A DNA stretch of 64,000 bases, taken from Clostridiales bacterium Firm_16. GTDB lineage: Bacteria; Bacillota; Clostridia; Saccharofermentanales; Saccharofermentanaceae. The translations under genes were made by a program, and so were the position numbers. Location of the stretch: the NCBI GenBank assembly GCA_001604185.1, contig LVAV01000032.1:186001-250000 (forward strand), given 5' to 3'. Shown piece after piece: positions 1-64,000 of this stretch. Position 1 is the stretch's first letter, and every line of letters starts with the position of its first letter. The notes under the pieces were generated by a model. That model was not told the origin of the DNA, made no database searches, and saw only the letters and a program-made list of their open reading frames with translations.

Positions 1-379
1 CATGATCGCCAAGACCGAGGCCATGGGTATGGGCGACGTCAAGTTGCTGGTACCTTGCGGTCTCCTGTGTGGTCTGCGTGGTCTGATCTTCATGGTATTT
101 ATCGCTTTCATCACCGCAGCCGTCGTTGCGATCCCGCTTCTTTTCAGAAAGCGCAGAAGAATCGCCCGTGAAGAACGGGAGATCCGTGAGAGTCCCGATC
201 CGGCCAAGGCTCGCAAGATCCTCGCTAAGAAGAAGCGCGAGATGCACTTTGCAGACGATCCGGATTATCTGGCTTTCGGTCCTTTCCTGGTACTGGGCAC
301 AGTTCTTTTCCTGCTGTATGAGCCTTATTTCTTTGATCTGTTCAACACCTATATCGCACCAAGGTTCGGGAGCATCTGA
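1..379 (+). CDS. Prepilin peptidase (A24 family), C-terminal part
   Basis: This is the 3' part of a gene that enters from the left edge, so its start is not in the window. The visible 126 residues carry the GMGDVK motif, which holds the second catalytic aspartate of the type IV prepilin peptidase / preflagellin peptidase family (GxGD membrane aspartyl proteases). It is followed by hydrophobic segments, a basic cytoplasmic loop and a final FGPFL-containing membrane helix, the usual C-terminal layout. The family cleaves and often N-methylates type IV pilin-like precursors at the membrane. Its stop codon overlaps the ATG of the next gene (TGATG at 377-381), so the two are probably translationally coupled. 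The first catalytic Asp lies outside the window, so activity cannot be judged. Confidence 0.85.
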   Translation, partial: MIAKTEAMGMGDVKLLVPCGLLCGLRGLIFMVFIAFITAAVVAIPLLFRKRRRIAREEREIRESPDPAKARKILAKKKREMHFADDPDYLAFGPFLVLGTVLFLLYEPYFFDLFNTYIAPRFGSI

Positions 380-1392
380 TGGAAGAGCGACCAAGAAGTA
401 CCCAACCCAGTCTGCGTTCCATCTGGACAGACTATATCTGGCCATTTATCGGTCTGCCGAAATATCCCGGCATCGGACTGATCCTTTTTACCTGCTTCGG
501 TTCTTCCCTGCTGGTACAGTTGATCTGGCAGAATCTGCCGGATGAGCAGCTGTTCTTCTCGAAGACATCTCTGATTGGGTACGCCTTTGTTACTATTGTC
601 CGGTTGCTGCTTCTTCTGATGACCTTTGTCATTGTGACGGAACAATTCCGGATCAAGGATCACCACATCTGGGGCCGAAATCCGGGTCTCGGCGCCTTCT
701 TCATGAGTTTTCTCGCCGGAGCGCCTGCGATGCTCATCTCCACCAGCATCCATAACCTGTTTATCTTCCTGGTACTGAAGATGGAGAATCCCCTTCCGTC
801 CCAGCTTTATTACTACATCACATCAGAGAACTCCTTCCAGGGACGTTCTCTGATCCTTATCGTCACCATCCTGTTGCCGGTCATTGTCGAGGAACTCTTC
901 TTCCGTGGCCTGTTTTTCAGCGTCATTCCGGACAAGTGGTGGCTGCGGATCCCGATCCCGGCGCTGGCCAGTACTCTCTTTGCCACCAACCGCCTGGAGT
1001 TCTTCTCTTTCCTGATCATCGGACTCTTCGCTTCCACGGTCCGCTATTTCACGGGCAATGTGCTCTGTTCCTGCCTGACGCGTGGCGGAATCGTCTCCAC
1101 AACGATCCTTCTCGAGAACTTCCTTTCCGCCCTGGATCCGGACAGTGTTCAGAATGCTATCGATTACAGCCGTACGGTACTTTATTCCTCGATCATCGCA
1201 TTGTGTGTCGGTATCGTCATGATGCTGGTCATTGTCAAACAGCTTCGCTTCTACCGATATCTTCAGAAGAACGAAGATATCCGCTGCAATACTCCGGAAG
1301 CAAGACCGATCCCGATTCCGCTCTGGGCGCATTTCCGTCTGGATTTCTTCGCAGGTATCGTATTTATCATCCTTTGCTGGATCTGGTCCTGA
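379..1392 (+). CDS. CPBP-fold intramembrane protein (probable inactive metalloprotease)
   Basis: The 337-residue protein is rich in membrane helices and carries the CPBP (CAAX protease/bacteriocin-processing, Abi) motif 1 as VEELFFRG (E171, E172, R176). In the family, motif 2 is F-x-x-x-H and motif 3 contains a second metal-binding His. Here the matching positions read F201-A-T-N-R205 and L-T-R235, so both histidines appear to be Arg. What is seen is the glutamate motif and fold; what is inferred is loss of metalloprotease activity. The start ATG overlaps the stop of the prepilin peptidase gene, suggesting one operon. A role linked to membrane-protein processing or bacteriocin self-protection is known for relatives but cannot be assigned here. 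Confidence 0.75.
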   Translation: MEERPRSTQPSLRSIWTDYIWPFIGLPKYPGIGLILFTCFGSSLLVQLIWQNLPDEQLFFSKTSLIGYAFVTIVRLLLLLMTFVIVTEQFRIKDHHIWGRNPGLGAFFMSFLAGAPAMLISTSIHNLFIFLVLKMENPLPSQLYYYITSENSFQGRSLILIVTILLPVIVEELFFRGLFFSVIPDKWWLRIPIPALASTLFATNRLEFFSFLIIGLFASTVRYFTGNVLCSCLTRGGIVSTTILLENFLSALDPDSVQNAIDYSRTVLYSSIIALCVGIVMMLVIVKQLRFYRYLQKNEDIRCNTPEARPIPIPLWAHFRLDFFAGIVFIILCWIWS

Positions 1393-1462
1393 TCCGGATC
1401 ATCTTTACCTCTCTACTTTTACGGATTCTGTCGATTTTTGCTCTTTCATCTGTGATTTCGTG

Positions 1463-1468
1463 TATAAT
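1463..1468 (+). promoter_or_regulatory. Possible promoter -10 for the AI-2E family gene
   Basis: A perfect TATAAT lies 69 bases before the ATG at 1537. The best upstream hexamer is TTGCTC at 1438-1443 with a 19-base spacer, so the -35 is weak. Confidence 0.4.
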
Positions 1469-1536
1469 AAATAGATGTGCAAGCTTTCTTGCTTGTACAA
1501 TCACGGCGCAAGGCGTCCAGCACAAGGAGTTCAACG

Positions 1537-3003
1537 ATGGATAATAATGCACGGTATTTAAGAGACCGCGCCACAGTGATGGCCACTGTGAAATATATTC
1601 TTTTTGCCGCCATTATCGGCGCATGTCTCTTCTTCGCCACCAAGCTGGTCGTAATTTTCGTGCCGTTTCTGGTCGGATTCGTTCTGGCGAAAGCGTCCCG
1701 TCTCATCGCTGACGCACTCCTTCTTATTCCGAATCACTTCCAGAAGAAGAAGAAACAGAAGAATGCCAGCCATGAATATATTCCGGCTCCCAAGACCAAG
1801 AAGACCAACGTCATCGTACGCTTCTTCTTCCCGGCCATGGGCGAGAAGAAATATTCCCAGCGTACTCGTGTAACGATCCTGGTTTATGTCCTGCTTCTCA
1901 TCCTTGTCTTCGTCGGTACGATCTGGGCAGTTGGTGCGCTGATCATGCAGATGACCAACGCCATCGAGTATCTCAAAGCGCTAAGTGACAAAATGGCGGC
2001 CAATAACACATCTCTTTCTGATCTGGCTTATAGTTCTATTGAAAATATGCTGAGTTATCTCGGAAGCTTCCTGGATGCCTCAACTATCGAATCTATCCGA
2101 GAGAACTGTCTGTCCTTCGTTGAGGGTTTCGGCACCAAGATCTTCACTTATGCAGAATCCTTCGCAGGCTCTCTTCTCTCTTTACTGGGAAGCATTCCGC
2201 TTGCGATCTTCTACATTATCGCAGTCATTATGAGCGGATATTACTTCATCACCGACGGACGTTCGCTGATGCGTTTCTTCGCCAACAACATCAAGAGCAG
2301 AAGATTCCGTATGCGTACACTCCGTCTTCTCGACAAGCTTTCCTTTACATTGTTCCGTGTATTGGGCGGATATATGGTCCTTCTGATCGTTACATTCGTG
2401 GAGTCCTGGATCGTATTTAAGTTTGCCGATATCAAGTATGCGGCTATCTTCGCCTTTGTTACTGCATTCCTGGATTTCCTGCCGGTACTGGGTATCAGCG
2501 CCACCATGATCCCGATGATGGTCTACGTTACCGCTCAGGGCAATATCCAGGCGCTGGTGATCCTGATCGTCGGTATGACCCTGATGACGATCATCCGCCG
2601 TATCATCGAACCGAAGATCCTCGGAAAGTCCCTGAACATGCACCCGCTGGCCACCGTACTCGGCATGATCATCGGTGTATATATCTGGGGTGCTCTGGGA
2701 TTCCTGATGGGACCTGTGGTCCTGATCATCGTTCTGCAGTCCTTGAAGGTATTCTCCCTGGACAAGAAGCTTCGCCGCTTTATCGAAGGTCTTCTGAACC
2801 GCATCAGCGAAGGGGATGACGAGGAAGATAAGAAGAACATGGGTAAGGATCCGATCGACCCTGCCAAATCCGACAAGAAAAAGAAGCAGTCTGAGAATGA
2901 CGACTCCGGAAAAGATACCGAAGAGTCCGATCCCGAACCCGAAGAACCGGAAGAGATCCCGGATGAGGAAACCACAGAAGATACAGAAAAGACCGGAGAA
3001 TGA
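1537..3003 (+). CDS. AI-2E family transporter (UPF0118)
   Basis: The 488-residue membrane protein has the profile of the AI-2E/UPF0118 exporter-like family (PF01594): an N-terminal helix pair, a long amphipathic region, and a C-terminal block with FADIKYAAIFAFVTAFLDFL, PKILGKSLNMHPL and GVYIWGALGFLMGPVVL. Members include the autoinducer-2 exporter TqsA and Na+/H+ antiporter-like proteins, so the substrate here is unknown. The chosen ATG has AAGGAG eight bases upstream; an in-frame ATG at 1477 has no ribosome binding site. The C terminus is a strongly charged tail of about 50 residues (Lys/Ser then Glu/Asp/Pro), longer than is usual, that should lie in the cytoplasm or at the membrane face. 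The stop codon sits in the loop of its own terminator. Confidence 0.85.
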   Translation: MDNNARYLRDRATVMATVKYILFAAIIGACLFFATKLVVIFVPFLVGFVLAKASRLIADALLLIPNHFQKKKKQKNASHEYIPAPKTKKTNVIVRFFFPAMGEKKYSQRTRVTILVYVLLLILVFVGTIWAVGALIMQMTNAIEYLKALSDKMAANNTSLSDLAYSSIENMLSYLGSFLDASTIESIRENCLSFVEGFGTKIFTYAESFAGSLLSLLGSIPLAIFYIIAVIMSGYYFITDGRSLMRFFANNIKSRRFRMRTLRLLDKLSFTLFRVLGGYMVLLIVTFVESWIVFKFADIKYAAIFAFVTAFLDFLPVLGISATMIPMMVYVTAQGNIQALVILIVGMTLMTIIRRIIEPKILGKSLNMHPLATVLGMIIGVYIWGALGFLMGPVVLIIVLQSLKVFSLDKKLRRFIEGLLNRISEGDDEEDKKNMGKDPIDPAKSDKKKKQSENDDSGKDTEESDPEPEEPEEIPDEETTEDTEKTGE

Positions 3004-3015
3004 CCGGTCTTTTTT
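2987..3015. terminator. Bidirectional intrinsic terminator between convergent genes
   Basis: A perfect 10-bp stem pairs 2987-2996 with 3004-3013 around a 7-base loop (2997-3003) that contains the TGA stop of the AI-2E family gene. T residues follow on the plus strand and T residues also follow on the minus strand, so it can serve the U32 gene that ends at 3037 as well. Confidence 0.85.
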
Positions 3016-3036
3016 CATGTTGTATACTTTACTAAA

Positions 3037-4350
3037 TTACGGCTTAGACTGTTTAGGCTGTTCCTGGCTCTTGAAGATGCCTTCGTCCTTATCCCCGTCC
3101 CGGCTCAGGAAAGAATACTCCGGAAGCGGCCGGTCCACTTTCAGATAGTATTTCATCTCCGAATGCGGCGTGGACTCGATGGGATTCATCTCCTCATCCC
3201 ATATCTCTTCTGCCACGATAGGTTCACAGTAACCCTGCGGCATCAGGACATGCAGCGTATCCCCCTTGAACATCTTGTTTCTCTGGCTGACAATGGCACA
3301 ACCCTTCTGCTCGTCGTATCCGGTCACCACGCCCACGACGAAAGCCGGTCTATGGTACGTCTTATCCGGGAAGATCTGAGCATTCTCTCCGGGCTTATCG
3401 TAGAAGAAACCTGTCGCAAATTCACGATGCACGGTACGATCCAGCATCTGCTGCCACTTTGGATCTTCCTGGTAGCCTGTGGGATCCTGCATATACAGAT
3501 CCACGGCTTCCCTATAGGCCTTCGTCACGCTTGCCGCGTAAAAAGATCCCTTAATTCTTCCTTCGATCTTGAAGCTGGTGATGCCCGCCGCGATCAGTTC
3601 CGGGACATGCCCGATCATGCAGATATCTTTGGAATTGAAAATATATGTGCCCCTCTCATCTTCCTGGATCGGAAGCGGTGCTTCAAGGCGTTTCTCCTCC
3701 ACCACATAATACCCCCAGCGGCATGGCTGGGCACAGCTTCCGCTGTTGGCGGAACGACCGGTAAAATAGTTGGAAAGAAGACATCTTCCGGAATAGGATA
3801 CGCACATGGCTCCGTGAACGAAGCACTCCAGTTCCAGATCCGCCGGAATAGCCTTGCGGATCGCCTTGATCTCTTCAAGTGTCAGTTCTCTGGCCAGAAC
3901 CACACGCTTGGCGCCCTGCTCGTACCAGAACATACAACCTTCACTGTTGGTCACACTGGCCTGAGTGCTGATATGGATCTCCATATCCGGCGCCAGGCGT
4001 CTTACTTTACGAAAGATTCCTGCATCCGATATGATCAGCGCGTCCATGCCGATGGAGGAAAGAAACAGGATTTCTTCATCAAGAGCGGCAATATCCGCCT
4101 CATGGGCCATGACATTCACGGTACAATAGCACTTCACGCCATGCTCATGCGCATAGCGGACGCCCTCTTCCATCTCTTCGTGGGTAAAGTTATCACTGAA
4201 AGTACGAAGTCCGAACTGCTTTCCGGACATATAGACCGCATCGGCACCATATGCTACTGCTGTCTTGAGCTTGTCGAGATTTCCTGCCGGGGCCAGTACC
4301 TCCGGTGCAGGAATACCTAAAGTCGCAGCTTCTTTGTGCAAAGACTCCAT
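3037..4350 (-). CDS. trhP: U32 family peptidase-like tRNA hydroxylase (TrhP type)
   Basis: A 437-residue U32 family protein. It opens with PEVLAPAGNLDKLKTAV and a GADAVYMSGKQFGLR block, and carries the family signature around ELECFVHGAMCVSYSGRC...S with the cysteine pattern continuing into GSCAQPCRWGYY. Members once called collagenase-like peptidases are now known as prephenate-dependent tRNA U34 hydroxylases (TrhP) that start the mo5U/cmo5U-type wobble modification with an iron-sulfur cluster. The gene follows mltG after 59 bases; in Bacillus the equivalent yrrN-yrrO genes also follow yrrL (mltG). The start is the ATG at 4350, eight bases after AGGAG; an in-frame GTG at 4359 overlaps the ribosome site and is unlikely. 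Which of the two Bacillus paralogs it matches is inferred from length only. Confidence 0.8.
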   Translation of the reverse strand: MESLHKEAATLGIPAPEVLAPAGNLDKLKTAVAYGADAVYMSGKQFGLRTFSDNFTHEEMEEGVRYAHEHGVKCYCTVNVMAHEADIAALDEEILFLSSIGMDALIISDAGIFRKVRRLAPDMEIHISTQASVTNSEGCMFWYEQGAKRVVLARELTLEEIKAIRKAIPADLELECFVHGAMCVSYSGRCLLSNYFTGRSANSGSCAQPCRWGYYVVEEKRLEAPLPIQEDERGTYIFNSKDICMIGHVPELIAAGITSFKIEGRIKGSFYAASVTKAYREAVDLYMQDPTGYQEDPKWQQMLDRTVHREFATGFFYDKPGENAQIFPDKTYHRPAFVVGVVTGYDEQKGCAIVSQRNKMFKGDTLHVLMPQGYCEPIVAEEIWDEEMNPIESTPHSEMKYYLKVDRPLPEYSFLSRDGDKDEGIFKSQEQPKQSKP

Positions 4351-4409
4351 CTCGCTCACTCCTCATTCACATAAGTCTGAAGATCCCGGTCGAATAATCC
4401 GATCCGGTA

Positions 4410-5585
4410 TTAATCTTCATCTGTATCATGCGGTTCATCATCTGTCTGGACCGGATTATCGTTCCAGTTATCCTTATACTTCGCAACATTCGCTTCATGC
4501 TCTTCCTTCGTTACAGCGAAAGCCGTACGTCCGTCGCCCTTGGCGCAGAAGTAATAGAAATTGCAGTTCGGTTCCGGATAAAGCGCTGCCTGGATGGCAT
4601 CCAGACTCGGCATACAGATCGGTCCCGGCGGAAGTCCCGGGTATTTATACGTATTGTACGGACTATCCCATTCCAGGTCATCGGCTGTTGCTGCCCACAC
4701 ATGCTCCATGCCTGCCTTCTCACGCAGGTAGTTGATAGAAGCACAAGATCCCAGGAAATGCATATCGTCATTCTCGGATTTCAGACGGTTATGGAAGACC
4801 GCGGAGATATAGAGCATATCCGTCTTATCTGTCGTCTCCATCTGGATCAGGGACGCAAGCGTCATGACCTCATCCATGGACATGTTCAACTTCTCGGCAC
4901 GCTCATAGAACTCATCGTACAGCTTCACGTTCATGTTACGCAAGAATGTGGAGATGATCTCCTCCTCACTGGCGTTCATATCGAAATCATATGTATCCGG
5001 GAAAAGATATCCGCTGAGGATATAGTCACGGTCGTCATTCTGCTTGATGGACGAAACGAAAGGATAGTTAACGAAGAGGTCCGGGCTGTTCATGCACTCA
5101 TCCAGACGCTTCTCACTGAATGCCAGACCCTTCTCCTTCAATCTGTCCTTGATCTGCTTATAAGTAAAACCTTCCGGGAACGTAATACGTACTACTTCCG
5201 GTTCCTGACAGAGGATATACATCATCTCATCGTAGGAAAGGTCAGGCGTCAAGAAATGGGTACCGGCCAAATAGCCACCGTCAAATCCGTTGAACTTACT
5301 CATGACCGAGAACGTCAGGGTATTCTTTATCAATCCTGAATCCTTCAGTTTCTCGGCAATATCGCTTGTGGTATCACCGGAACGGATAACGATCATGACA
5401 GCACCCGGCGTATTCTGGTTAATAACCAGATCACCGTTACTGATAGACTTCTTCAGATTCTCGAAACGGGCATTCTGGGACAACACGTAGTTGTATCCCA
5501 GGAAAACTCCCAGGATACCGCTGACGATCACACACGCAACGATGATCAACACGCGCAGTGCTGTCGATACTTTTCTAGAAAACAT
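4410..5585 (-). CDS. mltG: Endolytic murein transglycosylase MltG (YceG-like)
   Basis: A 391-residue membrane-anchored lytic transglycosylase that cuts nascent glycan strands and so sets peptidoglycan chain length. One N-terminal membrane segment (about residues 12-34) precedes a LysM-like region (VIRSGDTTSDIAEKLKDSGLI) and the YceG catalytic domain. The motif LASLIQMET holds the expected catalytic Glu (E250 with this start; equivalent to E218 of the E. coli enzyme by my recall). The hallmark SPYNTYKYPGLPPGPI and the C-terminal FYYFCAKGDG...F..T..EH are present. Start: the ATG at 5585 has AAGGAG ten bases upstream; an in-frame GTG at 5609 lies before that site. It sits in a run der-typA-mltG-U32. 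The tail is acidic (DEPHDTDED). Confidence 0.9.
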   Translation of the reverse strand: MFSRKVSTALRVLIIVACVIVSGILGVFLGYNYVLSQNARFENLKKSISNGDLVINQNTPGAVMIVIRSGDTTSDIAEKLKDSGLIKNTLTFSVMSKFNGFDGGYLAGTHFLTPDLSYDEMMYILCQEPEVVRITFPEGFTYKQIKDRLKEKGLAFSEKRLDECMNSPDLFVNYPFVSSIKQNDDRDYILSGYLFPDTYDFDMNASEEEIISTFLRNMNVKLYDEFYERAEKLNMSMDEVMTLASLIQMETTDKTDMLYISAVFHNRLKSENDDMHFLGSCASINYLREKAGMEHVWAATADDLEWDSPYNTYKYPGLPPGPICMPSLDAIQAALYPEPNCNFYYFCAKGDGRTAFAVTKEEHEANVAKYKDNWNDNPVQTDDEPHDTDED

Positions 5586-5638
5586 GACGTCTTCTCTCCT
5601 TATCTCCACCCCGTCCCGTCTGCTGGCGGGAAAGCCGG

Positions 5639-7480
5639 TCAGCTGTTCTTCTTGGCAGCGCGGTCCTTAGCGCGGAGCTCAGTGCTCAGGATCTTCTTAC
5701 GAAGACGGATATTCTTCGGCGTCACTTCACAAAGCTCATCGTCACCTACAAACTCGAGGCACTGCTCCAGACTGTAGTTCAGCGGAGGTGTAAGACGAAG
5801 TGCATCGTCCGAGCCGGCAGCACGCATATTCGTAACGTGCTTCTTCTTGCAGACATTAACCGTGATATCTTCGTTCTTCGGGTTGATACCTACGATCATG
5901 CCCTCATATACAGGCGTTCCGGCACCGATAAAGAGTTGTCCTCTCTCCTGTGCGTTATAAAGACCATATGTCATCGCTTCACCGCTCTCAAAGGCAACCA
6001 GTACGCCATGGGAACGGGTCTCGATCTCGCCTGCAAATGGCTCAAAACCGCTGATTACGCTGTTCATTATACCATTGCCCTTAGTGTCGGTCAAAAACTC
6101 GGTACGATAGCCGAGGATACCACGGGAAGGCACTTTGAACTCCAGACGGGTATAGCCTTTCTCCGGCGGGAACATGTTCACCATCTCTGCTTTTCTTGCA
6201 CCCAGCTTCTCGATAACCGCACCGACATAATCCTCCGGCACGTCGATGAGAAGCATCTCGACAGGCTCACACAGTACGCCGTCTACTTCCTTAAGGATAA
6301 CCTGCGGACGGGATACCTGGAACTCATAACCTTCACGACGCATAGTCTCGATGAGGATAGAAAGGTGGAGCTCACCTCTTCCCTTTACAACGAAAGCCTC
6401 TGTCGTATCTGTCTCTTCCAGTCTCATGGATACGTTGGTCTCCATCTCCTTGAAGAGTCGGTCACGAAGGTGACGGGATGTTACGAATTTACCGTCCTGT
6501 CCGGCAAAAGGACTGTCATTTACGGAGAATGTCATGGCGATCGTCGGCTCGTCGATATCTACGAACGGCATCGGCTCCGGGCAATCCTGCGCACAGATCG
6601 TATCACCGATGTTGATCTCCGGGATACCGGCAACACAAACGATCTCACCTACCGATGCTTCCTGAACTTCCTGACGGCCGAGACCGGAGAAACGCAGGAG
6701 CTTCACGATACGTGCATTCTTGGTTGTATTGTCATCGTAGGTACATACTACGACCGGCTGGTTCTGCTTGATGGAACCTCTCTCGATACGGCCGATAGCA
6801 ATTCTTCCGATATACGGATCCGAGTCGATATTACTTACCAGCAACTGCAGCGGTCCTTCCGTATCTCCTTCCGGACATGGGATATTATCGATAATGGCAT
6901 CCAGAAGCGGGCAGAAATCCAGTTTTTTGCCATCGATATAATCCTGCAGGTCATTGCAGGCGATACCGACCTTACCGGATGTATAGATGATCGGGAAATC
7001 GATCTGATCGTCATCAGCGCCCAGCTCAATGAAGAGCTCCAGTACCATGTCGACAACTTCGATGGCACGCTCGTCCGGACGGTCGATCTTATTGATGCAG
7101 ACGATCGGCTTGAGACCCATCTCCAAAGCCTTACGCAGAACGAAACGTGTCTGCGGCATCGGTCCGTCATAGGCATCGACTACCAGAAGTACACCGTCAA
7201 CCATCTTCAATACACGCTCTACCTCACCGCCGAAGTCTGCGTGGCCGGGAGTATCTACAACGTTGATTCGATAGTTCTTGTAAGAGATCGCCGTATTCTT
7301 GGCAAGGATCGTGATACCTCTTTCACGCTCGAGGTCGTTACTGTCCATGACCTGCTCCACGATCTGCTCATTCTCACGATAGATACCGGCCTGCTTGAGC
7401 ATGGAGTCTACGATGGTCGTCTTACCATGGTCAACGTGTGCGATGATCGCAATGTTTCTTAAGTTCTCAATCTTTGTCAT
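5639..7480 (-). CDS. typA: Ribosome-associated GTPase TypA/BipA
   Basis: A 613-residue translational GTPase of the TypA/BipA family, which binds the 70S ribosome near the EF-G site and supports ribosome assembly and stress growth. G1 is AHVDHGKTT, the switch region RERGITI, G3 [11 protein letters not shown] and G4 NKIDRPDER, followed by domain II, an EF-G-like domain III/V and the TypA-specific C-terminal domain ([18 protein letters not shown]). Length is normal. The chosen start ATG at 7480 gives [13 protein letters not shown], the usual N terminus; a second ATG at 7492 is also possible but lies only one base from the GAAGGG ribosome site. Both starts lie inside the 3' end of der, so the genes overlap and are likely co-translated. 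Confidence 0.93.
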
Positions 7481-8834
7481 ACTTATTGTCATTCCCTTCT
7501 GGTTTAAGATCCTTTTTCTTATCTTTTTCCCTCATGTATATTCGTATCGGCGTACCGACGAAATCAAAGTTCTTGCGGAACTGGTTTTCCAGATACCGTT
7601 CATATGAGAAATGCATCAGATTGCTGTCATTGACGAACAGGATAAACTGTGGCGGATAGACCGCAACCTGCGTGCCGTAATAGATCTTGAGATGTTTACC
7701 CTTATCCTGCGGAGTCGGAACCATCGCCACACACTCCGTAAGCAGGTCATTAAGAACACCGGTCTTCAGACGCTTGCCTGCGTTCTCATAAGCATGCTTG
7801 ATCTGCTCGAAAAGCTTGTCCACTCTCTGACCGGTCTTGGCAGAGATGAACACTACCGGTGCATAGCTCATGAAGGAAAAACGCTCGCGCAGTTGCTTCT
7901 CCATGGCCTCCAGCGTACCCGTTTCCTTCTCGATCAGGTCCCACTTATTGACAGCGAAGACACAAGCTTTGCCGGCATTATGGGCATAGCCTGCTACCTT
8001 CGTGTCCTGCTCTGTAACGCCTTCTACGGCATCGATAAGGATCACACATACATTGGCCTTCTCGATCGCCGAGAGAGAGCGGATCATGCTGTACTTCTCG
8101 ACAGCATCCTCGATACGGCCCTTCTTACGAAGACCGGCTGTATCCACAATAGTGAATTTACCATGCTTATTGATGACAAGGGAATCGATCGCGTCTCGAG
8201 TCGTGCCCGGAATATCAGAAACGATACAACGTTCCTGTCCGGTCATATAATTGGAAAGAGAAGATTTACCGGCATTCGGCTTACCGATCAGCGCCACGCG
8301 GATGGTCTCATTCTCTTCTTCTTCGCTCATTTCTTTCGGGAAATGGTCATAGATCGCATCCAGCATCTCGCCCAGTCCCAGACGATGGGAAGCCGAGATC
8401 GGATAGACCTCACCCAGTCCCAGGTTATAGAATTCATACATTTCCGTCGGCGGCTCACCCACGTGGTCCACCTTATTGACCACCAGCACCACCGGACGGT
8501 TCGCCTTGCGGAGCATGATGGCGATCTCTTCATCTGCAGCCGTAAGACCCGACTGGATATCGCACATAAAAAGGATCACATCCGCAGTCTCGATGGCGAT
8601 CTCGGCCTGCATGCGCATACCCTTGAGGATCACGTCTTCCGACTCCGGCTCAATACCACCGGTATCGATCATGACGAATTCCTTCTCACGCCATACCGTC
8701 TCTGCATAGATACGGTCACGGGTCACGCCGGGTTCGTCGTGTACGATAGAGATACGTTCTCCGTACAGCGCGTTAAAAAGCGAGGATTTGCCCACATTCG
8801 GACGTCCTACGATCGCAACAACCGGTTTACTCAT
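7467..8834 (-). CDS. der: Ribosome biogenesis GTPase Der (EngA)
   Basis: A 455-residue protein with two tandem GTPase domains and a C-terminal KH-like domain, the defining layout of Der, required for 50S subunit maturation. Domain 1 has GRPNVGKSS, DEPGVTRDR, DTGG and NKVD; domain 2 has GKPNAGKSS, DIPGTTRDAIDS, DTAGLRKK and NKWD. The C-terminal part (KHLKIYYGTQVAVYPPQFILF..., FVGTPIRIYMREK) matches the KH-like end. The ATG at 8834 has AAGGAG nine bases upstream; the longer frame to 8891 has no support. It lies 22 bases after a DUF512 radical-SAM gene, a pairing often seen in Clostridia, and its end overlaps the start of typA. Confidence 0.95.
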   Translation of the reverse strand: MSKPVVAIVGRPNVGKSSLFNALYGERISIVHDEPGVTRDRIYAETVWREKEFVMIDTGGIEPESEDVILKGMRMQAEIAIETADVILFMCDIQSGLTAADEEIAIMLRKANRPVVLVVNKVDHVGEPPTEMYEFYNLGLGEVYPISASHRLGLGEMLDAIYDHFPKEMSEEEENETIRVALIGKPNAGKSSLSNYMTGQERCIVSDIPGTTRDAIDSLVINKHGKFTIVDTAGLRKKGRIEDAVEKYSMIRSLSAIEKANVCVILIDAVEGVTEQDTKVAGYAHNAGKACVFAVNKWDLIEKETGTLEAMEKQLRERFSFMSYAPVVFISAKTGQRVDKLFEQIKHAYENAGKRLKTGVLNDLLTECVAMVPTPQDKGKHLKIYYGTQVAVYPPQFILFVNDSNLMHFSYERYLENQFRKNFDFVGTPIRIYMREKDKKKDLKPEGNDNKYDKD

Positions 8835-8856
8835 CCTTTCGTGCTCCTTTCTTCTA

Positions 8857-10242
8857 TCAATCCAGACCGGAATAGACTCCGGTAAACTCATCCAGCGCCT
8901 TCAACGCACCGGATCCTTCGCATTCCGCCACAATGACCGGAACGCCGACTATCTCTTTAAACTGTGAAAGCGTCATGTCATCTAGGAAGATATCCTCATC
9001 CGCTTTCAGCATATTGGCCGTAAGCATCACCACATCCGCGCCACGCCCGTTATCGGCTTCCACCTTCAGGGCCCGGCTGATGTCGCCGCCGGTCAGAAGT
9101 CCGGATACCGTAATGGTATGTCCGAAGAATTCATTGACCACAGCCAAAACGACCAAATCGATATTATATAATAAAGATATGCTCTCGGCAAATTTTTCTG
9201 TATAGGGCGCCGCGTCGGTGCCGGAGATCATGATGAAGCGCTTCCCCACATAAGGATGAGAGAATGTCTTCGGCAGTTTCTTTTTGCGAAGAGCGATACC
9301 GGAAGTCATTGCCGCATCACGCTCTGCAAGCATGCCTACACCGTTTTCCAGCTGAGGATATCCTTCGTACTCTTCCGCACTCGGGAGCGGACGCTCTGCC
9401 CGGATATAGAATTCATCTGCAGCGAAGAAGATTCGCTCGCCACGGGTCTTCAGGAAATAGTCCTGCCAGTACTTCACCTGATCCAGCAGTTCACCGGCCG
9501 TCTCCTTATTGAACAGCTCCAGCTTCACAAGACCGTTCTCTTCTCTGAACTTCGTCACACCTACCGGTACTACTGCGATAGATAATACGCCTTCGCCCAG
9601 CTGGGCAAGGTCATGGATCGTTCTGTCCAGCACCGGTCCGTTGTTATAGCCCGGGCAGCACACGATCTGACAATTGATGGTGATACCGTTCTCGATCATG
9701 CGACGCAGACGAGGCATGAGTTTTCCCGCAAACTTGTTGCGGATCATCTTCTCACGAACTTCCGGATCTGTGGCATGTACCGACACATTGATCGGCGACA
9801 GATGGTAGCTGATGATTCGTTCGAACTCCTTATCCGACAGATTCGTCAGGGTAACATAGTTACCGGTCAGGAACGACATACGCATATCGTCATCCTTGAA
9901 GTACAAGGTCTCACGCATGCCCTTGGGATTCTGGTCGATAAAACAGAAGATACAATGGTTGGCACAGGACGTGCAGTTGCACATGATAGGATCATCGAAT
10001 ACCAGTCCCAGCTCCTCGTCTTCGTCCTTCTCCAGTTCGACTTCCGCGATCTGTCCGTCCGGAAGCCGGAAGGCCAGAAGCATCTCTGCCGCCCGTTCCC
10101 GAAGCCGGTAATCGAAAACATCCCGCACTTCGACTCCGTCAATGGAGACAAGGATATACCCGGGCTCTACGCCGATCTCCTCAGCGATGCTTCCCGGTAC
10201 GACTTCCTTAATGCGTCGGTATTCTTCTCTCTTATTTGCCAC
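8857..10242 (-). CDS. DUF512 radical-SAM-like protein with PDZ-like N terminus
   Basis: A 461-residue protein. Residues from about 10 to 75 look like a PDZ-like domain (VVPGSIAEEIGVEPGYILVSIDGVEV, in two parts). Next comes a cysteine cluster C-x2-C-x3-C-x2-C within NCTSCANHCIFCFIDQ, the iron-sulfur site of this radical-SAM-like family, then the DUF512 region (EYEGYPQLENGVGML) and a C-terminal domain with SGTDAAPY and LTGGDISRAL. The biochemical role of the family is unknown; its position directly upstream of der in many Clostridia suggests a link to ribosome maturation or RNA modification (inference). The start is taken as the GTG at 10242, eight bases after AAGGAG; the TTG at 10248 is only two bases from it. 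Confidence 0.85.
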   Translation of the reverse strand: MANKREEYRRIKEVVPGSIAEEIGVEPGYILVSIDGVEVRDVFDYRLRERAAEMLLAFRLPDGQIAEVELEKDEDEELGLVFDDPIMCNCTSCANHCIFCFIDQNPKGMRETLYFKDDDMRMSFLTGNYVTLTNLSDKEFERIISYHLSPINVSVHATDPEVREKMIRNKFAGKLMPRLRRMIENGITINCQIVCCPGYNNGPVLDRTIHDLAQLGEGVLSIAVVPVGVTKFREENGLVKLELFNKETAGELLDQVKYWQDYFLKTRGERIFFAADEFYIRAERPLPSAEEYEGYPQLENGVGMLAERDAAMTSGIALRKKKLPKTFSHPYVGKRFIMISGTDAAPYTEKFAESISLLYNIDLVVLAVVNEFFGHTITVSGLLTGGDISRALKVEADNGRGADVVMLTANMLKADEDIFLDDMTLSQFKEIVGVPVIVAECEGSGALKALDEFTGVYSGLD

Positions 10243-10336
10243 CGGCAAAACTCCTTATCGCGGATCCTTTCCTGCCAGACTGAAGAAAACCACGGAAGCC
10301 TTCTCCTGTCGGCACTGTAACAATGTGAAAGAACAG

Positions 10337-10377
10337 AAAAAAAGCAGTGGTTCAACTTGATGTAGTAGAAACACTGC
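10337..10377 (-). terminator. Intrinsic terminator after rpmF
   Basis: On the minus strand GCAGTG and CACTGC (10344-10349 and 10372-10377 in plus coordinates), helped by a TTC/GAA inner pair, form a stem followed by seven T residues. It lies 30 bases beyond the rpmF stop and separates rpmF from the DUF512-der run. Confidence 0.75.
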
Positions 10378-10406
10378 CGATTATTCGTAGGTACTTCGAT
10401 TAGCTA

Positions 10407-10595
10407 TTAAGCAATCTCATCTGCTTTATTGATGATCTCCTTGCCATCAAGATAACCACAGTTCTTACAAACCTTATGGCGCAACATCTTAGTGTGGCAA
10501 TTGGGGCACTCTACCAATCCTGGCAAAACAAGCTTCCAGGCACTTCTGTGACGAGAAGTTCTAGCTTTCGACCATTTACGCTTCGGATGAGCCAT
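10407..10595 (-). CDS. rpmF: 50S ribosomal protein L32
   Basis: A 62-residue protein with the L32 N terminus MAHPKRKWSKARTSRHR and a zinc site of two CxxC pairs (CPNC and CKNC, nine residues apart), the zinc-binding C+ form. The start ATG at 10595 follows GGAGG by eight bases; five additional upstream residues in frame are not needed. The gene has its own strong promoter (10674-10702) and terminator. The DUF1934-like gene lies upstream on the same strand, 134 bases away. Confidence 0.95.
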   Translation of the reverse strand: MAHPKRKWSKARTSRHRSAWKLVLPGLVECPNCHTKMLRHKVCKNCGYLDGKEIINKADEIA

Positions 10596-10673
10596 CGCAT
10601 CCACCTCCAATACTACTTAGATATCTCTAAATTCTAATTCGCAGCCACACTAATTCCTTGAGGCGCGAATGAT

Positions 10674-10702
10674 ATTATGCACTAACGAAAATGCTTTGTC
10701 AA
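10674..10702 (-). promoter_or_regulatory. SigA-type promoter of rpmF
   Basis: On the minus strand TTGACA (10702-10697) is separated by exactly 17 bases from CATAAT (10679-10674). Transcription would begin near 10667, giving a leader of about 70 bases before the L32 start. Confidence 0.8.
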
Positions 10703-10729
10703 CACGTTTTCGCCCATTACCAGATGATT

Positions 10730-11197
10730 CTATACATTTTTTTCATTCTTGGCAAGACGTACTTCGAAAATCATGTTATTGAGCATCGGTTCCTGCTGCG
10801 GAAAACAAAGATGATACTTCAGCACCGCTTTCTTAACCAGGTAGATCTGACCTTCTTCTTCCACCTCCCGGTCTTCCTCCTCCGGGAAGAACGACAGATC
10901 GAAAGTCTCCATCGAAAGATCGAAATCGCCGTGGCTCGTCCGCATGATCCCTTCTGTCTTCGATCCCGCACGGAAGACCATATCCGTCTCCGCCGAACCC
11001 TTTCTCGACATATGCAGTGTCTGATCCTTTATGCGGTAACTCAGAAGGAACCGGCTTTCTCCCTCGCCCTTCTCCTCTTCTTCCTGGGTCCAGGCCACCC
11101 GGATCCGTTCCTCCGAAGATTCGAAGGTACCCGGATATCTCTTTCCTTCTTCGGCAAAAGCACTGTCAATCCTGACCATGCAGGGTGTCTTCTCCAT
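10730..11197 (-). CDS. DUF1934-like (YwiB-type) small beta-barrel protein
   Basis: A 155-residue protein of unknown function. It resembles the DUF1934/YwiB calycin-like family: a row of beta strands with a central R-K-G-S (HMSRKGSAETDMVFRAG) followed by a strand with a conserved TSHGDFDLSMET and a C-terminal strand ending NNMIFEVRLA. There is an acidic insertion (EEEEKGEGE and PEEEDREVEEE). The ATG at 11197 has AAGGAG twelve bases upstream; the frame remains open for a further 38 codons without a ribosome site. No signal peptide is present, so it is likely cytoplasmic. It is divergent from the pseudouridine synthase gene. Confidence 0.6.
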   Translation of the reverse strand: MEKTPCMVRIDSAFAEEGKRYPGTFESSEERIRVAWTQEEEEKGEGESRFLLSYRIKDQTLHMSRKGSAETDMVFRAGSKTEGIMRTSHGDFDLSMETFDLSFFPEEEDREVEEEGQIYLVKKAVLKYHLCFPQQEPMLNNMIFEVRLAKNEKNV

Positions 11198-11286
11198 GGG
11201 TTCTTCTTTCTCCTTTCGGTGGGATCCACTGAGATATTTTACCACTTTTTCCCGCTTCTTATGGATATTTTTATCAAATCGGTCAA

Positions 11287-11315
11287 TTGAGATTTTAAGA
11301 AAAATAGTCAATAAT
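11287..11315 (+). promoter_or_regulatory. Promoter of the pseudouridine synthase-cyclophilin-feoB run
   Basis: TTGAGA (11287-11292) is followed after 17 bases by AATAAT (11310-11315), 30 bases before the first ATG at 11345. Confidence 0.6.
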
Positions 11316-11344
11316 ATGGTGTAACTTATTATAGGAAGTGGAAT

Positions 11345-12334
11345 ATGAAGAGCTTTAAAGTTTCATCGGAGTCCTCCGGAAAGCATGTGATCCGTGCCTC
11401 GATCCTCGCTTATCCCAATCTGACTCCACCCATTCTGCAGAAAGCCCTCAAGCATAAGGATATCCGCATCAACGGCAAGAGGATCTCCTCCGATCTTACC
11501 GTATCCGAAGGGGATACAGTGGAGATCTGGCTTCCGGACGCACTTTTCGAAGCCTCCGAAGTCAAGAAGGATCCTTCTGTTACCGACTTTAAAGTCGTTT
11601 TCGAATCCGATGACCTTCTGCTGATCAATAAAAGACAGGGTCTGGCCGTACATTCCGGCAAGGGAACCTCCGGCGACACCCTCATCGATATCCTGCGCAA
11701 GGAGTACCATAATCCGACCTTGGATCTGTGTCACCGCATTGACATGAATACAGGTGGTCTGGTCCTCACCGCCAAGAACAAGAAGAGTCTGGAAGATGCG
11801 ATCTCGCTTTTCAAGAATGACCTGATCACCAAGCGTTACCGCTGTCTGGTACGCGGGGTACCGAATGTCGGCACCAATGTCATCTGTCAGGACGAAGCCA
11901 TCATGAAGGAAGTCTCCGCCTACCTGGAGAAGCCGGCCACCGGCAATGTCTTCATCCACGATGTCCCGAAGAACGGTGATCTTCCCATCACTTCCCGCTA
12001 TCGTGTCCTCACTGTCTATTCCGGTATCGGTCCTGACGGAGAAGATGTATCTGACATCGAAGTGGAACTGGTAACCGGAAGGACCCATCAGATCCGCGCC
12101 CAGTTCGCCCATCTGGGGCACCCGATCCTGGGCGACGGCAACTACGGAAGGAACCAGTACAATCTTCACTTCCAGAATCTCAAGGGCAACAAAGTCCGCT
12201 ATCAGCAGCTTTTCGCCACCACTCTTCTCTTCGGCAAGATCCCGAAGGACAATATGCATCACAAGCTCAGTGGCCGGTCATTCTCGATCGAACCACGTTA
12301 TGACGTTAAATTGAATGGAGGAAACAACCAATGA
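11345..12334 (+). CDS. RluA family pseudouridine synthase
   Basis: A 329-residue enzyme that isomerises uridine to pseudouridine in RNA. An N-terminal S4-like RNA-binding domain (about residues 1-65, with [15 protein letters not shown]) precedes the catalytic domain. The active-site motif is [11 protein letters not shown] with catalytic D133, and the second family motif is [22 protein letters not shown]. The exact RNA target (23S rRNA RluC/RluD type or tRNA) cannot be told. It heads a tightly packed run: the next gene starts inside its stop codon (ATGA at 12331-12334). Confidence 0.9.
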
Positions 12335-12954
12335 ACCAGAATGAATCAAAGAGCACAGTCACATCGAAGGCAAGAATGATCCTTAGCCTCACGCTTATTC
12401 TCTCGATGCTTTTCGCCCTGGCATCCTGTTCCGAGAAGCGCTACAGTAAGAACGAACAGGAAACACATCACGTTGAGATCGAGATCAAGGATTACGGCAC
12501 CATCGCCGTAGAGCTGGATGCTACTTCTGCTCCTCTCACTGTCAAGAACTTCATTGAGCTGGCTAAGGCCGGTTTCTATGACGGAACCAAATTTCATCGT
12601 ATCATTAAGGACTTTATGGTACAGGGCGGTGCCCCGACAGATGAATGGGTAGCATCTCACGGTCAGCCTTCCAACATCGTCGGTGAGTTCCTGGTCAACG
12701 GACGCACCAACAATATCAAGCATACCCGTGGTACCATTTCCATGGCCAGAGCCGATGCTTACAATTCCGGCAGCAGCCAGTTCTTCATCTGCCAGGTAGA
12801 CTATCCGAGTCTGGACGGTCAGTATGCCGCCTTCGGTCACGTTACTTCCGGTATTGAAGTCGTAGACAAGATGGCCGAGGTTCCGCAGGGTAATAATGGT
12901 GCTGTAGATGAAGAAAATCAGCCAGTCATCACCACGATCCGTGTCATCGACTAA
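12331..12954 (+). CDS. Cyclophilin-type peptidyl-prolyl isomerase lipoprotein
   Basis: A 207-residue secreted lipoprotein. A basic N terminus and hydrophobic stretch lead to the lipobox L-A-S-C33, so it should be lipid-anchored outside the membrane. The rest is a cyclophilin domain: [31 protein letters not shown] (with the catalytic Arg of FHR), a shortened SSQFFICQ and a C-terminal [12 protein letters not shown]. It probably aids folding of exported proteins. The ATG overlaps the previous stop by four bases and is preceded by GGAGG. The feoB gene begins 11 bases downstream. Confidence 0.9.
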
Positions 12955-12965
12955 GGAGCGACGAA

Positions 12966-15338
12966 ATGACTTTAGCAGATCTACAAGTCGGTCACAGCGC
13001 CAAGATCCTGAAGACAGGCGGTGAAGGTTCACTTCGCCAGCACTTTCTGGATATGGGTGTCATTCCGGGAGCCATCGTTACTCTGGTCCAGCTTGCTCCT
13101 TTGGGCGACCCTATGGAGCTTCGCATCCACAGTTACGAACTGACTCTTCGTATCGATGACGCACGTCTCATCGAGATCGAAGAATGCACAACGGAGGACT
13201 CTTCTCCTTGCGAGGACGCTTCTCAGAAGAAGAAAAAAGACCGCCGCATCATCATCGCCCATCCGGGTCTCGGTGAAGGCGGCAAATACCATGTCAAAGC
13301 CGACGAGACACCACTTCCTGAAGATACGAAGCTGACTTTCGCCCTGGCCGGAAACCAGAATTCCGGTAAGACGACACTTTTTAACCAGCTCACCGGATCC
13401 AACCAGCACGTCGGTAACTTCCCCGGCGTTACCGTTGACAGAAAGAGCGGCGCCATTAAGGGACAACCTAATACCGAGATCACGGATCTCCCGGGTATCT
13501 ATTCCATGTCCCCGTATACTGCTGAAGAAATCGTTTCCCGTCAGTTCATCCTGGACGAGAAACCCTGTGGCATCATCAACATCGTAGATGCTACAAATAT
13601 TGAAAGAAATCTCTATCTGACCATGCAGCTGATGGAGCTGAATGTACCGATGGTACTGGCCCTGAACATGATGGACGAGATCCGCGGAAACGGCGGTTCC
13701 ATTCTCATCAACCAGATGGAATCCGAACTGGGTATCCCGATCGTTCCCATCTCGGCCGCGAAGAACGAAGGTATCCACGAGCTGGTAGACCATGCCCTGC
13801 ACGTGGCAAAATATCAGGAGCGTCCCGGACGACTCGACTTCTGCGACGAGAACGATAAGGGCGGTGCGATCCATCGTTGTCTGCACAGTATCATGATCCT
13901 CGTTGAAGATCATGCCAAGGCTGCCGGTATCCCGGAGCGTTTTGCCGCTACCAAACTGGTGGAGGGCGATGCCCGTATCCTGGAACGACTGAAACTGGAT
14001 CAAAACGAGAAAGAAACACTGGAACATATCATTAAGCAGATGGAAGATGAATCCGGCATGGACAGAAGTGCCGCCATCGCCGATATGCGTTTCACCTTTA
14101 TCCAGAAACTGGTAGACCGTGTCGTCATCAAGCCGAAAGAAAGTAAGGAGCACCAGCGAAGCCGTAAGATCGATAGGATCCTCACAGGCAAATACACAGC
14201 GATCCCCGCTTTCCTTCTCATCATGGCCGCCGTCTTCTTTCTTACCTTCAATGTTATCGGCGCTTTCTTCCAAGGACTTCTGGAAAACGGCATCGAAGCG
14301 CTGACGACACTGGTCGACAACTGGTTCGTATCGGCCAATGTTAACGAGGTGATCCATTCCCTTGTAATTGACGGAATTTTTACCGGCGTCGGAAGCGTAC
14401 TGTCTTTCCTGCCTATCATCGTGACACTATTCTTCTTCCTATCTTTATTGGAAGATACAGGATACATGGCACGAATCGCATTTGTCATGGATAAATTCCT
14501 GAGAAAGATCGGTCTTTCCGGACGAAGCATCGTGCCGATGCTCATCGGATTCGGATGTACGGTTCCGGGTGTTATGGCCAGCCGCACTCTTCCTTCCGAG
14601 CGTGACAGAAAACTGACGATCCTGCTGACTCCTTTTATGAGCTGCTCGGCCAAGCTTCCGATCTATGGCTTCTTCTGCCATGCATTCTTTCCGAAGTACA
14701 GCGGACTGATCATGGTCGGACTTTATTTCCTGGCCATCATTATCGGTATCATTACCGCCTGGATCACACGTCATACTGTATTGAAAGGAAATGCCGTACC
14801 CTTCGTTATGGAACTTCCGAATTACCGTATGCCGGGTGCCAAGAACGTGATCCAGCTTCTGTGGGAGAAAGCCAAAGACTTCCTCCAGAGAGCTTTTACA
14901 GTTATCTTCATCGCAAGTATCGTGATCTGGTTCCTGCAGTCCTTCGATCTGAGCCTGGCTCTGGTCAGTGACTCTTCCACCAGCATCCTTGCCACTGTAG
15001 CAGGCTTTATTGCTCCGTTGTTCGCACCACTGGGATTCGGCGACTGGAGATTCTCTACCGCCCTGATCACCGGTTTCCTGGCTAAAGAAAGTGTCGTATC
15101 CACGCTCAACGTCTTAGTCGGCGGCGAAGAAGCTGTCCTGGCGCTTATGACTCCGCTTTCTGCCATGAGTCTTCTGGTCTTTGCCTTGCTGTATACACCC
15201 TGTGTTGCAGCGATTGCCTCGATCCGTAGAGAACTGGGTGTGAAGTGGTCCGGTATCATCATCGTACTGCAATGTGCCATTGCCTGGGTCGCTGCTTTCG
15301 CAGTATATGGTATCGGTTCCCTGATGGGTATCGGCTGA
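12966..15338 (+). CDS. feoB: Ferrous iron transporter FeoA-FeoB fusion
   Basis: A 790-residue ferrous iron uptake protein. Residues 1-75 are a FeoA (SH3-like) domain (LRQHFLDMGVIPGAIVTLVQ), joined by a charged linker to the FeoB G domain with GNQNSGKTT (129-137), the switch region VGNFPGVTVD, DLPGIYSM and NMMD. The GDI helical region follows, then the membrane domain from about residue 420 with two Gate regions; LSGRSIVPMLIGFGCTVPGVMASRTL includes the Cys of the pore motif and LTPFMSCSAKLPIYGFF a second Cys. The FeoA-FeoB order in one chain is known in Firmicutes. A good ribosome site (AAGGAG) precedes the ATG. No feoC is seen downstream; a terminator follows. Confidence 0.95.
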   Translation: MTLADLQVGHSAKILKTGGEGSLRQHFLDMGVIPGAIVTLVQLAPLGDPMELRIHSYELTLRIDDARLIEIEECTTEDSSPCEDASQKKKKDRRIIIAHPGLGEGGKYHVKADETPLPEDTKLTFALAGNQNSGKTTLFNQLTGSNQHVGNFPGVTVDRKSGAIKGQPNTEITDLPGIYSMSPYTAEEIVSRQFILDEKPCGIINIVDATNIERNLYLTMQLMELNVPMVLALNMMDEIRGNGGSILINQMESELGIPIVPISAAKNEGIHELVDHALHVAKYQERPGRLDFCDENDKGGAIHRCLHSIMILVEDHAKAAGIPERFAATKLVEGDARILERLKLDQNEKETLEHIIKQMEDESGMDRSAAIADMRFTFIQKLVDRVVIKPKESKEHQRSRKIDRILTGKYTAIPAFLLIMAAVFFLTFNVIGAFFQGLLENGIEALTTLVDNWFVSANVNEVIHSLVIDGIFTGVGSVLSFLPIIVTLFFFLSLLEDTGYMARIAFVMDKFLRKIGLSGRSIVPMLIGFGCTVPGVMASRTLPSERDRKLTILLTPFMSCSAKLPIYGFFCHAFFPKYSGLIMVGLYFLAIIIGIITAWITRHTVLKGNAVPFVMELPNYRMPGAKNVIQLLWEKAKDFLQRAFTVIFIASIVIWFLQSFDLSLALVSDSSTSILATVAGFIAPLFAPLGFGDWRFSTALITGFLAKESVVSTLNVLVGGEEAVLALMTPLSAMSLLVFALLYTPCVAAIASIRRELGVKWSGIIIVLQCAIAWVAAFAVYGIGSLMGIG

Positions 15339-15735
15339 CATATCAGAAATTCGATTTCATATCAAAATCATTGCCTAATCATTAATCACGCTCTTTGATT
15401 TGTTTCAAAAAAACCTGAAATAAAAAAATGGACCCCGCTGTCTGCATCAGCGGGGTTTACCATTATTCGTTTTCTTGCATCAAAAGTGTGTCATGTGGAA
15501 GTGCAAGATGTTGTCTGCGTGGGGGGGTTAGGGTAGTGTGCGTCAGAAAGATGGCAAACTTTCTCTAACGGAGGCATTGGGGTTGTCTATTCACACATCC
15601 CCCACTTGCTTATTATTTTATCATTGTCTTAAAAAATCTATACCAAAATATTGCACTATATGTCATAATAATGGTGTAAGTTTACTTGAAAACGTACTTT
15701 GGATTTCAAAGTAATTGATGGTTGAGGTTGTACAC
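15339..15735. other. Long intergenic region with a foldable element
   Basis: About 400 bases without a gene lie between feoB and the AraC-type regulator. The region holds the feoB terminator (15427-15464) and a G-rich stretch with nested complementary segments: 15503-15506 with 15606-15609, 15519-15525 with 15599-15605, 15536-15540 with 15592-15596, and a small hairpin 15545-15550 with 15559-15564. The rest (15610-15735) is AT-rich and likely holds the regulator's promoter, but I see no convincing -35/-10 pair. No ORF with a ribosome site is visible. Confidence 0.4.
15427..15464 (+). terminator. Intrinsic terminator after feoB
   Basis: A perfect 8-bp GC-rich stem (15433-15440 with 15448-15455, loop of 7) is extended by AATGG/CCATT outer pairs. 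The following T tract is short and broken. Confidence 0.7.
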
Positions 15736-16614
15736 ATGGAACAAGATGTTAACAAGGAATTGCAGCGCTTGCTCTTCATGCAGCGTGAACGATTAATGGT
15801 ACGTTCGTCTTACGAACACGAATTCGACTTCTACGATCTGGTCGCAACCGGCGAGGTTGAAGAAGTTATGCGACAGGTACGTGAATACCATATCTCCGAG
15901 CTTCGAGGTGTCGGTACACTCTCCCCTGACCGTCTCAGAAATGTCCGCTATCACCTGATCATTTCCATCGCCATGATCTCCCGTTACTGTATCAACTACG
16001 GCATGGACGTGGAGACATCCTATTCATTAAGTGATATCTATATCCAGAAATGTGATGCGGCCACCTCGACCAATCAACTGGACGAGATCCAGCAGATGTG
16101 TATCGAGGATTACTGCACACGCATGCGTGCACTTCGTCTGGACAATATCTTCAGTAAACATGTAGTACGTGCCATCGAGTACATCTACAGTCATCTGCAG
16201 GATCGTATCCTGGTCCCGGATCTCTCCGAATATCTCGGACTCAACGATGCGTACTTCTCCAAGCTCTTCAAGAAAGAGACCGGTGTATCCGTAAGTGACT
16301 TTATCCGTATTAAGAAGATCGATGCGGCCAAGCATATGCTCAAGCATTCAGATTATTCCTGCCTGAGTATTTCCCAGTTCCTCTCCTTCTCTACCCAGAG
16401 CCACTTTATCCAGGCCTTCAAGAAGCAGACCGGACTGACACCGGAAGAATACAGAAAAGAGAATTTCCATCGCGCGTTCCCGAAGGACGTCAAGACCAAG
16501 CAAGGTGCGACGCTTCCGGTGGAACATACCGAGGAAGAACTGGCACGTCTTCTGGAAGAAGCGAAGAACAAGAATCTGGCCTCTCCTACCCGTATGCCTC
16601 ACGAAGAGGAATAA
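15736..16614 (+). CDS. AraC family transcriptional regulator
   Basis: A 292-residue regulator. The C-terminal third (about residues 150-255) is the double helix-turn-helix AraC domain: RILVPDLSEYLGLNDAYFSKLFKKETG and the second helix pair with SQSHFIQAFKKQTGLTPEEYRK. The N-terminal 140 residues are a helical region of the type found in many Lachnospiraceae-like AraC proteins, ligand unknown. Two or more upstream starts are in frame (TTG 15715, ATG 15718), but only the ATG at 15736 has a ribosome site (GAGG, eight bases). The gene is preceded by a long leader region and converges with a methyltransferase gene, leaving a single base between the two stops. Its target genes cannot be inferred from position. 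Confidence 0.85.
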   Translation: MEQDVNKELQRLLFMQRERLMVRSSYEHEFDFYDLVATGEVEEVMRQVREYHISELRGVGTLSPDRLRNVRYHLIISIAMISRYCINYGMDVETSYSLSDIYIQKCDAATSTNQLDEIQQMCIEDYCTRMRALRLDNIFSKHVVRAIEYIYSHLQDRILVPDLSEYLGLNDAYFSKLFKKETGVSVSDFIRIKKIDAAKHMLKHSDYSCLSISQFLSFSTQSHFIQAFKKQTGLTPEEYRKENFHRAFPKDVKTKQGATLPVEHTEEELARLLEEAKNKNLASPTRMPHEEE

Positions 16615-16615
16615 G

Positions 16616-17380
16616 TCAGTCCTGTGCAGGTTTTCTGGTTACATAAAGCACATAGGTATCTTTAAATACTACTTTGTTCCCTGCCTCCAGGACCGCATTG
16701 CGAAGACCCTCGAAGAACTTCGTATTATAGGGTTCCGGAATGACCAGGTGCGTACAGTGTGTTCCGTTAAATGCAGCAAACTCATCTGCCGTCATTTCGC
16801 GTGTACCGTAGAACTCACGCATCTCGATTGGTCCATAACCGTAGTCAGGAGCTTTTGTATAACCAAAACCGCCCTGCGTGTACGGTATTTCCGGCTTGAA
16901 ATACTGATCATACACTTTCTGGATCTTCTCATAGAGCGCTTCATTGTAACTCCGATAGTCTTCTCTGGTGAGCATCATGGCCAGGACTCCGCCCGGTTTT
17001 AAAAGCTCGAACGTCTTACTATATGCGATCTCCTCCGGGATCCACTGGATCGTCGCAGCGGAATAGATCATATCGAATTTCTGATCACCGAAATCGTGGG
17101 TGATGAAGTCATCATTTACGATGGAGAAATTCGGGCGGTCCTCATACTTCTCTTTCATCTTCGCATAGAGGTGTTCGCCCAGCTCGATGGCATGGTAATC
17201 GCAGCCGGTATCAAGAACAGGATCCGTCGCTTGTCCTGTACCGGGACCGAGCTCTAATACTGTCTTATCGGGGCCGAGCTTGGCATAGTCCTTCAAGAAT
17301 GCGAACAGTTCCTCGCTATAACGGGGTCTGTACTTGTCGAATTCCTCCGGGATCGTATCAAAAATCTTCCGAAATTCCAT
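16616..17380 (-). CDS. Class I SAM-dependent methyltransferase
   Basis: A 254-residue cytoplasmic methyltransferase. The SAM-binding motif I is VLELGPGTGQATDPVL, followed by an acidic strand-end residue in YHAIELGEHL, then FSIVNDDF and FDMIYSAATIQWI, and LLKPGGVLAMM. This is the trans-aconitate/UbiE-like small-molecule methyltransferase layout; the substrate is unknown. The ATG at 17380 has GAGG eight bases upstream; the GTG at 17389 falls inside that region. The gene stands alone and converges with the AraC-type gene. Confidence 0.8.
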   Translation of the reverse strand: MEFRKIFDTIPEEFDKYRPRYSEELFAFLKDYAKLGPDKTVLELGPGTGQATDPVLDTGCDYHAIELGEHLYAKMKEKYEDRPNFSIVNDDFITHDFGDQKFDMIYSAATIQWIPEEIAYSKTFELLKPGGVLAMMLTREDYRSYNEALYEKIQKVYDQYFKPEIPYTQGGFGYTKAPDYGYGPIEMREFYGTREMTADEFAAFNGTHCTHLVIPEPYNTKFFEGLRNAVLEAGNKVVFKDTYVLYVTRKPAQD

Positions 17381-17431
17381 TGTCCCCACCTCTTTTAAAT
17401 CTAATGTTTTTCCATTATATCATCATATATG

Positions 17432-17463
17432 AAAAAGCCACGTTGGATTTTCCAACGTGGCTT
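17432..17463 (-). terminator. Intrinsic terminator of the proS-SPFH operon
   Basis: A 13-bp perfect stem (17435-17447 with 17451-17463, 3-base loop) is followed on the minus strand by a T run. It lies 23 bases beyond the SPFH gene stop. Confidence 0.85.
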
Positions 17464-17485
17464 AGATTGTTAGTATACGTTTCTC

Positions 17486-18475
17486 TTAACCAGCCTTCGG
17501 AGTTGGTGTCGGCTCTGGCGTCGGAGCAGGTGTCGGTGTGGGTGTCGGTGTCGGAGCTGCATCCGTCGTCTGACCTTCATCTGTCAGATCCAGTACCGGA
17601 AGGATCGAATTGTCGCCACCCTGATAAAGCGGCAGTTTTCCGTCCCACTTCTTAATGATCTCATAACGGATGATGATCGGAGAAAGAGATGCCTGACGGA
17701 TCGCGTTCGCATCCGCTTCACCCTGTGCAATGATAACATTGGCATCTGCCTCCGCCTTCGCATTGGTCTTGGTCACCGCTGCGTTAGTATCGGCAAGCTC
17801 GATCTGTCTCTGGTTCTCGATCTGCTGAGTCTGATAGTTGATCTGTGCAGTCTGCTTCTTTGCGATAGCCTCGTTATAGGAAGCATCGAAATCCGCATTA
17901 CCAACGGTCAACTTGATGATGGTGACCGTATCCGGTCCATACTTCTCATCCACATACTTCTGCAGAGACTCTGCGAAAGCCGGCTCGATGGTCGCTCTGG
18001 ATGTGGCATTGGTGCTGTCATAACTCTTGGCCTTGGCCTTGATCGCAGAAGAAACGATATTTCCGTTGATCAGACCATACTCATAGTTGGTAACATTCGC
18101 AACGACCCAGGAAGATCTGGCAGACTCAATACGGTATGTAACCGAGATATTGTCATAGAAGATTTCGGTACGTTCTTCTGTCTCAGCACTGATCGCGCCC
18201 TGGATATCGATATCCTGCTGACGGTTATTGACCAGTTTGATCTGCTCGATGAACGGAATATTGAAAGCAATACCGGACTGCACATTCTCTGAGCTGACCT
18301 GACCAAACTTCACACGTACACCGGTATAGTTGGTCGGTACGATGGTAATGGCTGTAAAGATCAGGATCAGAAGTACGATGATCACGCCTGCAAGGATACC
18401 GATCTTTTTCTTGGTCTTCTCCGGCATCGGACTCTTCACCGTCTTCATTTTCTGATGAAATACATTATCAGACAT
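17486..18475 (-). CDS. SPFH/Band 7 (prohibitin-like) membrane protein with Pro/Thr tail
   Basis: A 329-residue protein with one N-terminal membrane segment (about residues 24-46) and an SPFH/Band 7 domain ([18 protein letters not shown]..., [17 protein letters not shown]). A long Ala/Gln/Lys-rich coiled-coil follows ([21 protein letters not shown], split here as two pieces, and [20 protein letters not shown]), then [16 protein letters not shown], typical of prohibitin-like proteins that form membrane microdomain scaffolds. The C terminus is a [16 protein letters not shown]-type tail, like the linkers of the surface proteins in this window. The start ATG overlaps the proS stop by eight bases, so the two are one operon, and a terminator follows. 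Confidence 0.85.
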
Positions 18476-20180
18476 TTGCTTTCTTTACCTCCTCAAGCGC
18501 CGCATTGATCGCCTCTTCCGCAGTCATCTCGACTACCTCGGAACCGGCACGGAGCTTGTACTCAACTTTGCCTTCTGCAGCCTTACGGCCAACAGTAATA
18601 CGAACCGGAATACCGATGAGATCCGCATCCTTGAACTTGACGCCGGCACGCTCTTCTCTATCGTCGATGAGAACCTCAACACCGGCTTTCTCCAGTGCCT
18701 CATGGATCTCTTCAGCCATCTTCACAACCGCCTCATCCTGAGATGTGGTCGGAACAACGATAACCTGATACGGTGCAACCGCCATCGGCCAGATGATACC
18801 GTTCTCATCGTAGTGCTGCTCGATAATAGCCGCCAGAGTACGGGAAACACCAATACCGTAGCAGCCCATGATCATGGAGTTCTCCTTACCGTCCTTATCA
18901 AGGTAGATGCAGTGGAGTGCATCCGAATACTTGGTACCGAGCTTGAAGATATGACCTACCTCAATACCTCTGCACATCGAAAGCGGCTTGCCGCACTTCG
19001 GACACGGATCGCCCTCAACAGCGCAGCGTACATCTACAACACGGTCAGGCGTGAAATCACGACCGAAGTTTACGTTCTTAAAGTGATAATCAGTCTCGTT
19101 AGCACCTACGATGAAGTTCTGCATAGCCGCTACTTCGTAGTCAGCGATGACTTCTACCTTCTCCTTCAGACCAACAGGACCTGCAAATCCGACTGCCGCA
19201 CCGGTAACACGCTCAACTTCTTCGAAGGAAGCAAGGTTCATCTCCGTTGCATCAAACAGGTTTCCAAGCTTGGTCTCGTTGATCTCACGATCACCACGAA
19301 CCATAACAGCAACGATCTTACCATCGATATTGTAAAGGATGGTCTTTGCGAAAGCGGTCGGCTCAGAATGCATGAACTCCATGAGTTCTTCGATGGTCTT
19401 TACGTGAGGTGTCTCGATCTTCTCGATCGGCAGCATCTCGAATCCCTCAGCCTTAGGCATTTCCGGGCACGGTGCCTTCTCTTCATTAGCGGCATAATCG
19501 CAATCCGGGCAGTATGCGATGGCATCTTCACCAACCGCAGACTTAACCATGAATTCCTGGGAACCGGAACCACCCATCGCGCCGGAGTCAGCGTCTACGA
19601 GGATATAATCCAGACTGCAGCGATCGAAAATCTTGCAGTAAGCATCCTTCATGATGAGATAGGACTTATCCAGACCTGCCTCGTCAACATCAAAGCTGTA
19701 TGCATCCTTCATGACGAACTCACGAGAACGGACAACACCGAATCTCGGACGCTTCTCGTCACGATACTTGTGCTGGATCTGATAAAGAGTGACCGGCAGC
19801 TGACGATAAGAACGGATCGTATCTCTTACTGCTTCGGTGAACGGCTCTTCGTGTGTCGGACCCAGACAGAACTGACGTCCGCCACGGTCCTTCAGACGGA
19901 ACATCTCCGGACCGAACTTCTCCCAACGGCCGGAAGCCATATAGGTTTCCGCCGGGAGAACAGCCGGCATGATCAATTCCTGTGCACCGGCTTTGTTCAT
20001 CTCCTCACGGACGATCGCCTCTACCTTACGGTATGCACGATAGCCCATCGGCATATATGAATAGATACCGGCAGCGGCCTTACGCATCAGGCCGGCACGC
20101 AGCATGAGCTGATGGCTCACGATTTCGGCATCGGAAGGTACTTCTCTTTGTGTTGACATGAAAAGCTTCGAAACTCGCAT
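18468..20180 (-). CDS. proS: Prolyl-tRNA synthetase (bacterial type)
   Basis: A 570-residue class II synthetase that charges tRNA-Pro. The N terminus [20 protein letters not shown], the motif 2 region ([15 protein letters not shown]) and motif 3 ([17 protein letters not shown]) are present. Between motifs 2 and 3 lies the INS editing domain (about residues 225-400, with the zinc-like [16 protein letters not shown]), marking the bacterial type with post-transfer editing of Ala-tRNA-Pro. The anticodon-binding domain is C-terminal. The ATG at 20180 has GAGG eight bases upstream; twelve extra in-frame codons lie before it. It has a strong promoter and is co-transcribed with the SPFH gene, an unusual partner for a synthetase. 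Confidence 0.96.
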
Positions 20181-20221
20181 GATGATTTCCTCACTATAAT
20201 ATAAATATATAAGCACCCAAA

Positions 20222-20250
20222 AGTATAATGATTTGACGAGGCAATGTCAA
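20222..20250 (-). promoter_or_regulatory. SigA promoter of proS
   Basis: On the minus strand a perfect TTGACA (20250-20245) is spaced 17 bases from TATACT (20227-20222), about 42 bases before the proS ATG. Confidence 0.85.
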
Positions 20251-20265
20251 TTTACAGCCTGTAGC

Positions 20266-20301
20266 AAAAACTGCCCCGCCAAGTTTCCATGGCGAGGCAG
20301 T
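20266..20301 (-). terminator. Terminator of the DUF6273/DUF4214 surface protein gene
   Basis: ACTGCC-C-CGCCA (20270-20281) pairs with TGGCG-A-GGCAGT (20290-20301), with a five-T run following on the minus strand. It lies 31 bases beyond the stop at 20333 and just before the proS promoter. Confidence 0.8.
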
Positions 20302-20332
20302 CATCATATTAACAGTTTATGGCTCCTAAAGA

Positions 20333-23300
20333 TCAGATCGTTCCCCGATCGATACCATACTTCTTGCAGATGCCGGTAAATTCCGGAGACTGGGCAAAGA
20401 ATGCCAGGATACTGTGGCGTGTCTGACGGCCGGCCTTGATCTCGCCGATCCAGAAATCCACTTCGCTGTCTGCCGGTTCCCTGTCCATGAATGTCGTGTA
20501 CAGTCTCAGGAGATACTCCTTGTCTGTGGTGTTGAAGCCGACAAATTCTTCACTCTCAAAGAAGAACTGAGCAGCCTGGGCACCGGTCTTCTCCAGATTC
20601 GTCAGAGCCAGCGCCCAATACTGCAGACCACCTTCCTCCGGTTCACGGTTCAGGCAGCATGTGTATAAGCGGGTCGCAAAGTTCAGCGCATTCTTCGAAG
20701 GCTTCGTCGCCTTATGGTATTTCGCACCGGATTTCACTCCGTAGGTTGCGCATACATCACACCATTCCGTAGACTCAATGAAATCATTCACCACTTCGGC
20801 GCGGGTCTTTTTGCCGGATTGAATGGCATCTACCCAGCCGGCCTTTCCTTCCGGATCGGATTCACGGTCGAAGAAAGTACCATAAAGCGTCTCGACAAAT
20901 TCTTCAACTGACAGATTTCGGTCCATGAATTCCGGCGCGTCCAGAAGGAAGAATCTGGCACAATCCGCACCTGTCTTTCCTTCCTCCACTACCTGCTTGA
21001 CCCAGAATTCTTTTCCCTCCGGCTCCGAAGCACGATTCAAAGCTACAACATATAATCTCTCAACAAAGTCTTCAAAGTTCGGATCCTTTTCCGGTGTCGG
21101 CGTGGGACTCAATGTCGGCTTTGCCGTCGGCGCCTTGGAAGGTGTAGGTGTAGCACTCACAATCGGCGCTTTCGTAGGCGAACCGGTCGGAGCCTTAGTC
21201 GGGGCTTTTGTCGGAGCCTTAGTCGGGGCTTTTGTCGGAGTCTTAGTCGGAGTCGGTGTCGCATGGATCTTTCCAAAATCAAAATCCACTTCGATCTCAT
21301 TGTCATACACCCAGACGTCAGTTGCATCTTTTCCGTTGACCTTCGCCTTGACTTCCGCTTTGTCCGTCGGGAATTTATAACCATCCTTGGCAGAAAGCCG
21401 GATAGAGACTCTATACTGATGGTCATTGATGAACTTACCACCCTTGACCTTTACGGGCTCGTCTTTCGTAACATCAAACCATTCGATATTGTTTTTCATA
21501 TAATCCGTGGAATACGTTCCATTCGTGTACGGAGCCTCTTCCGGGAATTCCGGCTCGTAATCCGGCTTCTTTCCTACTTCAGGCACGTCAAAGCCGATCT
21601 CCACATCATAGATCATTCCGGGCAAGATGAACTCAACGGATGTAAAGAAGCATTCCTTGAGCAGATCCGGATCAATGGTAAAAGATCCGGATACGCTGCA
21701 ATCCTTATATACGAGTACCGGATCTTCCTCCCCTTTCGGCAGGAGAAGATCCTTCGTTCCATCCTTATCCAGATCTACAAACATAGAGTACTTGGAACCG
21801 GAGCTTGAAACAGGTGAATAATCGACATAGTTATTGATCATCAGATAGGTTACTGCCTGTGCTTCCTGAGAGTCGAACAGCAGTTTCCCGCTTGACAGAT
21901 CCATGACAATACCTTTTCTAGGTGCAAAAGTTACGACGTCACTAAATGGCCCGTAGTAATATCCATGTTCATCTTTCGAGCGGGCACGAACTGTATACTG
22001 GTATTCCTGCGAATCATTCAGGCTGGATCGGGAATAGCTCTTTTCCGATGTGACCAGTATCAGATTCCATGACTCGATGACCTTCTGCTTCTTATTCACG
22101 ATCTGCTGATAGACTTCATATTCTTGTGCTGAATCCACTTTGTCCCAGGAAACCTTCAACTCGTTTCCGTAACTTGCAGAAGATACCTTGATACCGGATA
22201 CAGTACCCAATTCTTTTTCTTCCGGTTTTTCCAGTTCCATAGGTGCGCAGGCATAATCGCTTTTATCTGTCCCACCGACAATCTCCGAGAAGATATAGAC
22301 GTAATAATCCTTTCCCCATTCTCCATCAGAAGGATACGGGAAAGTTCCTGTTCCATTCTCATCGACACTGTCTGTATCCAATGCTCCATAGTACAGGATT
22401 GAAGCGTTATTCGTATTTCCCTTCGTAAACTTCTTATTCAAGATCAGTACCGAGATCTGGTTGATCTTACCTACATATTCATCGGAAATAGAATACGGAA
22501 CAATTACTTCGTTTCCACGTTTTTCCACATTCTTTCCACTCTGAACAGCAATATCCAGGTTTGAATCTATGAGCGTCAGTTTCGATACAGTACCGGCTTT
22601 TCCATAAGTACCGGATACGATCGTAGAGAAAAGAATAGATTTCTGATCTACATTCATAGCCGGGGCTACGCCGATAGCATCGTTAATATCCGCACTTCCC
22701 AACCGACCATCCGTCTCCACCGCAGCCGAACAGGAATTCACCAGATTCGGCGAACGAAGTCTCCACTTCACGACAGCATCGGTTGAAATATCTGACTTCA
22801 CCGCACTCTTTCCGGGATTCCAGTTATGGTAATCAGATGATACCCCGTAATATCCGTAAGAGGGATCCACAAGATCCTGTGCATCCAGAATGAAGATCTT
22901 CTCACCATCTAAACCCTGATAAATCGGATATGTCCTCTCTTCATCATCCTTATACTCGATTTCGTGACTTGCGATCTTACTCGATGCCAAAGCCCCATAA
23001 TCCTCCTCACCCATCCAGGAAGTCCAATCTATATCCAAGTACTTTTTCAAACTGGATGTGGACCAGTCACATTCTTCAACTTCACTGCTAAGTTCAAACT
23101 TATAATCAAAGAGAATCTGATCGCAGTCCAGGAACAATGTTTTCCCACCATATTTCGTTTCCTGCGGATTCAATACCCGGTACTTGACCGGAGTATATGA
23201 GTAGGTTCCAAACCAGACATAGTTTCCTCGCCAAGGATCCGATGTGGATGTGGCTTTCTGTGGTCCAACGATCTTGGATACACATAATCCCGTGTTTTCC

Positions 23301-23422
23301 GTAGTCTTGGTGAATTCCGCCCGTACTGTCTTCGAAGAAGCGATTCTGGGAAGTAACGGGATTCCGATCGCCGCTGTCAGCAGAACAGAGACAGCGCGAA
23401 CTGTTCTCTTCTTACCATTCAT
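20333..23422 (-). CDS. Secreted DUF6273/FN3 protein with Pro/Thr stalk and DUF4214 tail
   Basis: A 1029-residue exported protein. A basic N terminus and hydrophobic stretch (ending near residue 33) form a signal peptide. The head resembles DUF6273 (YVWFGTYSYTPVKYRVL ... VKWRLRSPNL), followed by a possible fibronectin III region (VSGIKVSSASYGNELKVSWDKV) and an uncharacterised beta region. A Pro/Thr/Ala/Lys stalk of about 70 residues leads to a 248-residue C-terminal DUF4214 unit made of four repeats, each with an RLY/TLY...R motif and a buried Trp. The same tail ends the genes at 31198 and 34551. No LPxTG, SLH or other anchor is seen. The ATG at 23422 follows GGAGG by 11 bases; a TTG at 23440 is also in frame. 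Ligand and function are unknown. Confidence 0.8.
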   Translation of the reverse strand: MNGKKRTVRAVSVLLTAAIGIPLLPRIASSKTVRAEFTKTTENTGLCVSKIVGPQKATSTSDPWRGNYVWFGTYSYTPVKYRVLNPQETKYGGKTLFLDCDQILFDYKFELSSEVEECDWSTSSLKKYLDIDWTSWMGEEDYGALASSKIASHEIEYKDDEERTYPIYQGLDGEKIFILDAQDLVDPSYGYYGVSSDYHNWNPGKSAVKSDISTDAVVKWRLRSPNLVNSCSAAVETDGRLGSADINDAIGVAPAMNVDQKSILFSTIVSGTYGKAGTVSKLTLIDSNLDIAVQSGKNVEKRGNEVIVPYSISDEYVGKINQISVLILNKKFTKGNTNNASILYYGALDTDSVDENGTGTFPYPSDGEWGKDYYVYIFSEIVGGTDKSDYACAPMELEKPEEKELGTVSGIKVSSASYGNELKVSWDKVDSAQEYEVYQQIVNKKQKVIESWNLILVTSEKSYSRSSLNDSQEYQYTVRARSKDEHGYYYGPFSDVVTFAPRKGIVMDLSSGKLLFDSQEAQAVTYLMINNYVDYSPVSSSGSKYSMFVDLDKDGTKDLLLPKGEEDPVLVYKDCSVSGSFTIDPDLLKECFFTSVEFILPGMIYDVEIGFDVPEVGKKPDYEPEFPEEAPYTNGTYSTDYMKNNIEWFDVTKDEPVKVKGGKFINDHQYRVSIRLSAKDGYKFPTDKAEVKAKVNGKDATDVWVYDNEIEVDFDFGKIHATPTPTKTPTKAPTKAPTKAPTKAPTGSPTKAPIVSATPTPSKAPTAKPTLSPTPTPEKDPNFEDFVERLYVVALNRASEPEGKEFWVKQVVEEGKTGADCARFFLLDAPEFMDRNLSVEEFVETLYGTFFDRESDPEGKAGWVDAIQSGKKTRAEVVNDFIESTEWCDVCATYGVKSGAKYHKATKPSKNALNFATRLYTCCLNREPEEGGLQYWALALTNLEKTGAQAAQFFFESEEFVGFNTTDKEYLLRLYTTFMDREPADSEVDFWIGEIKAGRQTRHSILAFFAQSPEFTGICKKYGIDRGTI
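21080..21265 (-). repeat. Pro/Thr stalk repeats, including a 64-bp block shared with the gene at 34551
   Basis: Low-complexity coding DNA for a stalk of [10 protein letters not shown] type. The 64 bases 21163-21226 are identical to 35441-35504 in another surface protein gene. Confidence 0.8.
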
Positions 23423-23615
23423 ATTCAATACAACCTCCAACCTCTTGTGCTACCTAAGCAGCTGCCAACTATTCCATTTCCATGATACCACTTGACCAGG
23501 TGCTTTCCTATTCTTTTGACACTTTTCGAAGCCCTTTGTGTGCCTTTGTATAGTAAAATAGAACTATGAAATCCGACGGAAGTCTTTCCCGTCTCCGTCG
23601 AGAAAGAGGCTGCAT

Positions 23616-25070
23616 ATGAAATACGATATTGTCATCGTAGGTGCAGGAGTCGTAGGTGCATCCATCGCCTACAATCTCATTCCTTACGATGTTTCCGTTC
23701 TTCTTCTCGATAAGAATAATGATGTTGCCATGGGTGCCACCCGCGCCAACAGTGCCATCATTCACGCCGGATACGATCCGAAGCCGGACACACTTATGGC
23801 GAAACTCAATGTCGAAGGCAACCGTCTTTGCGAAGATCTTTGCCGAAACCTCAGTGTTCCATTCCGTCGCTGCGGATCCCTTGTCCTTGCTTTTTCCGAT
23901 GCGGAAAAAGAACTTTTGCAGGAGCTGCTTGAACGTGGCATTGCCAATGGTGTTTCGGATATTCGAACCCTGAACCAAGAAGAGCTGCGGGAGATGGAAC
24001 CGGAAATCGGTGAAGAAGCCATCGCTGCCCTCTATGCCCCTTCTGCCGGTATCGTGAACCCGTGGGAACTGTGTCTGGCTCAGGCCGAAGTTTTCGTACG
24101 TAACGGCGGCACATTTATCGGAGACGCAGAGGTAACTTCTATTACTAAGGAAGAAGATTCATCCTTCACTATCGAAACGAAAGCCGGAATCTTTGAAGCC
24201 ACCAACGTGATCCTTGCCTGTGGAATTCAGGCGGATACCGTACACGGACTCATCGCCAAGCCGGATTTCCAGATCGTACCGACACGTGGCGAGTATTTCC
24301 TTCTGGACAAATCCGAAGGTGGCAAAGTAAATCATGTAATCTTCCAGTGCCCGAACAAAGATGGAAAAGGTGTCCTCGTTTCTCCAACCGTCCACGGCAA
24401 CATGATCTGCGGTCCGACATCTGAGATACTGAAAGATAATATCGAAGACACATCGACCACTTCGTCTAAACTTGCAGAGATCAAGACAAAGGCAGCGCGT
24501 TCAGTCGGAAACATTTCCTGGCGGGATAACGTCCGGAACTTCTCCGGTATCCGTGCCAACTCCACCGTCGATGATTTCATTATCCGTGAAATCCCCGATT
24601 GCAATGGTATTTTCGAAGCTGCCGGAATCAAGTCTCCGGGGCTTGCCAGCAGCCCGGCCATCGGACCTTACATGGTCGACCTGATGAAATCGAGCGGAGT
24701 TGTTTTACCGGCAAAAACAGGCAACTATGACATGACCAGAAAGAAGATCCATTTCCGTGATATGTCTAACGAAGAACGGGCCATACTTGTCGCCGAAGAT
24801 CCTGCATACGGCCGCATCGTCTGTCGCTGTGAGGGTGTCACTGAAGGTGAGATCCGAGATGCGCTGGAAAGCCCGATCCCTCCTCGCTCTCTTGATGCCG
24901 TCAAGCGCAGAGCCGGAACAGGAATGGGACGTTGCCAGGGTGGTTTCTGCGGACCGAGAATCGTAGAAATGCTTCTGGCACAGAAAGAAGACACCTCTCC
25001 CCTTTCCATCCTGCAGGATGCGGAAGGATCGAACCTGTTCTACACACGCGAAACGGAGGTGGATGTATGA
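23616..25070 (+). CDS. GlpA-like FAD-dependent oxidoreductase with BFD-like [2Fe-2S] domain
   Basis: A 484-residue cytoplasmic flavoprotein. The N terminus has the dinucleotide motif IVGAGVVGASIAYNL; the DAO fold continues with MGATRANSAIIHAGYD, VPTRGEYFLLDK and IPDCNGIFEAAGIKSPGLASS. The C-terminal 85 residues carry C-x-C ... C-x4-C (CRCEG and GRCQGGFCGP), a BFD-like [2Fe-2S]-binding module. This matches the anaerobic glycerol-3-phosphate dehydrogenase large subunit (GlpA) / hydroxyglutarate-oxidase-like group found in Clostridia. The ATG follows GAGG. The next gene overlaps the stop by four bases (ATGA) and encodes a GlpB-like partner. Substrate identity (glycerol 3-phosphate or a 2-hydroxyacid) is inferred only; no glpK or glpF is nearby. 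Confidence 0.82.
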   Translation: MKYDIVIVGAGVVGASIAYNLIPYDVSVLLLDKNNDVAMGATRANSAIIHAGYDPKPDTLMAKLNVEGNRLCEDLCRNLSVPFRRCGSLVLAFSDAEKELLQELLERGIANGVSDIRTLNQEELREMEPEIGEEAIAALYAPSAGIVNPWELCLAQAEVFVRNGGTFIGDAEVTSITKEEDSSFTIETKAGIFEATNVILACGIQADTVHGLIAKPDFQIVPTRGEYFLLDKSEGGKVNHVIFQCPNKDGKGVLVSPTVHGNMICGPTSEILKDNIEDTSTTSSKLAEIKTKAARSVGNISWRDNVRNFSGIRANSTVDDFIIREIPDCNGIFEAAGIKSPGLASSPAIGPYMVDLMKSSGVVLPAKTGNYDMTRKKIHFRDMSNEERAILVAEDPAYGRIVCRCEGVTEGEIRDALESPIPPRSLDAVKRRAGTGMGRCQGGFCGPRIVEMLLAQKEDTSPLSILQDAEGSNLFYTRETEVDV

Positions 25071-26488
25071 GAAACTACGACATCGTTGTGATCGGCGGAG
25101 GTCCGGCTGGTCTGGCTGCTGCCAAGAGTGCTTATGAGAACGGATGTCATTCTGTGCTCCTGATCGAGCGCGATACGAAACTCGGAGGCATCCTGAACCA
25201 GTGCATCCATAACGGATTCGGTCTTGCCCATTTCGGTGAGGAATTGACCGGTCCCGAATACGCTTTCCGCGCAATCAAAGAACTTCAGGAATCCGCTCCG
25301 GGAGTAGAGATCCTTCTGGATACCTTTGTCATGGAGATCACTCCGGATAAGAGAATCTATGCCATGAATAAGAAAGACGGATATTTCGAAATCACATCGA
25401 AAGCTATTGTCCTGGCCATGGGCTGTCGTGAGAAGGCCCGCGGTGCATTAGCCATTCCGGGCACACGTCCCGCAGGCGTCATGACCGCAGGTCTTGCCCA
25501 GCATTACGTGAACATAGATGGCTATATGGTAGGACGCAAAGTTGTCATTCTGGGTTCCGGTGATATCGGACTCATCATGGCGCGACGCATGATTCTGGAA
25601 GGCGCCAAAGTACTTGCCTGTATCGAGATCGCTCCTCAGCCGGGCGGACTTGCCAGAAATATCACGCAATGCCTGGAAGACTACGGCATACCGCTCTATC
25701 TTCGTCAGACAGTAACAGCGATCCATGGCAAAGAACGACTCACCGGCATCACAGTTTCTGAAGTGGATGAGAAATATACTCCCATCTCAGGAACCGAAAG
25801 AGAGATCGAATGTGATACCCTTCTTCTCTCTTGCGGTCTGATTCCGGAGAATGAATTGTCGCGCAAAGCAGGACTGGCGATCGATCCCAAGACCGGTGGT
25901 CCTTTTGCCTCAGAATCCCTTGAATCCAGCATCTCGGGAATCTTCGCCTGCGGCAATGTACTCCATGTTCACGACCTGGCTGATAACGTCACAAAGGAAG
26001 CCATCGCAGCCGGCAAGGCCGCTGCGCTTTATGTTGCCGGCGAAGCAGTCTCTACTTCTGAACAGGCTCTCTCCTCTCCGAAAGTATTTCCCGGCAAAGT
26101 GGTCAAACCATTAGAAAACGAGTCTACTAACGACACCTCTTTGGATGCAGACAAAGGCGTGCGTCGTATGACCTGTATCATATGCCCGAGAGGATGTCAG
26201 TTAAGCGTCACACTCGAAGATGAACCTCAGGTTACCGGAAATTCCTGTCCACGCGGAGAAGCCTACGCCATCACCGAGATAACCCATCCGATGCGTACAC
26301 TTACTACCACGATCCGCGTTCGCTATGAAGATGGTTCCATCGGACGAATCAGCGTAAAAACCAAGGACGAGATTCCGAAAGACGAGATCTTCGACTACGC
26401 CGAAAAGATCCACCACACCATTCTTTCTGCACCTATCCTGGTGGGCGACGAAGTTCTACCAGGTGTTGTAGCCACCAGCGGAACCTGA
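25067..26488 (+). CDS. GlpB-like NAD(P)/FAD oxidoreductase fused to DUF1667
   Basis: A 473-residue protein with two Rossmann motifs (VVIGGGPAGLAAA near the N terminus for FAD, VVILGSGDIGLIMA for NAD(P)) and an FAD-closing ISGIFACGNVLHVHDLAD. From about residue 365 a C-terminal DUF1667 domain carries C-x2-C-x3-C (CIICPRGC) and a further Cys in NSCPRGEAYA, an iron-sulfur-type pattern. In many Clostridia the GlpB-like and DUF1667 proteins are separate neighbours; here they are one chain. The start ATG at 25067 overlaps the upstream stop and follows GGAGGTGGATGT. Together with the GlpA-like protein it likely forms a soluble electron-transferring dehydrogenase. Confidence 0.85.
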   Translation: MRNYDIVVIGGGPAGLAAAKSAYENGCHSVLLIERDTKLGGILNQCIHNGFGLAHFGEELTGPEYAFRAIKELQESAPGVEILLDTFVMEITPDKRIYAMNKKDGYFEITSKAIVLAMGCREKARGALAIPGTRPAGVMTAGLAQHYVNIDGYMVGRKVVILGSGDIGLIMARRMILEGAKVLACIEIAPQPGGLARNITQCLEDYGIPLYLRQTVTAIHGKERLTGITVSEVDEKYTPISGTEREIECDTLLLSCGLIPENELSRKAGLAIDPKTGGPFASESLESSISGIFACGNVLHVHDLADNVTKEAIAAGKAAALYVAGEAVSTSEQALSSPKVFPGKVVKPLENESTNDTSLDADKGVRRMTCIICPRGCQLSVTLEDEPQVTGNSCPRGEAYAITEITHPMRTLTTTIRVRYEDGSIGRISVKTKDEIPKDEIFDYAEKIHHTILSAPILVGDEVLPGVVATSGT

Positions 26489-26561
26489 TCCTACGCTGCT
26501 AGATGCTTCCCGTTTTTCGTACGATTGATTCCGCCACTAAAGTAATACTTCAAAACAAAGT

Positions 26562-26601
26562 AATGCTCCCTCCCGGGAAGGACCCGGAAGGGAGCATTTT
26601 T
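26562..26601 (+). terminator. Terminator after the GlpA/GlpB-like operon
   Basis: A long stem pairs 26562-26571 with 26589-26598 and 26573-26577 with 26583-26587 around a 5-base loop, followed by T residues on the plus strand. It may also stop the convergent BspA-like gene that ends at 26637, though the minus side lacks a T run. Confidence 0.85.
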
Positions 26602-26636
26602 CTGACCAACGCAGGTTATGTGAAAGGCCTGCCGTC

Positions 26637-29600
26637 TTACTTGGTCGGCACAGCACTTACAACCGTACTGTAGTTACTGTAATAACGTGTACCGTTAATT
26701 TCAGTGTAAGCACGCACTTTGTAGTAGTACGTTGTACCTGTCTTAAGACCTGTACTTACCTTACTGGTTTCCGTGAAGGAACCAATACTTGTAAATCCGC
26801 TGGTAGCCGAAGTGGATCTGAATACCTGATATCCTGTAGCACCGCTCACCTTATTCCAGGTGATCTTGATACTTGTTGCGGAAGCACGGGCTGCCTTCAC
26901 ACCTGTCGGTGCAGCAGGTACCGGAATTCCACTGGCAACAGAACTGTAATCACCGTAGTAACGGGTACCGTTCTTCTCAACATAGGCACGTACTTTGTAG
27001 TAATAGGTGCAACCTGTCGTCAAGCCGGAACTTACCTTGCTCAACTCTGTGAAGGATCCGATACTTGTATACGTTCCATTCGAAGAGGTTGCTCTCCAAA
27101 CCTGATATCCGGTTGCGCCGGCTGCTTTGCTCCAGGTAAGCTTGAGGCTTGTTGCAGAAGCAGATACAACTTTCAGATTCGTCGGTGCCAGAGGCTTCGG
27201 AACAACACTTACGACAGCGCTGTAATCACCGTAGTACTTCTTACCGTTGATTTCAGCATATGCACGAACTTTGTAGTAATAGGTCGATCCACATGTCAGG
27301 CTGGAACTTACTCTGCTGAGATCAGATCCTGAACCGAGGGCTGTATAAGTTCCATCCGCCGCTGTTGCCTTCCAAACCTGGTATCCGGCAGCACCGGTAA
27401 CCTTATTCCAGGAAAGCTTGATGCTTGTTGACGATGCAGATACCGCCTTCACTCCGGCAGGTTTAGCAAGTTTTGTAACGGCGCTTACTACGGAAGTGTA
27501 ATCACTGTAGAACTTCTTGCCGTCGATTTCTTTGACTGTACGGATCTTGTAATAGTACATCGATCCAGGGTTCAGTCCGGAGCTCACCTTACTTGTTGTA
27601 GTAAATGTACCAAGTGCCACATAAGTTCCGTTGGAGGCTGTAGATCTCCAAACCTGATATCCAGTAGCACCGGAAACACGGTTCCACGTCAACTTGATGG
27701 CTGTTGTCGATTCTGCAGCTGCGCTCAGGTTAGTCGGAACAGTCAGTTTGGTCGTAGCGCTTACAACCGAACTATATTCACTGTAATACGTCTTTCCGCC
27801 TACCTGAGAATACGAACGCACCTTGTAATAGTATGTCCTGCATTCACCCAAACCCGTATTCGACTTATTCGTTGCCGTAACAGTTCCAATCGAACTAAAG
27901 GAACCTGTAGCAGATGTAGCACGCAAGATCTGATAACCGGATACATTCTTGGATGCTGTCCAGGAAATCTTGATACTGCTTGTCGATTCTGCGACCGCCT
28001 TCAAATTTGTTGGCGGAAGAGGATTAGTTGTATAAGAACTGGGCGTAGGCGTAGGTGTAGTCTTCTTTGTCGGTGTAGGTGTCGGTTTCTGAGTAGGTGT
28101 CGGCTTAGTTGTAGGTGTTACAGGCGCTGTTCCGTAAGGAGTTGCGCTCTTGCAACCTGCAAACGATCCGTTCTCATCTCCGGTCACAAAGCTTGCCGCT
28201 GCAGGATACTGAATATCCGCTCTGTAGCAATCCTTGAAAGCACGTGCACCGATGGTTACAACACACTTTGGAATTGAAACGCTCGTCAGAGCGTAGTTAC
28301 CTTCGAAAGCAGATTTACCAATCTCAACAACATTCTTGTTATCTAATTTAGTTGGAAGTGAGATTTCAGCAGCTCCGCCATAGTACTTTTCAATAATGAC
28401 ATCTTTTCCATTCAACGACGTATCTGCATAAACCTTATCGACAATCTGATACACAGATGCACATCCTTCAAATGCATCGTCCGGAACATCTGTTGTCTTC
28501 GGAATTCGAACCCACTGAAGGCTTACGCAGTCTCCGAATGACCGACTTCCGATGTTCGTGACTGTTTCTGGAACTACTACACTCTTGATTGATGTATCAA
28601 AATATGCCATATCAGCAATCTCGGTCACAGGCCATTCATATATCTGACTCGGAACAACAACGGCTGTAGTAGATCCCAGATACTGCAGGATCGTTACGGA
28701 CTCATCGTTTACAACAACAACTCGATTCAGATTCTTGTTTCCGGAGAATGCTGAAGTAATACTCATAACCAGACTATCTGGAATCTCAACAGCGATCAGA
28801 TCACAGTTGCTAAATGCTGAACCACCAATAGAGGTTACAGACTCAGGAATCAGAACATATTCCAGACTTGTGCAACCAGAGAAGCAGGTCGCCGGAATGT
28901 CAGTAATAGTATCCGGAATAAAAACGTGATCAATCGTCGTACAAGCAGCGAAAGAACTCTTTCCTAATTTCTCAAGGTTATTTGGAAGATTTACCTCTTC
29001 CAGTGCAGAACACTTATTAAACGCAGAATCACCGATTTCCTTAACCATATTCAGTTCAACATGGCTGAGTTTGGTACAACCGCTAAAGCAATTCGAAGGA
29101 ATAGTCGTAATTCCAGTCGGAATGCTGATGTCCTTGAGATTTGTGCAGTTGTTGAATGCATATGTACCGAGAGAAGTAAGTGTAAGCGGTAACTGGAAGA
29201 ATCCGTCATCGTTGATGCCAAGTTCTGTACAACCGGCAAACGCATACGCACCAATCGTTTCAACCTCGTCGCCCATTGTAACGGTTGCAAGTTTAGTACA
29301 GCCATTAAACAGGTAATCAGGAATATCAATGACATCTGACGGAATCGTCATTTCTGTAAGAGAGAGACATCCTTCAAATGTTCTCGGATACAAAGAAGAG
29401 ATAGCATCTGGAATGTCGAATTCACGAAGTGACTCACATCCCTTGAAAGCACCTTCTGCAATAGACTTAAGATTTCTTGGAGTAGAGAAAGTATGCATAC
29501 TCTTACATCCCTGGAAAGCGTACTCACCAATGGACGTTACCGAATCAGGAAGACTGATTTCGATAAAGCTTTCACAGTTACGGAAAGCTGCTCGGCCAAT

Positions 29601-30956
29601 CGTATTCAGAGTCGTTCCTCTGAACGGCACTGTAGCAAGAGACTTACATCCGTCAAAAGTATAATCACTTATTGTCAAAACATCCGGGATCTCGAAGTAG
29701 GTCAGGCTCTCACAACCTGCAAAAGCTCCGGCGCCAATCGTTTTAACATTTTCAAGAAATTCGTTACCTTCATTACAGATTCCATCAAGTTTGGCACATC
29801 CTGAGAAACAGTCCTTACCAATTCCAGAAAGAGTTGTGTAAATATCTACATATTCCAGCACAGAGCAGCCACTAAAGGCCTTTTCATAAAAAGTTGCCAC
29901 ACTGTCTGTGAGAATAGTCACACGCGTCAGTTTTGTATTATTGGCAAATGTCGATTTACTAATTGAATAAAGTCTACAAGATGCAGGAATCGTGAATGTT
30001 TTCAATGCGCAATTCGCAAAAGCAGATTCTCCAATGCTAGAAATATTTGTTCCGTCAGGGATATTGACTGTTGAAAGAATCTTACATGATGAAAATGCAG
30101 AGCTTCCAATACTTGTCACAGTAGAAGGAATTGAAATCTCCGTAAGTGCCTCGCACTTGCTAAATGCGCTTGCTTCAATCCTTCTTAGTCCTTCCTTAAG
30201 ATCGAAACTCTCGATGAGAGTATCACCAGAGAAAGCATTCTTATCAATAGCAACTACGCTAGACGGAATATCCATAGAAGTCAATGTAGTGCAACTTGCA
30301 AAAGCACTTGGACCAATTGTTAAAAGTCCGTCCGGAAGTAAAGCTGATCGCAAAGAGGAGCATCCTGAAAACACACTTGAATCCAAAGCCTGAATGCCAG
30401 TATTAGAGAGATCCGCAGCTTCCAGAAGAACGCATCCTTGAAAAGCACCTGATCCCATGATAGATATTGTACTCGGAAAATTGACTTGAACCAGGCCCTT
30501 ATAATTTGAAAATGCATTCTGTGCAATTTCATTTACACCTTCCGGAATATAAACCTTGGTTATATCACTGAAGAAAGCTTGACTTGCAATCTTCTTTGGA
30601 TAAAATGTATACTCTTCCTCAAATGTCTCCCCGGTTTCTTCATCTTTAACCACTCTCACCCATGTGAACTCAGACGGAATACCTGCAAGGACTGTAGGCA
30701 TCTTTCCGCCATTTTCCTCTCCATTTTCCCCGAATCCGTTTACAGTAATATCAAAACTGACCGGATTACCGTTTTCATCTGCTACAAAAGTACAATTATA
30801 TACGTACTCCTGATCATCTAACGGATTAATTCCGGTCATATCAACAGTTGCTGTGGTTTCTTTCGCCAAAACACGAGAAGTCAGACTCGCGAAGGCAAAA
30901 GAGCCTGCTAACACGACTGAAAACAACAGAGAAAACACTTTTGCTTTCTTACTCAT
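26637..30956 (-). CDS. BspA-like leucine-rich repeat surface protein with five FN3 domains
   Basis: A 1439-residue secreted protein. A signal peptide (KKAKVFSLLFSVVLAGSFAFA ends near residue 30) precedes a long array of LRR_5/BspA-type repeats of about 23 residues (I..SAFSGC..L..V.IP..V..IG.), spanning roughly residues 125-930. A short Pro/Thr linker ([14 protein letters not shown]) leads to five fibronectin III domains of about 90 residues each, all with TNLKA...SW...GYQVWR...YYYKVRAY and ending VVSAVP. There is no DUF4214 tail, LPxTG or SLH. BspA-type proteins bind host matrix or other cells; the partner here is unknown. The ATG at 30956 has AAGGAGG seven bases upstream and overlaps the end of a 14-codon leader ORF. 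Confidence 0.88.
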   Translation of the reverse strand: MSKKAKVFSLLFSVVLAGSFAFASLTSRVLAKETTATVDMTGINPLDDQEYVYNCTFVADENGNPVSFDITVNGFGENGEENGGKMPTVLAGIPSEFTWVRVVKDEETGETFEEEYTFYPKKIASQAFFSDITKVYIPEGVNEIAQNAFSNYKGLVQVNFPSTISIMGSGAFQGCVLLEAADLSNTGIQALDSSVFSGCSSLRSALLPDGLLTIGPSAFASCTTLTSMDIPSSVVAIDKNAFSGDTLIESFDLKEGLRRIEASAFSKCEALTEISIPSTVTSIGSSAFSSCKILSTVNIPDGTNISSIGESAFANCALKTFTIPASCRLYSISKSTFANNTKLTRVTILTDSVATFYEKAFSGCSVLEYVDIYTTLSGIGKDCFSGCAKLDGICNEGNEFLENVKTIGAGAFAGCESLTYFEIPDVLTISDYTFDGCKSLATVPFRGTTLNTIGRAAFRNCESFIEISLPDSVTSIGEYAFQGCKSMHTFSTPRNLKSIAEGAFKGCESLREFDIPDAISSLYPRTFEGCLSLTEMTIPSDVIDIPDYLFNGCTKLATVTMGDEVETIGAYAFAGCTELGINDDGFFQLPLTLTSLGTYAFNNCTNLKDISIPTGITTIPSNCFSGCTKLSHVELNMVKEIGDSAFNKCSALEEVNLPNNLEKLGKSSFAACTTIDHVFIPDTITDIPATCFSGCTSLEYVLIPESVTSIGGSAFSNCDLIAVEIPDSLVMSITSAFSGNKNLNRVVVVNDESVTILQYLGSTTAVVVPSQIYEWPVTEIADMAYFDTSIKSVVVPETVTNIGSRSFGDCVSLQWVRIPKTTDVPDDAFEGCASVYQIVDKVYADTSLNGKDVIIEKYYGGAAEISLPTKLDNKNVVEIGKSAFEGNYALTSVSIPKCVVTIGARAFKDCYRADIQYPAAASFVTGDENGSFAGCKSATPYGTAPVTPTTKPTPTQKPTPTPTKKTTPTPTPSSYTTNPLPPTNLKAVAESTSSIKISWTASKNVSGYQILRATSATGSFSSIGTVTATNKSNTGLGECRTYYYKVRSYSQVGGKTYYSEYSSVVSATTKLTVPTNLSAAAESTTAIKLTWNRVSGATGYQVWRSTASNGTYVALGTFTTTSKVSSGLNPGSMYYYKIRTVKEIDGKKFYSDYTSVVSAVTKLAKPAGVKAVSASSTSIKLSWNKVTGAAGYQVWKATAADGTYTALGSGSDLSRVSSSLTCGSTYYYKVRAYAEINGKKYYGDYSAVVSVVPKPLAPTNLKVVSASATSLKLTWSKAAGATGYQVWRATSSNGTYTSIGSFTELSKVSSGLTTGCTYYYKVRAYVEKNGTRYYGDYSSVASGIPVPAAPTGVKAARASATSIKITWNKVSGATGYQVFRSTSATSGFTSIGSFTETSKVSTGLKTGTTYYYKVRAYTEINGTRYYSNYSTVVSAVPTK
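26640..28010 (-). repeat. Five tandem fibronectin III coding repeats
   Basis: Five units of about 270 bases each encode similar FN3 domains; the most C-terminal two are closest to each other. They resemble the FN3 units of the LRR protein at 55486. Confidence 0.8.
28150..30600 (-). repeat. BspA-type leucine-rich repeat coding array
   Basis: About 2.4 kb codes for an array of roughly 23-residue LRR_5 units (period near 69 bases). Units are divergent in DNA, so recent expansion is not evident here. Confidence 0.75.
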
Positions 30957-30993
30957 ACACAAACCTCCTTATATATTTCTTATCTATCTTCAT
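30949..30993 (-). CDS. Possible 14-codon leader peptide overlapping the BspA-like gene start
   Basis: On the minus strand an ATG at 30993 is preceded by a strong ribosome site (GAGGAGG, seven bases away). It opens a 14-residue frame, MKIDKKYIRRFVYE, whose TAA stop (30951-30949) lies just past the BspA-like ATG at 30956, in another frame. The main gene's own AAGGAGG lies within this small frame. The arrangement is what one expects for a translationally coupled leader peptide, but it could be chance; the peptide is basic with no known family. Confidence 0.4.
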   Translation of the reverse strand: MKIDKKYIRRFVYE

Positions 30994-31090
30994 ACTCAAC
31001 CCTCCTCTTAAATTTTTATTACACATTCCTATAATTACATTTTTATGTGAATGTGAAAAACATATTTTGTGAACAAACAAAAAACAGAAG

Positions 31091-31132
31091 AAAACCGAAG
31101 TCATCTCAAATTATTTGAGATAGCTTCGGTTT
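31091..31132 (-). terminator. Terminator of the 1064-residue DUF4214 protein gene
   Basis: A two-part perfect stem pairs 31092-31100 with 31124-31132 and ATCTCAAAT with ATTTGAGAT in the centre. On the minus strand it runs into GGTTTTCTTC. Confidence 0.8.
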
Positions 31133-31197
31133 AGATCTGTTATTCCATTGTTTTCAGCGCTATGCGGAAATATCAGTTTCCTACACAAAGCCTGATT

Positions 31198-34100
31198 TCA
31201 GATGTTTCCTCTTTCGATGCCGTATTGCTTACAAATCTTCGTAAATTCCTCAGATTGTCCGAAGAATGCCATGACATCATAACGGCTCTGCTTTTTGCTC
31301 TTGATCTGGCCGGCCCAATAGGTTACTTCATCCTTCTCCGGCTCTCTACCCATGAAGGTCGTGTACAATCTCTTCACGTACTCTTCATCTGAAGTATGCA
31401 GATTCAGGAACTCTTGGTCTGTAAAGAATGCCTTGGCAGCGGAGCATCCGGTCTGCTCAAGGTTGGTCAGTGCCAACGACCAGTACTTTAATCCATTCGG
31501 CTCCGGATCACGCTTCAAGCAGCATGTATACAGTCTGGTTGCAAAATCAATTGCATTCTGTGATGCCTTTGTTGCCTTATGGTACTTCGCGCCGGACTTT
31601 ACTCCGTAAGTAGCACAGACATTGCACCACTCTGTGGATTCAATAAAGTTCTCCACCACTTCAGCGCGAGTCATCTTACCACTCTTGAGAGCATCGACCC
31701 AGCCCTTCTTACCTGCTGCATCAGATTCACGATCAAAGAATGTCTTGTACAATGTTTCGACAAAAGCATCGTTGGAAAGACCACGGTCCATGAACTCCGG
31801 AGCATCCAGGAGGAAGAATCTGGCACAATCCGCACCGGTAGCACCTTCATCGACTACCTTTTTCACCCAGTAAGCTTTTCCTTCCGGATCTGACTTACGA
31901 TTCAATGCAACCGTATACAGACGTTCAACAAAGTCTTCGAAGGATGGAGCCTTAGTCGGTGCCTTTGTAGGCGCTTTGGTCGGAGCCTTTGTAGGCTTCT
32001 TAGTCGGTGCTTTCGTAGGTGCCTTGGTCGGTACCTTCGTAGGTGCCTTGGTCGGTGCCTTCGTAGGCGCCTTGGTCGGTGCCTTTGTAGGAGCCTTGGT
32101 CGGAGCCTTCGTGGGTGCCTTTGTAGGAGCCTTGGTCGGAGCCTTCGTAGGTGCTTTAGTCGGTGCCTTCGTAGGTACCTTGGTCGGCGTCGGAGTATTT
32201 ACTCTTCTCGTAGGAGTCGGAGTATTTGTCGGCGCATTCGTAGGAGCCTTCGTCGGCGTCCTTGTAGGTGTATTAGTAGGCGTATTCGTAGGCGCTTTCG
32301 ACGGACTCTTAGTCGGAGTAGGTGTGTTTACCCTTCTCGTCGGTGTCGGAGTATTTACTCTCTTGGTCGGCGTAGGTGTATTCGACGGTCGCGGTGTATT
32401 TGTCGGAGTCGGCGTATGCGTCGGACGCGGTGTATTCGTAGGCGTCGGCGTATGTGTCGGTCTCGGCGTGTTGGTCGGTGTCGGTGTGTTCGTCGGACGT
32501 GGAGTACTTGTCGGTTTAGTCGTATTCGTCGGTCTCGGCGTGTTAGTCGGCGTCGGAGTTACAGCAGAACTGAATGTAGCCTTGCGCTGACCGGCATACG
32601 TTCCCGTCGCATCTGTAATGATACAAAAGATCGCTTTACCGATATCAGCTGATCTGACGACATAGGTTCTTCCGTAATAGCCATTTTCCGTATCACCGGT
32701 ATACCAGGAAAATTTCAGATTAGCCTCAGGACAATTACTGTTAGTAAGTGTAACCGTTAATGTCTCACCAACTATGGTTTTACCACTCTTGGAAACATAT
32801 CCGCTGAGAGTCGGTTGTACCGTCGGTCTCGCTGTCGGAGTATTTGTCGGCTTCCTGGTAGGCGTCGCAGTATTTGTCGGTCTCGGCGAATTCGAAGGCG
32901 TAGGTGTATTCACCTTCTTCGTCGGAGTAGGTGTGTTCACCTTAGGTGTCGGAGTATTCGTCGGTGTGTTTGTCGGCTTCTTTGTCGGAGTCGGCGTATT
33001 CACCTTTGGCGTCGGCGTATGCGTCGGTGTATTTGTCGGCCGCTTAGTTGGCGTAGGCGAATTAGTCGGCGTGTTCGTCGGCCGCTTGGTTGGTGTAGGT
33101 GTATTCGACGGCGTGTTTGTCGGCCGCTTAGTTGGCGTAGGCGAATTAGTCGGCGTGTTTGTTGGCCGCTTGGTTGGCGTAGGCGAATTAGTCGGCGTGT
33201 TTGTTGGCCGCTTGGTCGGTGTAGGTGTATTCGACGGCGTGTTCGTCGGCTTCTTTGTTGGCGTATTTGTAGGCTTCTTCGTCGGTGTATTTGTTGGTGT
33301 ATTTGTTGCCTTCTTAGTAGGTGTAGGTGTATTCACCTTCGGTGTTGGTGTATTTGTCGGAGTGTTTGTCGCCCTCTTGGTAGGTGTTGGTGTTGGAGTA
33401 ACGGCAGAGCTGAATGTAGCCTTACGTTGTCCGGCATAGGTTCCCGTTGAATCCGTTATGATACAGGCAATTGACTTCCCGACATCCGCTGATCTGACAA
33501 CATAGGTTCTTCCATAATATCCATTTGCAGTATCACCGGTATACCAAGAAAACTTCAGATTTGCCTCCGGGCAGTTGCTGTTAGAAATGGTAACTGTTAA
33601 CGTCTCCCCTACGATGGTTTTTCCGCTCTTGGAAACATAACCACTCAGTGTCGGCTGTACTGTAGGCTTCTTCGTCGGAGTATTGGAAGGAGTATTGGAA
33701 GGTTTCTTAGTAGGCGTATTGGTAGGTCTCTTCGTCGGTGTATTTGACGGAGTGATCGTAGGTCTTCTTGTAGGTGTTGGTGTGTCCGAAGGCTTCTTCG
33801 TTGGAGTAGGTGTAGGACCGGATACTTGCAGGCAAGTTACACTTTTACATCCATCAAATGAGTCACTTTCTACTGTGGTCGAAGAGTAGTAATACACATC
33901 GCACAGCATGCACAGATCAAATGCACAACTCCCGATATATTTAACAGTTTTCGGGATCCTTGCTTCCAGAAGGCCATTGTTGGAGAAAGCCCATGCTTCG
34001 ATTCTTTCCAGAGAATTCGGAAAAGTGATTTTCGTACAGTCTGAGTTAAAACGGAAAGCATACTCACCAATTTCAACTATACCCTCCGGAATAACAACTG

Positions 34101-34392
34101 ACGAGAAAACATTCAATCCGTTAAATGCATTCTGACCGATCCTTGTTACTCTGTATCCACCTAAAGTAGAGGGAACAGTAAAAGGGAACGGATTTCCGTC
34201 CCATCCGGAAAGACTATAACTGGTAATGCATGCAGTACCATCGCTCTGCACAGAATAAATGAAGTTTCCATCCACATTCATAACTGTGTTGGCGGCCTGC
34301 ACGGTCGTGGTCGGGCAAATACATAAAACGGAAATAATTAAAGCAATCGCAGCCAGGAAACTGGCTACACGTGTAGATCTACTCACTTTCAC
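31198..34392 (-). CDS. Secreted LRR-headed protein with long Pro/Thr stalk, two Ig-like domains and DUF4214 tail
   Basis: A 1064-residue secreted protein. A signal peptide (ending TVQAA, near residue 33) precedes a small leucine-rich head (residues ~60-190, BspA-like, e.g. [18 protein letters not shown]). A Pro/Thr stalk of more than 500 residues is broken by two near-identical Ig-like domains ([19 protein letters not shown] ... RSADVGKSI). A (K-A-P-T)n segment then joins the 248-residue, four-repeat DUF4214 tail (residues 817-1064). The tail is about 83% identical by hand alignment to that of the gene at 34551. The start is taken as GTG at 34392, eight bases after AAGGAG, matching the paralog; the ATG at 34398 is only two bases from that site. 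No sortase motif is present. Confidence 0.85.
31945..32187 (-). repeat. 12-bp (K-A-P-T) tandem repeat array with 36-bp higher order
   Basis: About 20 in-frame 12-bp units encode K-A-P-T (with a few KVPT and KKPT). A 35-base segment at 32078-32112 recurs exactly at 32114-32148, a 36-base period, showing recent unit duplication. Confidence 0.85.
32188..33820 (-). repeat. Pro/Thr stalk DNA with 42-bp tandem repeats and a duplicated Ig-like unit
   Basis: Stalk coding DNA of [10 protein letters not shown] type. Five tandem 42-bp copies (14 residues each) lie at 33038-33079, 33080-33121, 33122-33163, 33164-33205 and 33206-33247. Two Ig-like units lie near 32560-32820 and 33395-33660 and are similar at the DNA level. 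Confidence 0.85.
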
Positions 34393-34429
34393 AAACATTT
34401 CTCCTTAGTATCAATACATCCTCATTATC

Positions 34430-34458
34430 ATTATACACAGCACTATGGAGATATGCCA
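34430..34458 (-). promoter_or_regulatory. Promoter of the 1064-residue DUF4214 protein gene
   Basis: On the minus strand TATAAT (34435-34430) is preceded after 17 bases by TGGCAT. A TGACTGG-N2-TAT-N-CC block and GTATAATG are shared with the promoter of the paralog at 36431. Confidence 0.6.
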
Positions 34459-34474
34459 GTCAAGATTGAATGAG

Positions 34475-34511
34475 AAAAAGCCTTGAAGCAAGAGTTTACT
34501 CCAAGGCTTTT
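34475..34511 (-). terminator. Terminator of the 613-residue DUF4214 protein gene
   Basis: A 10-bp stem pairs 34476-34485 with 34502-34511; T residues in the stem continue on the minus strand. Confidence 0.75.
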
Positions 34512-34550
34512 CAGATCTCATCAAATTATTTTTCGAGTCAGGAATTCGGA

Positions 34551-36392
34551 TCAGATCGTTCCACGCTCAATACCATACTGTTTACAGATCTTAGTGAACT
34601 CATCTGACTGACCAAAGAACGCCAGAACGGAGTCACGGGTCTGCTTACCGTTATAGATCTGGCTCGTCCAGTAACTTATTTCTTCCGCTTCCGGAGCTCT
34701 TCCCATGAAGGTCGTATACAGTCTCTTGACGTATTCTGCATTACTGGTCTTCAGACCAACAAATTCCTTATCCGTAAAGAAGGATTTTGCTGCGGAACAA
34801 CCGGTCTGCTCCAGGTTGGTCAATGCCAGTGCCCAGTACTGCAATCCGTTAGATTCCGGTGTGCGCTTGAGACAGCAGGTATAAAGTCTTGTCGCGAACT
34901 CCAGCGCATTCTTGGACGGCTTGGTAGCCGTATAATACTTGGAACCGGACTTGACGCCATAAGTCGCACACACATTGCACCACTCGGTGGATTCAATGAA
35001 GTTATTGACTACTTCTGCCCGAGTCATCTTCTTATTCTTCAAAGCATCGACCCAGCCCTTCTTGCCGGCGGCATCGGATGCACGATCGAAGAAAGTCTTA
35101 TAGAGCGTCTCGACAAAATCTTCGTTGGAAAGACCACGGTTCATGAACTCAGGCGCATCCAGCAAGAAATATCTCGCACAATCTGCACCGGTCGCACCTT
35201 CATCCACAACCTTCTTTACCCAGTAAGCCTTACCGGACGGATCAGACTTGCGGTTCAAGGCTACTGTGTAGAGACGTTCCACAAAATCTTCGAAAGACGG
35301 ATCTTGCGTAGGAGCCTTGGTAGGCGTCTTCGTCGGGGCCTTAGTCGGACCATTTGTCGGCGACTTCGTAGGAGCTTTAGTTGGCGCCTTGGTAGGTGCT
35401 TGGGTAGGACTCTTTGTAGGAGCCTTTGTCGGACTCTTAGTCGGCGCTTTCGTAGGCGAACCGGTCGGAGCCTTAGTCGGGGCTTTTGTCGGAGCCTTAG
35501 TCGGAGCCTTCGTTGGTGCCTTAGTTGGCGCTTTTGTAGGTTCCTTGGTAGGCGTCTTTGTCGGCGTGGAAGTCACCTTTCTGGTCGGTGTAGGGGAGCT
35601 GCCCTTCTTCGTCGGAGTAGGGGTATTCACTCGTTTTGTCGGAGTAGGTGTGTTAACTCTTCTTGTCGGAGTCGGAGTATTGACCCGTCTTGTAGGAGTC
35701 GGTGTGTTTACCTTTTTCGTCGGGGTCGGTGAATTCTTCTTTGTCGGTGTTGGAGAATTGGTCTTCCTGGTCGGAGTCGGAGAATTCGTCTTTCTGGTCG
35801 GCGTAGGCGAATTGCCACCGCCACCCTTTAAAATTGTAACGCTCTTGCATCCATAGAAAGAATCTTCCTCAACCTGGGTACCTTCGTAATAGTACACATC
35901 GCAAAGACCACAAAGGTCAAAAGCTCTTGTACCTACGTATTCCAGTCCTTTCGGAAGACGGGCTTCATACATGCCGTTATTAGAGAAGGCCCATGCCCCG
36001 ATTTTCTTTAACGTGCTCGGGAAAGTGATCTTTGTGCAGTCGGAATTATAACGGAATGCGTAATCACCAATCTCATTGATACCTTCCGGGATTACTACCT
36101 CTGAGAAAATATTCAATCCGTTGAAAGCATCCCGTCCGATCTTGGTGACCTTGTATCCGCCTAAAGTAGATGGAACCTTCAGTGGAATCGGGTTTCCTTC
36201 GTAACCGGATTGTCCGGCATCATACCAATAAATACTGACTGTGCCGTCATCCAGCATCTCATAGGTGTAGGCACCGTCATAACCTCTTGTTCCCGCCTCA
36301 ACGACCTTGGCCGGCTGGAAACTAAGAACAGAAAAAATCAGAGAAACAACCGCCAGGATCCCGGCGAAACGTGTAAATCGATTTACTTTCAC
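34551..36392 (-). CDS. Secreted LRR-headed protein with Pro/Thr stalk and DUF4214 tail
   Basis: A 613-residue secreted protein, paralog of the one at 31198. A signal peptide (about residues 1-33) precedes a leucine-rich head clearly homologous to the neighbour's (e.g. [49 protein letters not shown]). A Pro/Thr stalk of about 160 residues, first SPTPTRKTN-type then KAPTKAPT-type, leads to the four-repeat DUF4214 tail (residues 366-613) ending GIERGTI. Cysteines recur at fixed places in the tail (WCNVC, YTCCL, ICKQY). The start is taken as GTG at 36392, eight bases after AAGGAG; the same AAGGAGAA-N6-GTGAAAGT layout occurs in the paralog. No Ig-like insert and no known cell-wall anchor are present. 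Confidence 0.85.
   Translation of the reverse strand: MKVNRFTRFAGILAVVSLIFSVLSFQPAKVVEAGTRGYDGAYTYEMLDDGTVSIYWYDAGQSGYEGNPIPLKVPSTLGGYKVTKIGRDAFNGLNIFSEVVIPEGINEIGDYAFRYNSDCTKITFPSTLKKIGAWAFSNNGMYEARLPKGLEYVGTRAFDLCGLCDVYYYEGTQVEEDSFYGCKSVTILKGGGGNSPTPTRKTNSPTPTRKTNSPTPTKKNSPTPTKKVNTPTPTRRVNTPTPTRRVNTPTPTKRVNTPTPTKKGSSPTPTRKVTSTPTKTPTKEPTKAPTKAPTKAPTKAPTKAPTKAPTGSPTKAPTKSPTKAPTKSPTQAPTKAPTKAPTKSPTNGPTKAPTKTPTKAPTQDPSFEDFVERLYTVALNRKSDPSGKAYWVKKVVDEGATGADCARYFLLDAPEFMNRGLSNEDFVETLYKTFFDRASDAAGKKGWVDALKNKKMTRAEVVNNFIESTEWCNVCATYGVKSGSKYYTATKPSKNALEFATRLYTCCLKRTPESNGLQYWALALTNLEQTGCSAAKSFFTDKEFVGLKTSNAEYVKRLYTTFMGRAPEAEEISYWTSQIYNGKQTRDSVLAFFGQSDEFTKICKQYGIERGTI
35298..35820 (-). repeat. Pro/Thr stalk repeats
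   Basis: Tandem 12- and 24-base-period coding repeats for PTKAP and PTPTRK units. Bases 35441-35504 are identical over 64 bases to 21163-21226. Confidence 0.8.
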
Positions 36393-36420
36393 AACAAATT
36401 CTCCTTTACTAAAAAACATC

Positions 36421-36459
36421 CTCACGCCCCATTATACAACAGTGCGTGAGGAATAGACC
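36421..36459 (-). promoter_or_regulatory. Promoter of the 613-residue DUF4214 protein gene, with inverted repeat
   Basis: On the minus strand TATAAT (36436-36431) has TGGTCT 18 bases upstream. The -10 lies in the loop of a 7-bp inverted repeat, CTCACGC (36421-36427) and GCGTGAG (36444-36450), a possible operator. Confidence 0.55.
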
Positions 36460-36521
36460 AGTCAGGATATGTATAGAAATATCAGAAAAATACCCTCTTC
36501 GGATACGCTTCCCGATAGTCC

Positions 36522-37919
36522 TTATGCCTTTGGACGGGCGATTTTCTTATAGGTCTCGCCACCGCAGGCTTCGAAAAGTTTGACCATTTCTTCGTCACTG
36601 ATAACAGTAACACGGCCGCCCTCGTACTGCTCATCGATCCATTCTTTCATCTTGGCGATGAAAGGATCTTTCTTGCTGACCACACTCTCCCCGGCCAGGC
36701 GATAGTAGTTATTGATCCAGCAGGCAATACCGGCCAGTCCGGAAACGTTGCTGACGGCAACAAGCGGCGGACGATCCAGAAGTGCTTCCGTATCGAAAAT
36801 GTTATAGATCTCCGGATCCTTCAGAAGACCGTCTGCATGGATACCGGCCTTGGTAACATTGAAGTTCTTGCCGACGAAAGGCGTCATCGGCGGAAGTTCA
36901 TAATTGGTCTCGCGTGAAATATAGTCTGCAATCTCTGTGATGACACGGGAATCCATACCATCCAGAGTACCCTTAAGCTGAGCATATTCGAAAACCATAG
37001 CCTCCAGCGGAACATTACCGGTTCTCTCACCGATACCGAGAAGCGAACAGTTTACGGCCTGAGCGCCGTACAGCCATGCTGTCGAAGCATTGACCACGCC
37101 CTTATAGAAATCGTTATGACCGTGCCACTCCAGCATCTCAGACGGTACACCGGCGTAGTGCTGCAGACCATAGATGATACCGGATACAGAACGCGGCAGG
37201 GCAACACCCGGGAAAGGAACACCATAACCCATAGTATCGCAGGCACGGATCTTTACCGGGATCCCGCTCTCATCGGACAGGCGCATCAGCGCGGTTGCGA
37301 AAGGCACGACAAATCCGTAGAAATCCGCACGTGTAATGTCCTCGAAGTGGCAGCGCGGACGAAGTCCGGCATCGATGGCATCGGTAACGATACCGATATA
37401 CTTATCCAGAGCCTGTTTACGTGTCAGGCCCATCTTGTTGAAAATATGGTAATCTGAGCAGCTTACCAGGATACCGGTCTCCTTGATACCGATATTACGA
37501 ACCAGTGCGAAATCGGACTTGGTTGCACGGATCCAGGTCGTGATCTCCGGGAACTTATATCCCAGTGCCATACACTGCTCCAGTGCCTGGCGGTCTTTCT
37601 CTGAATATACGAAAAACTCTGTCTGGCGGATGATCCCCTTAGGGCCTCCGAGGCGGTGCAGCATTTTATAGATCTCCACCATCTGCTCGGTGGTATACGG
37701 CGCACGGGACTGCTGACCGTCACGGAAAGTGGTATCCGTAATGAAGATCTGCTCCGGCATGTTCATCGGAACTTTTCTATAGTTATAGGCAATTTTCGGA
37801 ACTTCGGCATAGGGGAACATCTCACGGAACAGTTCCGGCTTCTCCACATCCTGCAATGCATACTGATACGGATCTTGCTCGAGAAGATTGCTCTTATCAC
37901 TCAGCGCTATATTTTTCAT
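36522..37919 (-). CDS. DRE-TIM metallolyase, Re-citrate synthase / isopropylmalate synthase-like
   Basis: A 465-residue enzyme of the HMGL-like family that condenses acetyl-CoA with a 2-oxo acid. The metal and substrate motif is TDTTFRDGQQ (D62, R66, D67), the conserved metal-binding HGHND is in EMLEWHGHNDFYKG, and NCSLLGIGERTGNVPLEAM and KAGIHADG complete the catalytic barrel. It lacks the C-terminal leucine-regulatory (LeuA dimer) domain. A long N-terminal extension of 55 residues and the form of the motifs fit the group that includes clostridial Re-citrate synthase, so oxaloacetate is a possible substrate; that is inference. No leuB/leuC/leuD is adjacent. The ATG follows AGGAGG. Confidence 0.75.
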   Translation of the reverse strand: MKNIALSDKSNLLEQDPYQYALQDVEKPELFREMFPYAEVPKIAYNYRKVPMNMPEQIFITDTTFRDGQQSRAPYTTEQMVEIYKMLHRLGGPKGIIRQTEFFVYSEKDRQALEQCMALGYKFPEITTWIRATKSDFALVRNIGIKETGILVSCSDYHIFNKMGLTRKQALDKYIGIVTDAIDAGLRPRCHFEDITRADFYGFVVPFATALMRLSDESGIPVKIRACDTMGYGVPFPGVALPRSVSGIIYGLQHYAGVPSEMLEWHGHNDFYKGVVNASTAWLYGAQAVNCSLLGIGERTGNVPLEAMVFEYAQLKGTLDGMDSRVITEIADYISRETNYELPPMTPFVGKNFNVTKAGIHADGLLKDPEIYNIFDTEALLDRPPLVAVSNVSGLAGIACWINNYYRLAGESVVSKKDPFIAKMKEWIDEQYEGGRVTVISDEEMVKLFEACGGETYKKIARPKA

Positions 37920-37963
37920 GTTTCGTTCCTCCTACTTGCAAAAATGCACATGCGTACCTATAT

Positions 37964-38008
37964 AGTAAAATCGTTTCAAACGCGCTTGTCAACGTCCGAA
38001 ACGATTTT
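37964..38008 (-). promoter_or_regulatory. Inverted repeat: terminator of the M48 gene and/or promoter-operator of the citrate-synthase-like gene
   Basis: An 11-bp perfect inverted repeat (37967-37977 and 37998-38008, 20-base spacer) has T residues on the minus side, like a terminator for the gene ending at 38071. Its loop contains TTGACA on the minus strand (37992-37987), with TTTACT 17 bases and TACTAT 19 bases downstream, so it also looks like a promoter for the gene starting at 37919. Confidence 0.5.
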
Positions 38009-38070
38009 TCTACTTTTTCATTTGCTCTTTTGATTTTTGCAAGATGTTTTTGTTTAAATTGCACGCAGAC

Positions 38071-38964
38071 TTAGAAGAACAGTCTTCCGCTGCCATGATC
38101 CTTCAGCAGTGCCTGGATACGTTTCGGCATGATCGGATGGGAGCTCAGAAGGTTATAGATAAATATGAAGAAGCCGCGTGTCTCGTGGCAATGTTTCACG
38201 TAGTCTTCTACATCCACCTTCTTATAAAGGTGCTTACCTACCACCAGTGCCAGCATCGGTTCCACGCCACTGACACCCGTAAGATGCTGGGCCACACGAT
38301 CACAGCTGTATTCTCTGGCACGGGACAGCGCCTGACCGATGATCGGAACGTAGTTGGCGAAAAGAATGCTGATCTGATACAGGAATGTCGCATGGCGGAG
38401 ACGGATATGAGTCATCTCGTGTCCGATAATGAACTTGATGCTCTCCAGATCGTGGTGTTCCAGATAGGCCACTTCGAATAGATCCGTCAAAAGAACGATA
38501 TACTGGCGACGAAGGATAAATGTCGCAAAAGCATTCATAAGACCATTCTCCTGGGTCAGATATACCTTCGGGGTCTTCTTCATGCCGAGGCGCTTACTAT
38601 AGTCCTCGATCACCTGATAGATCTCCGGGAAGTTCTTTTCCGTAATACGGATCGCATTGGCACGATACTGGGCGTAGTACAAGTATACAGACATAATGAG
38701 CGTCAGAGGCAGAAGTGCTATGACGAACAGATACGTCAGCGGTGATACCGCACCGTCTACATTGGTTCCTGTGATCATCTCGGCGACCCTCTCCCCGCCT
38801 TCTCCGGCCAAAGGACCCACTTCATAGAAAAAAGCGATCAGGCTGAAGACTATCAGCAGTACGACGAAAGCAATGTTGATAACGACCATCGTCACGTACA
38901 GCGGTTTTTCCGCGCGATGACGGAAGGAACGTATCTCTTGTTCTGTAAAAGGTTGTATATCCAT
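38071..38964 (-). CDS. M48 family membrane metallopeptidase
   Basis: A 297-residue membrane protease of the HtpX/Ste24-like M48 family. Two hydrophobic segments (about residues 22-47 and 74-97) precede the catalytic domain. The zinc site HEMTH has H182, E183 and H186; the third ligand is E218 in SRAREYSCDR. The C-terminal SSHPIMPKRIQALL matches the family end (SxHPxxxxRI). Such proteases act in membrane protein quality control. The ATG follows GAGG by about ten bases. It appears monocistronic, with a putative terminator at 37967-38008. Confidence 0.87.
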   Translation of the reverse strand: MDIQPFTEQEIRSFRHRAEKPLYVTMVVINIAFVVLLIVFSLIAFFYEVGPLAGEGGERVAEMITGTNVDGAVSPLTYLFVIALLPLTLIMSVYLYYAQYRANAIRITEKNFPEIYQVIEDYSKRLGMKKTPKVYLTQENGLMNAFATFILRRQYIVLLTDLFEVAYLEHHDLESIKFIIGHEMTHIRLRHATFLYQISILFANYVPIIGQALSRAREYSCDRVAQHLTGVSGVEPMLALVVGKHLYKKVDVEDYVKHCHETRGFFIFIYNLLSSHPIMPKRIQALLKDHGSGRLFF

Positions 38965-39077
38965 AGTTCTTGCACCTCATTTATCAGATTAAAGTTACCA
39001 CATTACTACTTTTTCTTCAATCAGAGCAGGTAGCTCTATCGGTGGGGAAACGATAAGATTTGACGGGATATCCTGAC

Positions 39078-39106
39078 TTGAATTTTATATATCCTCTATT
39101 TATACT
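39078..39106 (+). promoter_or_regulatory. Promoter of the membrane protein-nadE-methyltransferase operon
   Basis: TTGAAT (39078-39083) and TATACT (39101-39106) are spaced 17 bases apart; a leader of about 100 bases follows. Confidence 0.7.
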
Positions 39107-39211
39107 GAATACGTTTTATCCGTGAAAGCGGGCTCTGACACGGAAGCATGCGTGGATTTCTCTACTTTTAGAAGAAGGAATAGGAACGAGACAACAAGGA
39201 GAGGCGGATTT

Positions 39212-40441
39212 ATGAGTTCTATAGTAAAAAAGGTTAAGATGTACAATCTCAGAAGCAGGGTGATCATCGGACTGGTGATTATTGCCCTTTCATTTCTGAT
39301 CTTGTTCGCGTTGCTGCCAAAGACCACTTCCTACCTGACGGCATCGAAGAATGTATTCGCACAGCCATACACCACTTTAAAAAATGAGAAGTTCTATCGT
39401 GGCAAGACCAAGTGCATCATTGACTGGTATGCAGACAACGATAAAGGACGTTTCTATCTGGCTCCGATGGAGGATGCCAATGGCAGTTCCGGCTTTCTGA
39501 GCGTCTATGTACCCAAGAAGTACTACGAAGAAGTCGAGAATATCGCGGACCAGACCTGGGACTATATGGAGACCGGTGACACATCCAAGCTGGTAAAGGA
39601 GTTCACCTGCCGCGGCTACATCACGGACCTTTCCGGTACGGCCAGATCCTATCTGGAGCAGTATCTTCGTCAGGCAGATACCACCGGGAACTCTCTGGAT
39701 CGAGTCAGTGACAAGATTTTCGTCGTCGTGCCTTTCACAGATATTCTGAGCGGCGACTCGGTCGTGTACATCTTACTTATGATTTTATTCACCGGTGTAG
39801 GTATCTACATGATCTTCTCCGGCCTCACAGGCTTAGGTATAAAGAAGTTCAAGCAGAAACTTTCCTCAAAGGGAATAACGGCAGATCAGCTGGATGCGGA
39901 TATGGTAAACAGTTCCAAAGTCGGTACGCTCTATATCGGAGACAATTACTTAGTCGAATGCAGCTTGAATCCGACTTTCCATGTTCTCTCGGATATTGTC
40001 TGGTATTATCCGGAGAAGACCAATGCCGGCTCCAACCAGACGAAGTACTACGCAACCGCATATACACGGAATCACGAGAAGCTTCTCTTCCCGGCCAAGA
40101 CCGAATCCGATTCTCTGCTCCTGTGCCAAAAGATCCGGGACAAGCAGCCTCGAGCCCTGTATGGATATGTCATCGAGAATTCTACACTGTACTACTCGCA
40201 TTTCGACGAACTGCTGAAGATCGTCTACGATCCGAATTACGGTGCAGATTCTGAAGCACCGGCAGCTGAAACTCAGCCGAGCCAGCCGGACGTTGCTGAG
40301 CAGCAGCCGGCCGCACTGCAAAATGACTCTTCCTGGATGAATGATCCGGAGTATACTTTAAATGCTGATGCAGTCCCAATGGAGAACGTTTTCAAACCAA
40401 TGAATGATCCTAACGGATCCGAAAGGAGCGATGATTTATGA
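39212..40441 (+). CDS. Membrane protein of unknown function with two membrane segments
   Basis: A 409-residue protein I do not recognise. Membrane segments lie near residues 18-38 and 185-207, enclosing an extracytoplasmic domain of about 145 residues (WYADNDKGRFYLAPMEDANG). The second half (about residues 215-345) should be cytoplasmic, with a repeated theme of YIGDNYLVECSLNPTF and LLFPAKTESDSLLLCQKI, and the tail is Pro/Gln/Ala-rich and acidic. The ATG at 39212 follows AAGGAGAGGCGG; a longer frame reaches 39122 by a GTG without a ribosome site. Its stop overlaps the nadE ATG (ATGA), so it is co-translated with nadE. No function should be inferred from that alone. Confidence 0.7.
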   Translation: MSSIVKKVKMYNLRSRVIIGLVIIALSFLILFALLPKTTSYLTASKNVFAQPYTTLKNEKFYRGKTKCIIDWYADNDKGRFYLAPMEDANGSSGFLSVYVPKKYYEEVENIADQTWDYMETGDTSKLVKEFTCRGYITDLSGTARSYLEQYLRQADTTGNSLDRVSDKIFVVVPFTDILSGDSVVYILLMILFTGVGIYMIFSGLTGLGIKKFKQKLSSKGITADQLDADMVNSSKVGTLYIGDNYLVECSLNPTFHVLSDIVWYYPEKTNAGSNQTKYYATAYTRNHEKLLFPAKTESDSLLLCQKIRDKQPRALYGYVIENSTLYYSHFDELLKIVYDPNYGADSEAPAAETQPSQPDVAEQQPAALQNDSSWMNDPEYTLNADAVPMENVFKPMNDPNGSERSDDL

Positions 40442-42363
40442 AAGACGGATTCTTACGTGTAGGCGCAGCTACTCCCAAGCTTCGGGTAGCGGACATTGAT
40501 TTTAACGCAGAACAGATTATCTCCTGCGTGAACAATGCAGACAAGGATTGCGCACTTCTGGTATTCCCGGAGCTCTGTGTTACAGGATGTACCTGTGGAG
40601 ATCTTTTCCGCCAGGATGCTTTCATTGACAAAGCCTGGGCGGCCCTTTACCAGATCGCTGAGGAGACATCTTCCTCGAATACCGTCTTTATCATCGGTCT
40701 TCCGGCTTTCATGGAAGGCAAACTCGTCAACCTGGCTGTGGTCCTTCACGAAGGCACGATCCTGGGCTGTAATGTAAAACTTACCTTGAATGAAGCCGAA
40801 TCCCGCTACTTCTCTCCTTATGAGACCAGCGGTTCTTTCTACGATGAATACTTCGATGAAGAGATTCCCTTCGGCCAGCCTCTTTATTTCTGCGAGAACG
40901 ACCTGTTCTCCTTCGCCGTGATCTTCGACGAAGATCTGCACGCGCCCATCTCGGACGATGTAGATGCTGCCCTGGCCGGATGCCACATCATCGCGACCCT
41001 CTCTTCCCGCCCGTATATCGTAGGCATGGAACAGAAGACCGCCCAGCTGCTCTCCGCTTCGAGCAGAAAGCTGCACGCGGCCTATATCTTCGCCAACGCA
41101 GGTGTCGGCGAATCCACTACAGACCTTGTCTTCGCAGGCATGGATATGATCTATGAAAATGGTAAAGAACTGGCACGTAGCAAGGCCTTCTCTTCTGAGG
41201 CGGTCTACTCCGATATCGATCTAAAATTTCTCTACGCCGAGCGCACACGTGACGATGCCTGGAGAACGGATTTTGCCAACAGCACAGTGGATGCGGATAT
41301 CGACTTTGTCAGCTTCGAGATGGATCTGAACGAAGATCTTTCCCTGATCCGCAAGGTTCCGAAGAATCCTTTCATTCCAGAGGACTCGAAGGAGATCAGT
41401 TCACGTTGCGAGCAGATCCTGAATCTGCAGGCTATGGCACTGGTGACACGAATGAATCACATCGGCAGTAAGAAGGTCATCCTGGGTCTGTCCGGTGGTC
41501 TGGACTCCACCCTCGCCTTCCTGGTCAGCGCCCGTGCATTTGACATCATGGGTCTTCCCAAGAGCGATATCCATGCAATTACCATGCCGTGCTTCGGTAC
41601 CACATCCCGTACCAAGAACAACTCCATCGAGCTGGCCAAGGCTTATGGTGCACGGATCGATGAGATTTCCATCAAGGACAGCGTGACACAGCATTTCAAA
41701 GACATCGGCCACGATTTGGACAACCACAATGTGGCTTTCGAGAATGCCCAGGCCAGAGAGCGCACCCAGCTTCTCATGGACCTCGGCAATGACGAAGGTG
41801 CACTGGTAGTCGGTACCGGCGACCTCAGCGAACTGGCTCTCGGATGGGCTACCTATAATGGTGACCATATGTCCATGTATGCCGTGAACAGTTCTGTTCC
41901 GAAGACTCTGATCCGTCACATCGTAGCTTATGAAGCCGAACGCGTGAAGGAATCCCAGCCGGCCCTTTCCGAAGTCCTGCTGGACATCCTGGCCACCCCG
42001 GTATCTCCGGAGCTTCTGCCTCCGACAGAAGACGGCACGATCTCCCAGAAGACAGAAGATCTCGTAGGACCTTATGAGCTTCACGACTTCTTCCTCTATT
42101 ACTTCGTACGTCTAGGTTTCGCACCTTCGAAGATCTACCGTCTTGCGAAGATCGCTTTCGCCGGCGAATATGACGACGCGACGATCTATAAATGGGAGGA
42201 AACTTTCCTGCGTCGCTTCATCACACAGCAGTTCAAGCGTTCCTGCATGCCGGACGGACCGAAGGTCGGTTCTGTGGATCTGTCCCCTCGTGGCGATCTG
42301 CGTATGCCTTCCGATGCTGCATACAAGGTTTGGCTGGAAGAATTAAAAACGGTGCTGGAGTAA
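40438..42363 (+). CDS. nadE: NAD+ synthase, glutaminase-domain type with altered active site
   Basis: A 641-residue NAD+ synthetase that amidates nicotinic acid adenine dinucleotide. The C-terminal ATP-pyrophosphatase domain is intact: LGLSGGLDSTLAF, VVGTGDLSELALGWATYNGDHMS (in two parts) and NSSVPKTLIRHIV. The N-terminal nitrilase-like glutaminase domain keeps E45 (FPELCVTG) and K114, but the nucleophile position, normally Cys in V-E-I-C-E-D, reads V-I-F-D164-E-D-L-H. The flanking AALAGC block aligns without gaps to the mycobacterial type as I recall it, so the site is not misplaced; C152 is 12 residues away. The enzyme may therefore use free ammonia. The ATG overlaps the upstream stop. Confidence 0.9.
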   Translation: MKDGFLRVGAATPKLRVADIDFNAEQIISCVNNADKDCALLVFPELCVTGCTCGDLFRQDAFIDKAWAALYQIAEETSSSNTVFIIGLPAFMEGKLVNLAVVLHEGTILGCNVKLTLNEAESRYFSPYETSGSFYDEYFDEEIPFGQPLYFCENDLFSFAVIFDEDLHAPISDDVDAALAGCHIIATLSSRPYIVGMEQKTAQLLSASSRKLHAAYIFANAGVGESTTDLVFAGMDMIYENGKELARSKAFSSEAVYSDIDLKFLYAERTRDDAWRTDFANSTVDADIDFVSFEMDLNEDLSLIRKVPKNPFIPEDSKEISSRCEQILNLQAMALVTRMNHIGSKKVILGLSGGLDSTLAFLVSARAFDIMGLPKSDIHAITMPCFGTTSRTKNNSIELAKAYGARIDEISIKDSVTQHFKDIGHDLDNHNVAFENAQARERTQLLMDLGNDEGALVVGTGDLSELALGWATYNGDHMSMYAVNSSVPKTLIRHIVAYEAERVKESQPALSEVLLDILATPVSPELLPPTEDGTISQKTEDLVGPYELHDFFLYYFVRLGFAPSKIYRLAKIAFAGEYDDATIYKWEETFLRRFITQQFKRSCMPDGPKVGSVDLSPRGDLRMPSDAAYKVWLEELKTVLE

Positions 42364-42370
42364 TCACTAC

Positions 42371-43636
42371 ATGAAACAAGAAAGAGCTTTTGCCAAAGCA
42401 GTTGTGACCGAGAAAGCGGAGGCCGCCGTTAAGCGTGGGCATCCTTGGGTCTACGATACCGAGATCACGGAGTTTGCCGGAGAGAAAGTAAAGGACGGCA
42501 TCTTCGGTGCGTCTGCGGACCAGGTCGAGAATGGTGCCCTTACGGATGTTTTCTCTTCCAAAGGACGTTATCTGGGAACCGGCTTTCTCAGTAAGAACAG
42601 TAAGATCCGCGTCCGGATCCTCTCGGACAATGCCAACGAGACCTTCGGGCCGGCATTCTGGCAGCGCCGGGTAAAGTACGCCCTCGATATGCGTCGCACG
42701 GTCATGCAGGATGATTATGCCTGCTGCCGTCTGATCTTCGGCGAGGCGGACGGTATCCCGGGACTGACCGTGGACAGGTACGAAGACATTCTTTCTACGG
42801 AAGTGCTGTCCTATGGCACCGAGCAGGTCAAGGACATCATCTACCGCGCTTTGGTGGAAGAACTGAAGAAAGACGGTGTCACCGTCCGTGGTATCTATGA
42901 AAGAAACGAAGCCCTTCTTCGCGAGAAAGAAGGGCTCCCCATTGAGAAGGATTGGTACAAAGGGGATTTCACAGGCATTCCTGATTCCTCCCTGGTGCAC
43001 ATATGTGAGAACGGTATCCACTATACCGTCGATGTCGAAAACGGTCAGAAGACCGGTTTCTTTCTCGACCAGAAGTATAACCGTCTGGCCGTCAGTAAGC
43101 TTGCCCGTGGCATGAAGGTCCTGGACTGCTTCACGCATACCGGATCTTTCGCCATGAATGCGGCTCGTGGCGGTGCCGCACATGTTACCGCCGTAGATGT
43201 TTCCCAGCTGGCCGTCGACACCGCAGAAGAAAATGCGAAGATCAACGGTCTTTCCGACAGAATGGATTTCATCTGTGCGGATGTGTTCGAACTTCTTCCG
43301 AAACTGGAAGCGGAACACGCGGATTATAACTTTATCATTCTCGATCCGCCGGCCTTTACCAAAAGCCGCAAGACCACCGAGAATGCCAAGCGCGGCTATA
43401 AAGAGATCAACTACCGCGCCATGAAGATGCTGCCTCGTGGCGGATATCTGGCGACCTGTTCCTGCTCTCACTTTATGCCGAACGAACTGTTCCGCAAGAT
43501 GCTTCTGGAAGCAGCCAGAGACGCCGGTGTTACACTCCGTCTCATCGAGGAACGGCGGGCCGCGCCGGATCATCCGGTGGCCATGTCGATACCTGAGACA
43601 GACTATCTGAAGTTCTATTTACTGCAGATCGTATAA
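42371..43636 (+). CDS. Class I rRNA methyltransferase, RlmI-like
   Basis: A 421-residue SAM-dependent RNA methyltransferase. A PUA-like N-terminal domain (KRGHPWVYDTEI ... GRYLGTGFLSKNSKIRVRIL) is followed by a linker with IFGEADGIPGLTVDRY and the Rossmann domain: GQKTGFFLDQKYNR, VLDCFTHTGSFAMNAARGG, DVSQLAVDTAEEN and the catalytic ILDPPAFTKSR. The closing motif ATCSCSHFM has the usual cysteine. This is the RlmI/YwbD layout, which makes m5C in 23S rRNA; the target is inferred from family. It follows nadE by seven bases and ends the operon, with a terminator at 43645-43669. Confidence 0.88.
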   Translation: MKQERAFAKAVVTEKAEAAVKRGHPWVYDTEITEFAGEKVKDGIFGASADQVENGALTDVFSSKGRYLGTGFLSKNSKIRVRILSDNANETFGPAFWQRRVKYALDMRRTVMQDDYACCRLIFGEADGIPGLTVDRYEDILSTEVLSYGTEQVKDIIYRALVEELKKDGVTVRGIYERNEALLREKEGLPIEKDWYKGDFTGIPDSSLVHICENGIHYTVDVENGQKTGFFLDQKYNRLAVSKLARGMKVLDCFTHTGSFAMNAARGGAAHVTAVDVSQLAVDTAEENAKINGLSDRMDFICADVFELLPKLEAEHADYNFIILDPPAFTKSRKTTENAKRGYKEINYRAMKMLPRGGYLATCSCSHFMPNELFRKMLLEAARDAGVTLRLIEERRAAPDHPVAMSIPETDYLKFYLLQIV

Positions 43637-43644
43637 GTTCTTTT

Positions 43645-43669
43645 CCCGTCGAAAACCGGCGGGATTTTT
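43645..43669 (+). terminator. Terminator of the nadE operon
   Basis: A 7-bp stem with one G-T pair (43645-43651 with 43657-43663, loop AAAAC) is followed by five T residues. Confidence 0.85.
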
Positions 43670-43700
43670 AATTTCGGAAAAGAACTGTCGCAGATGCGGA

Positions 43701-45104
43701 TCAACTCATCAGCGCCTTGATGCAACAGTTATTCGGCGGACACTCCAGAGTCAATTCCTCTACCAGAGACGGATCGGTAAGATCCCGCCACTGCCCGTTC
43801 AGAAGCAGGAAGGACTGGCCTTCTTCACTTGAGGTAATGTATTCTATGGAACTGACTTTCTCTGCTTCTTTTAGTTTCGCCGGATCCACACCTTCCACCG
43901 GAGCGGCACCGTAATAGGTGATCACGATGGAGAAATCCTCCACATCCAGAGGCGTATCCAGTTCGATCACATAGTATCCCTCGTAGTCGAAAGTACAATC
44001 TTTTCTGGCGTACTCCTCTTTCATCTCAGCATCCCGGATCGAGATGACGCATCTTGTATTGTCGCATAAACCGAAATTGTGCTGTGTGAGGGACGGTTCA
44101 ACACCAATATAGGTTCCCACTGCTGCCAGTTGTCCTTTATGGTGAAATACATTTGCGACACAAGTCTCATTACCGGTCTTGATACCCATTGCAGAACCAC
44201 CATCGTAATGCAATACTTCCTTATACTTATCAGACACAGAGATCGTCGTAGCGAAACGAATGGCAGAATAATAAGAGACCCAGTAGTACCCACCGTTTCC
44301 GGCTTTCTCTCCGGCGCTGTCTTTCAGAAGCCATGCACCGTCCCCCTTTGGCGGTGTCCTTCCGTATTCCGCTCCGAAATAATCCTTCGGGAAGTTATCG
44401 TCCCAACCCACAACGATGGCCGCATGCCCGAAATACCCGTCCGGATAAACAGGCTGTTCTTCGGAAGCGAATTTATCGTCGTATATAGTAAAGTAGCCAT
44501 GGGTCTGCACATAGCCGGTAGCAGCATTCAACAAGGCAATAACGCCACCCTCGGTACGGATAAGATTCTTGATCTCATCGCGGCTTGCCAGATCGTAGGA
44601 ATAATCCATATCGGCGCCGAACTTATCCTGGGCCGTACCCGGCCGCGATTCGAATAGGACAGGACTTTTCACTACGGTATATCCGTTACAGCCGTTCGAT
44701 AATGACCAGATTGCAAGGACCGGATCTCCACCGACATTATTCTCCTGACCGGCGTTGACCACGCGCATTCCTTCCGTCTTGTCCGGACTGTAGTGCGTTT
44801 TCACGATATCATCAACTGTGATGGAAATGTCTTTTCCGTTCTTGATCTGGTAACTGGTACGGATCGCGTCCACCATCGACTGCGCCCAGCAATTACCTTG
44901 CGCGCCTTGGTTCCGGACTTCTGTCTTGATCCCGTTATCCAACTGGGAATAGTAACCCTTCTTCCCGTGGACATACTCGCCCTTCTTACCTAAATCACAT
45001 CCATAGATCCCCAAACTCATGGAAGCACATACGGCAATGATCCCCGTCTTTTTCAGTCCCCATCTGAAACGGCGGGCGCGATTTGTTCTGTCTTCTCCCC
45101 GCAT
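43701..45104 (-). CDS. Papain-like (C1) cysteine peptidase, exported, probably lipid-anchored
   Basis: A 467-residue exported protein. A basic start and hydrophobic segment lead to I-Y-G-C36, an imperfect lipobox. The papain fold shows the catalytic Cys in VRNQGAQGNCWAQS (C72) and His in FGHAAIVVGWDDNF (H227). The third catalytic position, usually Asn in V-K-N-S-W, reads L-L-K-D262-S-A. A C-terminal beta-rich region follows (VISIRDAEMKEEY ... FSIVITYYG), as in clostridial C1 peptidases with a lectin-like or adhesion domain. It probably acts on extracellular protein or peptide. The ATG at 45104 follows GGGGGAG. It converges with the nadE operon. Confidence 0.82.
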   Translation of the reverse strand: MRGEDRTNRARRFRWGLKKTGIIAVCASMSLGIYGCDLGKKGEYVHGKKGYYSQLDNGIKTEVRNQGAQGNCWAQSMVDAIRTSYQIKNGKDISITVDDIVKTHYSPDKTEGMRVVNAGQENNVGGDPVLAIWSLSNGCNGYTVVKSPVLFESRPGTAQDKFGADMDYSYDLASRDEIKNLIRTEGGVIALLNAATGYVQTHGYFTIYDDKFASEEQPVYPDGYFGHAAIVVGWDDNFPKDYFGAEYGRTPPKGDGAWLLKDSAGEKAGNGGYYWVSYYSAIRFATTISVSDKYKEVLHYDGGSAMGIKTGNETCVANVFHHKGQLAAVGTYIGVEPSLTQHNFGLCDNTRCVISIRDAEMKEEYARKDCTFDYEGYYVIELDTPLDVEDFSIVITYYGAAPVEGVDPAKLKEAEKVSSIEYITSSEEGQSFLLLNGQWRDLTDPSLVEELTLECPPNNCCIKALMS

Positions 45105-45238
45105 AATATGTCTCCCCCATTCGCGTACTTTTCGGTTGCTGTACGCGTCTGTAATTTAAGCATACAGGAATCACCCGAGAGGGAAAACCCGAGAAAATTG
45201 AAGAAAAACAGGGATGAATTCAAAAAGCCACCGCTTCG

Positions 45239-48019
45239 TCAATCGATCTTCAATTTGTCCAGTCCATGCAAATAGGTAAACTTCAATGTCTTGAGCTTGA
45301 GACCTCGTTTTCCGAAATGCAGACGATAGATTGAATGTTTGTTCAACAGTAGGAATTCCGCTTTACGGCTCATGTCTTCACCATCGGAACCATTGAAGGT
45401 AATCACCCGCAACGGGATACTCGTATAGTAAAGCGTGATCGGAAGCTGTGCCAGCGGCTCCAGTTCCGAGGAAGCGATCAGTTCACACTCATAGACACCC
45501 GGCGTATCACATGTCACACCTATGACATAGTCCTTGCCGTCCGTGGTATCCACATCCACTTCGACTACCGGATTCGCTTCAATATCGTAGTACAGATCTA
45601 CCTTCGCCTCGATGGTGTCTTCAGAGAACGGGCAATCGATGTGCTTAACCACAGGCTTATCCCCCATGACCGCATCCATGGCCGGAGTGTTCATGGCGAA
45701 ACGCAAGATGTTGGCCGCATTTCTCTGCAGCTCGGCTCTCGTGATCAGATCAGTCCTGCCGCCTGTCAGATTCTCATAGGTATCCGATGCCAGAAGGGAT
45801 TCCTTCTCCACATTCGAGCACACCATATAAACATCGCACTGGGAACGGGCCATAACAGAATGGCTTCGCAGATTGTGATCGTGAGGATTCTCCGGGATGC
45901 AATCGATATATGCCCACCAGTCTGTCATGAGAAGACCTGTATAACCCCACTGCTCTCGAAGGATCGTGGTATTCAGCTCATAGTTGGCTGTACCGAAGGT
46001 GCCGTTGATCATGTTATATACGCTCATGATGCTTCGCGCTGCGCCTTCCTTCACTGCGATCTCGAACCCCTTCAGATAGATCTCACGAAGTGCTCTCTCC
46101 GAAACGATGGAATCCATGAAACGTCTTCTCGTCTCACGGTTATTGCAGCAGAAATGCTTGATGGTCGCCGTGACACCGTGCTTCTCCAGTCCCGCAATCT
46201 GAGCGCAGGCCATGCGTCCTGTCAGCAGCGGATCCTCGGAGAAGTACTCGAAGTTTCTTCCGTTTAACGGATGACGATGGATGTTGATACCCGGACCCAG
46301 GATCGAATCCACTTCGTTGCTGACCATCTCGATACCAAACCAATTGAAAAGCTCTTCGTTCAGTTCTTCGTTAAATGTACATGCCAGGCAGGTTCCATTC
46401 GGCAAGGAGAACGCCTTCTTGCCACTGTCGATACGCATGCCGGAAGGACCGTCATCGCAGCACAGTGCAGGAATACCTTTATCCATCAGTTCACGGGAAG
46501 CGCCCGCATAAGCAGCGGCCGTTCCGGTAGTGACCTTCGGGCTGCCCATGCCCTCTCCTCGGATGATCAAAGTGAGCTCCTCATCCGAAAGCTGGGCGAT
46601 GAACTCATCCAGCGAGTTCTTTTGCAGCTTTACATCGGCAAGCTTGATACCCTTATCGCCGGTCTGCGGGATCTCTTTCTGCACCCGGTCAAGTCTCGTA
46701 TCCAGATGTTCAACCTGACGAAGCGGAACGGGTTCGTATTTGCCGCCTATGGTCAGTCTTTCGAAAGCCTGAAGCGGCTTGGCAGCAGACTCCAACGGTT
46801 CCAGCATCGTGTCTTCCGAAACTTCTATGGAGCCCACTTCGGATGCATCAACAACATCGATACCGGCATAGAAGGAATAGGTGCCCTTCGGAAGTACCCA
46901 TCCGGTCTGACCCATCAGTCTGCCGTCATCGTCGAAAGCTGCAAATCGATTGCTTCCGCAGGAAAGAGTTATCTCCTGCTCCTGACCCGGAGCCAGTTCC
47001 GATGTCTTGGCAAAATCAACCAGCACACGTGCCGGGGTCGCTATACGATCGGAGGGCGCCTGAGCGAAGAGCATCACGGTCTTCTTGCCGACACGTTCTC
47101 CGATATTCTTCACAAGAAGCTTCAAGCTGACATCGGTTCCCGAAGCGGTAAAATCCGAAACAGCGATGCGGAACTTTGTATAGGAAAGGCCAAATCCGAA
47201 AGGATACAGGACTTTCTCCGGTGCGAATGTCGAGAAATAACGATATCCCACGAAGATATCCTCGGCATAGAAATCACGGGACAGGTCTTCTCCGCCGAAA
47301 TTCGCAGAAGACGGATAATCCGAAAGTTCCCGGGCAATGGTATCGGTCAGACATCCGGAAGGATTCGATTTACCTGTTACGAGATCCGCACAGGCCGTAC
47401 CGCCGATCATGCCGGCCTGCCATACATAGAGCACAGCAGCAGGATCGTATTTCTCGACCCATGACATATCGATTATGTTTCCCACGTTCAGAAGAACGAT
47501 GGTCTTACTGAAGGAAGCACAGACTTTCGACAGCATCTCCTCCTCCCCGTCACTAAGGAAGAAGGAACCTTTCTGATCCGTATTGTCACGGTCTTCACCA
47601 GCCGTACGGGCAATCACCAGGATCGCTGCGTCATTTCTCTCCGAAGCGGTTTTTACAACCTCATCTGAAAGCGGCATTTCCGGCTGGGACCATTTCTCCT
47701 TGCCCCATCCGAGACCCGGGTCTACCGGATTCTTGGCTTCCCATTCATCGTAGATCTTCAGGAGATCTTCATCGACCGTGATCCCGTCCGCATTCTGCAG
47801 TCCCTCAAGGATGGAGACCACATGCTTGACGTTGACCATACCGCCGGAGCCGGTACCGCTCTTATAGTAATTCCGCTGCATTCTACCGAAGACGGCGACC
47901 TTCGCACCATCAGACAGTGGAAGCGTATCTCTGTCATTCTTCAGAAGGACCGAGCCTTCGCGCGCAACCTGAATGGCCGCATCCGTGTACTTGTTCCAGT
48001 CAAGGATATATTCAGACAT
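45239..48019 (-). CDS. Glycoside hydrolase family 3 enzyme with permuted domain order
   Basis: A 926-residue GH3 enzyme (beta-glucosidase/xylosidase-like). The usual order is reversed: the GH3 C-domain comes first (EGSVLLKNDRDTLPL at the N terminus, then YPFGFGLSYTKF near residue 290), then an FN3-like domain, then the catalytic barrel (about 470-790). The barrel has CCDDGPSGMRI, GPGINIHRHPLNGRNFEYFSED (two pieces), IKHFCCNN and the nucleophile in LLMTDWWAY (D700). This permuted form is known from gut Clostridia. No signal peptide is seen, so the enzyme is probably cytoplasmic and acts on imported oligosaccharides. The ATG at 48019 has GGAGG six bases upstream; no transporter is adjacent. Confidence 0.9.
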   Translation of the reverse strand: MSEYILDWNKYTDAAIQVAREGSVLLKNDRDTLPLSDGAKVAVFGRMQRNYYKSGTGSGGMVNVKHVVSILEGLQNADGITVDEDLLKIYDEWEAKNPVDPGLGWGKEKWSQPEMPLSDEVVKTASERNDAAILVIARTAGEDRDNTDQKGSFFLSDGEEEMLSKVCASFSKTIVLLNVGNIIDMSWVEKYDPAAVLYVWQAGMIGGTACADLVTGKSNPSGCLTDTIARELSDYPSSANFGGEDLSRDFYAEDIFVGYRYFSTFAPEKVLYPFGFGLSYTKFRIAVSDFTASGTDVSLKLLVKNIGERVGKKTVMLFAQAPSDRIATPARVLVDFAKTSELAPGQEQEITLSCGSNRFAAFDDDGRLMGQTGWVLPKGTYSFYAGIDVVDASEVGSIEVSEDTMLEPLESAAKPLQAFERLTIGGKYEPVPLRQVEHLDTRLDRVQKEIPQTGDKGIKLADVKLQKNSLDEFIAQLSDEELTLIIRGEGMGSPKVTTGTAAAYAGASRELMDKGIPALCCDDGPSGMRIDSGKKAFSLPNGTCLACTFNEELNEELFNWFGIEMVSNEVDSILGPGINIHRHPLNGRNFEYFSEDPLLTGRMACAQIAGLEKHGVTATIKHFCCNNRETRRRFMDSIVSERALREIYLKGFEIAVKEGAARSIMSVYNMINGTFGTANYELNTTILREQWGYTGLLMTDWWAYIDCIPENPHDHNLRSHSVMARSQCDVYMVCSNVEKESLLASDTYENLTGGRTDLITRAELQRNAANILRFAMNTPAMDAVMGDKPVVKHIDCPFSEDTIEAKVDLYYDIEANPVVEVDVDTTDGKDYVIGVTCDTPGVYECELIASSELEPLAQLPITLYYTSIPLRVITFNGSDGEDMSRKAEFLLLNKHSIYRLHFGKRGLKLKTLKFTYLHGLDKLKID

Positions 48020-48033
48020 AAGCACCTCCGAAA

Positions 48034-48068
48034 ATAGGGTAGAATCCACTATTATGATTCTACCCTAT
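48034..48068 (-). promoter_or_regulatory. Perfect 13-bp palindrome over the GH3 promoter region
   Basis: ATAGGGTAGAATC (48034-48046) and its exact complement (48056-48068) flank a 9-base centre containing CATAAT on the minus strand, a possible -10. It lies 15 bases before the GH3 ATG and looks like a repressor operator; as RNA it would fold into a hairpin next to the ribosome site. Confidence 0.6.
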
Positions 48069-48128
48069 CCGCATACATAAGTGATGTCTTTTTTGCAAAC
48101 AATTCGAAGCACTGCCTCGATTTACATA

Positions 48129-50144
48129 TTATTTCTGTGTTCCGCTGACCAGTTTCAGATACGTCTTTCTTGTGAAAAGATAGGCGATAGTATACACGAT
48201 TGCAAAGACTACAATGCAGGCACCCAGAATCAGCAGGAAACGCTGTGGTTCACACCCGCCAATTAACTGCAGGATACGGTTGACCATCGGGTAGGCCGCC
48301 ATAGTATGAATCACAGCCACCACCAGTGGAAGCAGGAACACGACTACGATCTGCGAATTGATGGACTTCCGGATTTCTTTTCTGGTCAGTCCGACTTTTC
48401 TCATAATGGCGAACCGTCGGGAATCCTCATAGCCCTGAAGCAGCTGACTGAAATACATATTCAGAATCGTAATCGTCAGAAATGCGATGCTCAGAAAAAT
48501 ACCCAGGAAGAAGAGTCCTCCGTATATACCGATGATATCATCTATATCAACGATCCTGCAGCTGACATTATATCCATAGTCCGGATGATTTTTAATCAGA
48601 TCATCATAGAATGCACGCTGTATCGCCTCGTCTGAAGACGTATTGATCAGTACTCTTGCCTGACCATTACCACGTTCTACGACACTTGGACTGAGATACT
48701 TAGTCAGTTCTTCCAAAGACTCCTCATCTGGTGTCATAAAGAAGTACACACCTTCGCTCATATCGATACTCATACCATAGCCGATCTGCGGTGCCTGGGG
48801 AAGGCGGACCAGTTCGTAGGACGGCGACTTCTCAGAAACAGGATTTCCGTCCAGATCGATGGTCTGAAAAGCGAGCTCGTCGGGCAGGTCAGGGCCCTGG
48901 AGCGGATAGTAACCTAGCTGTCCCTTCTCCAGCTTGATATCCGTATCGTTGGCGATATTATACAGATCAAGCGATAACACGAAGACCTCTTTCATACGGT
49001 CACTGTTGTAGTTCGGATACGTGATCACGACACCATCCCGGATACTGGAATATGCGTTGTAATCCTTATACTTCACGATCTTATCAATCTGCATTCCGAT
49101 CTGCTCCGCTCTATCTTTCAACGTCTGGATATGATCCGCAATTGCGTCGTCATCGTATCCTTCTTCATAGATGATATCGAAATCCACGCGGTACCAATTC
49201 TCCGCCTGTACACGGATCGTACTGTAAAGAGTCATTACAGAAGAAATCGTCACCAGTACCATCGTTGCAAAAATACATATCGTGGCCAGTGTAGCCGCGT
49301 TTCTCTTCATGCGGTAAAGCATACCGGAGACCGAAATAAAATGACTAGTCTTATAGTAATAGTTCTTCTTCATTTTCATGGTGTTGAGGATCGTGATCGA
49401 TCCTGCCGTGAAAAGACAGATCGTTCCCAAAATAACAAGGCTTACTGCAAAAAAGAAGAAACTAAATGCCTGAACTGCACTTTGGGATCGGATGGCCAGA
49501 AGATATCCGCATGACAGAAGGAATACACCGACAAGCGCCAGAGGCCAGTTCGACTTCGGCTTCTTCTCACCTTTGGCTTCTTCCTTCATGTAGTCAAGCG
49601 AATTGGTACGCAGGATACTGACACAGTTGAAAAGGAAATACAGCAGGAAGAAGAATCCAAAGGCAGCCATGTTGATCAGGATTGGGAACCAGTTGATCTT
49701 CCATCCGAAATCCGCCTCATTGTGATAGATTTTCAGAATCACGAGCTGCAGAAATTTAGAAACAATGACACCGATTACCGATGCCGGGATCACACTGAGA
49801 ACATATACACAGAATGTCTCGATGAAATGTACACGGATGATATGCTTCTTCTGCATACCAAGCATGCTATAAAGACCCAGCTCTTTCTTTCTCTGCTTGA
49901 TGACGAAACGGCTGACGCTGTTGAGAAAGAAGAAACTGATCATGTACATGACGAAAAGGCCGAAAAACATCAGCATCTGAAGGGTCGAACCTCCGCTGAT
50001 AGACCCGATAACTTCGTCCATACTGAGGTTGAAGATAATGAAGGTGATCGTGATCATCATGATGCTGGAAATGATATACGGCACATAAATGATCTTGTTC
50101 TTGCTGAGCGCATTGGCCGCAAGACTTCTATAAATATTTCTCAT
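48129..50144 (-). CDS. BceB-like ABC transporter permease
   Basis: A 671-residue permease of the BceB type (FtsX-like, about ten membrane helices with one large extracellular domain at about residues 305-520). Near the N terminus it has LYSMLGMQKKHIIRVHFIET, the FtsX coupling region, and near the C terminus MRKVGLTRKEIRKSINSQ. BceAB transporters sense and relieve attack by peptide antibiotics on lipid II-cycle intermediates and signal to a paired kinase. It follows the ATPase gene by 16 bases, with a GGAGG site. The antibiotic ligand cannot be predicted. Confidence 0.88.
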   Translation of the reverse strand: MRNIYRSLAANALSKNKIIYVPYIISSIMMITITFIIFNLSMDEVIGSISGGSTLQMLMFFGLFVMYMISFFFLNSVSRFVIKQRKKELGLYSMLGMQKKHIIRVHFIETFCVYVLSVIPASVIGVIVSKFLQLVILKIYHNEADFGWKINWFPILINMAAFGFFFLLYFLFNCVSILRTNSLDYMKEEAKGEKKPKSNWPLALVGVFLLSCGYLLAIRSQSAVQAFSFFFFAVSLVILGTICLFTAGSITILNTMKMKKNYYYKTSHFISVSGMLYRMKRNAATLATICIFATMVLVTISSVMTLYSTIRVQAENWYRVDFDIIYEEGYDDDAIADHIQTLKDRAEQIGMQIDKIVKYKDYNAYSSIRDGVVITYPNYNSDRMKEVFVLSLDLYNIANDTDIKLEKGQLGYYPLQGPDLPDELAFQTIDLDGNPVSEKSPSYELVRLPQAPQIGYGMSIDMSEGVYFFMTPDEESLEELTKYLSPSVVERGNGQARVLINTSSDEAIQRAFYDDLIKNHPDYGYNVSCRIVDIDDIIGIYGGLFFLGIFLSIAFLTITILNMYFSQLLQGYEDSRRFAIMRKVGLTRKEIRKSINSQIVVVFLLPLVVAVIHTMAAYPMVNRILQLIGGCEPQRFLLILGACIVVFAIVYTIAYLFTRKTYLKLVSGTQK

Positions 50145-50160
50145 AGTCGTCTTCCTCCGG

Positions 50161-50934
50161 TCAATCCTTCACAGTCTGCACGCCATCGCCCAGCATGGCG
50201 GTCAGTGAATCAGAGATCCTTCTATAGAATTCACTATTGCTCTCATTGCCACGATAGATCTGGTGATATACGATTCCATCCTTTATGAAAAGCACTCGCC
50301 CCGATGTGCTGGCGGCTTTTACAGAATGGGTAACCATCAGGATGGTCTGGCCCTCTTTATTGATACCTGCGAACTGTTCCAGAAGTTCATCTGTTGAACG
50401 AGAATCCAGTGCACCTGTCGGCTCATCAGCCAGCACCAGCTCCGGCTGGGTGATAATGGCACGGGCCACAGCTACGCGCTGTTTCTGTCCGCCGGAGATC
50501 TCATATGGAAACTTATCCAGAAGATGGGAAATACCCAGTTTTTGAGCGATAGGGCGAATACGGGAATCCATCTCCGAATGATGAAGTCCTGCCAGAACCA
50601 ATGGCAGATAGATATTGTCTCGGACGGAGAAATTATCCAGAAGATTGAACTCCTGGAATACAAAACCCAGACGTTCACGACGGAACTTGGCCAGTTCTTT
50701 TTCCTTAATGGTACTCATACGATTACCGTCCAGAAGCACTTCGCCCTCGGTCGGTTTATCCAGTGTAGCAATGATATTCAGAAGTGTCGTCTTACCGGAT
50801 CCGGACTCGCCCATGATGGCTACGAACTCACCCCGCTCCACCGTAAGATTCACGTTCTGGAGCGCCGTGACTTTGTTGCCGCCGAAGCGCGTAGTATAGA
50901 CCTTTCTCAGATTATTGACCTCTAACATTGACAT
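50161..50934 (-). CDS. BceA-like ABC transporter ATP-binding protein
   Basis: A 257-residue ATPase. Walker A is MGESGSGKTT, the Q-loop lies in GFVFQEFNLL, the signature is ISGGQKQRVAVARA and Walker B is LVLADEPTGALD, with switch His in VTHSV. This matches the BceA/MacB-like group that pairs with FtsX-type permeases. The ATG at 50934 follows GGGGAG; the ATG at 50928 is also possible. It is separated from the kinase gene by 164 bases holding a terminator, so bceAB-like transcription probably starts on its own. Confidence 0.92.
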   Translation of the reverse strand: MSMLEVNNLRKVYTTRFGGNKVTALQNVNLTVERGEFVAIMGESGSGKTTLLNIIATLDKPTEGEVLLDGNRMSTIKEKELAKFRRERLGFVFQEFNLLDNFSVRDNIYLPLVLAGLHHSEMDSRIRPIAQKLGISHLLDKFPYEISGGQKQRVAVARAIITQPELVLADEPTGALDSRSTDELLEQFAGINKEGQTILMVTHSVKAASTSGRVLFIKDGIVYHQIYRGNESNSEFYRRISDSLTAMLGDGVQTVKD

Positions 50935-51043
50935 AGAAGAATCTCCCCTCTCTTGGCACACCGCGGTCGTGGCATGCCCTTCGTTGTGTTCTTGTCAATC
51001 TTACACTTTCCGGTATGACCGTTACCATCGATTTACCTTACAT

Positions 51044-51078
51044 AAAAACCCCCAATCTTACATTTTCGTAAGATTGGG
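51044..51078 (-). terminator. Terminator between the kinase gene and the ABC genes
   Basis: An 11-bp perfect stem (51051-51061 with 51068-51078, loop of 6) is followed on the minus strand by GGTTTTTATG. It separates the regulator operon from the transporter operon. Confidence 0.85.
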
Positions 51079-51098
51079 AAGGATCCGTTTCTGTTGCG

Positions 51099-52115
51099 TT
51101 ATTTGTTGCCGAACCGCACCGTCACTTTCGTACCTTTGCCTACCTCGGAATCGAAGATTACCTCCGCCGAGATCATGTCAGCAGCTTTCTTGACCAGGTA
51201 CAATCCCAGACCCGTGGACTTCTTCTCATTATGTCCGTTATAGCCGGTATATCCCTTCTCGAAGATACGTGGCAGGTCTTCCTTAGCGATACCGATTCCT
51301 TCGTCCTCGATGGTAAAGGATGTATTCTCCGCATCTCCGTAGAAATGCACCGTACCGGACTTCTGGTACTTAATGGCATTGGAGATCAGCTGACCGACAA
51401 TAAAGCCCAGCCATTTCTTATCCGTAGATACCTCAAGGTTGGAAGGCTTGAAATCCACCGACAAGCCCTGTGTCATGAACATGGTCATGGCACGCTTGAT
51501 CTCTGCGCGGACCACATCGTCTACTTTCACTTTGGCGAACTGCAGATCGTTGCTCTCAGATCCCAATCGCAGATAGTTCAATGCCATGTCTGCATAGTTC
51601 TCCACATGGATCAACTGGGAACGAAGACGACTGGCCGTCTCCTGATCCTCCATATTCTGAATGATCAACGATAGAGCCGAGATCGGCGTCTTGATCTGGT
51701 GTACCCACATGGTGTAGTAATCCAGCAACGCGTTATAACTTAAGGCATTCTCTTCCTTCACCTTAGACAACTCATCGGAAAGCTTCACCATCAGATCGCG
51801 ATAATCCTTCTCGATCAATCCGATCTTCTCCTCTACGCTTCCGAGGTTCTCATCCTTCTCATTAAATTCTGCGGCCAGGCCCTGAGGGAATTCCATTCCC
51901 TGAGAAAGAAAAGTATGCTTCTTCGTATATTTCCGCAGACCCAGTGTACCGACGATCGCACCAATGATAAGCAGGATCGCCGCACTCAGCGCCACGGGCA
52001 TCATGGAGAAGTTATAGGCCCAGCAGACCAGTGCCAGGACCAGAATACTTACCAACGACGCCACTATAGCGCCCAATCGGCTCTTCAGATATGCGAACAG
52101 GACTTTCTTATTCAA
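51099..52115 (-). CDS. BceS-like intramembrane-sensing histidine kinase
   Basis: A 338-residue histidine kinase. Two N-terminal membrane helices (about residues 12-34 and 40-60) are joined by a very short loop, so there is no extracellular sensor domain, the mark of intramembrane-sensing kinases that receive their signal from the BceAB transporter. The phosphorylated His is in MWVHQIKTPISAL (H139). The ATPase part has FIVGQLISNAIKYQ (N box), EDEGIGIAKEDLPRIFEKGY (G1/F boxes) and STGLGLYLVKK (G2). It starts with TTG inside the last codons of the response regulator gene (overlap of eight bases). Confidence 0.88.
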   Translation of the reverse strand: MNKKVLFAYLKSRLGAIVASLVSILVLALVCWAYNFSMMPVALSAAILLIIGAIVGTLGLRKYTKKHTFLSQGMEFPQGLAAEFNEKDENLGSVEEKIGLIEKDYRDLMVKLSDELSKVKEENALSYNALLDYYTMWVHQIKTPISALSLIIQNMEDQETASRLRSQLIHVENYADMALNYLRLGSESNDLQFAKVKVDDVVRAEIKRAMTMFMTQGLSVDFKPSNLEVSTDKKWLGFIVGQLISNAIKYQKSGTVHFYGDAENTSFTIEDEGIGIAKEDLPRIFEKGYTGYNGHNEKKSTGLGLYLVKKAADMISAEVIFDSEVGKGTKVTVRFGNK

Positions 52116-52785
52116 TGATGTAGCCCTGTCCTTTCTTCGTTACGATGAAGTCCGGAAGACCGGCGGCTTCCAGTTTCTTTCTAAGACGGTTCATGTTGAC
52201 GGACAGCGTGTTCTCATCTACAAAACAGTCGTCATCCCAGAGCTGCTGCATCAGGGAATTACGAGAAACGATGCTGCCCTTGGCAGAAAGAAGCGCCGAC
52301 ATGATACGGTTCTCATTCTTCGTCAGTTCGATTTTCTGCCCTGCCACGGTCATGGTGGAATCTGCAGCATTATAAGATGCACCACGATACTCGATGACGT
52401 CGCTCTTCTCTTCTGCGAAAGCATAGGCTCTGCGGAGCACTGCCATGATCTTGGCCGTCAGCACATTAAAGTCGAAAGGCTTGGCCACGAAATCGTCGGC
52501 CCCCATGTTGATGGCCGTTACCAGATTGATGTTGTCCGATGCAGATGACAGGAAGATCACCGGCACCTTGGACACCTCACGAATCTTCGTGCAGCGGATG
52601 AAGCCGTTGGCGAAAGGAAGTCCGATATCCATCAGCACCAGGTGAGGCTGAAAGGTATTAAACTCACCCAGAATATCTTCGAAATCCTCGGTCAGCTTCA
52701 CGTCATAGCCCCATCCGGTCATCATGGTCTTTAATTCTGTAGCAATGGTGAAGTCATCCTCCACCACCAGGATCTTATATGTCAT
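52108..52785 (-). CDS. OmpR/BceR-like response regulator
   Basis: A 225-residue regulator. The receiver domain has the acidic pair at 10-11 (VVEDDF), the phosphorylation site D53 in LVLMDIGLP, Ser/Thr in FLSSASD and Lys in FVAKPFDF. The C-terminal winged helix (about residues 130-225) has LTKNENRIMSALLSAKG and SVNMNRLRKKLEAAG, the OmpR type. It lies six bases after the PASTA lipoprotein gene and overlaps the kinase start, so lipoprotein, regulator and kinase share one operon. Likely target: the bceAB-like genes just downstream. Confidence 0.9.
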   Translation of the reverse strand: MTYKILVVEDDFTIATELKTMMTGWGYDVKLTEDFEDILGEFNTFQPHLVLMDIGLPFANGFIRCTKIREVSKVPVIFLSSASDNINLVTAINMGADDFVAKPFDFNVLTAKIMAVLRRAYAFAEEKSDVIEYRGASYNAADSTMTVAGQKIELTKNENRIMSALLSAKGSIVSRNSLMQQLWDDDCFVDENTLSVNMNRLRKKLEAAGLPDFIVTKKGQGYIIE

Positions 52786-52791
52786 ATCCGA

Positions 52792-53571
52792 TCAACCGTC
52801 CTTCTCACAAACCAGTACGATGTTCGTTGTTCTCTTTACAGACTGACCTGCTTTCACATTCTGCTTGACCACTACCCAGTTGCTCTGCAGAATGATGGTC
52901 TTCTTACCGGACTCGGTAGTAATATTCATGAATCCGGCGGCCTTCAGTTTATCGATGGCCTTATCCAGTCGAAGCTCCGTCACATCCGGAACTTCCGCAT
53001 TCACATCCAACAGAGAATCCACTACCATCAGATCCGCCACTTCAATCTTATCCATGTGGGTGATCAGATCACACTTGAATGTAGTATCTCCCTTCGCGTT
53101 GAAAGAAGTCGTTTCCGAGATCGTGGAATCTCCGCGCTTCTCGAAACGCAGTGTATGGTCACCGGTCTTGGCCGTTACCGTCTCCAGATAGTAGCTTCCA
53201 TGCTCCAGTGTCTCCAGTTTCTTATCGTCCAGATAGACTACGATGGAGTACTTGGCCAGCGCGATATTCTCATGGAAGTCCAGATCCAACAGGATCGTGC
53301 ACTCACCCTGTTTCACCGGCGCAGTTGTGCTCTCCGTAGTTTCTTCTGTAGTTGTTTCCTCTGTCGTTGTCGTGGCTTCTGTGGTAGTCGTTGCTTCGGT
53401 CGTAGTCTCTTCCGTAGTGGTCGTAGCCTCAGTGGTTGTACTCTCCTCAGTCACTTTCGCATCCGAAGTCGCTTTACGTGTCGCCTTCGTCTCCTCCTGC
53501 TTACTGCAGCCCATCGCTGAGAAGCAAAGAGCAACTGCCATCAGAGCAGCTAAAGTTTTTACTCGTTTCAT
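52792..53571 (-). CDS. Lipoprotein with Thr/Glu linker and PASTA-like domain
   Basis: A 259-residue lipoprotein. The signal sequence ends in S-A-M-G-C22. A low-complexity linker of about 50 residues (TTTEATTTTEETTTE type) leads to a beta-rich domain (ILLDLDFHENIALAKYSIVVYLDDKKLET) and a C-terminal PASTA-like domain (VPDVTELRLDKAIDKLKAAGF ... VVVKQNVKAGQSVKRTTNIVLVC, given in parts). PASTA domains bind peptidoglycan or beta-lactams in other proteins. It is the first gene of the response regulator-kinase operon, six bases before the regulator start, so it may sense or report cell-wall state to that system (inference). Confidence 0.8.
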   Translation of the reverse strand: MKRVKTLAALMAVALCFSAMGCSKQEETKATRKATSDAKVTEESTTTEATTTTEETTTEATTTTEATTTTEETTTEETTESTTAPVKQGECTILLDLDFHENIALAKYSIVVYLDDKKLETLEHGSYYLETVTAKTGDHTLRFEKRGDSTISETTSFNAKGDTTFKCDLITHMDKIEVADLMVVDSLLDVNAEVPDVTELRLDKAIDKLKAAGFMNITTESGKKTIILQSNWVVVKQNVKAGQSVKRTTNIVLVCEKDG

Positions 53572-53622
53572 TTCTTTCTCCTCATTTCTTTTTCACTTCT
53601 TCATACATACAATATCCCAGAT

Positions 53623-53651
53623 ATTATACAACAACTGCCCCTGATTTCCAA
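53623..53651 (-). promoter_or_regulatory. Promoter of the lipoprotein-regulator-kinase operon
   Basis: On the minus strand TTGGAA (53651-53646) is 17 bases from a perfect TATAAT (53628-53623), about 50 bases before the ATG at 53571. Confidence 0.75.
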
Positions 53652-53702
53652 AAAGCAACGAGGCTGTCTCCGTGATCCGTCGACCACTTCCGAGACAGCC
53701 TC
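53650..53702 (-). terminator. Terminator after the 191-residue protein gene
   Basis: An 11-bp perfect stem pairs 53660-53670 with 53692-53702; on the minus strand CGTTGCTTTTT follows. It overlaps the -35 of the next promoter. Confidence 0.65.
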
Positions 53703-53734
53703 ATTCACTTTACTTTATGCAAAAAACTCTCGCC

Positions 53735-54310
53735 TCAGGCCCAGGGATTCTGAGCATCCGGGACCCGGATGCCTACCAGCAGGAACTGCTCCCACAGGAA
53801 CCACTCTCCTGTGGACGGCTTGGTGCGAAGTCTCACATACCGCGGATTATCTGCTCCGCCGGACGTGATGTAGATCGTCAGATAGCCTTCGTTGAAATTA
53901 TCTCGGCTATGGGGCGTCTCATATACTGTCACCGAGTACGGTCTCTGCGGCATGTAGTTATTTTGCGGTGTGGCACCGTTCAGATAGGAACGCGGCACAT
54001 AGTCCGAATCCATAAAGCGGTCACGGATGAAGGAGATCTCCATCGGAGACAGTGGCTGCGGTCCCTTCAGGAAATTCAGCATGCGGATGGATTCATCCTT
54101 GTTGAACGGATATACGCACAGCGCAGCCACAGTCAATGCAGCTACATCCAGCGGATCACGAAGCGAAGCTTCGGGAAGTGCCTGCATCTGCTCTAAAGTC
54201 TCCGGCATCTCCTGGAAGATGACTGTCTTACTTGTCTGCTGTGCGCCAGTGTTCTGGATGGCATTTCCGGCAGCATTGGCCATGTTTGCAATGTTATCAA
54301 ATAATCCCAT
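53735..54310 (-). CDS. Conserved hypothetical protein, 191 residues
   Basis: I do not recognise a characterised family. The N terminus is a short helical segment with Asn/Ala/Gly (NIANMANAAGNAIQ), followed by a region FQEMPETLEQMQALPEASLRDPLDVAALTV and a beta-rich C-terminal half (YSVTVYETPHSRDNFNEGYLTIYI, in parts; WFLWEQFLLVGIRVP). There is no signal peptide. The ATG follows AAGGAG. It lies 28 bases after the zinc-ribbon Ala/Pro-rich gene, which suggests the two proteins work together; a terminator follows. Confidence 0.7.
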   Translation of the reverse strand: MGLFDNIANMANAAGNAIQNTGAQQTSKTVIFQEMPETLEQMQALPEASLRDPLDVAALTVAALCVYPFNKDESIRMLNFLKGPQPLSPMEISFIRDRFMDSDYVPRSYLNGATPQNNYMPQRPYSVTVYETPHSRDNFNEGYLTIYITSGGADNPRYVRLRTKPSTGEWFLWEQFLLVGIRVPDAQNPWA

Positions 54311-54338
54311 AGGTTACTCCTTGTTTCTGTTTTTTTCT

Positions 54339-55259
54339 TTACGGATTCTTCGGTCCCTGATTGACGATACCGCCATTATTCAGGCCTTCATCTCTCCAGG
54401 ATGTACGAACGAAAGTATCCTGGATGGACGGCTTCGGGGATCCGTCAGGCTGTACGGCCGGTGCGCCACCCGTTGCAGCTGCGCCGGCGAATTGATTCGG
54501 GAAAGCCGATGCATCGTTCAACGGAGAGGTAACATTTGCTGTCACCGGTTCTGCCTGCGGTACAGGTACTTCAGGCTGTGCAGATTCCGTTCCCGGAGCA
54601 CACACATCGCCCATGAGCACCGGTTCTTCCTCAACAGGAGCACCACTTGGCTGGAAAGGCGGCGGGTTGAAACCCTCGATCTGTGCGCCACTTGCGGCAC
54701 CGGCTACGGCTGCCGCTGCGGCAACAGGAGCTGCTGCGAAAGCTGCTGCACCAGCTACAGGAGCCTCTACGGCAGGAGCTTCAACTGCAGGGGCCTCAAA
54801 GGCCGGTGCATCCACTGCAGGGGCCTCAAAGGCCGGTGCATCAACGGCCGGAGCCGCATCAAATGCGGGAACTTCAGGAACAGCCGGAACCTCCGGTACC
54901 GGTGTTTCTGCTATCGGAGCGCTGGCAGAAGGAGCATCGAAAGCCGGAACATCTACGGCAGGAGCAGCGTCAAATGCAGGGACCTCCGGAACTTCAGGAA
55001 CTGTCGGAACATCCGGTACAGCAGGGGCTGCGTCGAAAGCGGGGACCTCAACGGCCGGCGCCTCAAAAGCCGGTGCACCGAAAGCGGGTGCGTCTGCAAC
55101 AGGTGCTTCTACAGCCGGAGCCGCGTCAAAAGCCGGCACTTCCGGGACTGCCGGAACTTCCGGAATAGAGGAAGCTGCGTCCGAAAGAAGCTTGAAACCA
55201 CAATTCATACAGAAGACATCACCGTCTCTTACCGGGTTTCCACAATTAGAACAATTCAT
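54339..55259 (-). CDS. Zinc-ribbon protein with long Ala/Pro/Val-rich tail
   Basis: A 306-residue protein. The first 25 residues form a zinc ribbon (CSNCG and CMNCG, ten residues apart). From residue 30 to about 185 runs a low-complexity region of 5- to 8-residue units such as PAFDAAPAV and [11 protein letters not shown]. It is followed by a Pro-rich region and a short conserved C terminus ([20 protein letters not shown]). No membrane segment is present, so it is likely cytoplasmic, a flexible scaffold or adaptor (inference). The ATG follows AGGAGG. Operon partner: the 191-residue protein. Confidence 0.8.
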
Positions 55260-55485
55260 AACTGACCTCCTTCTCCATACGGATGGAATAACAAATTTAA
55301 CGAGAATACTCTCTACTCAAGTTTATCTATGTTCAGGTGAAAATTCAAGCAACCACGAAATGCTGCGACGCTTGTCTAAACGAAGAAAGCGCGAGGTCAT
55401 GTTCCCATCGCTTTCCCGGGCAAATGCCCGGAAAAACACGACACAAACCGGTCTCACGCTCTCCGATTATTATTCTTTTATGAGT
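55260..55485. other. Intergenic region downstream of the internalin-like gene
   Basis: It contains a near-palindrome at 55412-55434 (one bulged C) without a T tract on the correct side, and presumably the promoter of the zinc-ribbon gene. I see no convincing terminator or promoter. Confidence 0.3.
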
Positions 55486-57609
55486 TTATTTGGTCGGTGT
55501 TTTGGCACTGACTACCGAACTATAAGCGCCGTAGTACTTCGTTCCGTTCACTTCCACATAAGCACGTACTTTGAAGTAATATGTCTTCCCTTTCTGAAGA
55601 CCGGGACAGTCTCTGTTCGTCGTAGTTACCGTTCCGAGCTTAGTGAATTTGCCATCAGCAGACTCCGATCTCCATACCTCATATCCTGTCGCGCCTGTTG
55701 CCTTGCTCCAGGAAACATTGATCTTCGTTGCCGTTACGGCCGAAGCTTTGACATTCGTCGGTGCAGAAGGTACCGGTACGGCACTGACCACAGCGCTGTA
55801 CGCACCATAGACTTTCTTTCCGTCGACATCTTTATACGCACGTACCTTGAAGTAATACTTTGTTCCTGTTACCAGACCTGGGCAATCTCTGCTTGTGGTA
55901 GTAACCGATCCCAGTCTTGAATAAGTACCGTTCTCCGTTGTACTTCTGTATACATCATAACCCGTAGCACCGGCTGCTTTATTCCAGGAAACCGTGATCT
56001 TTGTTGCTGATGCTACACTCGCCTTCAGGCCTGTGGGTGTTGACGGCACAGTAGATACACTGACAACCTGACTGAACTCACCGTAGTATCTCTTGCCATC
56101 CACTTCCTCGTAGGCACGAACCTTGAAATAATACTTCGTTCCCGTTACCAATCCGGTACATACACGACTCGTATCCGTCACCGATCCCAGCGCGGTAAAA
56201 GAACTATTGGCGGAGGTGCTTCTCCACACCTGATATCCGGAAGCCCCGTTAACTTTATCCCAGGACACCTCTGCGGAAGATGCGGACTTGGCAACTACCC
56301 CTACGTTCTGCACAACTTCTGTGCCTCTGGTTTTGCAGCTGATTACCTGACTGTATGGCCCATATACATATACGTCATCACCTTCAGTGGAGTATCTCAC
56401 ATAATGACGGGCCTTAATATAATAGTTTGTACAAGGTTTTAGACCATCAATCGTTTTATCGGGGGTATGACCAAACCTATTATTCTTGAACGGCCCCTTC
56501 TCATTTGTTGAATAGAATACCTGCACTTCGACAACAGCATCCTGATGACGACCCCAAGAAACAGTGACTGAGTTTGCAGATTCTGACTTTGCTTCCAAAT
56601 CCTCCACGAAACTTAACGTTTTCTGTGGTTCATAGGTCAATCTGACGCTATCCGATACCTTTGGTTTACTTAGCAAATAGTTTTTCGAGCAGTCAAATTC
56701 CCTCAAGTTAGGGAATTTTTCCTTCATCATCTCTTCATCATATGTCGAGTAAAAATCTTTAATGCCGTTATTTGAAATATTAAGATACTCTACTTTTTCC
56801 CCTGAGAATGACAAACTGATTAAGCGATTGTTTGAACAAGACAGCGAAACAATATCATTCAAACTAACCATCAAGGTGCTTATTTTGTTGTTATCACAGG
56901 CAAGCCTGCTCAAATGTGAATTAGTAGATATTTTACTCAATCTGTTATTCATGCATGACAAATTGGTCAGTTTCTCAAGATTGAAAATATACAAACTACT
57001 CAGACCGCAATTATTGCATTTCAATTCAGTAAGCTCCGAGTTCTCTTCCAGCCCCAACGAACTAGGTCTTACTTGATCCTGAGAAAGGAAGCCACTCTCA
57101 TCTCCACCGCCGATATGCTGATTATTGCTACACGATACTTTTGTAAGTTTCTTGCATCCCCTAAGATCCAAAAATCTTATATCGTTATCTCCGCAATCCA
57201 ACACGGAAAGCTTCTTGGCACCTCTAAGGTCCAGTATTGTAAGACTGTTATGACCACAATACAAGCTTTCAAGTGCTTTGTTTTCACTGACATCCAGATT
57301 CGAGATCCCATTCTTGGAACAATCCAGGAAAGTCAAGGATGTGAAGTATTCGATACCCTTTAATGATTTGATACCCTTTTCACCGCAAATGATTTGATCC
57401 ACCGTACAGATCTCAAATGCATCCAGAGATCCATCCTCATTTAAATCGAACTCCTTGACTACTTCGAGAAAAGCACTATCCGGGAAGTGCTGTGAATCCA
57501 GTGGGATCGCTTCATCCGCTCGGATCGGACCAGATAATAGTTTTGCGCCTAAAGGCACAGAAATTACAGTCGCAACCATGGTTGCGAGCAACATTTGATG
57601 CTTCTTCAT
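55486..57609 (-). CDS. Internalin-like LRR protein with EF-hand-like loop and four FN3 domains
   Basis: A 707-residue secreted protein. The signal peptide (MLLATMVATVISVPLGAKLL) is followed near residue 50 by FDLNEDGSLDAFE, an EF-hand-like calcium loop, leading into a leucine-rich region of about 21-residue units (LDCSKNGISNLDVSENKALESL type), as in bacterial internalin-like proteins. Four fibronectin III domains make up the C-terminal half, the last three closely related to each other (GATGYEVWRS ... YYFKVRAYVEVNGTKYYGAYS, in parts). No anchor motif is seen. The ATG at 57609 follows AGGAG; the frame extends 44 codons upstream without support. Likely an adhesin; partner unknown. Confidence 0.85.
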   Translation of the reverse strand: MKKHQMLLATMVATVISVPLGAKLLSGPIRADEAIPLDSQHFPDSAFLEVVKEFDLNEDGSLDAFEICTVDQIICGEKGIKSLKGIEYFTSLTFLDCSKNGISNLDVSENKALESLYCGHNSLTILDLRGAKKLSVLDCGDNDIRFLDLRGCKKLTKVSCSNNQHIGGGDESGFLSQDQVRPSSLGLEENSELTELKCNNCGLSSLYIFNLEKLTNLSCMNNRLSKISTNSHLSRLACDNNKISTLMVSLNDIVSLSCSNNRLISLSFSGEKVEYLNISNNGIKDFYSTYDEEMMKEKFPNLREFDCSKNYLLSKPKVSDSVRLTYEPQKTLSFVEDLEAKSESANSVTVSWGRHQDAVVEVQVFYSTNEKGPFKNNRFGHTPDKTIDGLKPCTNYYIKARHYVRYSTEGDDVYVYGPYSQVISCKTRGTEVVQNVGVVAKSASSAEVSWDKVNGASGYQVWRSTSANSSFTALGSVTDTSRVCTGLVTGTKYYFKVRAYEEVDGKRYYGEFSQVVSVSTVPSTPTGLKASVASATKITVSWNKAAGATGYDVYRSTTENGTYSRLGSVTTTSRDCPGLVTGTKYYFKVRAYKDVDGKKVYGAYSAVVSAVPVPSAPTNVKASAVTATKINVSWSKATGATGYEVWRSESADGKFTKLGTVTTTNRDCPGLQKGKTYYFKVRAYVEVNGTKYYGAYSSVVSAKTPTK

Positions 57610-57721
57610 GATGTACACACTCCTGTCTTTGGAATTATTCTGAATCCTATAAGTATTTTTTACCACACTTAAGAACGCATCACAAAGCCCGCGACTGGTA
57701 AGTACACACTTTTTACGATTA

Positions 57722-57741
57722 TTGACAAAAACTTTTGTCAA
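57722..57741. promoter_or_regulatory. Perfect 9-bp palindrome TTGACAAAA-AC-TTTTGTCAA
   Basis: The 20-base palindrome lies about 113 bases before the internalin-like gene start and places TTGACA on each strand. It may be an operator or a -35 region; a -10 is not clear. Confidence 0.45.
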
Positions 57742-57786
57742 TTCGAAGAAAAAGCCACAGTTTAGAAACGTGGAATCACCTGGAAT

Positions 57787-59382
57787 TTAAGGCTTCAAGC
57801 CCAATTCTTCCAGTAGCGCATCCAGATGCTCCACTTTCTCCTTAGTATCTTCAAGAACAAGGATAGTGAAACAGTAGTCGTTGGCCACGATCACGTAACA
57901 GCGGATCGTGTCGACCGTGTATGATTCCGGTGCACCACCGGCATAGACACCATACAATGGGCCACCAGTGAAGGAACCGTCCAGCTCTTTTTCCGCAATC
58001 AACTCCATGATCTCCTTACAACCATCCATAGCATATTCATAGGAGTCCTCAAAATCTTCGCCCTCCTCGAAAGCAAGATGGATCAGAAGTTTTTCATTCA
58101 AGAATTCACTGTCGATAACATCCCCTGCAGTGTTGTATGTATCGTTCACGTAGCCATGTGCCTTCAGGATCGATATGATCTCTTCTTTCGACTTCTGCCG
58201 TTCACTCATAGCCATACGGCATACCTTGAACTGATCTTCCGTGATCTTGTCATTTTTTAGCGCCAGTTCCGCTGCCTTCAGATACATCTCAGTAACATCT
58301 ACATCGTAATCGGGAGCAAGTTCGGCAAAATCACACACAGGAAGGATCTCCTTGAAATTACCGTGCACCTCCGGTTCGATCACCCCGTCATCACGCACCT
58401 TAAGAACACATGGAATATCGATGTTAACGATCGGTTCTTTGTCCATCTCTTCCTTCAGTTTGGGAATCATCGCATCGAAATCCATCACCTCAAAAAGATC
58501 TTCTTCTGAATTCATAAAGTTTGTACCTTTCAGAAGCGCGGGGATCATCGGCACCATCAAAGGCACCAGATTCTCCGGATCACTGAGGATCCGTGTCCAT
58601 GCCTCTTCCGCCCGTCTCGTCGAGCAGTGTACATTAAGAACGATCGTCTCGCCAACCGATACGATCTCGACAGAATAGGTCAAATAAGAGGCTTCAGCCT
58701 TGTACAGAGATTTGAAAAATACATTCTCTACATAGTCTGTGGCACCGGGAGTGTCGCTGTATTTAGAGAAGAATTTATAATCCGCATCCCGATATGCCCT
58801 CATCAGGTCGTCTACCTTGGTCGTTATCGCTTTCTCATCTATAGCGGGGATCGAAGAATCGATCGCTTTCACTTGTTTCTTCACGATCTCATATACCGGC
58901 GCAGATGAATTCAGATAATACACCTTATCGTCTTCATCGAGATAAAGTTCCAAATCCACGGTCTCTTCGATTTTCTTGTCTGAAGCATTGGCGAATTCTT
59001 CCAGTTTTCCGCGTGAAATACCCTCATTCTTTACAAGAGTCTCGGCGTCCAGAACACGAAGTTGTACCGTCACCTTTCCATCATTCTTCTCGATGCTTGT
59101 ATTCTGGATCTCATATTCCATATTCTTCAGTACGATCTTCAGAATATTCGCGTCAAGGTCATCTTTATTACTCTGGAACGGATCATCTTTGCGAGCGCAA
59201 TAGCTGTTAAGTTTATCTGTCTTGCTGCGGATCAGATATTCCATATAATCTTCCACGGCTCCGGCACATTTCTTCTTCTGCTGTTCTTTCTCCTTACTAT
59301 TGTTACATCCTACCGAAGACAGTATGACCGCTAAAGTCAGAAGCACGCACAGAATCTTCCCGCAATATCTTTTCGTCTGCAT
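57787..59382 (-). CDS. Lipoprotein of unknown function, 531 residues
   Basis: The signal sequence ends in L-S-S-V-G-C, a good lipobox (C26), so it is a cell-surface lipoprotein. After a Lys/Glu-rich stretch (NNSKEKEQQKKKC) the mature part is mixed alpha/beta with many acidic residues; it has two similar-looking domains (e.g. VEDYMEYLIRSKTDKLN and VDDLMRAYRDADYKFFS). The C-terminal part has a hydrophobic strand pair (TIRCYVIVANDYCFTILVLED). I do not recognise a named family. The ATG at 59382 follows GGGAGG by eight bases. Confidence 0.75.
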   Translation of the reverse strand: MQTKRYCGKILCVLLTLAVILSSVGCNNSKEKEQQKKKCAGAVEDYMEYLIRSKTDKLNSYCARKDDPFQSNKDDLDANILKIVLKNMEYEIQNTSIEKNDGKVTVQLRVLDAETLVKNEGISRGKLEEFANASDKKIEETVDLELYLDEDDKVYYLNSSAPVYEIVKKQVKAIDSSIPAIDEKAITTKVDDLMRAYRDADYKFFSKYSDTPGATDYVENVFFKSLYKAEASYLTYSVEIVSVGETIVLNVHCSTRRAEEAWTRILSDPENLVPLMVPMIPALLKGTNFMNSEEDLFEVMDFDAMIPKLKEEMDKEPIVNIDIPCVLKVRDDGVIEPEVHGNFKEILPVCDFAELAPDYDVDVTEMYLKAAELALKNDKITEDQFKVCRMAMSERQKSKEEIISILKAHGYVNDTYNTAGDVIDSEFLNEKLLIHLAFEEGEDFEDSYEYAMDGCKEIMELIAEKELDGSFTGGPLYGVYAGGAPESYTVDTIRCYVIVANDYCFTILVLEDTKEKVEHLDALLEELGLKP

Positions 59383-59433
59383 AACAGAACCTCCCAAATC
59401 CAATTACCGGCACGAAGCCGTCCAACACACGCT

Positions 59434-59442
59434 ATTATACCA
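59434..59442 (-). promoter_or_regulatory. Extended -10 promoter of the 531-residue lipoprotein gene
   Basis: On the minus strand TGGTATAAT gives a perfect -10 with the TGn extension, 51 bases before the ATG; no good -35 is seen. Confidence 0.55.
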
Positions 59443-59578
59443 TTCTTGAGCCAAACGTGCTTTTCGCCTATACTGGTAACGGACAAGCCGCGGATTACGT
59501 GGTCCTGTCCTTCGGCGCGTAGCGATATGTCGTGCCGACTAACGATCATTGGGGAAAGGACCTACTCGGTAAGTATAC

Positions 59579-60259
59579 ATGGGATTTGCAGATCTGTTTC
59601 GAAGAAAAACACCTGAACAGAAAGAGGCGATTGTCGATCTGGCGCGCATTCACGTGGAGAAAGGGTGTTATTGTGAAGAATATCTGGATGCTTTCAAGAA
59701 AGCTAATCCGAAGCTGACTTCCGACGATTATCTGACTCTTTGCGAGATCCTTATCGAGATGGAGCGCTACGATGAGGCCAAAGACTGTCTTCTTCGCGTT
59801 CGTCCGGGTGCGATCTTCGACGATATGACCGAAGGCGCCCATTCCCACTGTCAGCTGGCGCTGGCCATCGAGACCGGACACTTCAAGGAAGCATGCCGGA
59901 TCTTCGAGACCGAGAGACGTTTTCTGGACACGTTCATGAGTAATCCTGTCCGGTCCAAAGTCGCCGGCGATTACTATTCCAATGCCGCGGTCCTCTGTGC
60001 CCTGTCCGGGGATGAAGAATCCTGCGACCGCTATATCCGCCGTTTGCGGGAATGGTGCGACATCTATCCGAAGCATCCCATCCTACTGAAGATCACCGAA
60101 GTGAAAGTTCTTTTCGCGCAGGGAAAGCAAGAAGCCGAGGCGGCTCTGGCCGATTGTGACCAGGCGATCCTCGACTTCTCGGGTTTCAAGTTTAATTGGG
60201 AACAGGAATATTATCGCCAAAAACTATCCCGTGCTTCCCGTATCACGCACGAAGTGTGA
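59579..60259 (+). CDS. TPR-like protein of unknown function
   Basis: A 226-residue, all-helical cytoplasmic protein. Repeating helix pairs with Ala/Tyr/Leu at spaced positions (LTLCEILIEMERYDEAKDCLL, in parts; ALAIETGHFKEACRIFETE; LCALSGDEESCDRYIRRL) suggest four tetratricopeptide-like repeats. The N terminus MGFADLFRRKTPEQ may touch a membrane. The ribosome site is poor (AAAGGA is some 20 bases upstream), so expression may be low or the start may differ. The 3' end overlaps that of pheT by 17 bases on the opposite strand. Confidence 0.7.
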   Translation: MGFADLFRRKTPEQKEAIVDLARIHVEKGCYCEEYLDAFKKANPKLTSDDYLTLCEILIEMERYDEAKDCLLRVRPGAIFDDMTEGAHSHCQLALAIETGHFKEACRIFETERRFLDTFMSNPVRSKVAGDYYSNAAVLCALSGDEESCDRYIRRLREWCDIYPKHPILLKITEVKVLFAQGKQEAEAALADCDQAILDFSGFKFNWEQEYYRQKLSRASRITHEV

Positions 60260-62660
60260 TATCGTACTTCTCTTTCAGATTTCTCAGGATCGTATTAACG
60301 AATCCATCGATCACTTCCGGTGTGAACGCTTCGTCCTTCGGAGTGAAAACTACGGAGAATGCCAGGCTCTTCTTGTCCTGACCCAGCTGTGCACCTTCGT
60401 AAATATCGAACAGCTCGATCTTCGTGATGTATTCACAGGAAGCGGCGATTTCCTTCTCAACCATGGCACAGGTGATGTCCTTGTTCATAACGAAGCAGAA
60501 GTCACGCTTCTCTTCCAGGAACTTCGGAAGCGGGATGAACTTTCTGTCCTTGCCGTAGTACTGGCTCAGGATGCGCAGATCGATCTCTGCCACATAAGCC
60601 GGCACACGCATATCCAGTTCATCACAGATCTCATACATGACCTGACCGAGGTAACCGACGTCTTCACCGTTGCAGACAACCTTGGCGGTTCTGCCCGGAT
60701 GCAGGAAGGTCTTGGTATCTCTCTCGTAATCGAATGTAACATCCAGAGCCTCTGCGATCACGGAAACCAGTCCTTTTAACGAATAAAAATCTTCGTCTTC
60801 GCCCCAGACACCGATGCAGATGGTCTCACGCTCATCCGGGTATTCCGTAAGCGGCAGTGCCTTCGGCAGGAACTTGTTACCCATCTCATAGATTCGGCCG
60901 GAAAGAATGCCTCTCTTCTGGTTTCTGGCGATAGCTGCCAGCATCTGCGGAGCCAGTGTGGTTCTCATGAGGGAAAGGTCGATATTGATCGGATTGAGGA
61001 TCTTGATGGCAACTCTCTCCTTCGCGTCCTCCGGAAGCTTCAGAAGATCCAGATCTGCCGGTGAGAAGAAGGAATAGTGTACGCCTTCGCAAGCACCTGC
61101 TGCGCAAAGTGCACGCTTCACCTTCAGCTCGGAACGCTGCTTGAGGTTATAGCCGCCACTGGTGACCTGAGCCGTCGGAATGAAGGTCGGTACGATATGG
61201 TCGTAACCATACATACGGATCACTTCTTCAGCCACATCCTGATAGGATTCCATGTCTACACGGTAGCCCGGGATGGAGATGGTCAGTTCATCACCGTTCA
61301 ACTTCGGAGCGAACTGGAGGTTGGTAAGAATACGTACGATATCCTCATCCGGGACCGTAATACCCAGCACGCCGTTGACCTGCTTCACGCTGACAGTGAG
61401 ATCAGCCGGCTCAACCGAGTTTCCTGTATTTACGTCGAAGTGAGTCTTGCTGACTTTACCACAGCCCAGTTCCTCGATGAGGTGCAGGGCACGCTTCATG
61501 GCCATAACAGTCGTATATTCATCGACGCCCTTGGAGAAACGCATGCTGGAATCAGAAACCTGACCCAGAGCTTTACTACTCTTACGGATGTTGTCGTGAG
61601 CAAACTTGGCTGCCTCGAACATCACTGCATTCGTGGTATCCAGGATCTCGGAATTGAGACCGCCCATGATACCGGCCAGTGCTACCGGCTTCTTGCCGTC
61701 GCAGATCACCAGGTTATCAGATGTGAGCGCGAACTCTTTCTCATCCAGTGTCACGATCTTCTCACCGTCTGCAGCGCGGCGGACACGGATCTCGTCGCCT
61801 TCCAGATAGTTGTAATCGAAAGCATGCATCGGCTGACCCAGTTCTTTTAACACATAGTTCGTAATGTCGACTACATTGGAGATCGCAGAGCAGCCTACCA
61901 GAGCAAGACGTCGCTTCATCCATACTGGGGACTCTTCGATCTTGACGTCAGATACATAGTGGGCAATATAACGCGGGCACAGATCCGGAGCTTCAACTGT
62001 CACGTTGAACTTCTGCTCCACTTCCGACTCGGTGTAATCGAGAGCCGGCTCATGGAGAGGCTGTTCCAGAACGGCAGCCACTTCTCTTGCGATACCGAAG
62101 ATGCTCTGGCAGTCCGGACGGTTGGCGGTAATGGAAATATCGAAGATATAGTCATCCAGACCCAGGATCGGCTTAACATCCGCACCCGGAACGGAATCCT
62201 CCGGCAGAACCAGAAGACCGTTATATCCGGCACCCGGGAACATATCCTCGGTAACGCCGATCTCCACACCGGAGCAAAGCATACCGTAGGAATCGTAACC
62301 GCGGAGCTTGCCCTGACCGATGGTCATGAGGCCTTCTACCGTCTTATGGTCTTTCGCTGTAGCATATACCTGAGCACCGATCAGTGCCAGCGGATACTTG
62401 CCGCCTGCCTGTACATTATCTGCACCGCAGCAGATCTGAAGTGTGCCGTGCTCGCCGGCATCTACCTGACACAGATGAAGGTGTGTGCCTTCGATTCCTT
62501 CGCAGGTTTTGACCAGACCGACAACTACATTGCTGATATCGTGGCCCACTTCGTATTTCTCTTCCACTTCGAAACCACAGGAGAAGAGCTTCTCCTCCAG
62601 CTCGTCGGGAGTAACGTTGATATCTACATAATCTTTCAACCAGCTAAGTGGTACTAACAT
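60243..62660 (-). CDS. pheT: Phenylalanyl-tRNA synthetase beta subunit
   Basis: The 805-residue beta subunit of phenylalanyl-tRNA synthetase. It has the N-terminal tRNA-binding domain (VVGLVKTCEGIEGTHLHLCQVDAG, in parts), the B3/B4 editing region (ISITANRPDCQSI, QPMHAFDYNYLEGDEI), the B5 DNA-binding-like domain, the inactive class II fold and the C-terminal anticodon-binding ferredoxin-like domain. The ATG follows AAGGAGG by seven bases. It follows pheS by 34 bases and shares the T-box leader. Confidence 0.96.
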   Translation of the reverse strand: MLVPLSWLKDYVDINVTPDELEEKLFSCGFEVEEKYEVGHDISNVVVGLVKTCEGIEGTHLHLCQVDAGEHGTLQICCGADNVQAGGKYPLALIGAQVYATAKDHKTVEGLMTIGQGKLRGYDSYGMLCSGVEIGVTEDMFPGAGYNGLLVLPEDSVPGADVKPILGLDDYIFDISITANRPDCQSIFGIAREVAAVLEQPLHEPALDYTESEVEQKFNVTVEAPDLCPRYIAHYVSDVKIEESPVWMKRRLALVGCSAISNVVDITNYVLKELGQPMHAFDYNYLEGDEIRVRRAADGEKIVTLDEKEFALTSDNLVICDGKKPVALAGIMGGLNSEILDTTNAVMFEAAKFAHDNIRKSSKALGQVSDSSMRFSKGVDEYTTVMAMKRALHLIEELGCGKVSKTHFDVNTGNSVEPADLTVSVKQVNGVLGITVPDEDIVRILTNLQFAPKLNGDELTISIPGYRVDMESYQDVAEEVIRMYGYDHIVPTFIPTAQVTSGGYNLKQRSELKVKRALCAAGACEGVHYSFFSPADLDLLKLPEDAKERVAIKILNPINIDLSLMRTTLAPQMLAAIARNQKRGILSGRIYEMGNKFLPKALPLTEYPDERETICIGVWGEDEDFYSLKGLVSVIAEALDVTFDYERDTKTFLHPGRTAKVVCNGEDVGYLGQVMYEICDELDMRVPAYVAEIDLRILSQYYGKDRKFIPLPKFLEEKRDFCFVMNKDITCAMVEKEIAASCEYITKIELFDIYEGAQLGQDKKSLAFSVVFTPKDEAFTPEVIDGFVNTILRNLKEKYDITLRA

Positions 62661-62694
62661 AAGATTTCCTCCTTATTATCTCGTCGTGCTTTTA

Positions 62695-63738
62695 TCAGTC
62701 ATCGATCTGATCCAGCACACGCAGATCTGATTCGAAAAGAAGCTTAATGTTGTTGATGCCGTACTTGAGCATCGCGATACGGTCGATACCGATACCGAAA
62801 GCCAGGCCGCTATATACGTTGCTGTCGATACCACAGCCCTCGAGGACTTTCTTGTTGACCACACCTGCGCCCAGTACTTCGATCCAACCTGTACCCTTGC
62901 AGAGCTTGCAGCCCTTACCATGGCACTGGAAGCAGCTTACGTCTACTTCAACAGACGGCTCTGTGAACGGGAAGTAAGAAGGACGAAGACGTGTCTTGGT
63001 CTCCTCGTCGAAGATCTTCTTTACGAAAACATCCAGCATACCCTGCAGGTCGCAAAGTGTGATGCCCTTATCGACTACGAGGCCTTCCATCTGGGAGAAC
63101 ATCGGAGAGTGGGTCGCGTCGTCATCGGAACGGAAAACCTTACCGGGAGAGATGATCTTGATCGGTGGCTTCTGCGCTTCCATGACATGGATCTGGCCGG
63201 CAGAAGTCTGGGTACGGAGCAGGAACTCCGGGCTCAGATAGAATGTATCCTGCATATCACGGGCCGGATGATCCTGAGGAATATTCAGGGCCGTGAAGTT
63301 ATAGTAATCTGTCTCGATCTCATTTCCTTCGTAGATCTGGAAACCCATAGAACCGAAAATATCCACGATCTGGTTTCTCACCTGTGTGTTCGGGTGAAGC
63401 TTACCAAGTTTATGGGATTTCTCCGGTAACGTAATATCGATGGTCTCCTGCTCGTAACGGGCCTTTCTCTCCTGAGCCTTGAACTTCTCGTCCAGCTCGT
63501 CGAACTGTTCCTGGGCCCAGTTCTTGATCTCATTGACCATCTTACCGTAGTCAGCCTTCAGCTCCTTCGGGATCTTGCCCATCTCCTTCATAAGAGATCC
63601 GATCTTGCCCTCTTTGGCATCCATGACGCTCTTTCGGTATTCATATACACCTTTCGAACTTGTAATGCCGGAAAGATCGCTCTCGATCCCACTTCTGATC
63701 TGTGACAGTTTCTCACTCAATTCACTTAGTTCAGCCAT
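62695..63738 (-). CDS. pheS: Phenylalanyl-tRNA synthetase alpha subunit
   Basis: The 347-residue catalytic alpha subunit. An N-terminal coiled coil binds tRNA; the class II core has [48 protein letters not shown] (in parts) and [10 protein letters not shown], and the final [18 protein letters not shown] is motif 3. A zinc-like CxxC pair ([14 protein letters not shown]) is in the usual place of Gram-positive PheS. The ATG at 63738 follows GAGGAGG; a frame running upstream to 63972 only reads through the leader. Confidence 0.96.
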
Positions 63739-63774
63739 GCTTTCCTCCTCTTTTCTCTGCTTCTTGCCATTAAG

Positions 63775-64000
63775 AATACAAAAATCCCATGACAATGTTT
63801 CCACTGTCATGGGACGAATTCGCTTTCTATTGCACCTTCGCGGTACCACCCATGTTCGAAAAGCACTGTCTACGCGCTTCCCGCTCTCTGTCGCGCCGTA
63901 ATGCTGCGCATGCATCCGCTTATTCTCGGGAATGACCCGCTTTCGCCAGACCGCTCCGGTGTTGAAATTCATCTTTACTTTCTGTTATCGTGCTCTCAGC
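63775..64000 (-). promoter_or_regulatory. T-box leader of pheST (5' end beyond the window)
   Basis: The conserved T-box core TGGGTGGTACCGCG is at 63852-63839 on the minus strand. It is followed by a terminator hairpin pairing 63785-63794 with 63805-63814 and a T run at 63784-63780. T-box leaders read through when uncharged tRNA binds, here by inference tRNA-Phe since pheS follows. Upstream sequence with AG-bulge-like and AGTA motifs suggests stem I lies near 63870-64000, but I could not place the specifier codon with confidence. Confidence 0.9.

Follow-up and report, generated by a model that had tools for sequence, protein, structure and literature searches.

Two-domain NadE enzymes are generally taken as glutamine-dependent. 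The nadE gene in the window (the whole 64,000-nucleotide stretch of DNA analysed) raises the question of where such an enzyme would obtain its nitrogen when an Asp occupies the nucleophile position of its glutaminase domain. The encoded protein matches NCBIfam NF002730 'NAD(+) synthase' at residues 2-639 (748.8 bits vs a cut-off of 473), and the NadE of M. tuberculosis (Tb) aligns along nearly its whole length. Its predicted model also resembles Tb NadE (Z 44.9, 2.3 Å, 612 residues, 37% identity). PF00795 scores 32.9 bits, above the cut-off of 23.2, and the predicted fold of residues ~1-287 matches nitrilase-family amidases; PF02540 scores 89.2 bits. Both flanking ORFs are syntenic (Table 1). 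The upstream DUF6709 ORF has tblastn matches at 21 other genus loci and none in L010, where the locus is cut short. The downstream methyltransferase ORF is matched at 21 other genus loci, mostly 82-90% identical, and not in L024, whose locus stops at the contig end.

Table 1. Positions in the window of the nadE gene, its domains and key residues, and the adjacent ORFs.
Feature	Positions	Strand	Basis or remark
Upstream ORF, DUF6709 (PF20456), fast-evolving, syntenic	39122..40441	+	family scan and tblastn
nadE ORF, two-domain NAD synthetase, glutaminase domain predicted inactive	40438..42363	+	641 aa, frame open
Nitrilase-like (CN_hydrolase) domain, residues 1-285, putative pseudo-glutaminase	40438..41292	+	PF00795 at 12-265; predicted fold
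Glu45 (Tb Glu52, general base)	40570..40572	+	kept in 22/22 rows of genus clade
Cys51 at Tb Tyr58 position (tunnel constriction 1)	40588..40590	+	Tyr in 0/22 clade rows
Lys114 (Tb Lys121)	40777..40779	+	kept in 22/22 rows of genus clade
YRE loop, shortened between Lys114 and Arg123	40780..40806	+	vs Cys-bearing enzymes
Asp164 (GAC) at position of Tb nucleophile Cys176	40927..40929	+	alignment; Asp/His in 23/23 genus genomes
His168 at glutamine-gate aromatic position	40939..40941	+	relatives have Trp, Tb has Phe180
ATP-pyrophosphatase NAD synthetase domain, residues 317-636	41386..42345	+	PF02540 at 335-498
SGGLDS motif, residues 352-357	41491..41508	+	invariant in 21 rows
Lys609 (Tb Lys644, tunnel constriction 2A)	42262..42264	+	kept in 21/21 rows spanning position
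Asp620 (Tb Asp656), C-terminal SPRGD stretch	42295..42297	+	Asp 19, Glu 2 of 21
Downstream ORF, SAM-dependent methyltransferase with PUA-like domain (PF10672, PF17785), syntenic	42371..43636	+	

The first-pass annotation had placed an Asp for the catalytic Cys at residue 164, with Glu45 and Lys114 kept, and the alignment with Tb NadE bears this out, leaving the Cys-Glu-Lys triad incomplete. It had also described a change of the Cys within an otherwise conserved, gap-free surrounding. The whole motif differs, however (V-I-F-D-E-D for V-E-I-C-E-D, within S-F-A-V-I-F-D-E-D-L-H), and the gap-free alignment holds right around Asp164 but not between Lys114 and Arg123, where there are 4 residues fewer than in Cys-bearing relatives, with the exact placement of the gap varying with the alignment. 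Across the 23 genus genomes (22 alignment rows plus the G017 piece read separately), the nucleophile position carries Asp in 14, His in 9 and Cys in none, with one switch between Asp and His on the tree. Because these orthologs carry Asp or His throughout, neither chance nor a read error explains the replacement. The genomes are drafts and the nadE of the congener G017 is split across two frames, which could suggest a sequencing error or a pseudogene, but the frames are open in all other genus genomes and the median dN/dS is below 0.1. We regard that explanation, of which the first-pass annotation had named the read error as a possible refutation, as refuted by the orthologs.

The glutamine pocket is altered well beyond the nucleophile. 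Of 54 near-invariant glutaminase positions, every one of the 21 full-length rows has lost the same 12 and kept the same 33, and 9 are variable; the losses include Tyr51, Pro118, Tyr120, Glu162, Cys164, Trp168, Asn187, Ser191, Glu193, Lys197 and Arg201. The positions of Tb Ser203 and Arg/Lys209, which we take to be glutamine-contact residues, are also altered, and the window NadE has neither an intact YRE loop nor an intact set of such residues. In PMC6946656, the Tb Phe180 position is described as the aromatic of the glutamine gate and Tyr58 as constriction 1 of the ammonia tunnel. It is strongly supported by sequence that the glutaminase domain should not hydrolyse glutamine, as the first-pass annotation had expected, because the nucleophile, part of the YRE loop, the gate aromatic and other near-invariant residues are lost. 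The invariance of Glu45 and Lys114 and the always ionizable replacement, with its single switch, may instead point to a pocket that is still enzymatic, with Asp or His as the catalytic residue, either of a glutaminase that has become slow or of a hydrolase of a new kind. This is very unlikely given the missing pocket and loop residues, the differing chemistry of His and Asp, and the Gly, Tyr or Ser found in other Cys-less lineages.

The synthetase domain is kept, as had been claimed: of the 124 positions that are near-invariant among Cys-bearing enzymes, 108 show no change in any of the 21 full-length genus rows. Lys609 corresponds to Tb Lys644, constriction 2A of the ammonia tunnel according to PMC6946656. 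Lys609 and Asp620 are retained here, whereas g9, g10 and g13, three further Cys-less lineages, have lost their equivalents. The Asp620 position presumably has an interface role. The largely unchanged synthetase positions also bear on the idea that the Cys-less enzyme has moved to another amidation while a Cys-bearing paralog makes NAD. Two divergent copies do occur together in 17/23 genomes, but no other NadE was found in the remaining six, and we give this idea little credence.

Purifying selection acts on the putative pseudo-glutaminase domain as it does on functional glutaminase domains. The glutaminase/synthetase divergence ratio is 1.99 in the genus vs 1.67, 2.06, 2.27 and 3.34 in Cys-bearing sets, and the median dN/dS of the glutaminase domain is 0.084 vs 0.071 and 0.092 in Cys-bearing sets, from non-independent sequence pairs with dS near 1. 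Constraint is unequal among Cys-less lineages, since the ratio of the g9 Cys-less NadE reaches 3.00, higher than in the genus. Retention of the domain is read from rates and dN/dS, and its inactivity from sequence.

We propose, with a probability of roughly 80%, that NAD synthesis by the window NadE depends on ammonia and that its pseudo-glutaminase domain is kept for architecture, which would make it a NAD counterpart of carbamoyl-phosphate synthetase I. Direct use of ammonia is the most likely nitrogen supply because both the catalytic residue and the pocket for glutamine have gone from the glutaminase half. A glutamine-dependent NadE would have been the ancestor, and its descendant would have turned ammonia-dependent. 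The synthetase domain would adenylate NaAD and amidate the adenylate with free NH3. The N-terminal domain would no longer bind or hydrolyse glutamine, and purifying selection would maintain it as a structural element of the oligomer and domain interface. Free ammonia is accepted by Tb and human NadE (PMC6946656). Against a scaffold role only stands the invariance of Glu45 and Lys114, which a mere scaffold would not require; this argument is weak because 49% of the domain columns are invariant in the genus set. Against use of ammonia only, the genus keeps glutamine synthetase (5/5 genomes tested) and, in 17/23 genomes, a Cys-bearing NadE. We also considered that the pocket has been rebuilt as an ammonium entry port, in which the ionizable Asp/His with Glu45 and Lys114 would capture and deprotonate NH4+ and pass NH3 to the ancestral tunnel. 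We consider this version unlikely.

The Cys-bearing paralog raises the possibility that the Cys-less NadE serves in regulation or structure, as a subunit co-assembled with a paralog that supplies ammonia via inter-subunit tunnels. Tb NadE moves ammonia between subunits (PMC6946656), and both copies occur in most of the genus. However, no second NadE was found in 6/23 genomes, four of them 94-99% complete, which weakens an obligate partnership. The paralog is ~40-45% identical to the Cys-less NadE where matches are long, lies far from it on the tree and has no conserved neighbourhood over the 14 loci compared; in 18/18 genomes of other Cys-less lineages, no second NAD synthetase was found. We consider co-assembly improbable. 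Alternatively, a separate glutaminase protein may dock on the domain and feed it ammonia, an option that the first-pass annotation had raised. Some NAD synthetases have stand-alone glutaminase subunits (PMC3376133), and further CN_hydrolase proteins exist in all five genus genomes tested. Yet none of the 8 neighbouring ORFs (34551 to 50144) matched a glutaminase family, and in G037 and G040, both single-contig genomes, no CN_hydrolase domain was found outside the Cys-less NadE. Such docking is highly unlikely. Of the three options in the first-pass annotation, direct ammonia combined with a fold kept for assembly fits best, and the feeding protein is disfavoured. A general abandonment of glutamine in the window genome was considered and is unsupported. 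Glutamine is not abandoned in the genus, given its glutamine synthetase and the Gly-x-Cys-x-Gly motif that the window genome shows in 7 of its 8 matches to class I amidotransferases.

What had been noted as a single oddity extends to the whole genus and recurs elsewhere in the order, and the dismantled glutamine pocket had been missed. In the order survey, 159 genomes were matched at E 1e-40 and 132 of them were read; the rest were identical copies or unfetched, including further g12, g19 and g21 genomes. Sequences that shared the same last 300 residues entered the count once. The first tree left out 9 fragments, and the larger tree started from 232 rows, of which the 226 with sufficient synthetase columns were reduced to 125; both used a quick method and gave long-branch warnings. 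Parsimony gives 7-10 changes between Cys and non-Cys, which we read as repeated losses: 10 with L215 as Cys, 9 with L215 unscored and 7 when eight rows that were odd or on long branches are not scored. The apparent Cys of L215 was judged a chance alignment. G004 was scored Cys-less in parsimony only through the trimming of L046, its partial copy with Cys; the alignment shows its Cys. The motif is unrecognisable in g12 and g19, so the residue at the nucleophile position depends on the alignment. Mageeibacillus and Saccharofermentans MAGs are among the named rows nearest on the trees. The contig scan gave a best identity of 53% among the matches listed, with no close ortholog among them, and 3/79 readable named loci were Cys-less, these loci being best matches to the query rather than an unbiased sample.

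In genus g9, the 40-bit second matches of G044, G050 and G088 were rejected as second NAD synthetases and assigned to GMP synthetase, with a family scan covering the G050 copy only. Glutamine synthetase was matched in 11/17 tested genomes of other Cys-less lineages and not in 6/17, a comparison with only two Cys-bearing genomes. Two single-contig genomes with a Cys-less NadE gave no match for either a second NAD synthetase or glutamine synthetase. In one related genus, CTP synthetase is without its nucleophile in 6/6 genomes, and GMP synthetase has a truncated glutaminase in the three genomes looked at. The CTP synthetase query had no match in 6/19 genomes searched, and the motif pattern missed three of 14 CTP synthetase loci, which were read separately. 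A loss in CTP synthetase that tracks NadE loss everywhere is ruled out, as the Cys is kept in both g10 genomes. The like losses in CTP and GMP synthetases of the related genus suggest that some members of this one clostridial order shifted several biosynthetic amidations from glutamine to ammonia.

Despite the architecture of its NadE, the genus in its entirety should not be glutamine-dependent, and the same should hold for six or more further lineages as counted by parsimony. These lineages represent natural replicates of glutaminase loss from an amidotransferase and therefore offer a direct test of the other roles of the domain, such as assembly, gating and ammonia entry. Compared with glutamine-dependent NadE (Tb NadE, PDB 3dla/3szg; NF002730), the window NadE shares full-length homology, domain order, predicted fold, synthetase motifs and the triad Glu and Lys. 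The glutamine-dependent enzymes differ in having the nucleophile Cys in place of Asp/His, the longer YRE loop and intact pocket residues. The likeness to the single-domain NH3-dependent NAD synthetase of the E. coli type is the use of free ammonia only, predicted for the window NadE. That type is without a glutaminase domain, whereas the window NadE has a complete N-terminal nitrilase-like domain and groups with the two-domain enzymes in NF002730 and on the tree. Vertebrate carbamoyl-phosphate synthetase I likewise retains an inactive glutaminase-like domain, inactivity being predicted for the window NadE. Human CPS1 has Ser for the catalytic Cys and uses free ammonia (PMC4655335 and PMC7657897). 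Its glutaminase (Cys-His-Glu) and its synthetase are different, and we compare it as a functional analogue, claiming no homology.

The first-pass annotation had proposed that the window NadE carries Asp at its glutaminase nucleophile position and keeps the other two triad residues, and the alignment bears this out. Asp164 (GAC) aligns with Cys176 of M. tuberculosis (Tb) NadE, and Glu45 and Lys114 are present; the Cys-Glu-Lys triad of Tb NadE follows PMC6946656. The ORF is open, its 641-aa product matches NCBIfam NF002730 'NAD(+) synthase' with 748.8 bits, and phmmer aligns residues 3-636 to Tb NadE. The motif at Asp164 is V-I-F-D-E-D (V-E-I-C-E-D in the Cys-bearing form), and Lys114 and Arg123 are nine positions apart, compared with thirteen in Cys-bearing relatives. 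Elsewhere in the window, two adjoining paralogous proteins have long Thr-Pro-rich repeats, which separate a leucine-rich region of the BspA type from DUF4214 repeats (family scan of the second protein).

Coordinates of the features discussed
Feature	Sequence	Position	Strand
nadE ORF	window	40438-42363	+
Asp164 codon	window	40927-40929	
Thr-Pro-rich repeat proteins	window	31198-36425	
nadE ortholog in two frames (L023)	G017:C34	6672-8623	
Shortened GMP synthetase of genus g9	L288	359-1711	+

All 22 other available genomes of the genus have an ortholog with 78-85% identity (an incomplete one in G015, and one broken into two pieces in G017), and residue 164 is Asp or His in 23/23 (13 Asp and 9 His in 22 alignment rows, with a further Asp from the G017 piece). 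In the draft genome G017, the two frames overlap, reflecting an assembly error or a real frameshift. Upstream, nadE is flanked by the gene of a DUF6709 protein, and downstream by that of a SAM methyltransferase; each of these neighbors was found at 21 of the 22 other genus loci, the two misses being loci cut short. In the synthetase-domain tree, Asp/His requires one change (17 thinned genus rows), and the Cys-less genus clade (SH-aLRT 100) is nested in a larger group of Cys-bearing sequences.

Conserved positions were defined at a threshold of at least 95% in 151 Cys-bearing rows. Among 54 such glutaminase-domain positions, 33 are unchanged, 12 lost in all and 9 lost in some of the 21 full-length Cys-less genus rows; in the synthetase domain, 108/124 are unchanged. 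Among the positions lost are those corresponding to Tb Tyr58 and Phe180, together with the segment aligned to Tb Ser203-Arg209, whose Ser203 and Arg209 bind glutamine. In this alignment, Tyr127 to Phe130 of the Tb YRE loop have no counterpart in Cys-less genus rows. Tyr58, Phe130, and Glu132 belong to the tunnel constriction of Tb NadE, and Tyr127 contacts the glutaminase ligand (PMC6946656). Judged from the sequences, the glutamine pocket of the genus Cys-less NadE is dismantled.

The glutaminase domain is still under selection in the genus and is not a decaying remnant, based on divergence ratios, dN/dS, and predicted fold. The median glutaminase/synthetase divergence ratio is 1.99 (204 pairs) in the genus Cys-less NadE, 1.67 (100 pairs) in its Cys-bearing paralogs, 2.27 (1818) in sister genus g2, 2.06 (2775) in named loci, and 3.34 (9) in genus g7; the other Cys-less sets gave 3.00 in g9 (15 pairs), and single pairs 2.23 in g13 and 1.05 in g10. 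The median glutaminase-domain dN/dS is 0.084 (32 pairs, genus Cys-less) versus 0.071 (26) and 0.092 (124) in Cys-bearing sets. The AlphaFold2 model (mean pLDDT 82.6) superposes on Tb NadE across 612 residues (Z 44.9, 2.3 Å); residues 1-287 of the model match nitrilase-family amidases with Z up to 30.

A less likely reading is that the pocket has become an ammonium port, an NH4+ entry site feeding NH3 to the ancestral tunnel. In the genus rows, the residue replacing Cys at 164 is ionizable in every case, Glu45 and Lys114 do not vary, Lys609 is kept in 21/21, and position 620 is Asp in 19 and Glu in 2. These observations are suggestive only, because 49% of glutaminase-domain columns are invariant in the genus set anyway. 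The Lys114 equivalent is lost in g9 and g13, and those of Lys609/Asp620 in g9, g10, and g13, all divergent rows with less sure alignment.

A PF02540 search and a protein search of all 23 genus genomes found a second NadE in 17, including the window genome, with Cys wherever the residue was readable (16 loci and G004). None was found in G003 (99% complete), G011 and G019 (95%), G007 (94%), G017 (89%), or G015 (80%), with weaker PF02540 matches of about 30 bits or less set aside. The neighborhood of this paralog varies among loci, and in the tree it clusters away from the Cys-less genus clade. NadE L270 of the g2 genome G171 is of the same type, and no match of the usual g2 type was found there, which suggests horizontal transfer or replacement.

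In the order, 159 of 188 available genomes have a NadE match at E 1e-40; 132 were examined, and 129 were readable at the nucleophile site, with Cys only in 88, both kinds of copies in 17, and Cys-less copies only in 24. NadE is Cys-less in g9 (Tyr, 6/6 examined), g10 and g13 (Gly, 2/2 each), g12 (2/2), g19 (2/3, the third ambiguous), g17 (1/3), and genomes G040, G037, and G049, and in 3 of 79 readable named loci. Parsimony requires 10 Cys/non-Cys changes; the count falls to 9 when a doubtful row is left unscored, and to 7 when this is done for eight rows that are odd or sit on long branches. These changes are probably losses of Cys. No second NAD synthetase was found in 18/18 tested Cys-less genomes outside the genus (one 73% complete), and three weak second matches were rejected as GMP synthetase. 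The single-contig genomes G037 and G040 showed no other CN_hydrolase domain. Glutamine synthetase (PF00120) was matched in 11 of 17 Cys-less genomes outside the genus and not in G037, G040, G041, G053, G082, and G083, two of which are single contigs.

The nucleophile of the class I glutaminase of CTP synthetase is Gly instead of Cys in 6/6 g9 genomes (L308-L313) and in the g12 and g19 loci L314-L316, from G041 (whose second copy, L321, has Cys) and from G082 and G083, where the HPE motif was not found. In three g9 genomes, the class I glutaminase domain of GMP synthetase is shortened (L288; also L289 and L290, partial); L288 matches TIGR00888 at positions 1-92 of 188 only, with 62 bits (cut-off 172). 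Three amidotransferases (NadE, CTP synthetase, and GMP synthetase) seem inactivated in g9.

Rumen and gut contents are ammonia-rich. A simple ammonia-rich niche story is disfavored for the genus, because glutamine synthetase is present in 5/5 genomes tested and seven of eight PF00117 matches in the window genome (L291, L295, L299, L301, L302, L304, and L306) have Gly-x-Cys-x-Gly; it was not found in the weak eighth match, L307. Two NadE copies with two donors, each at different ammonium levels, would fit. Since ammonia is accepted by working two-domain NadE, an ammonia-dependent enzyme should remain when the glutaminase is lost; hsNadE has kcat/Km values of 0.49 with ammonia and 0.45 with glutamine (PMC6946656). 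The window NadE, whose glutaminase domain is predicted to be inactive, most likely runs on ammonia. PMC3376133 gives evidence for physiological ammonia use by single-domain NadE and reports both NadE forms in T. maritima. Among titles and abstract beginnings, and by terms in PMC3376133 and PMC6946656, with subscription papers mostly uncovered, we found no description of a NadE whose glutaminase nucleophile had been substituted. The NadE glutaminase domain is probably retained for assembly. Carbamoyl-phosphate synthetase I is a close parallel, which retains an inactive glutaminase domain with Cys replaced by Ser and for which a different entry route for ammonia has been proposed (PMC4655335 and PMC7657897).
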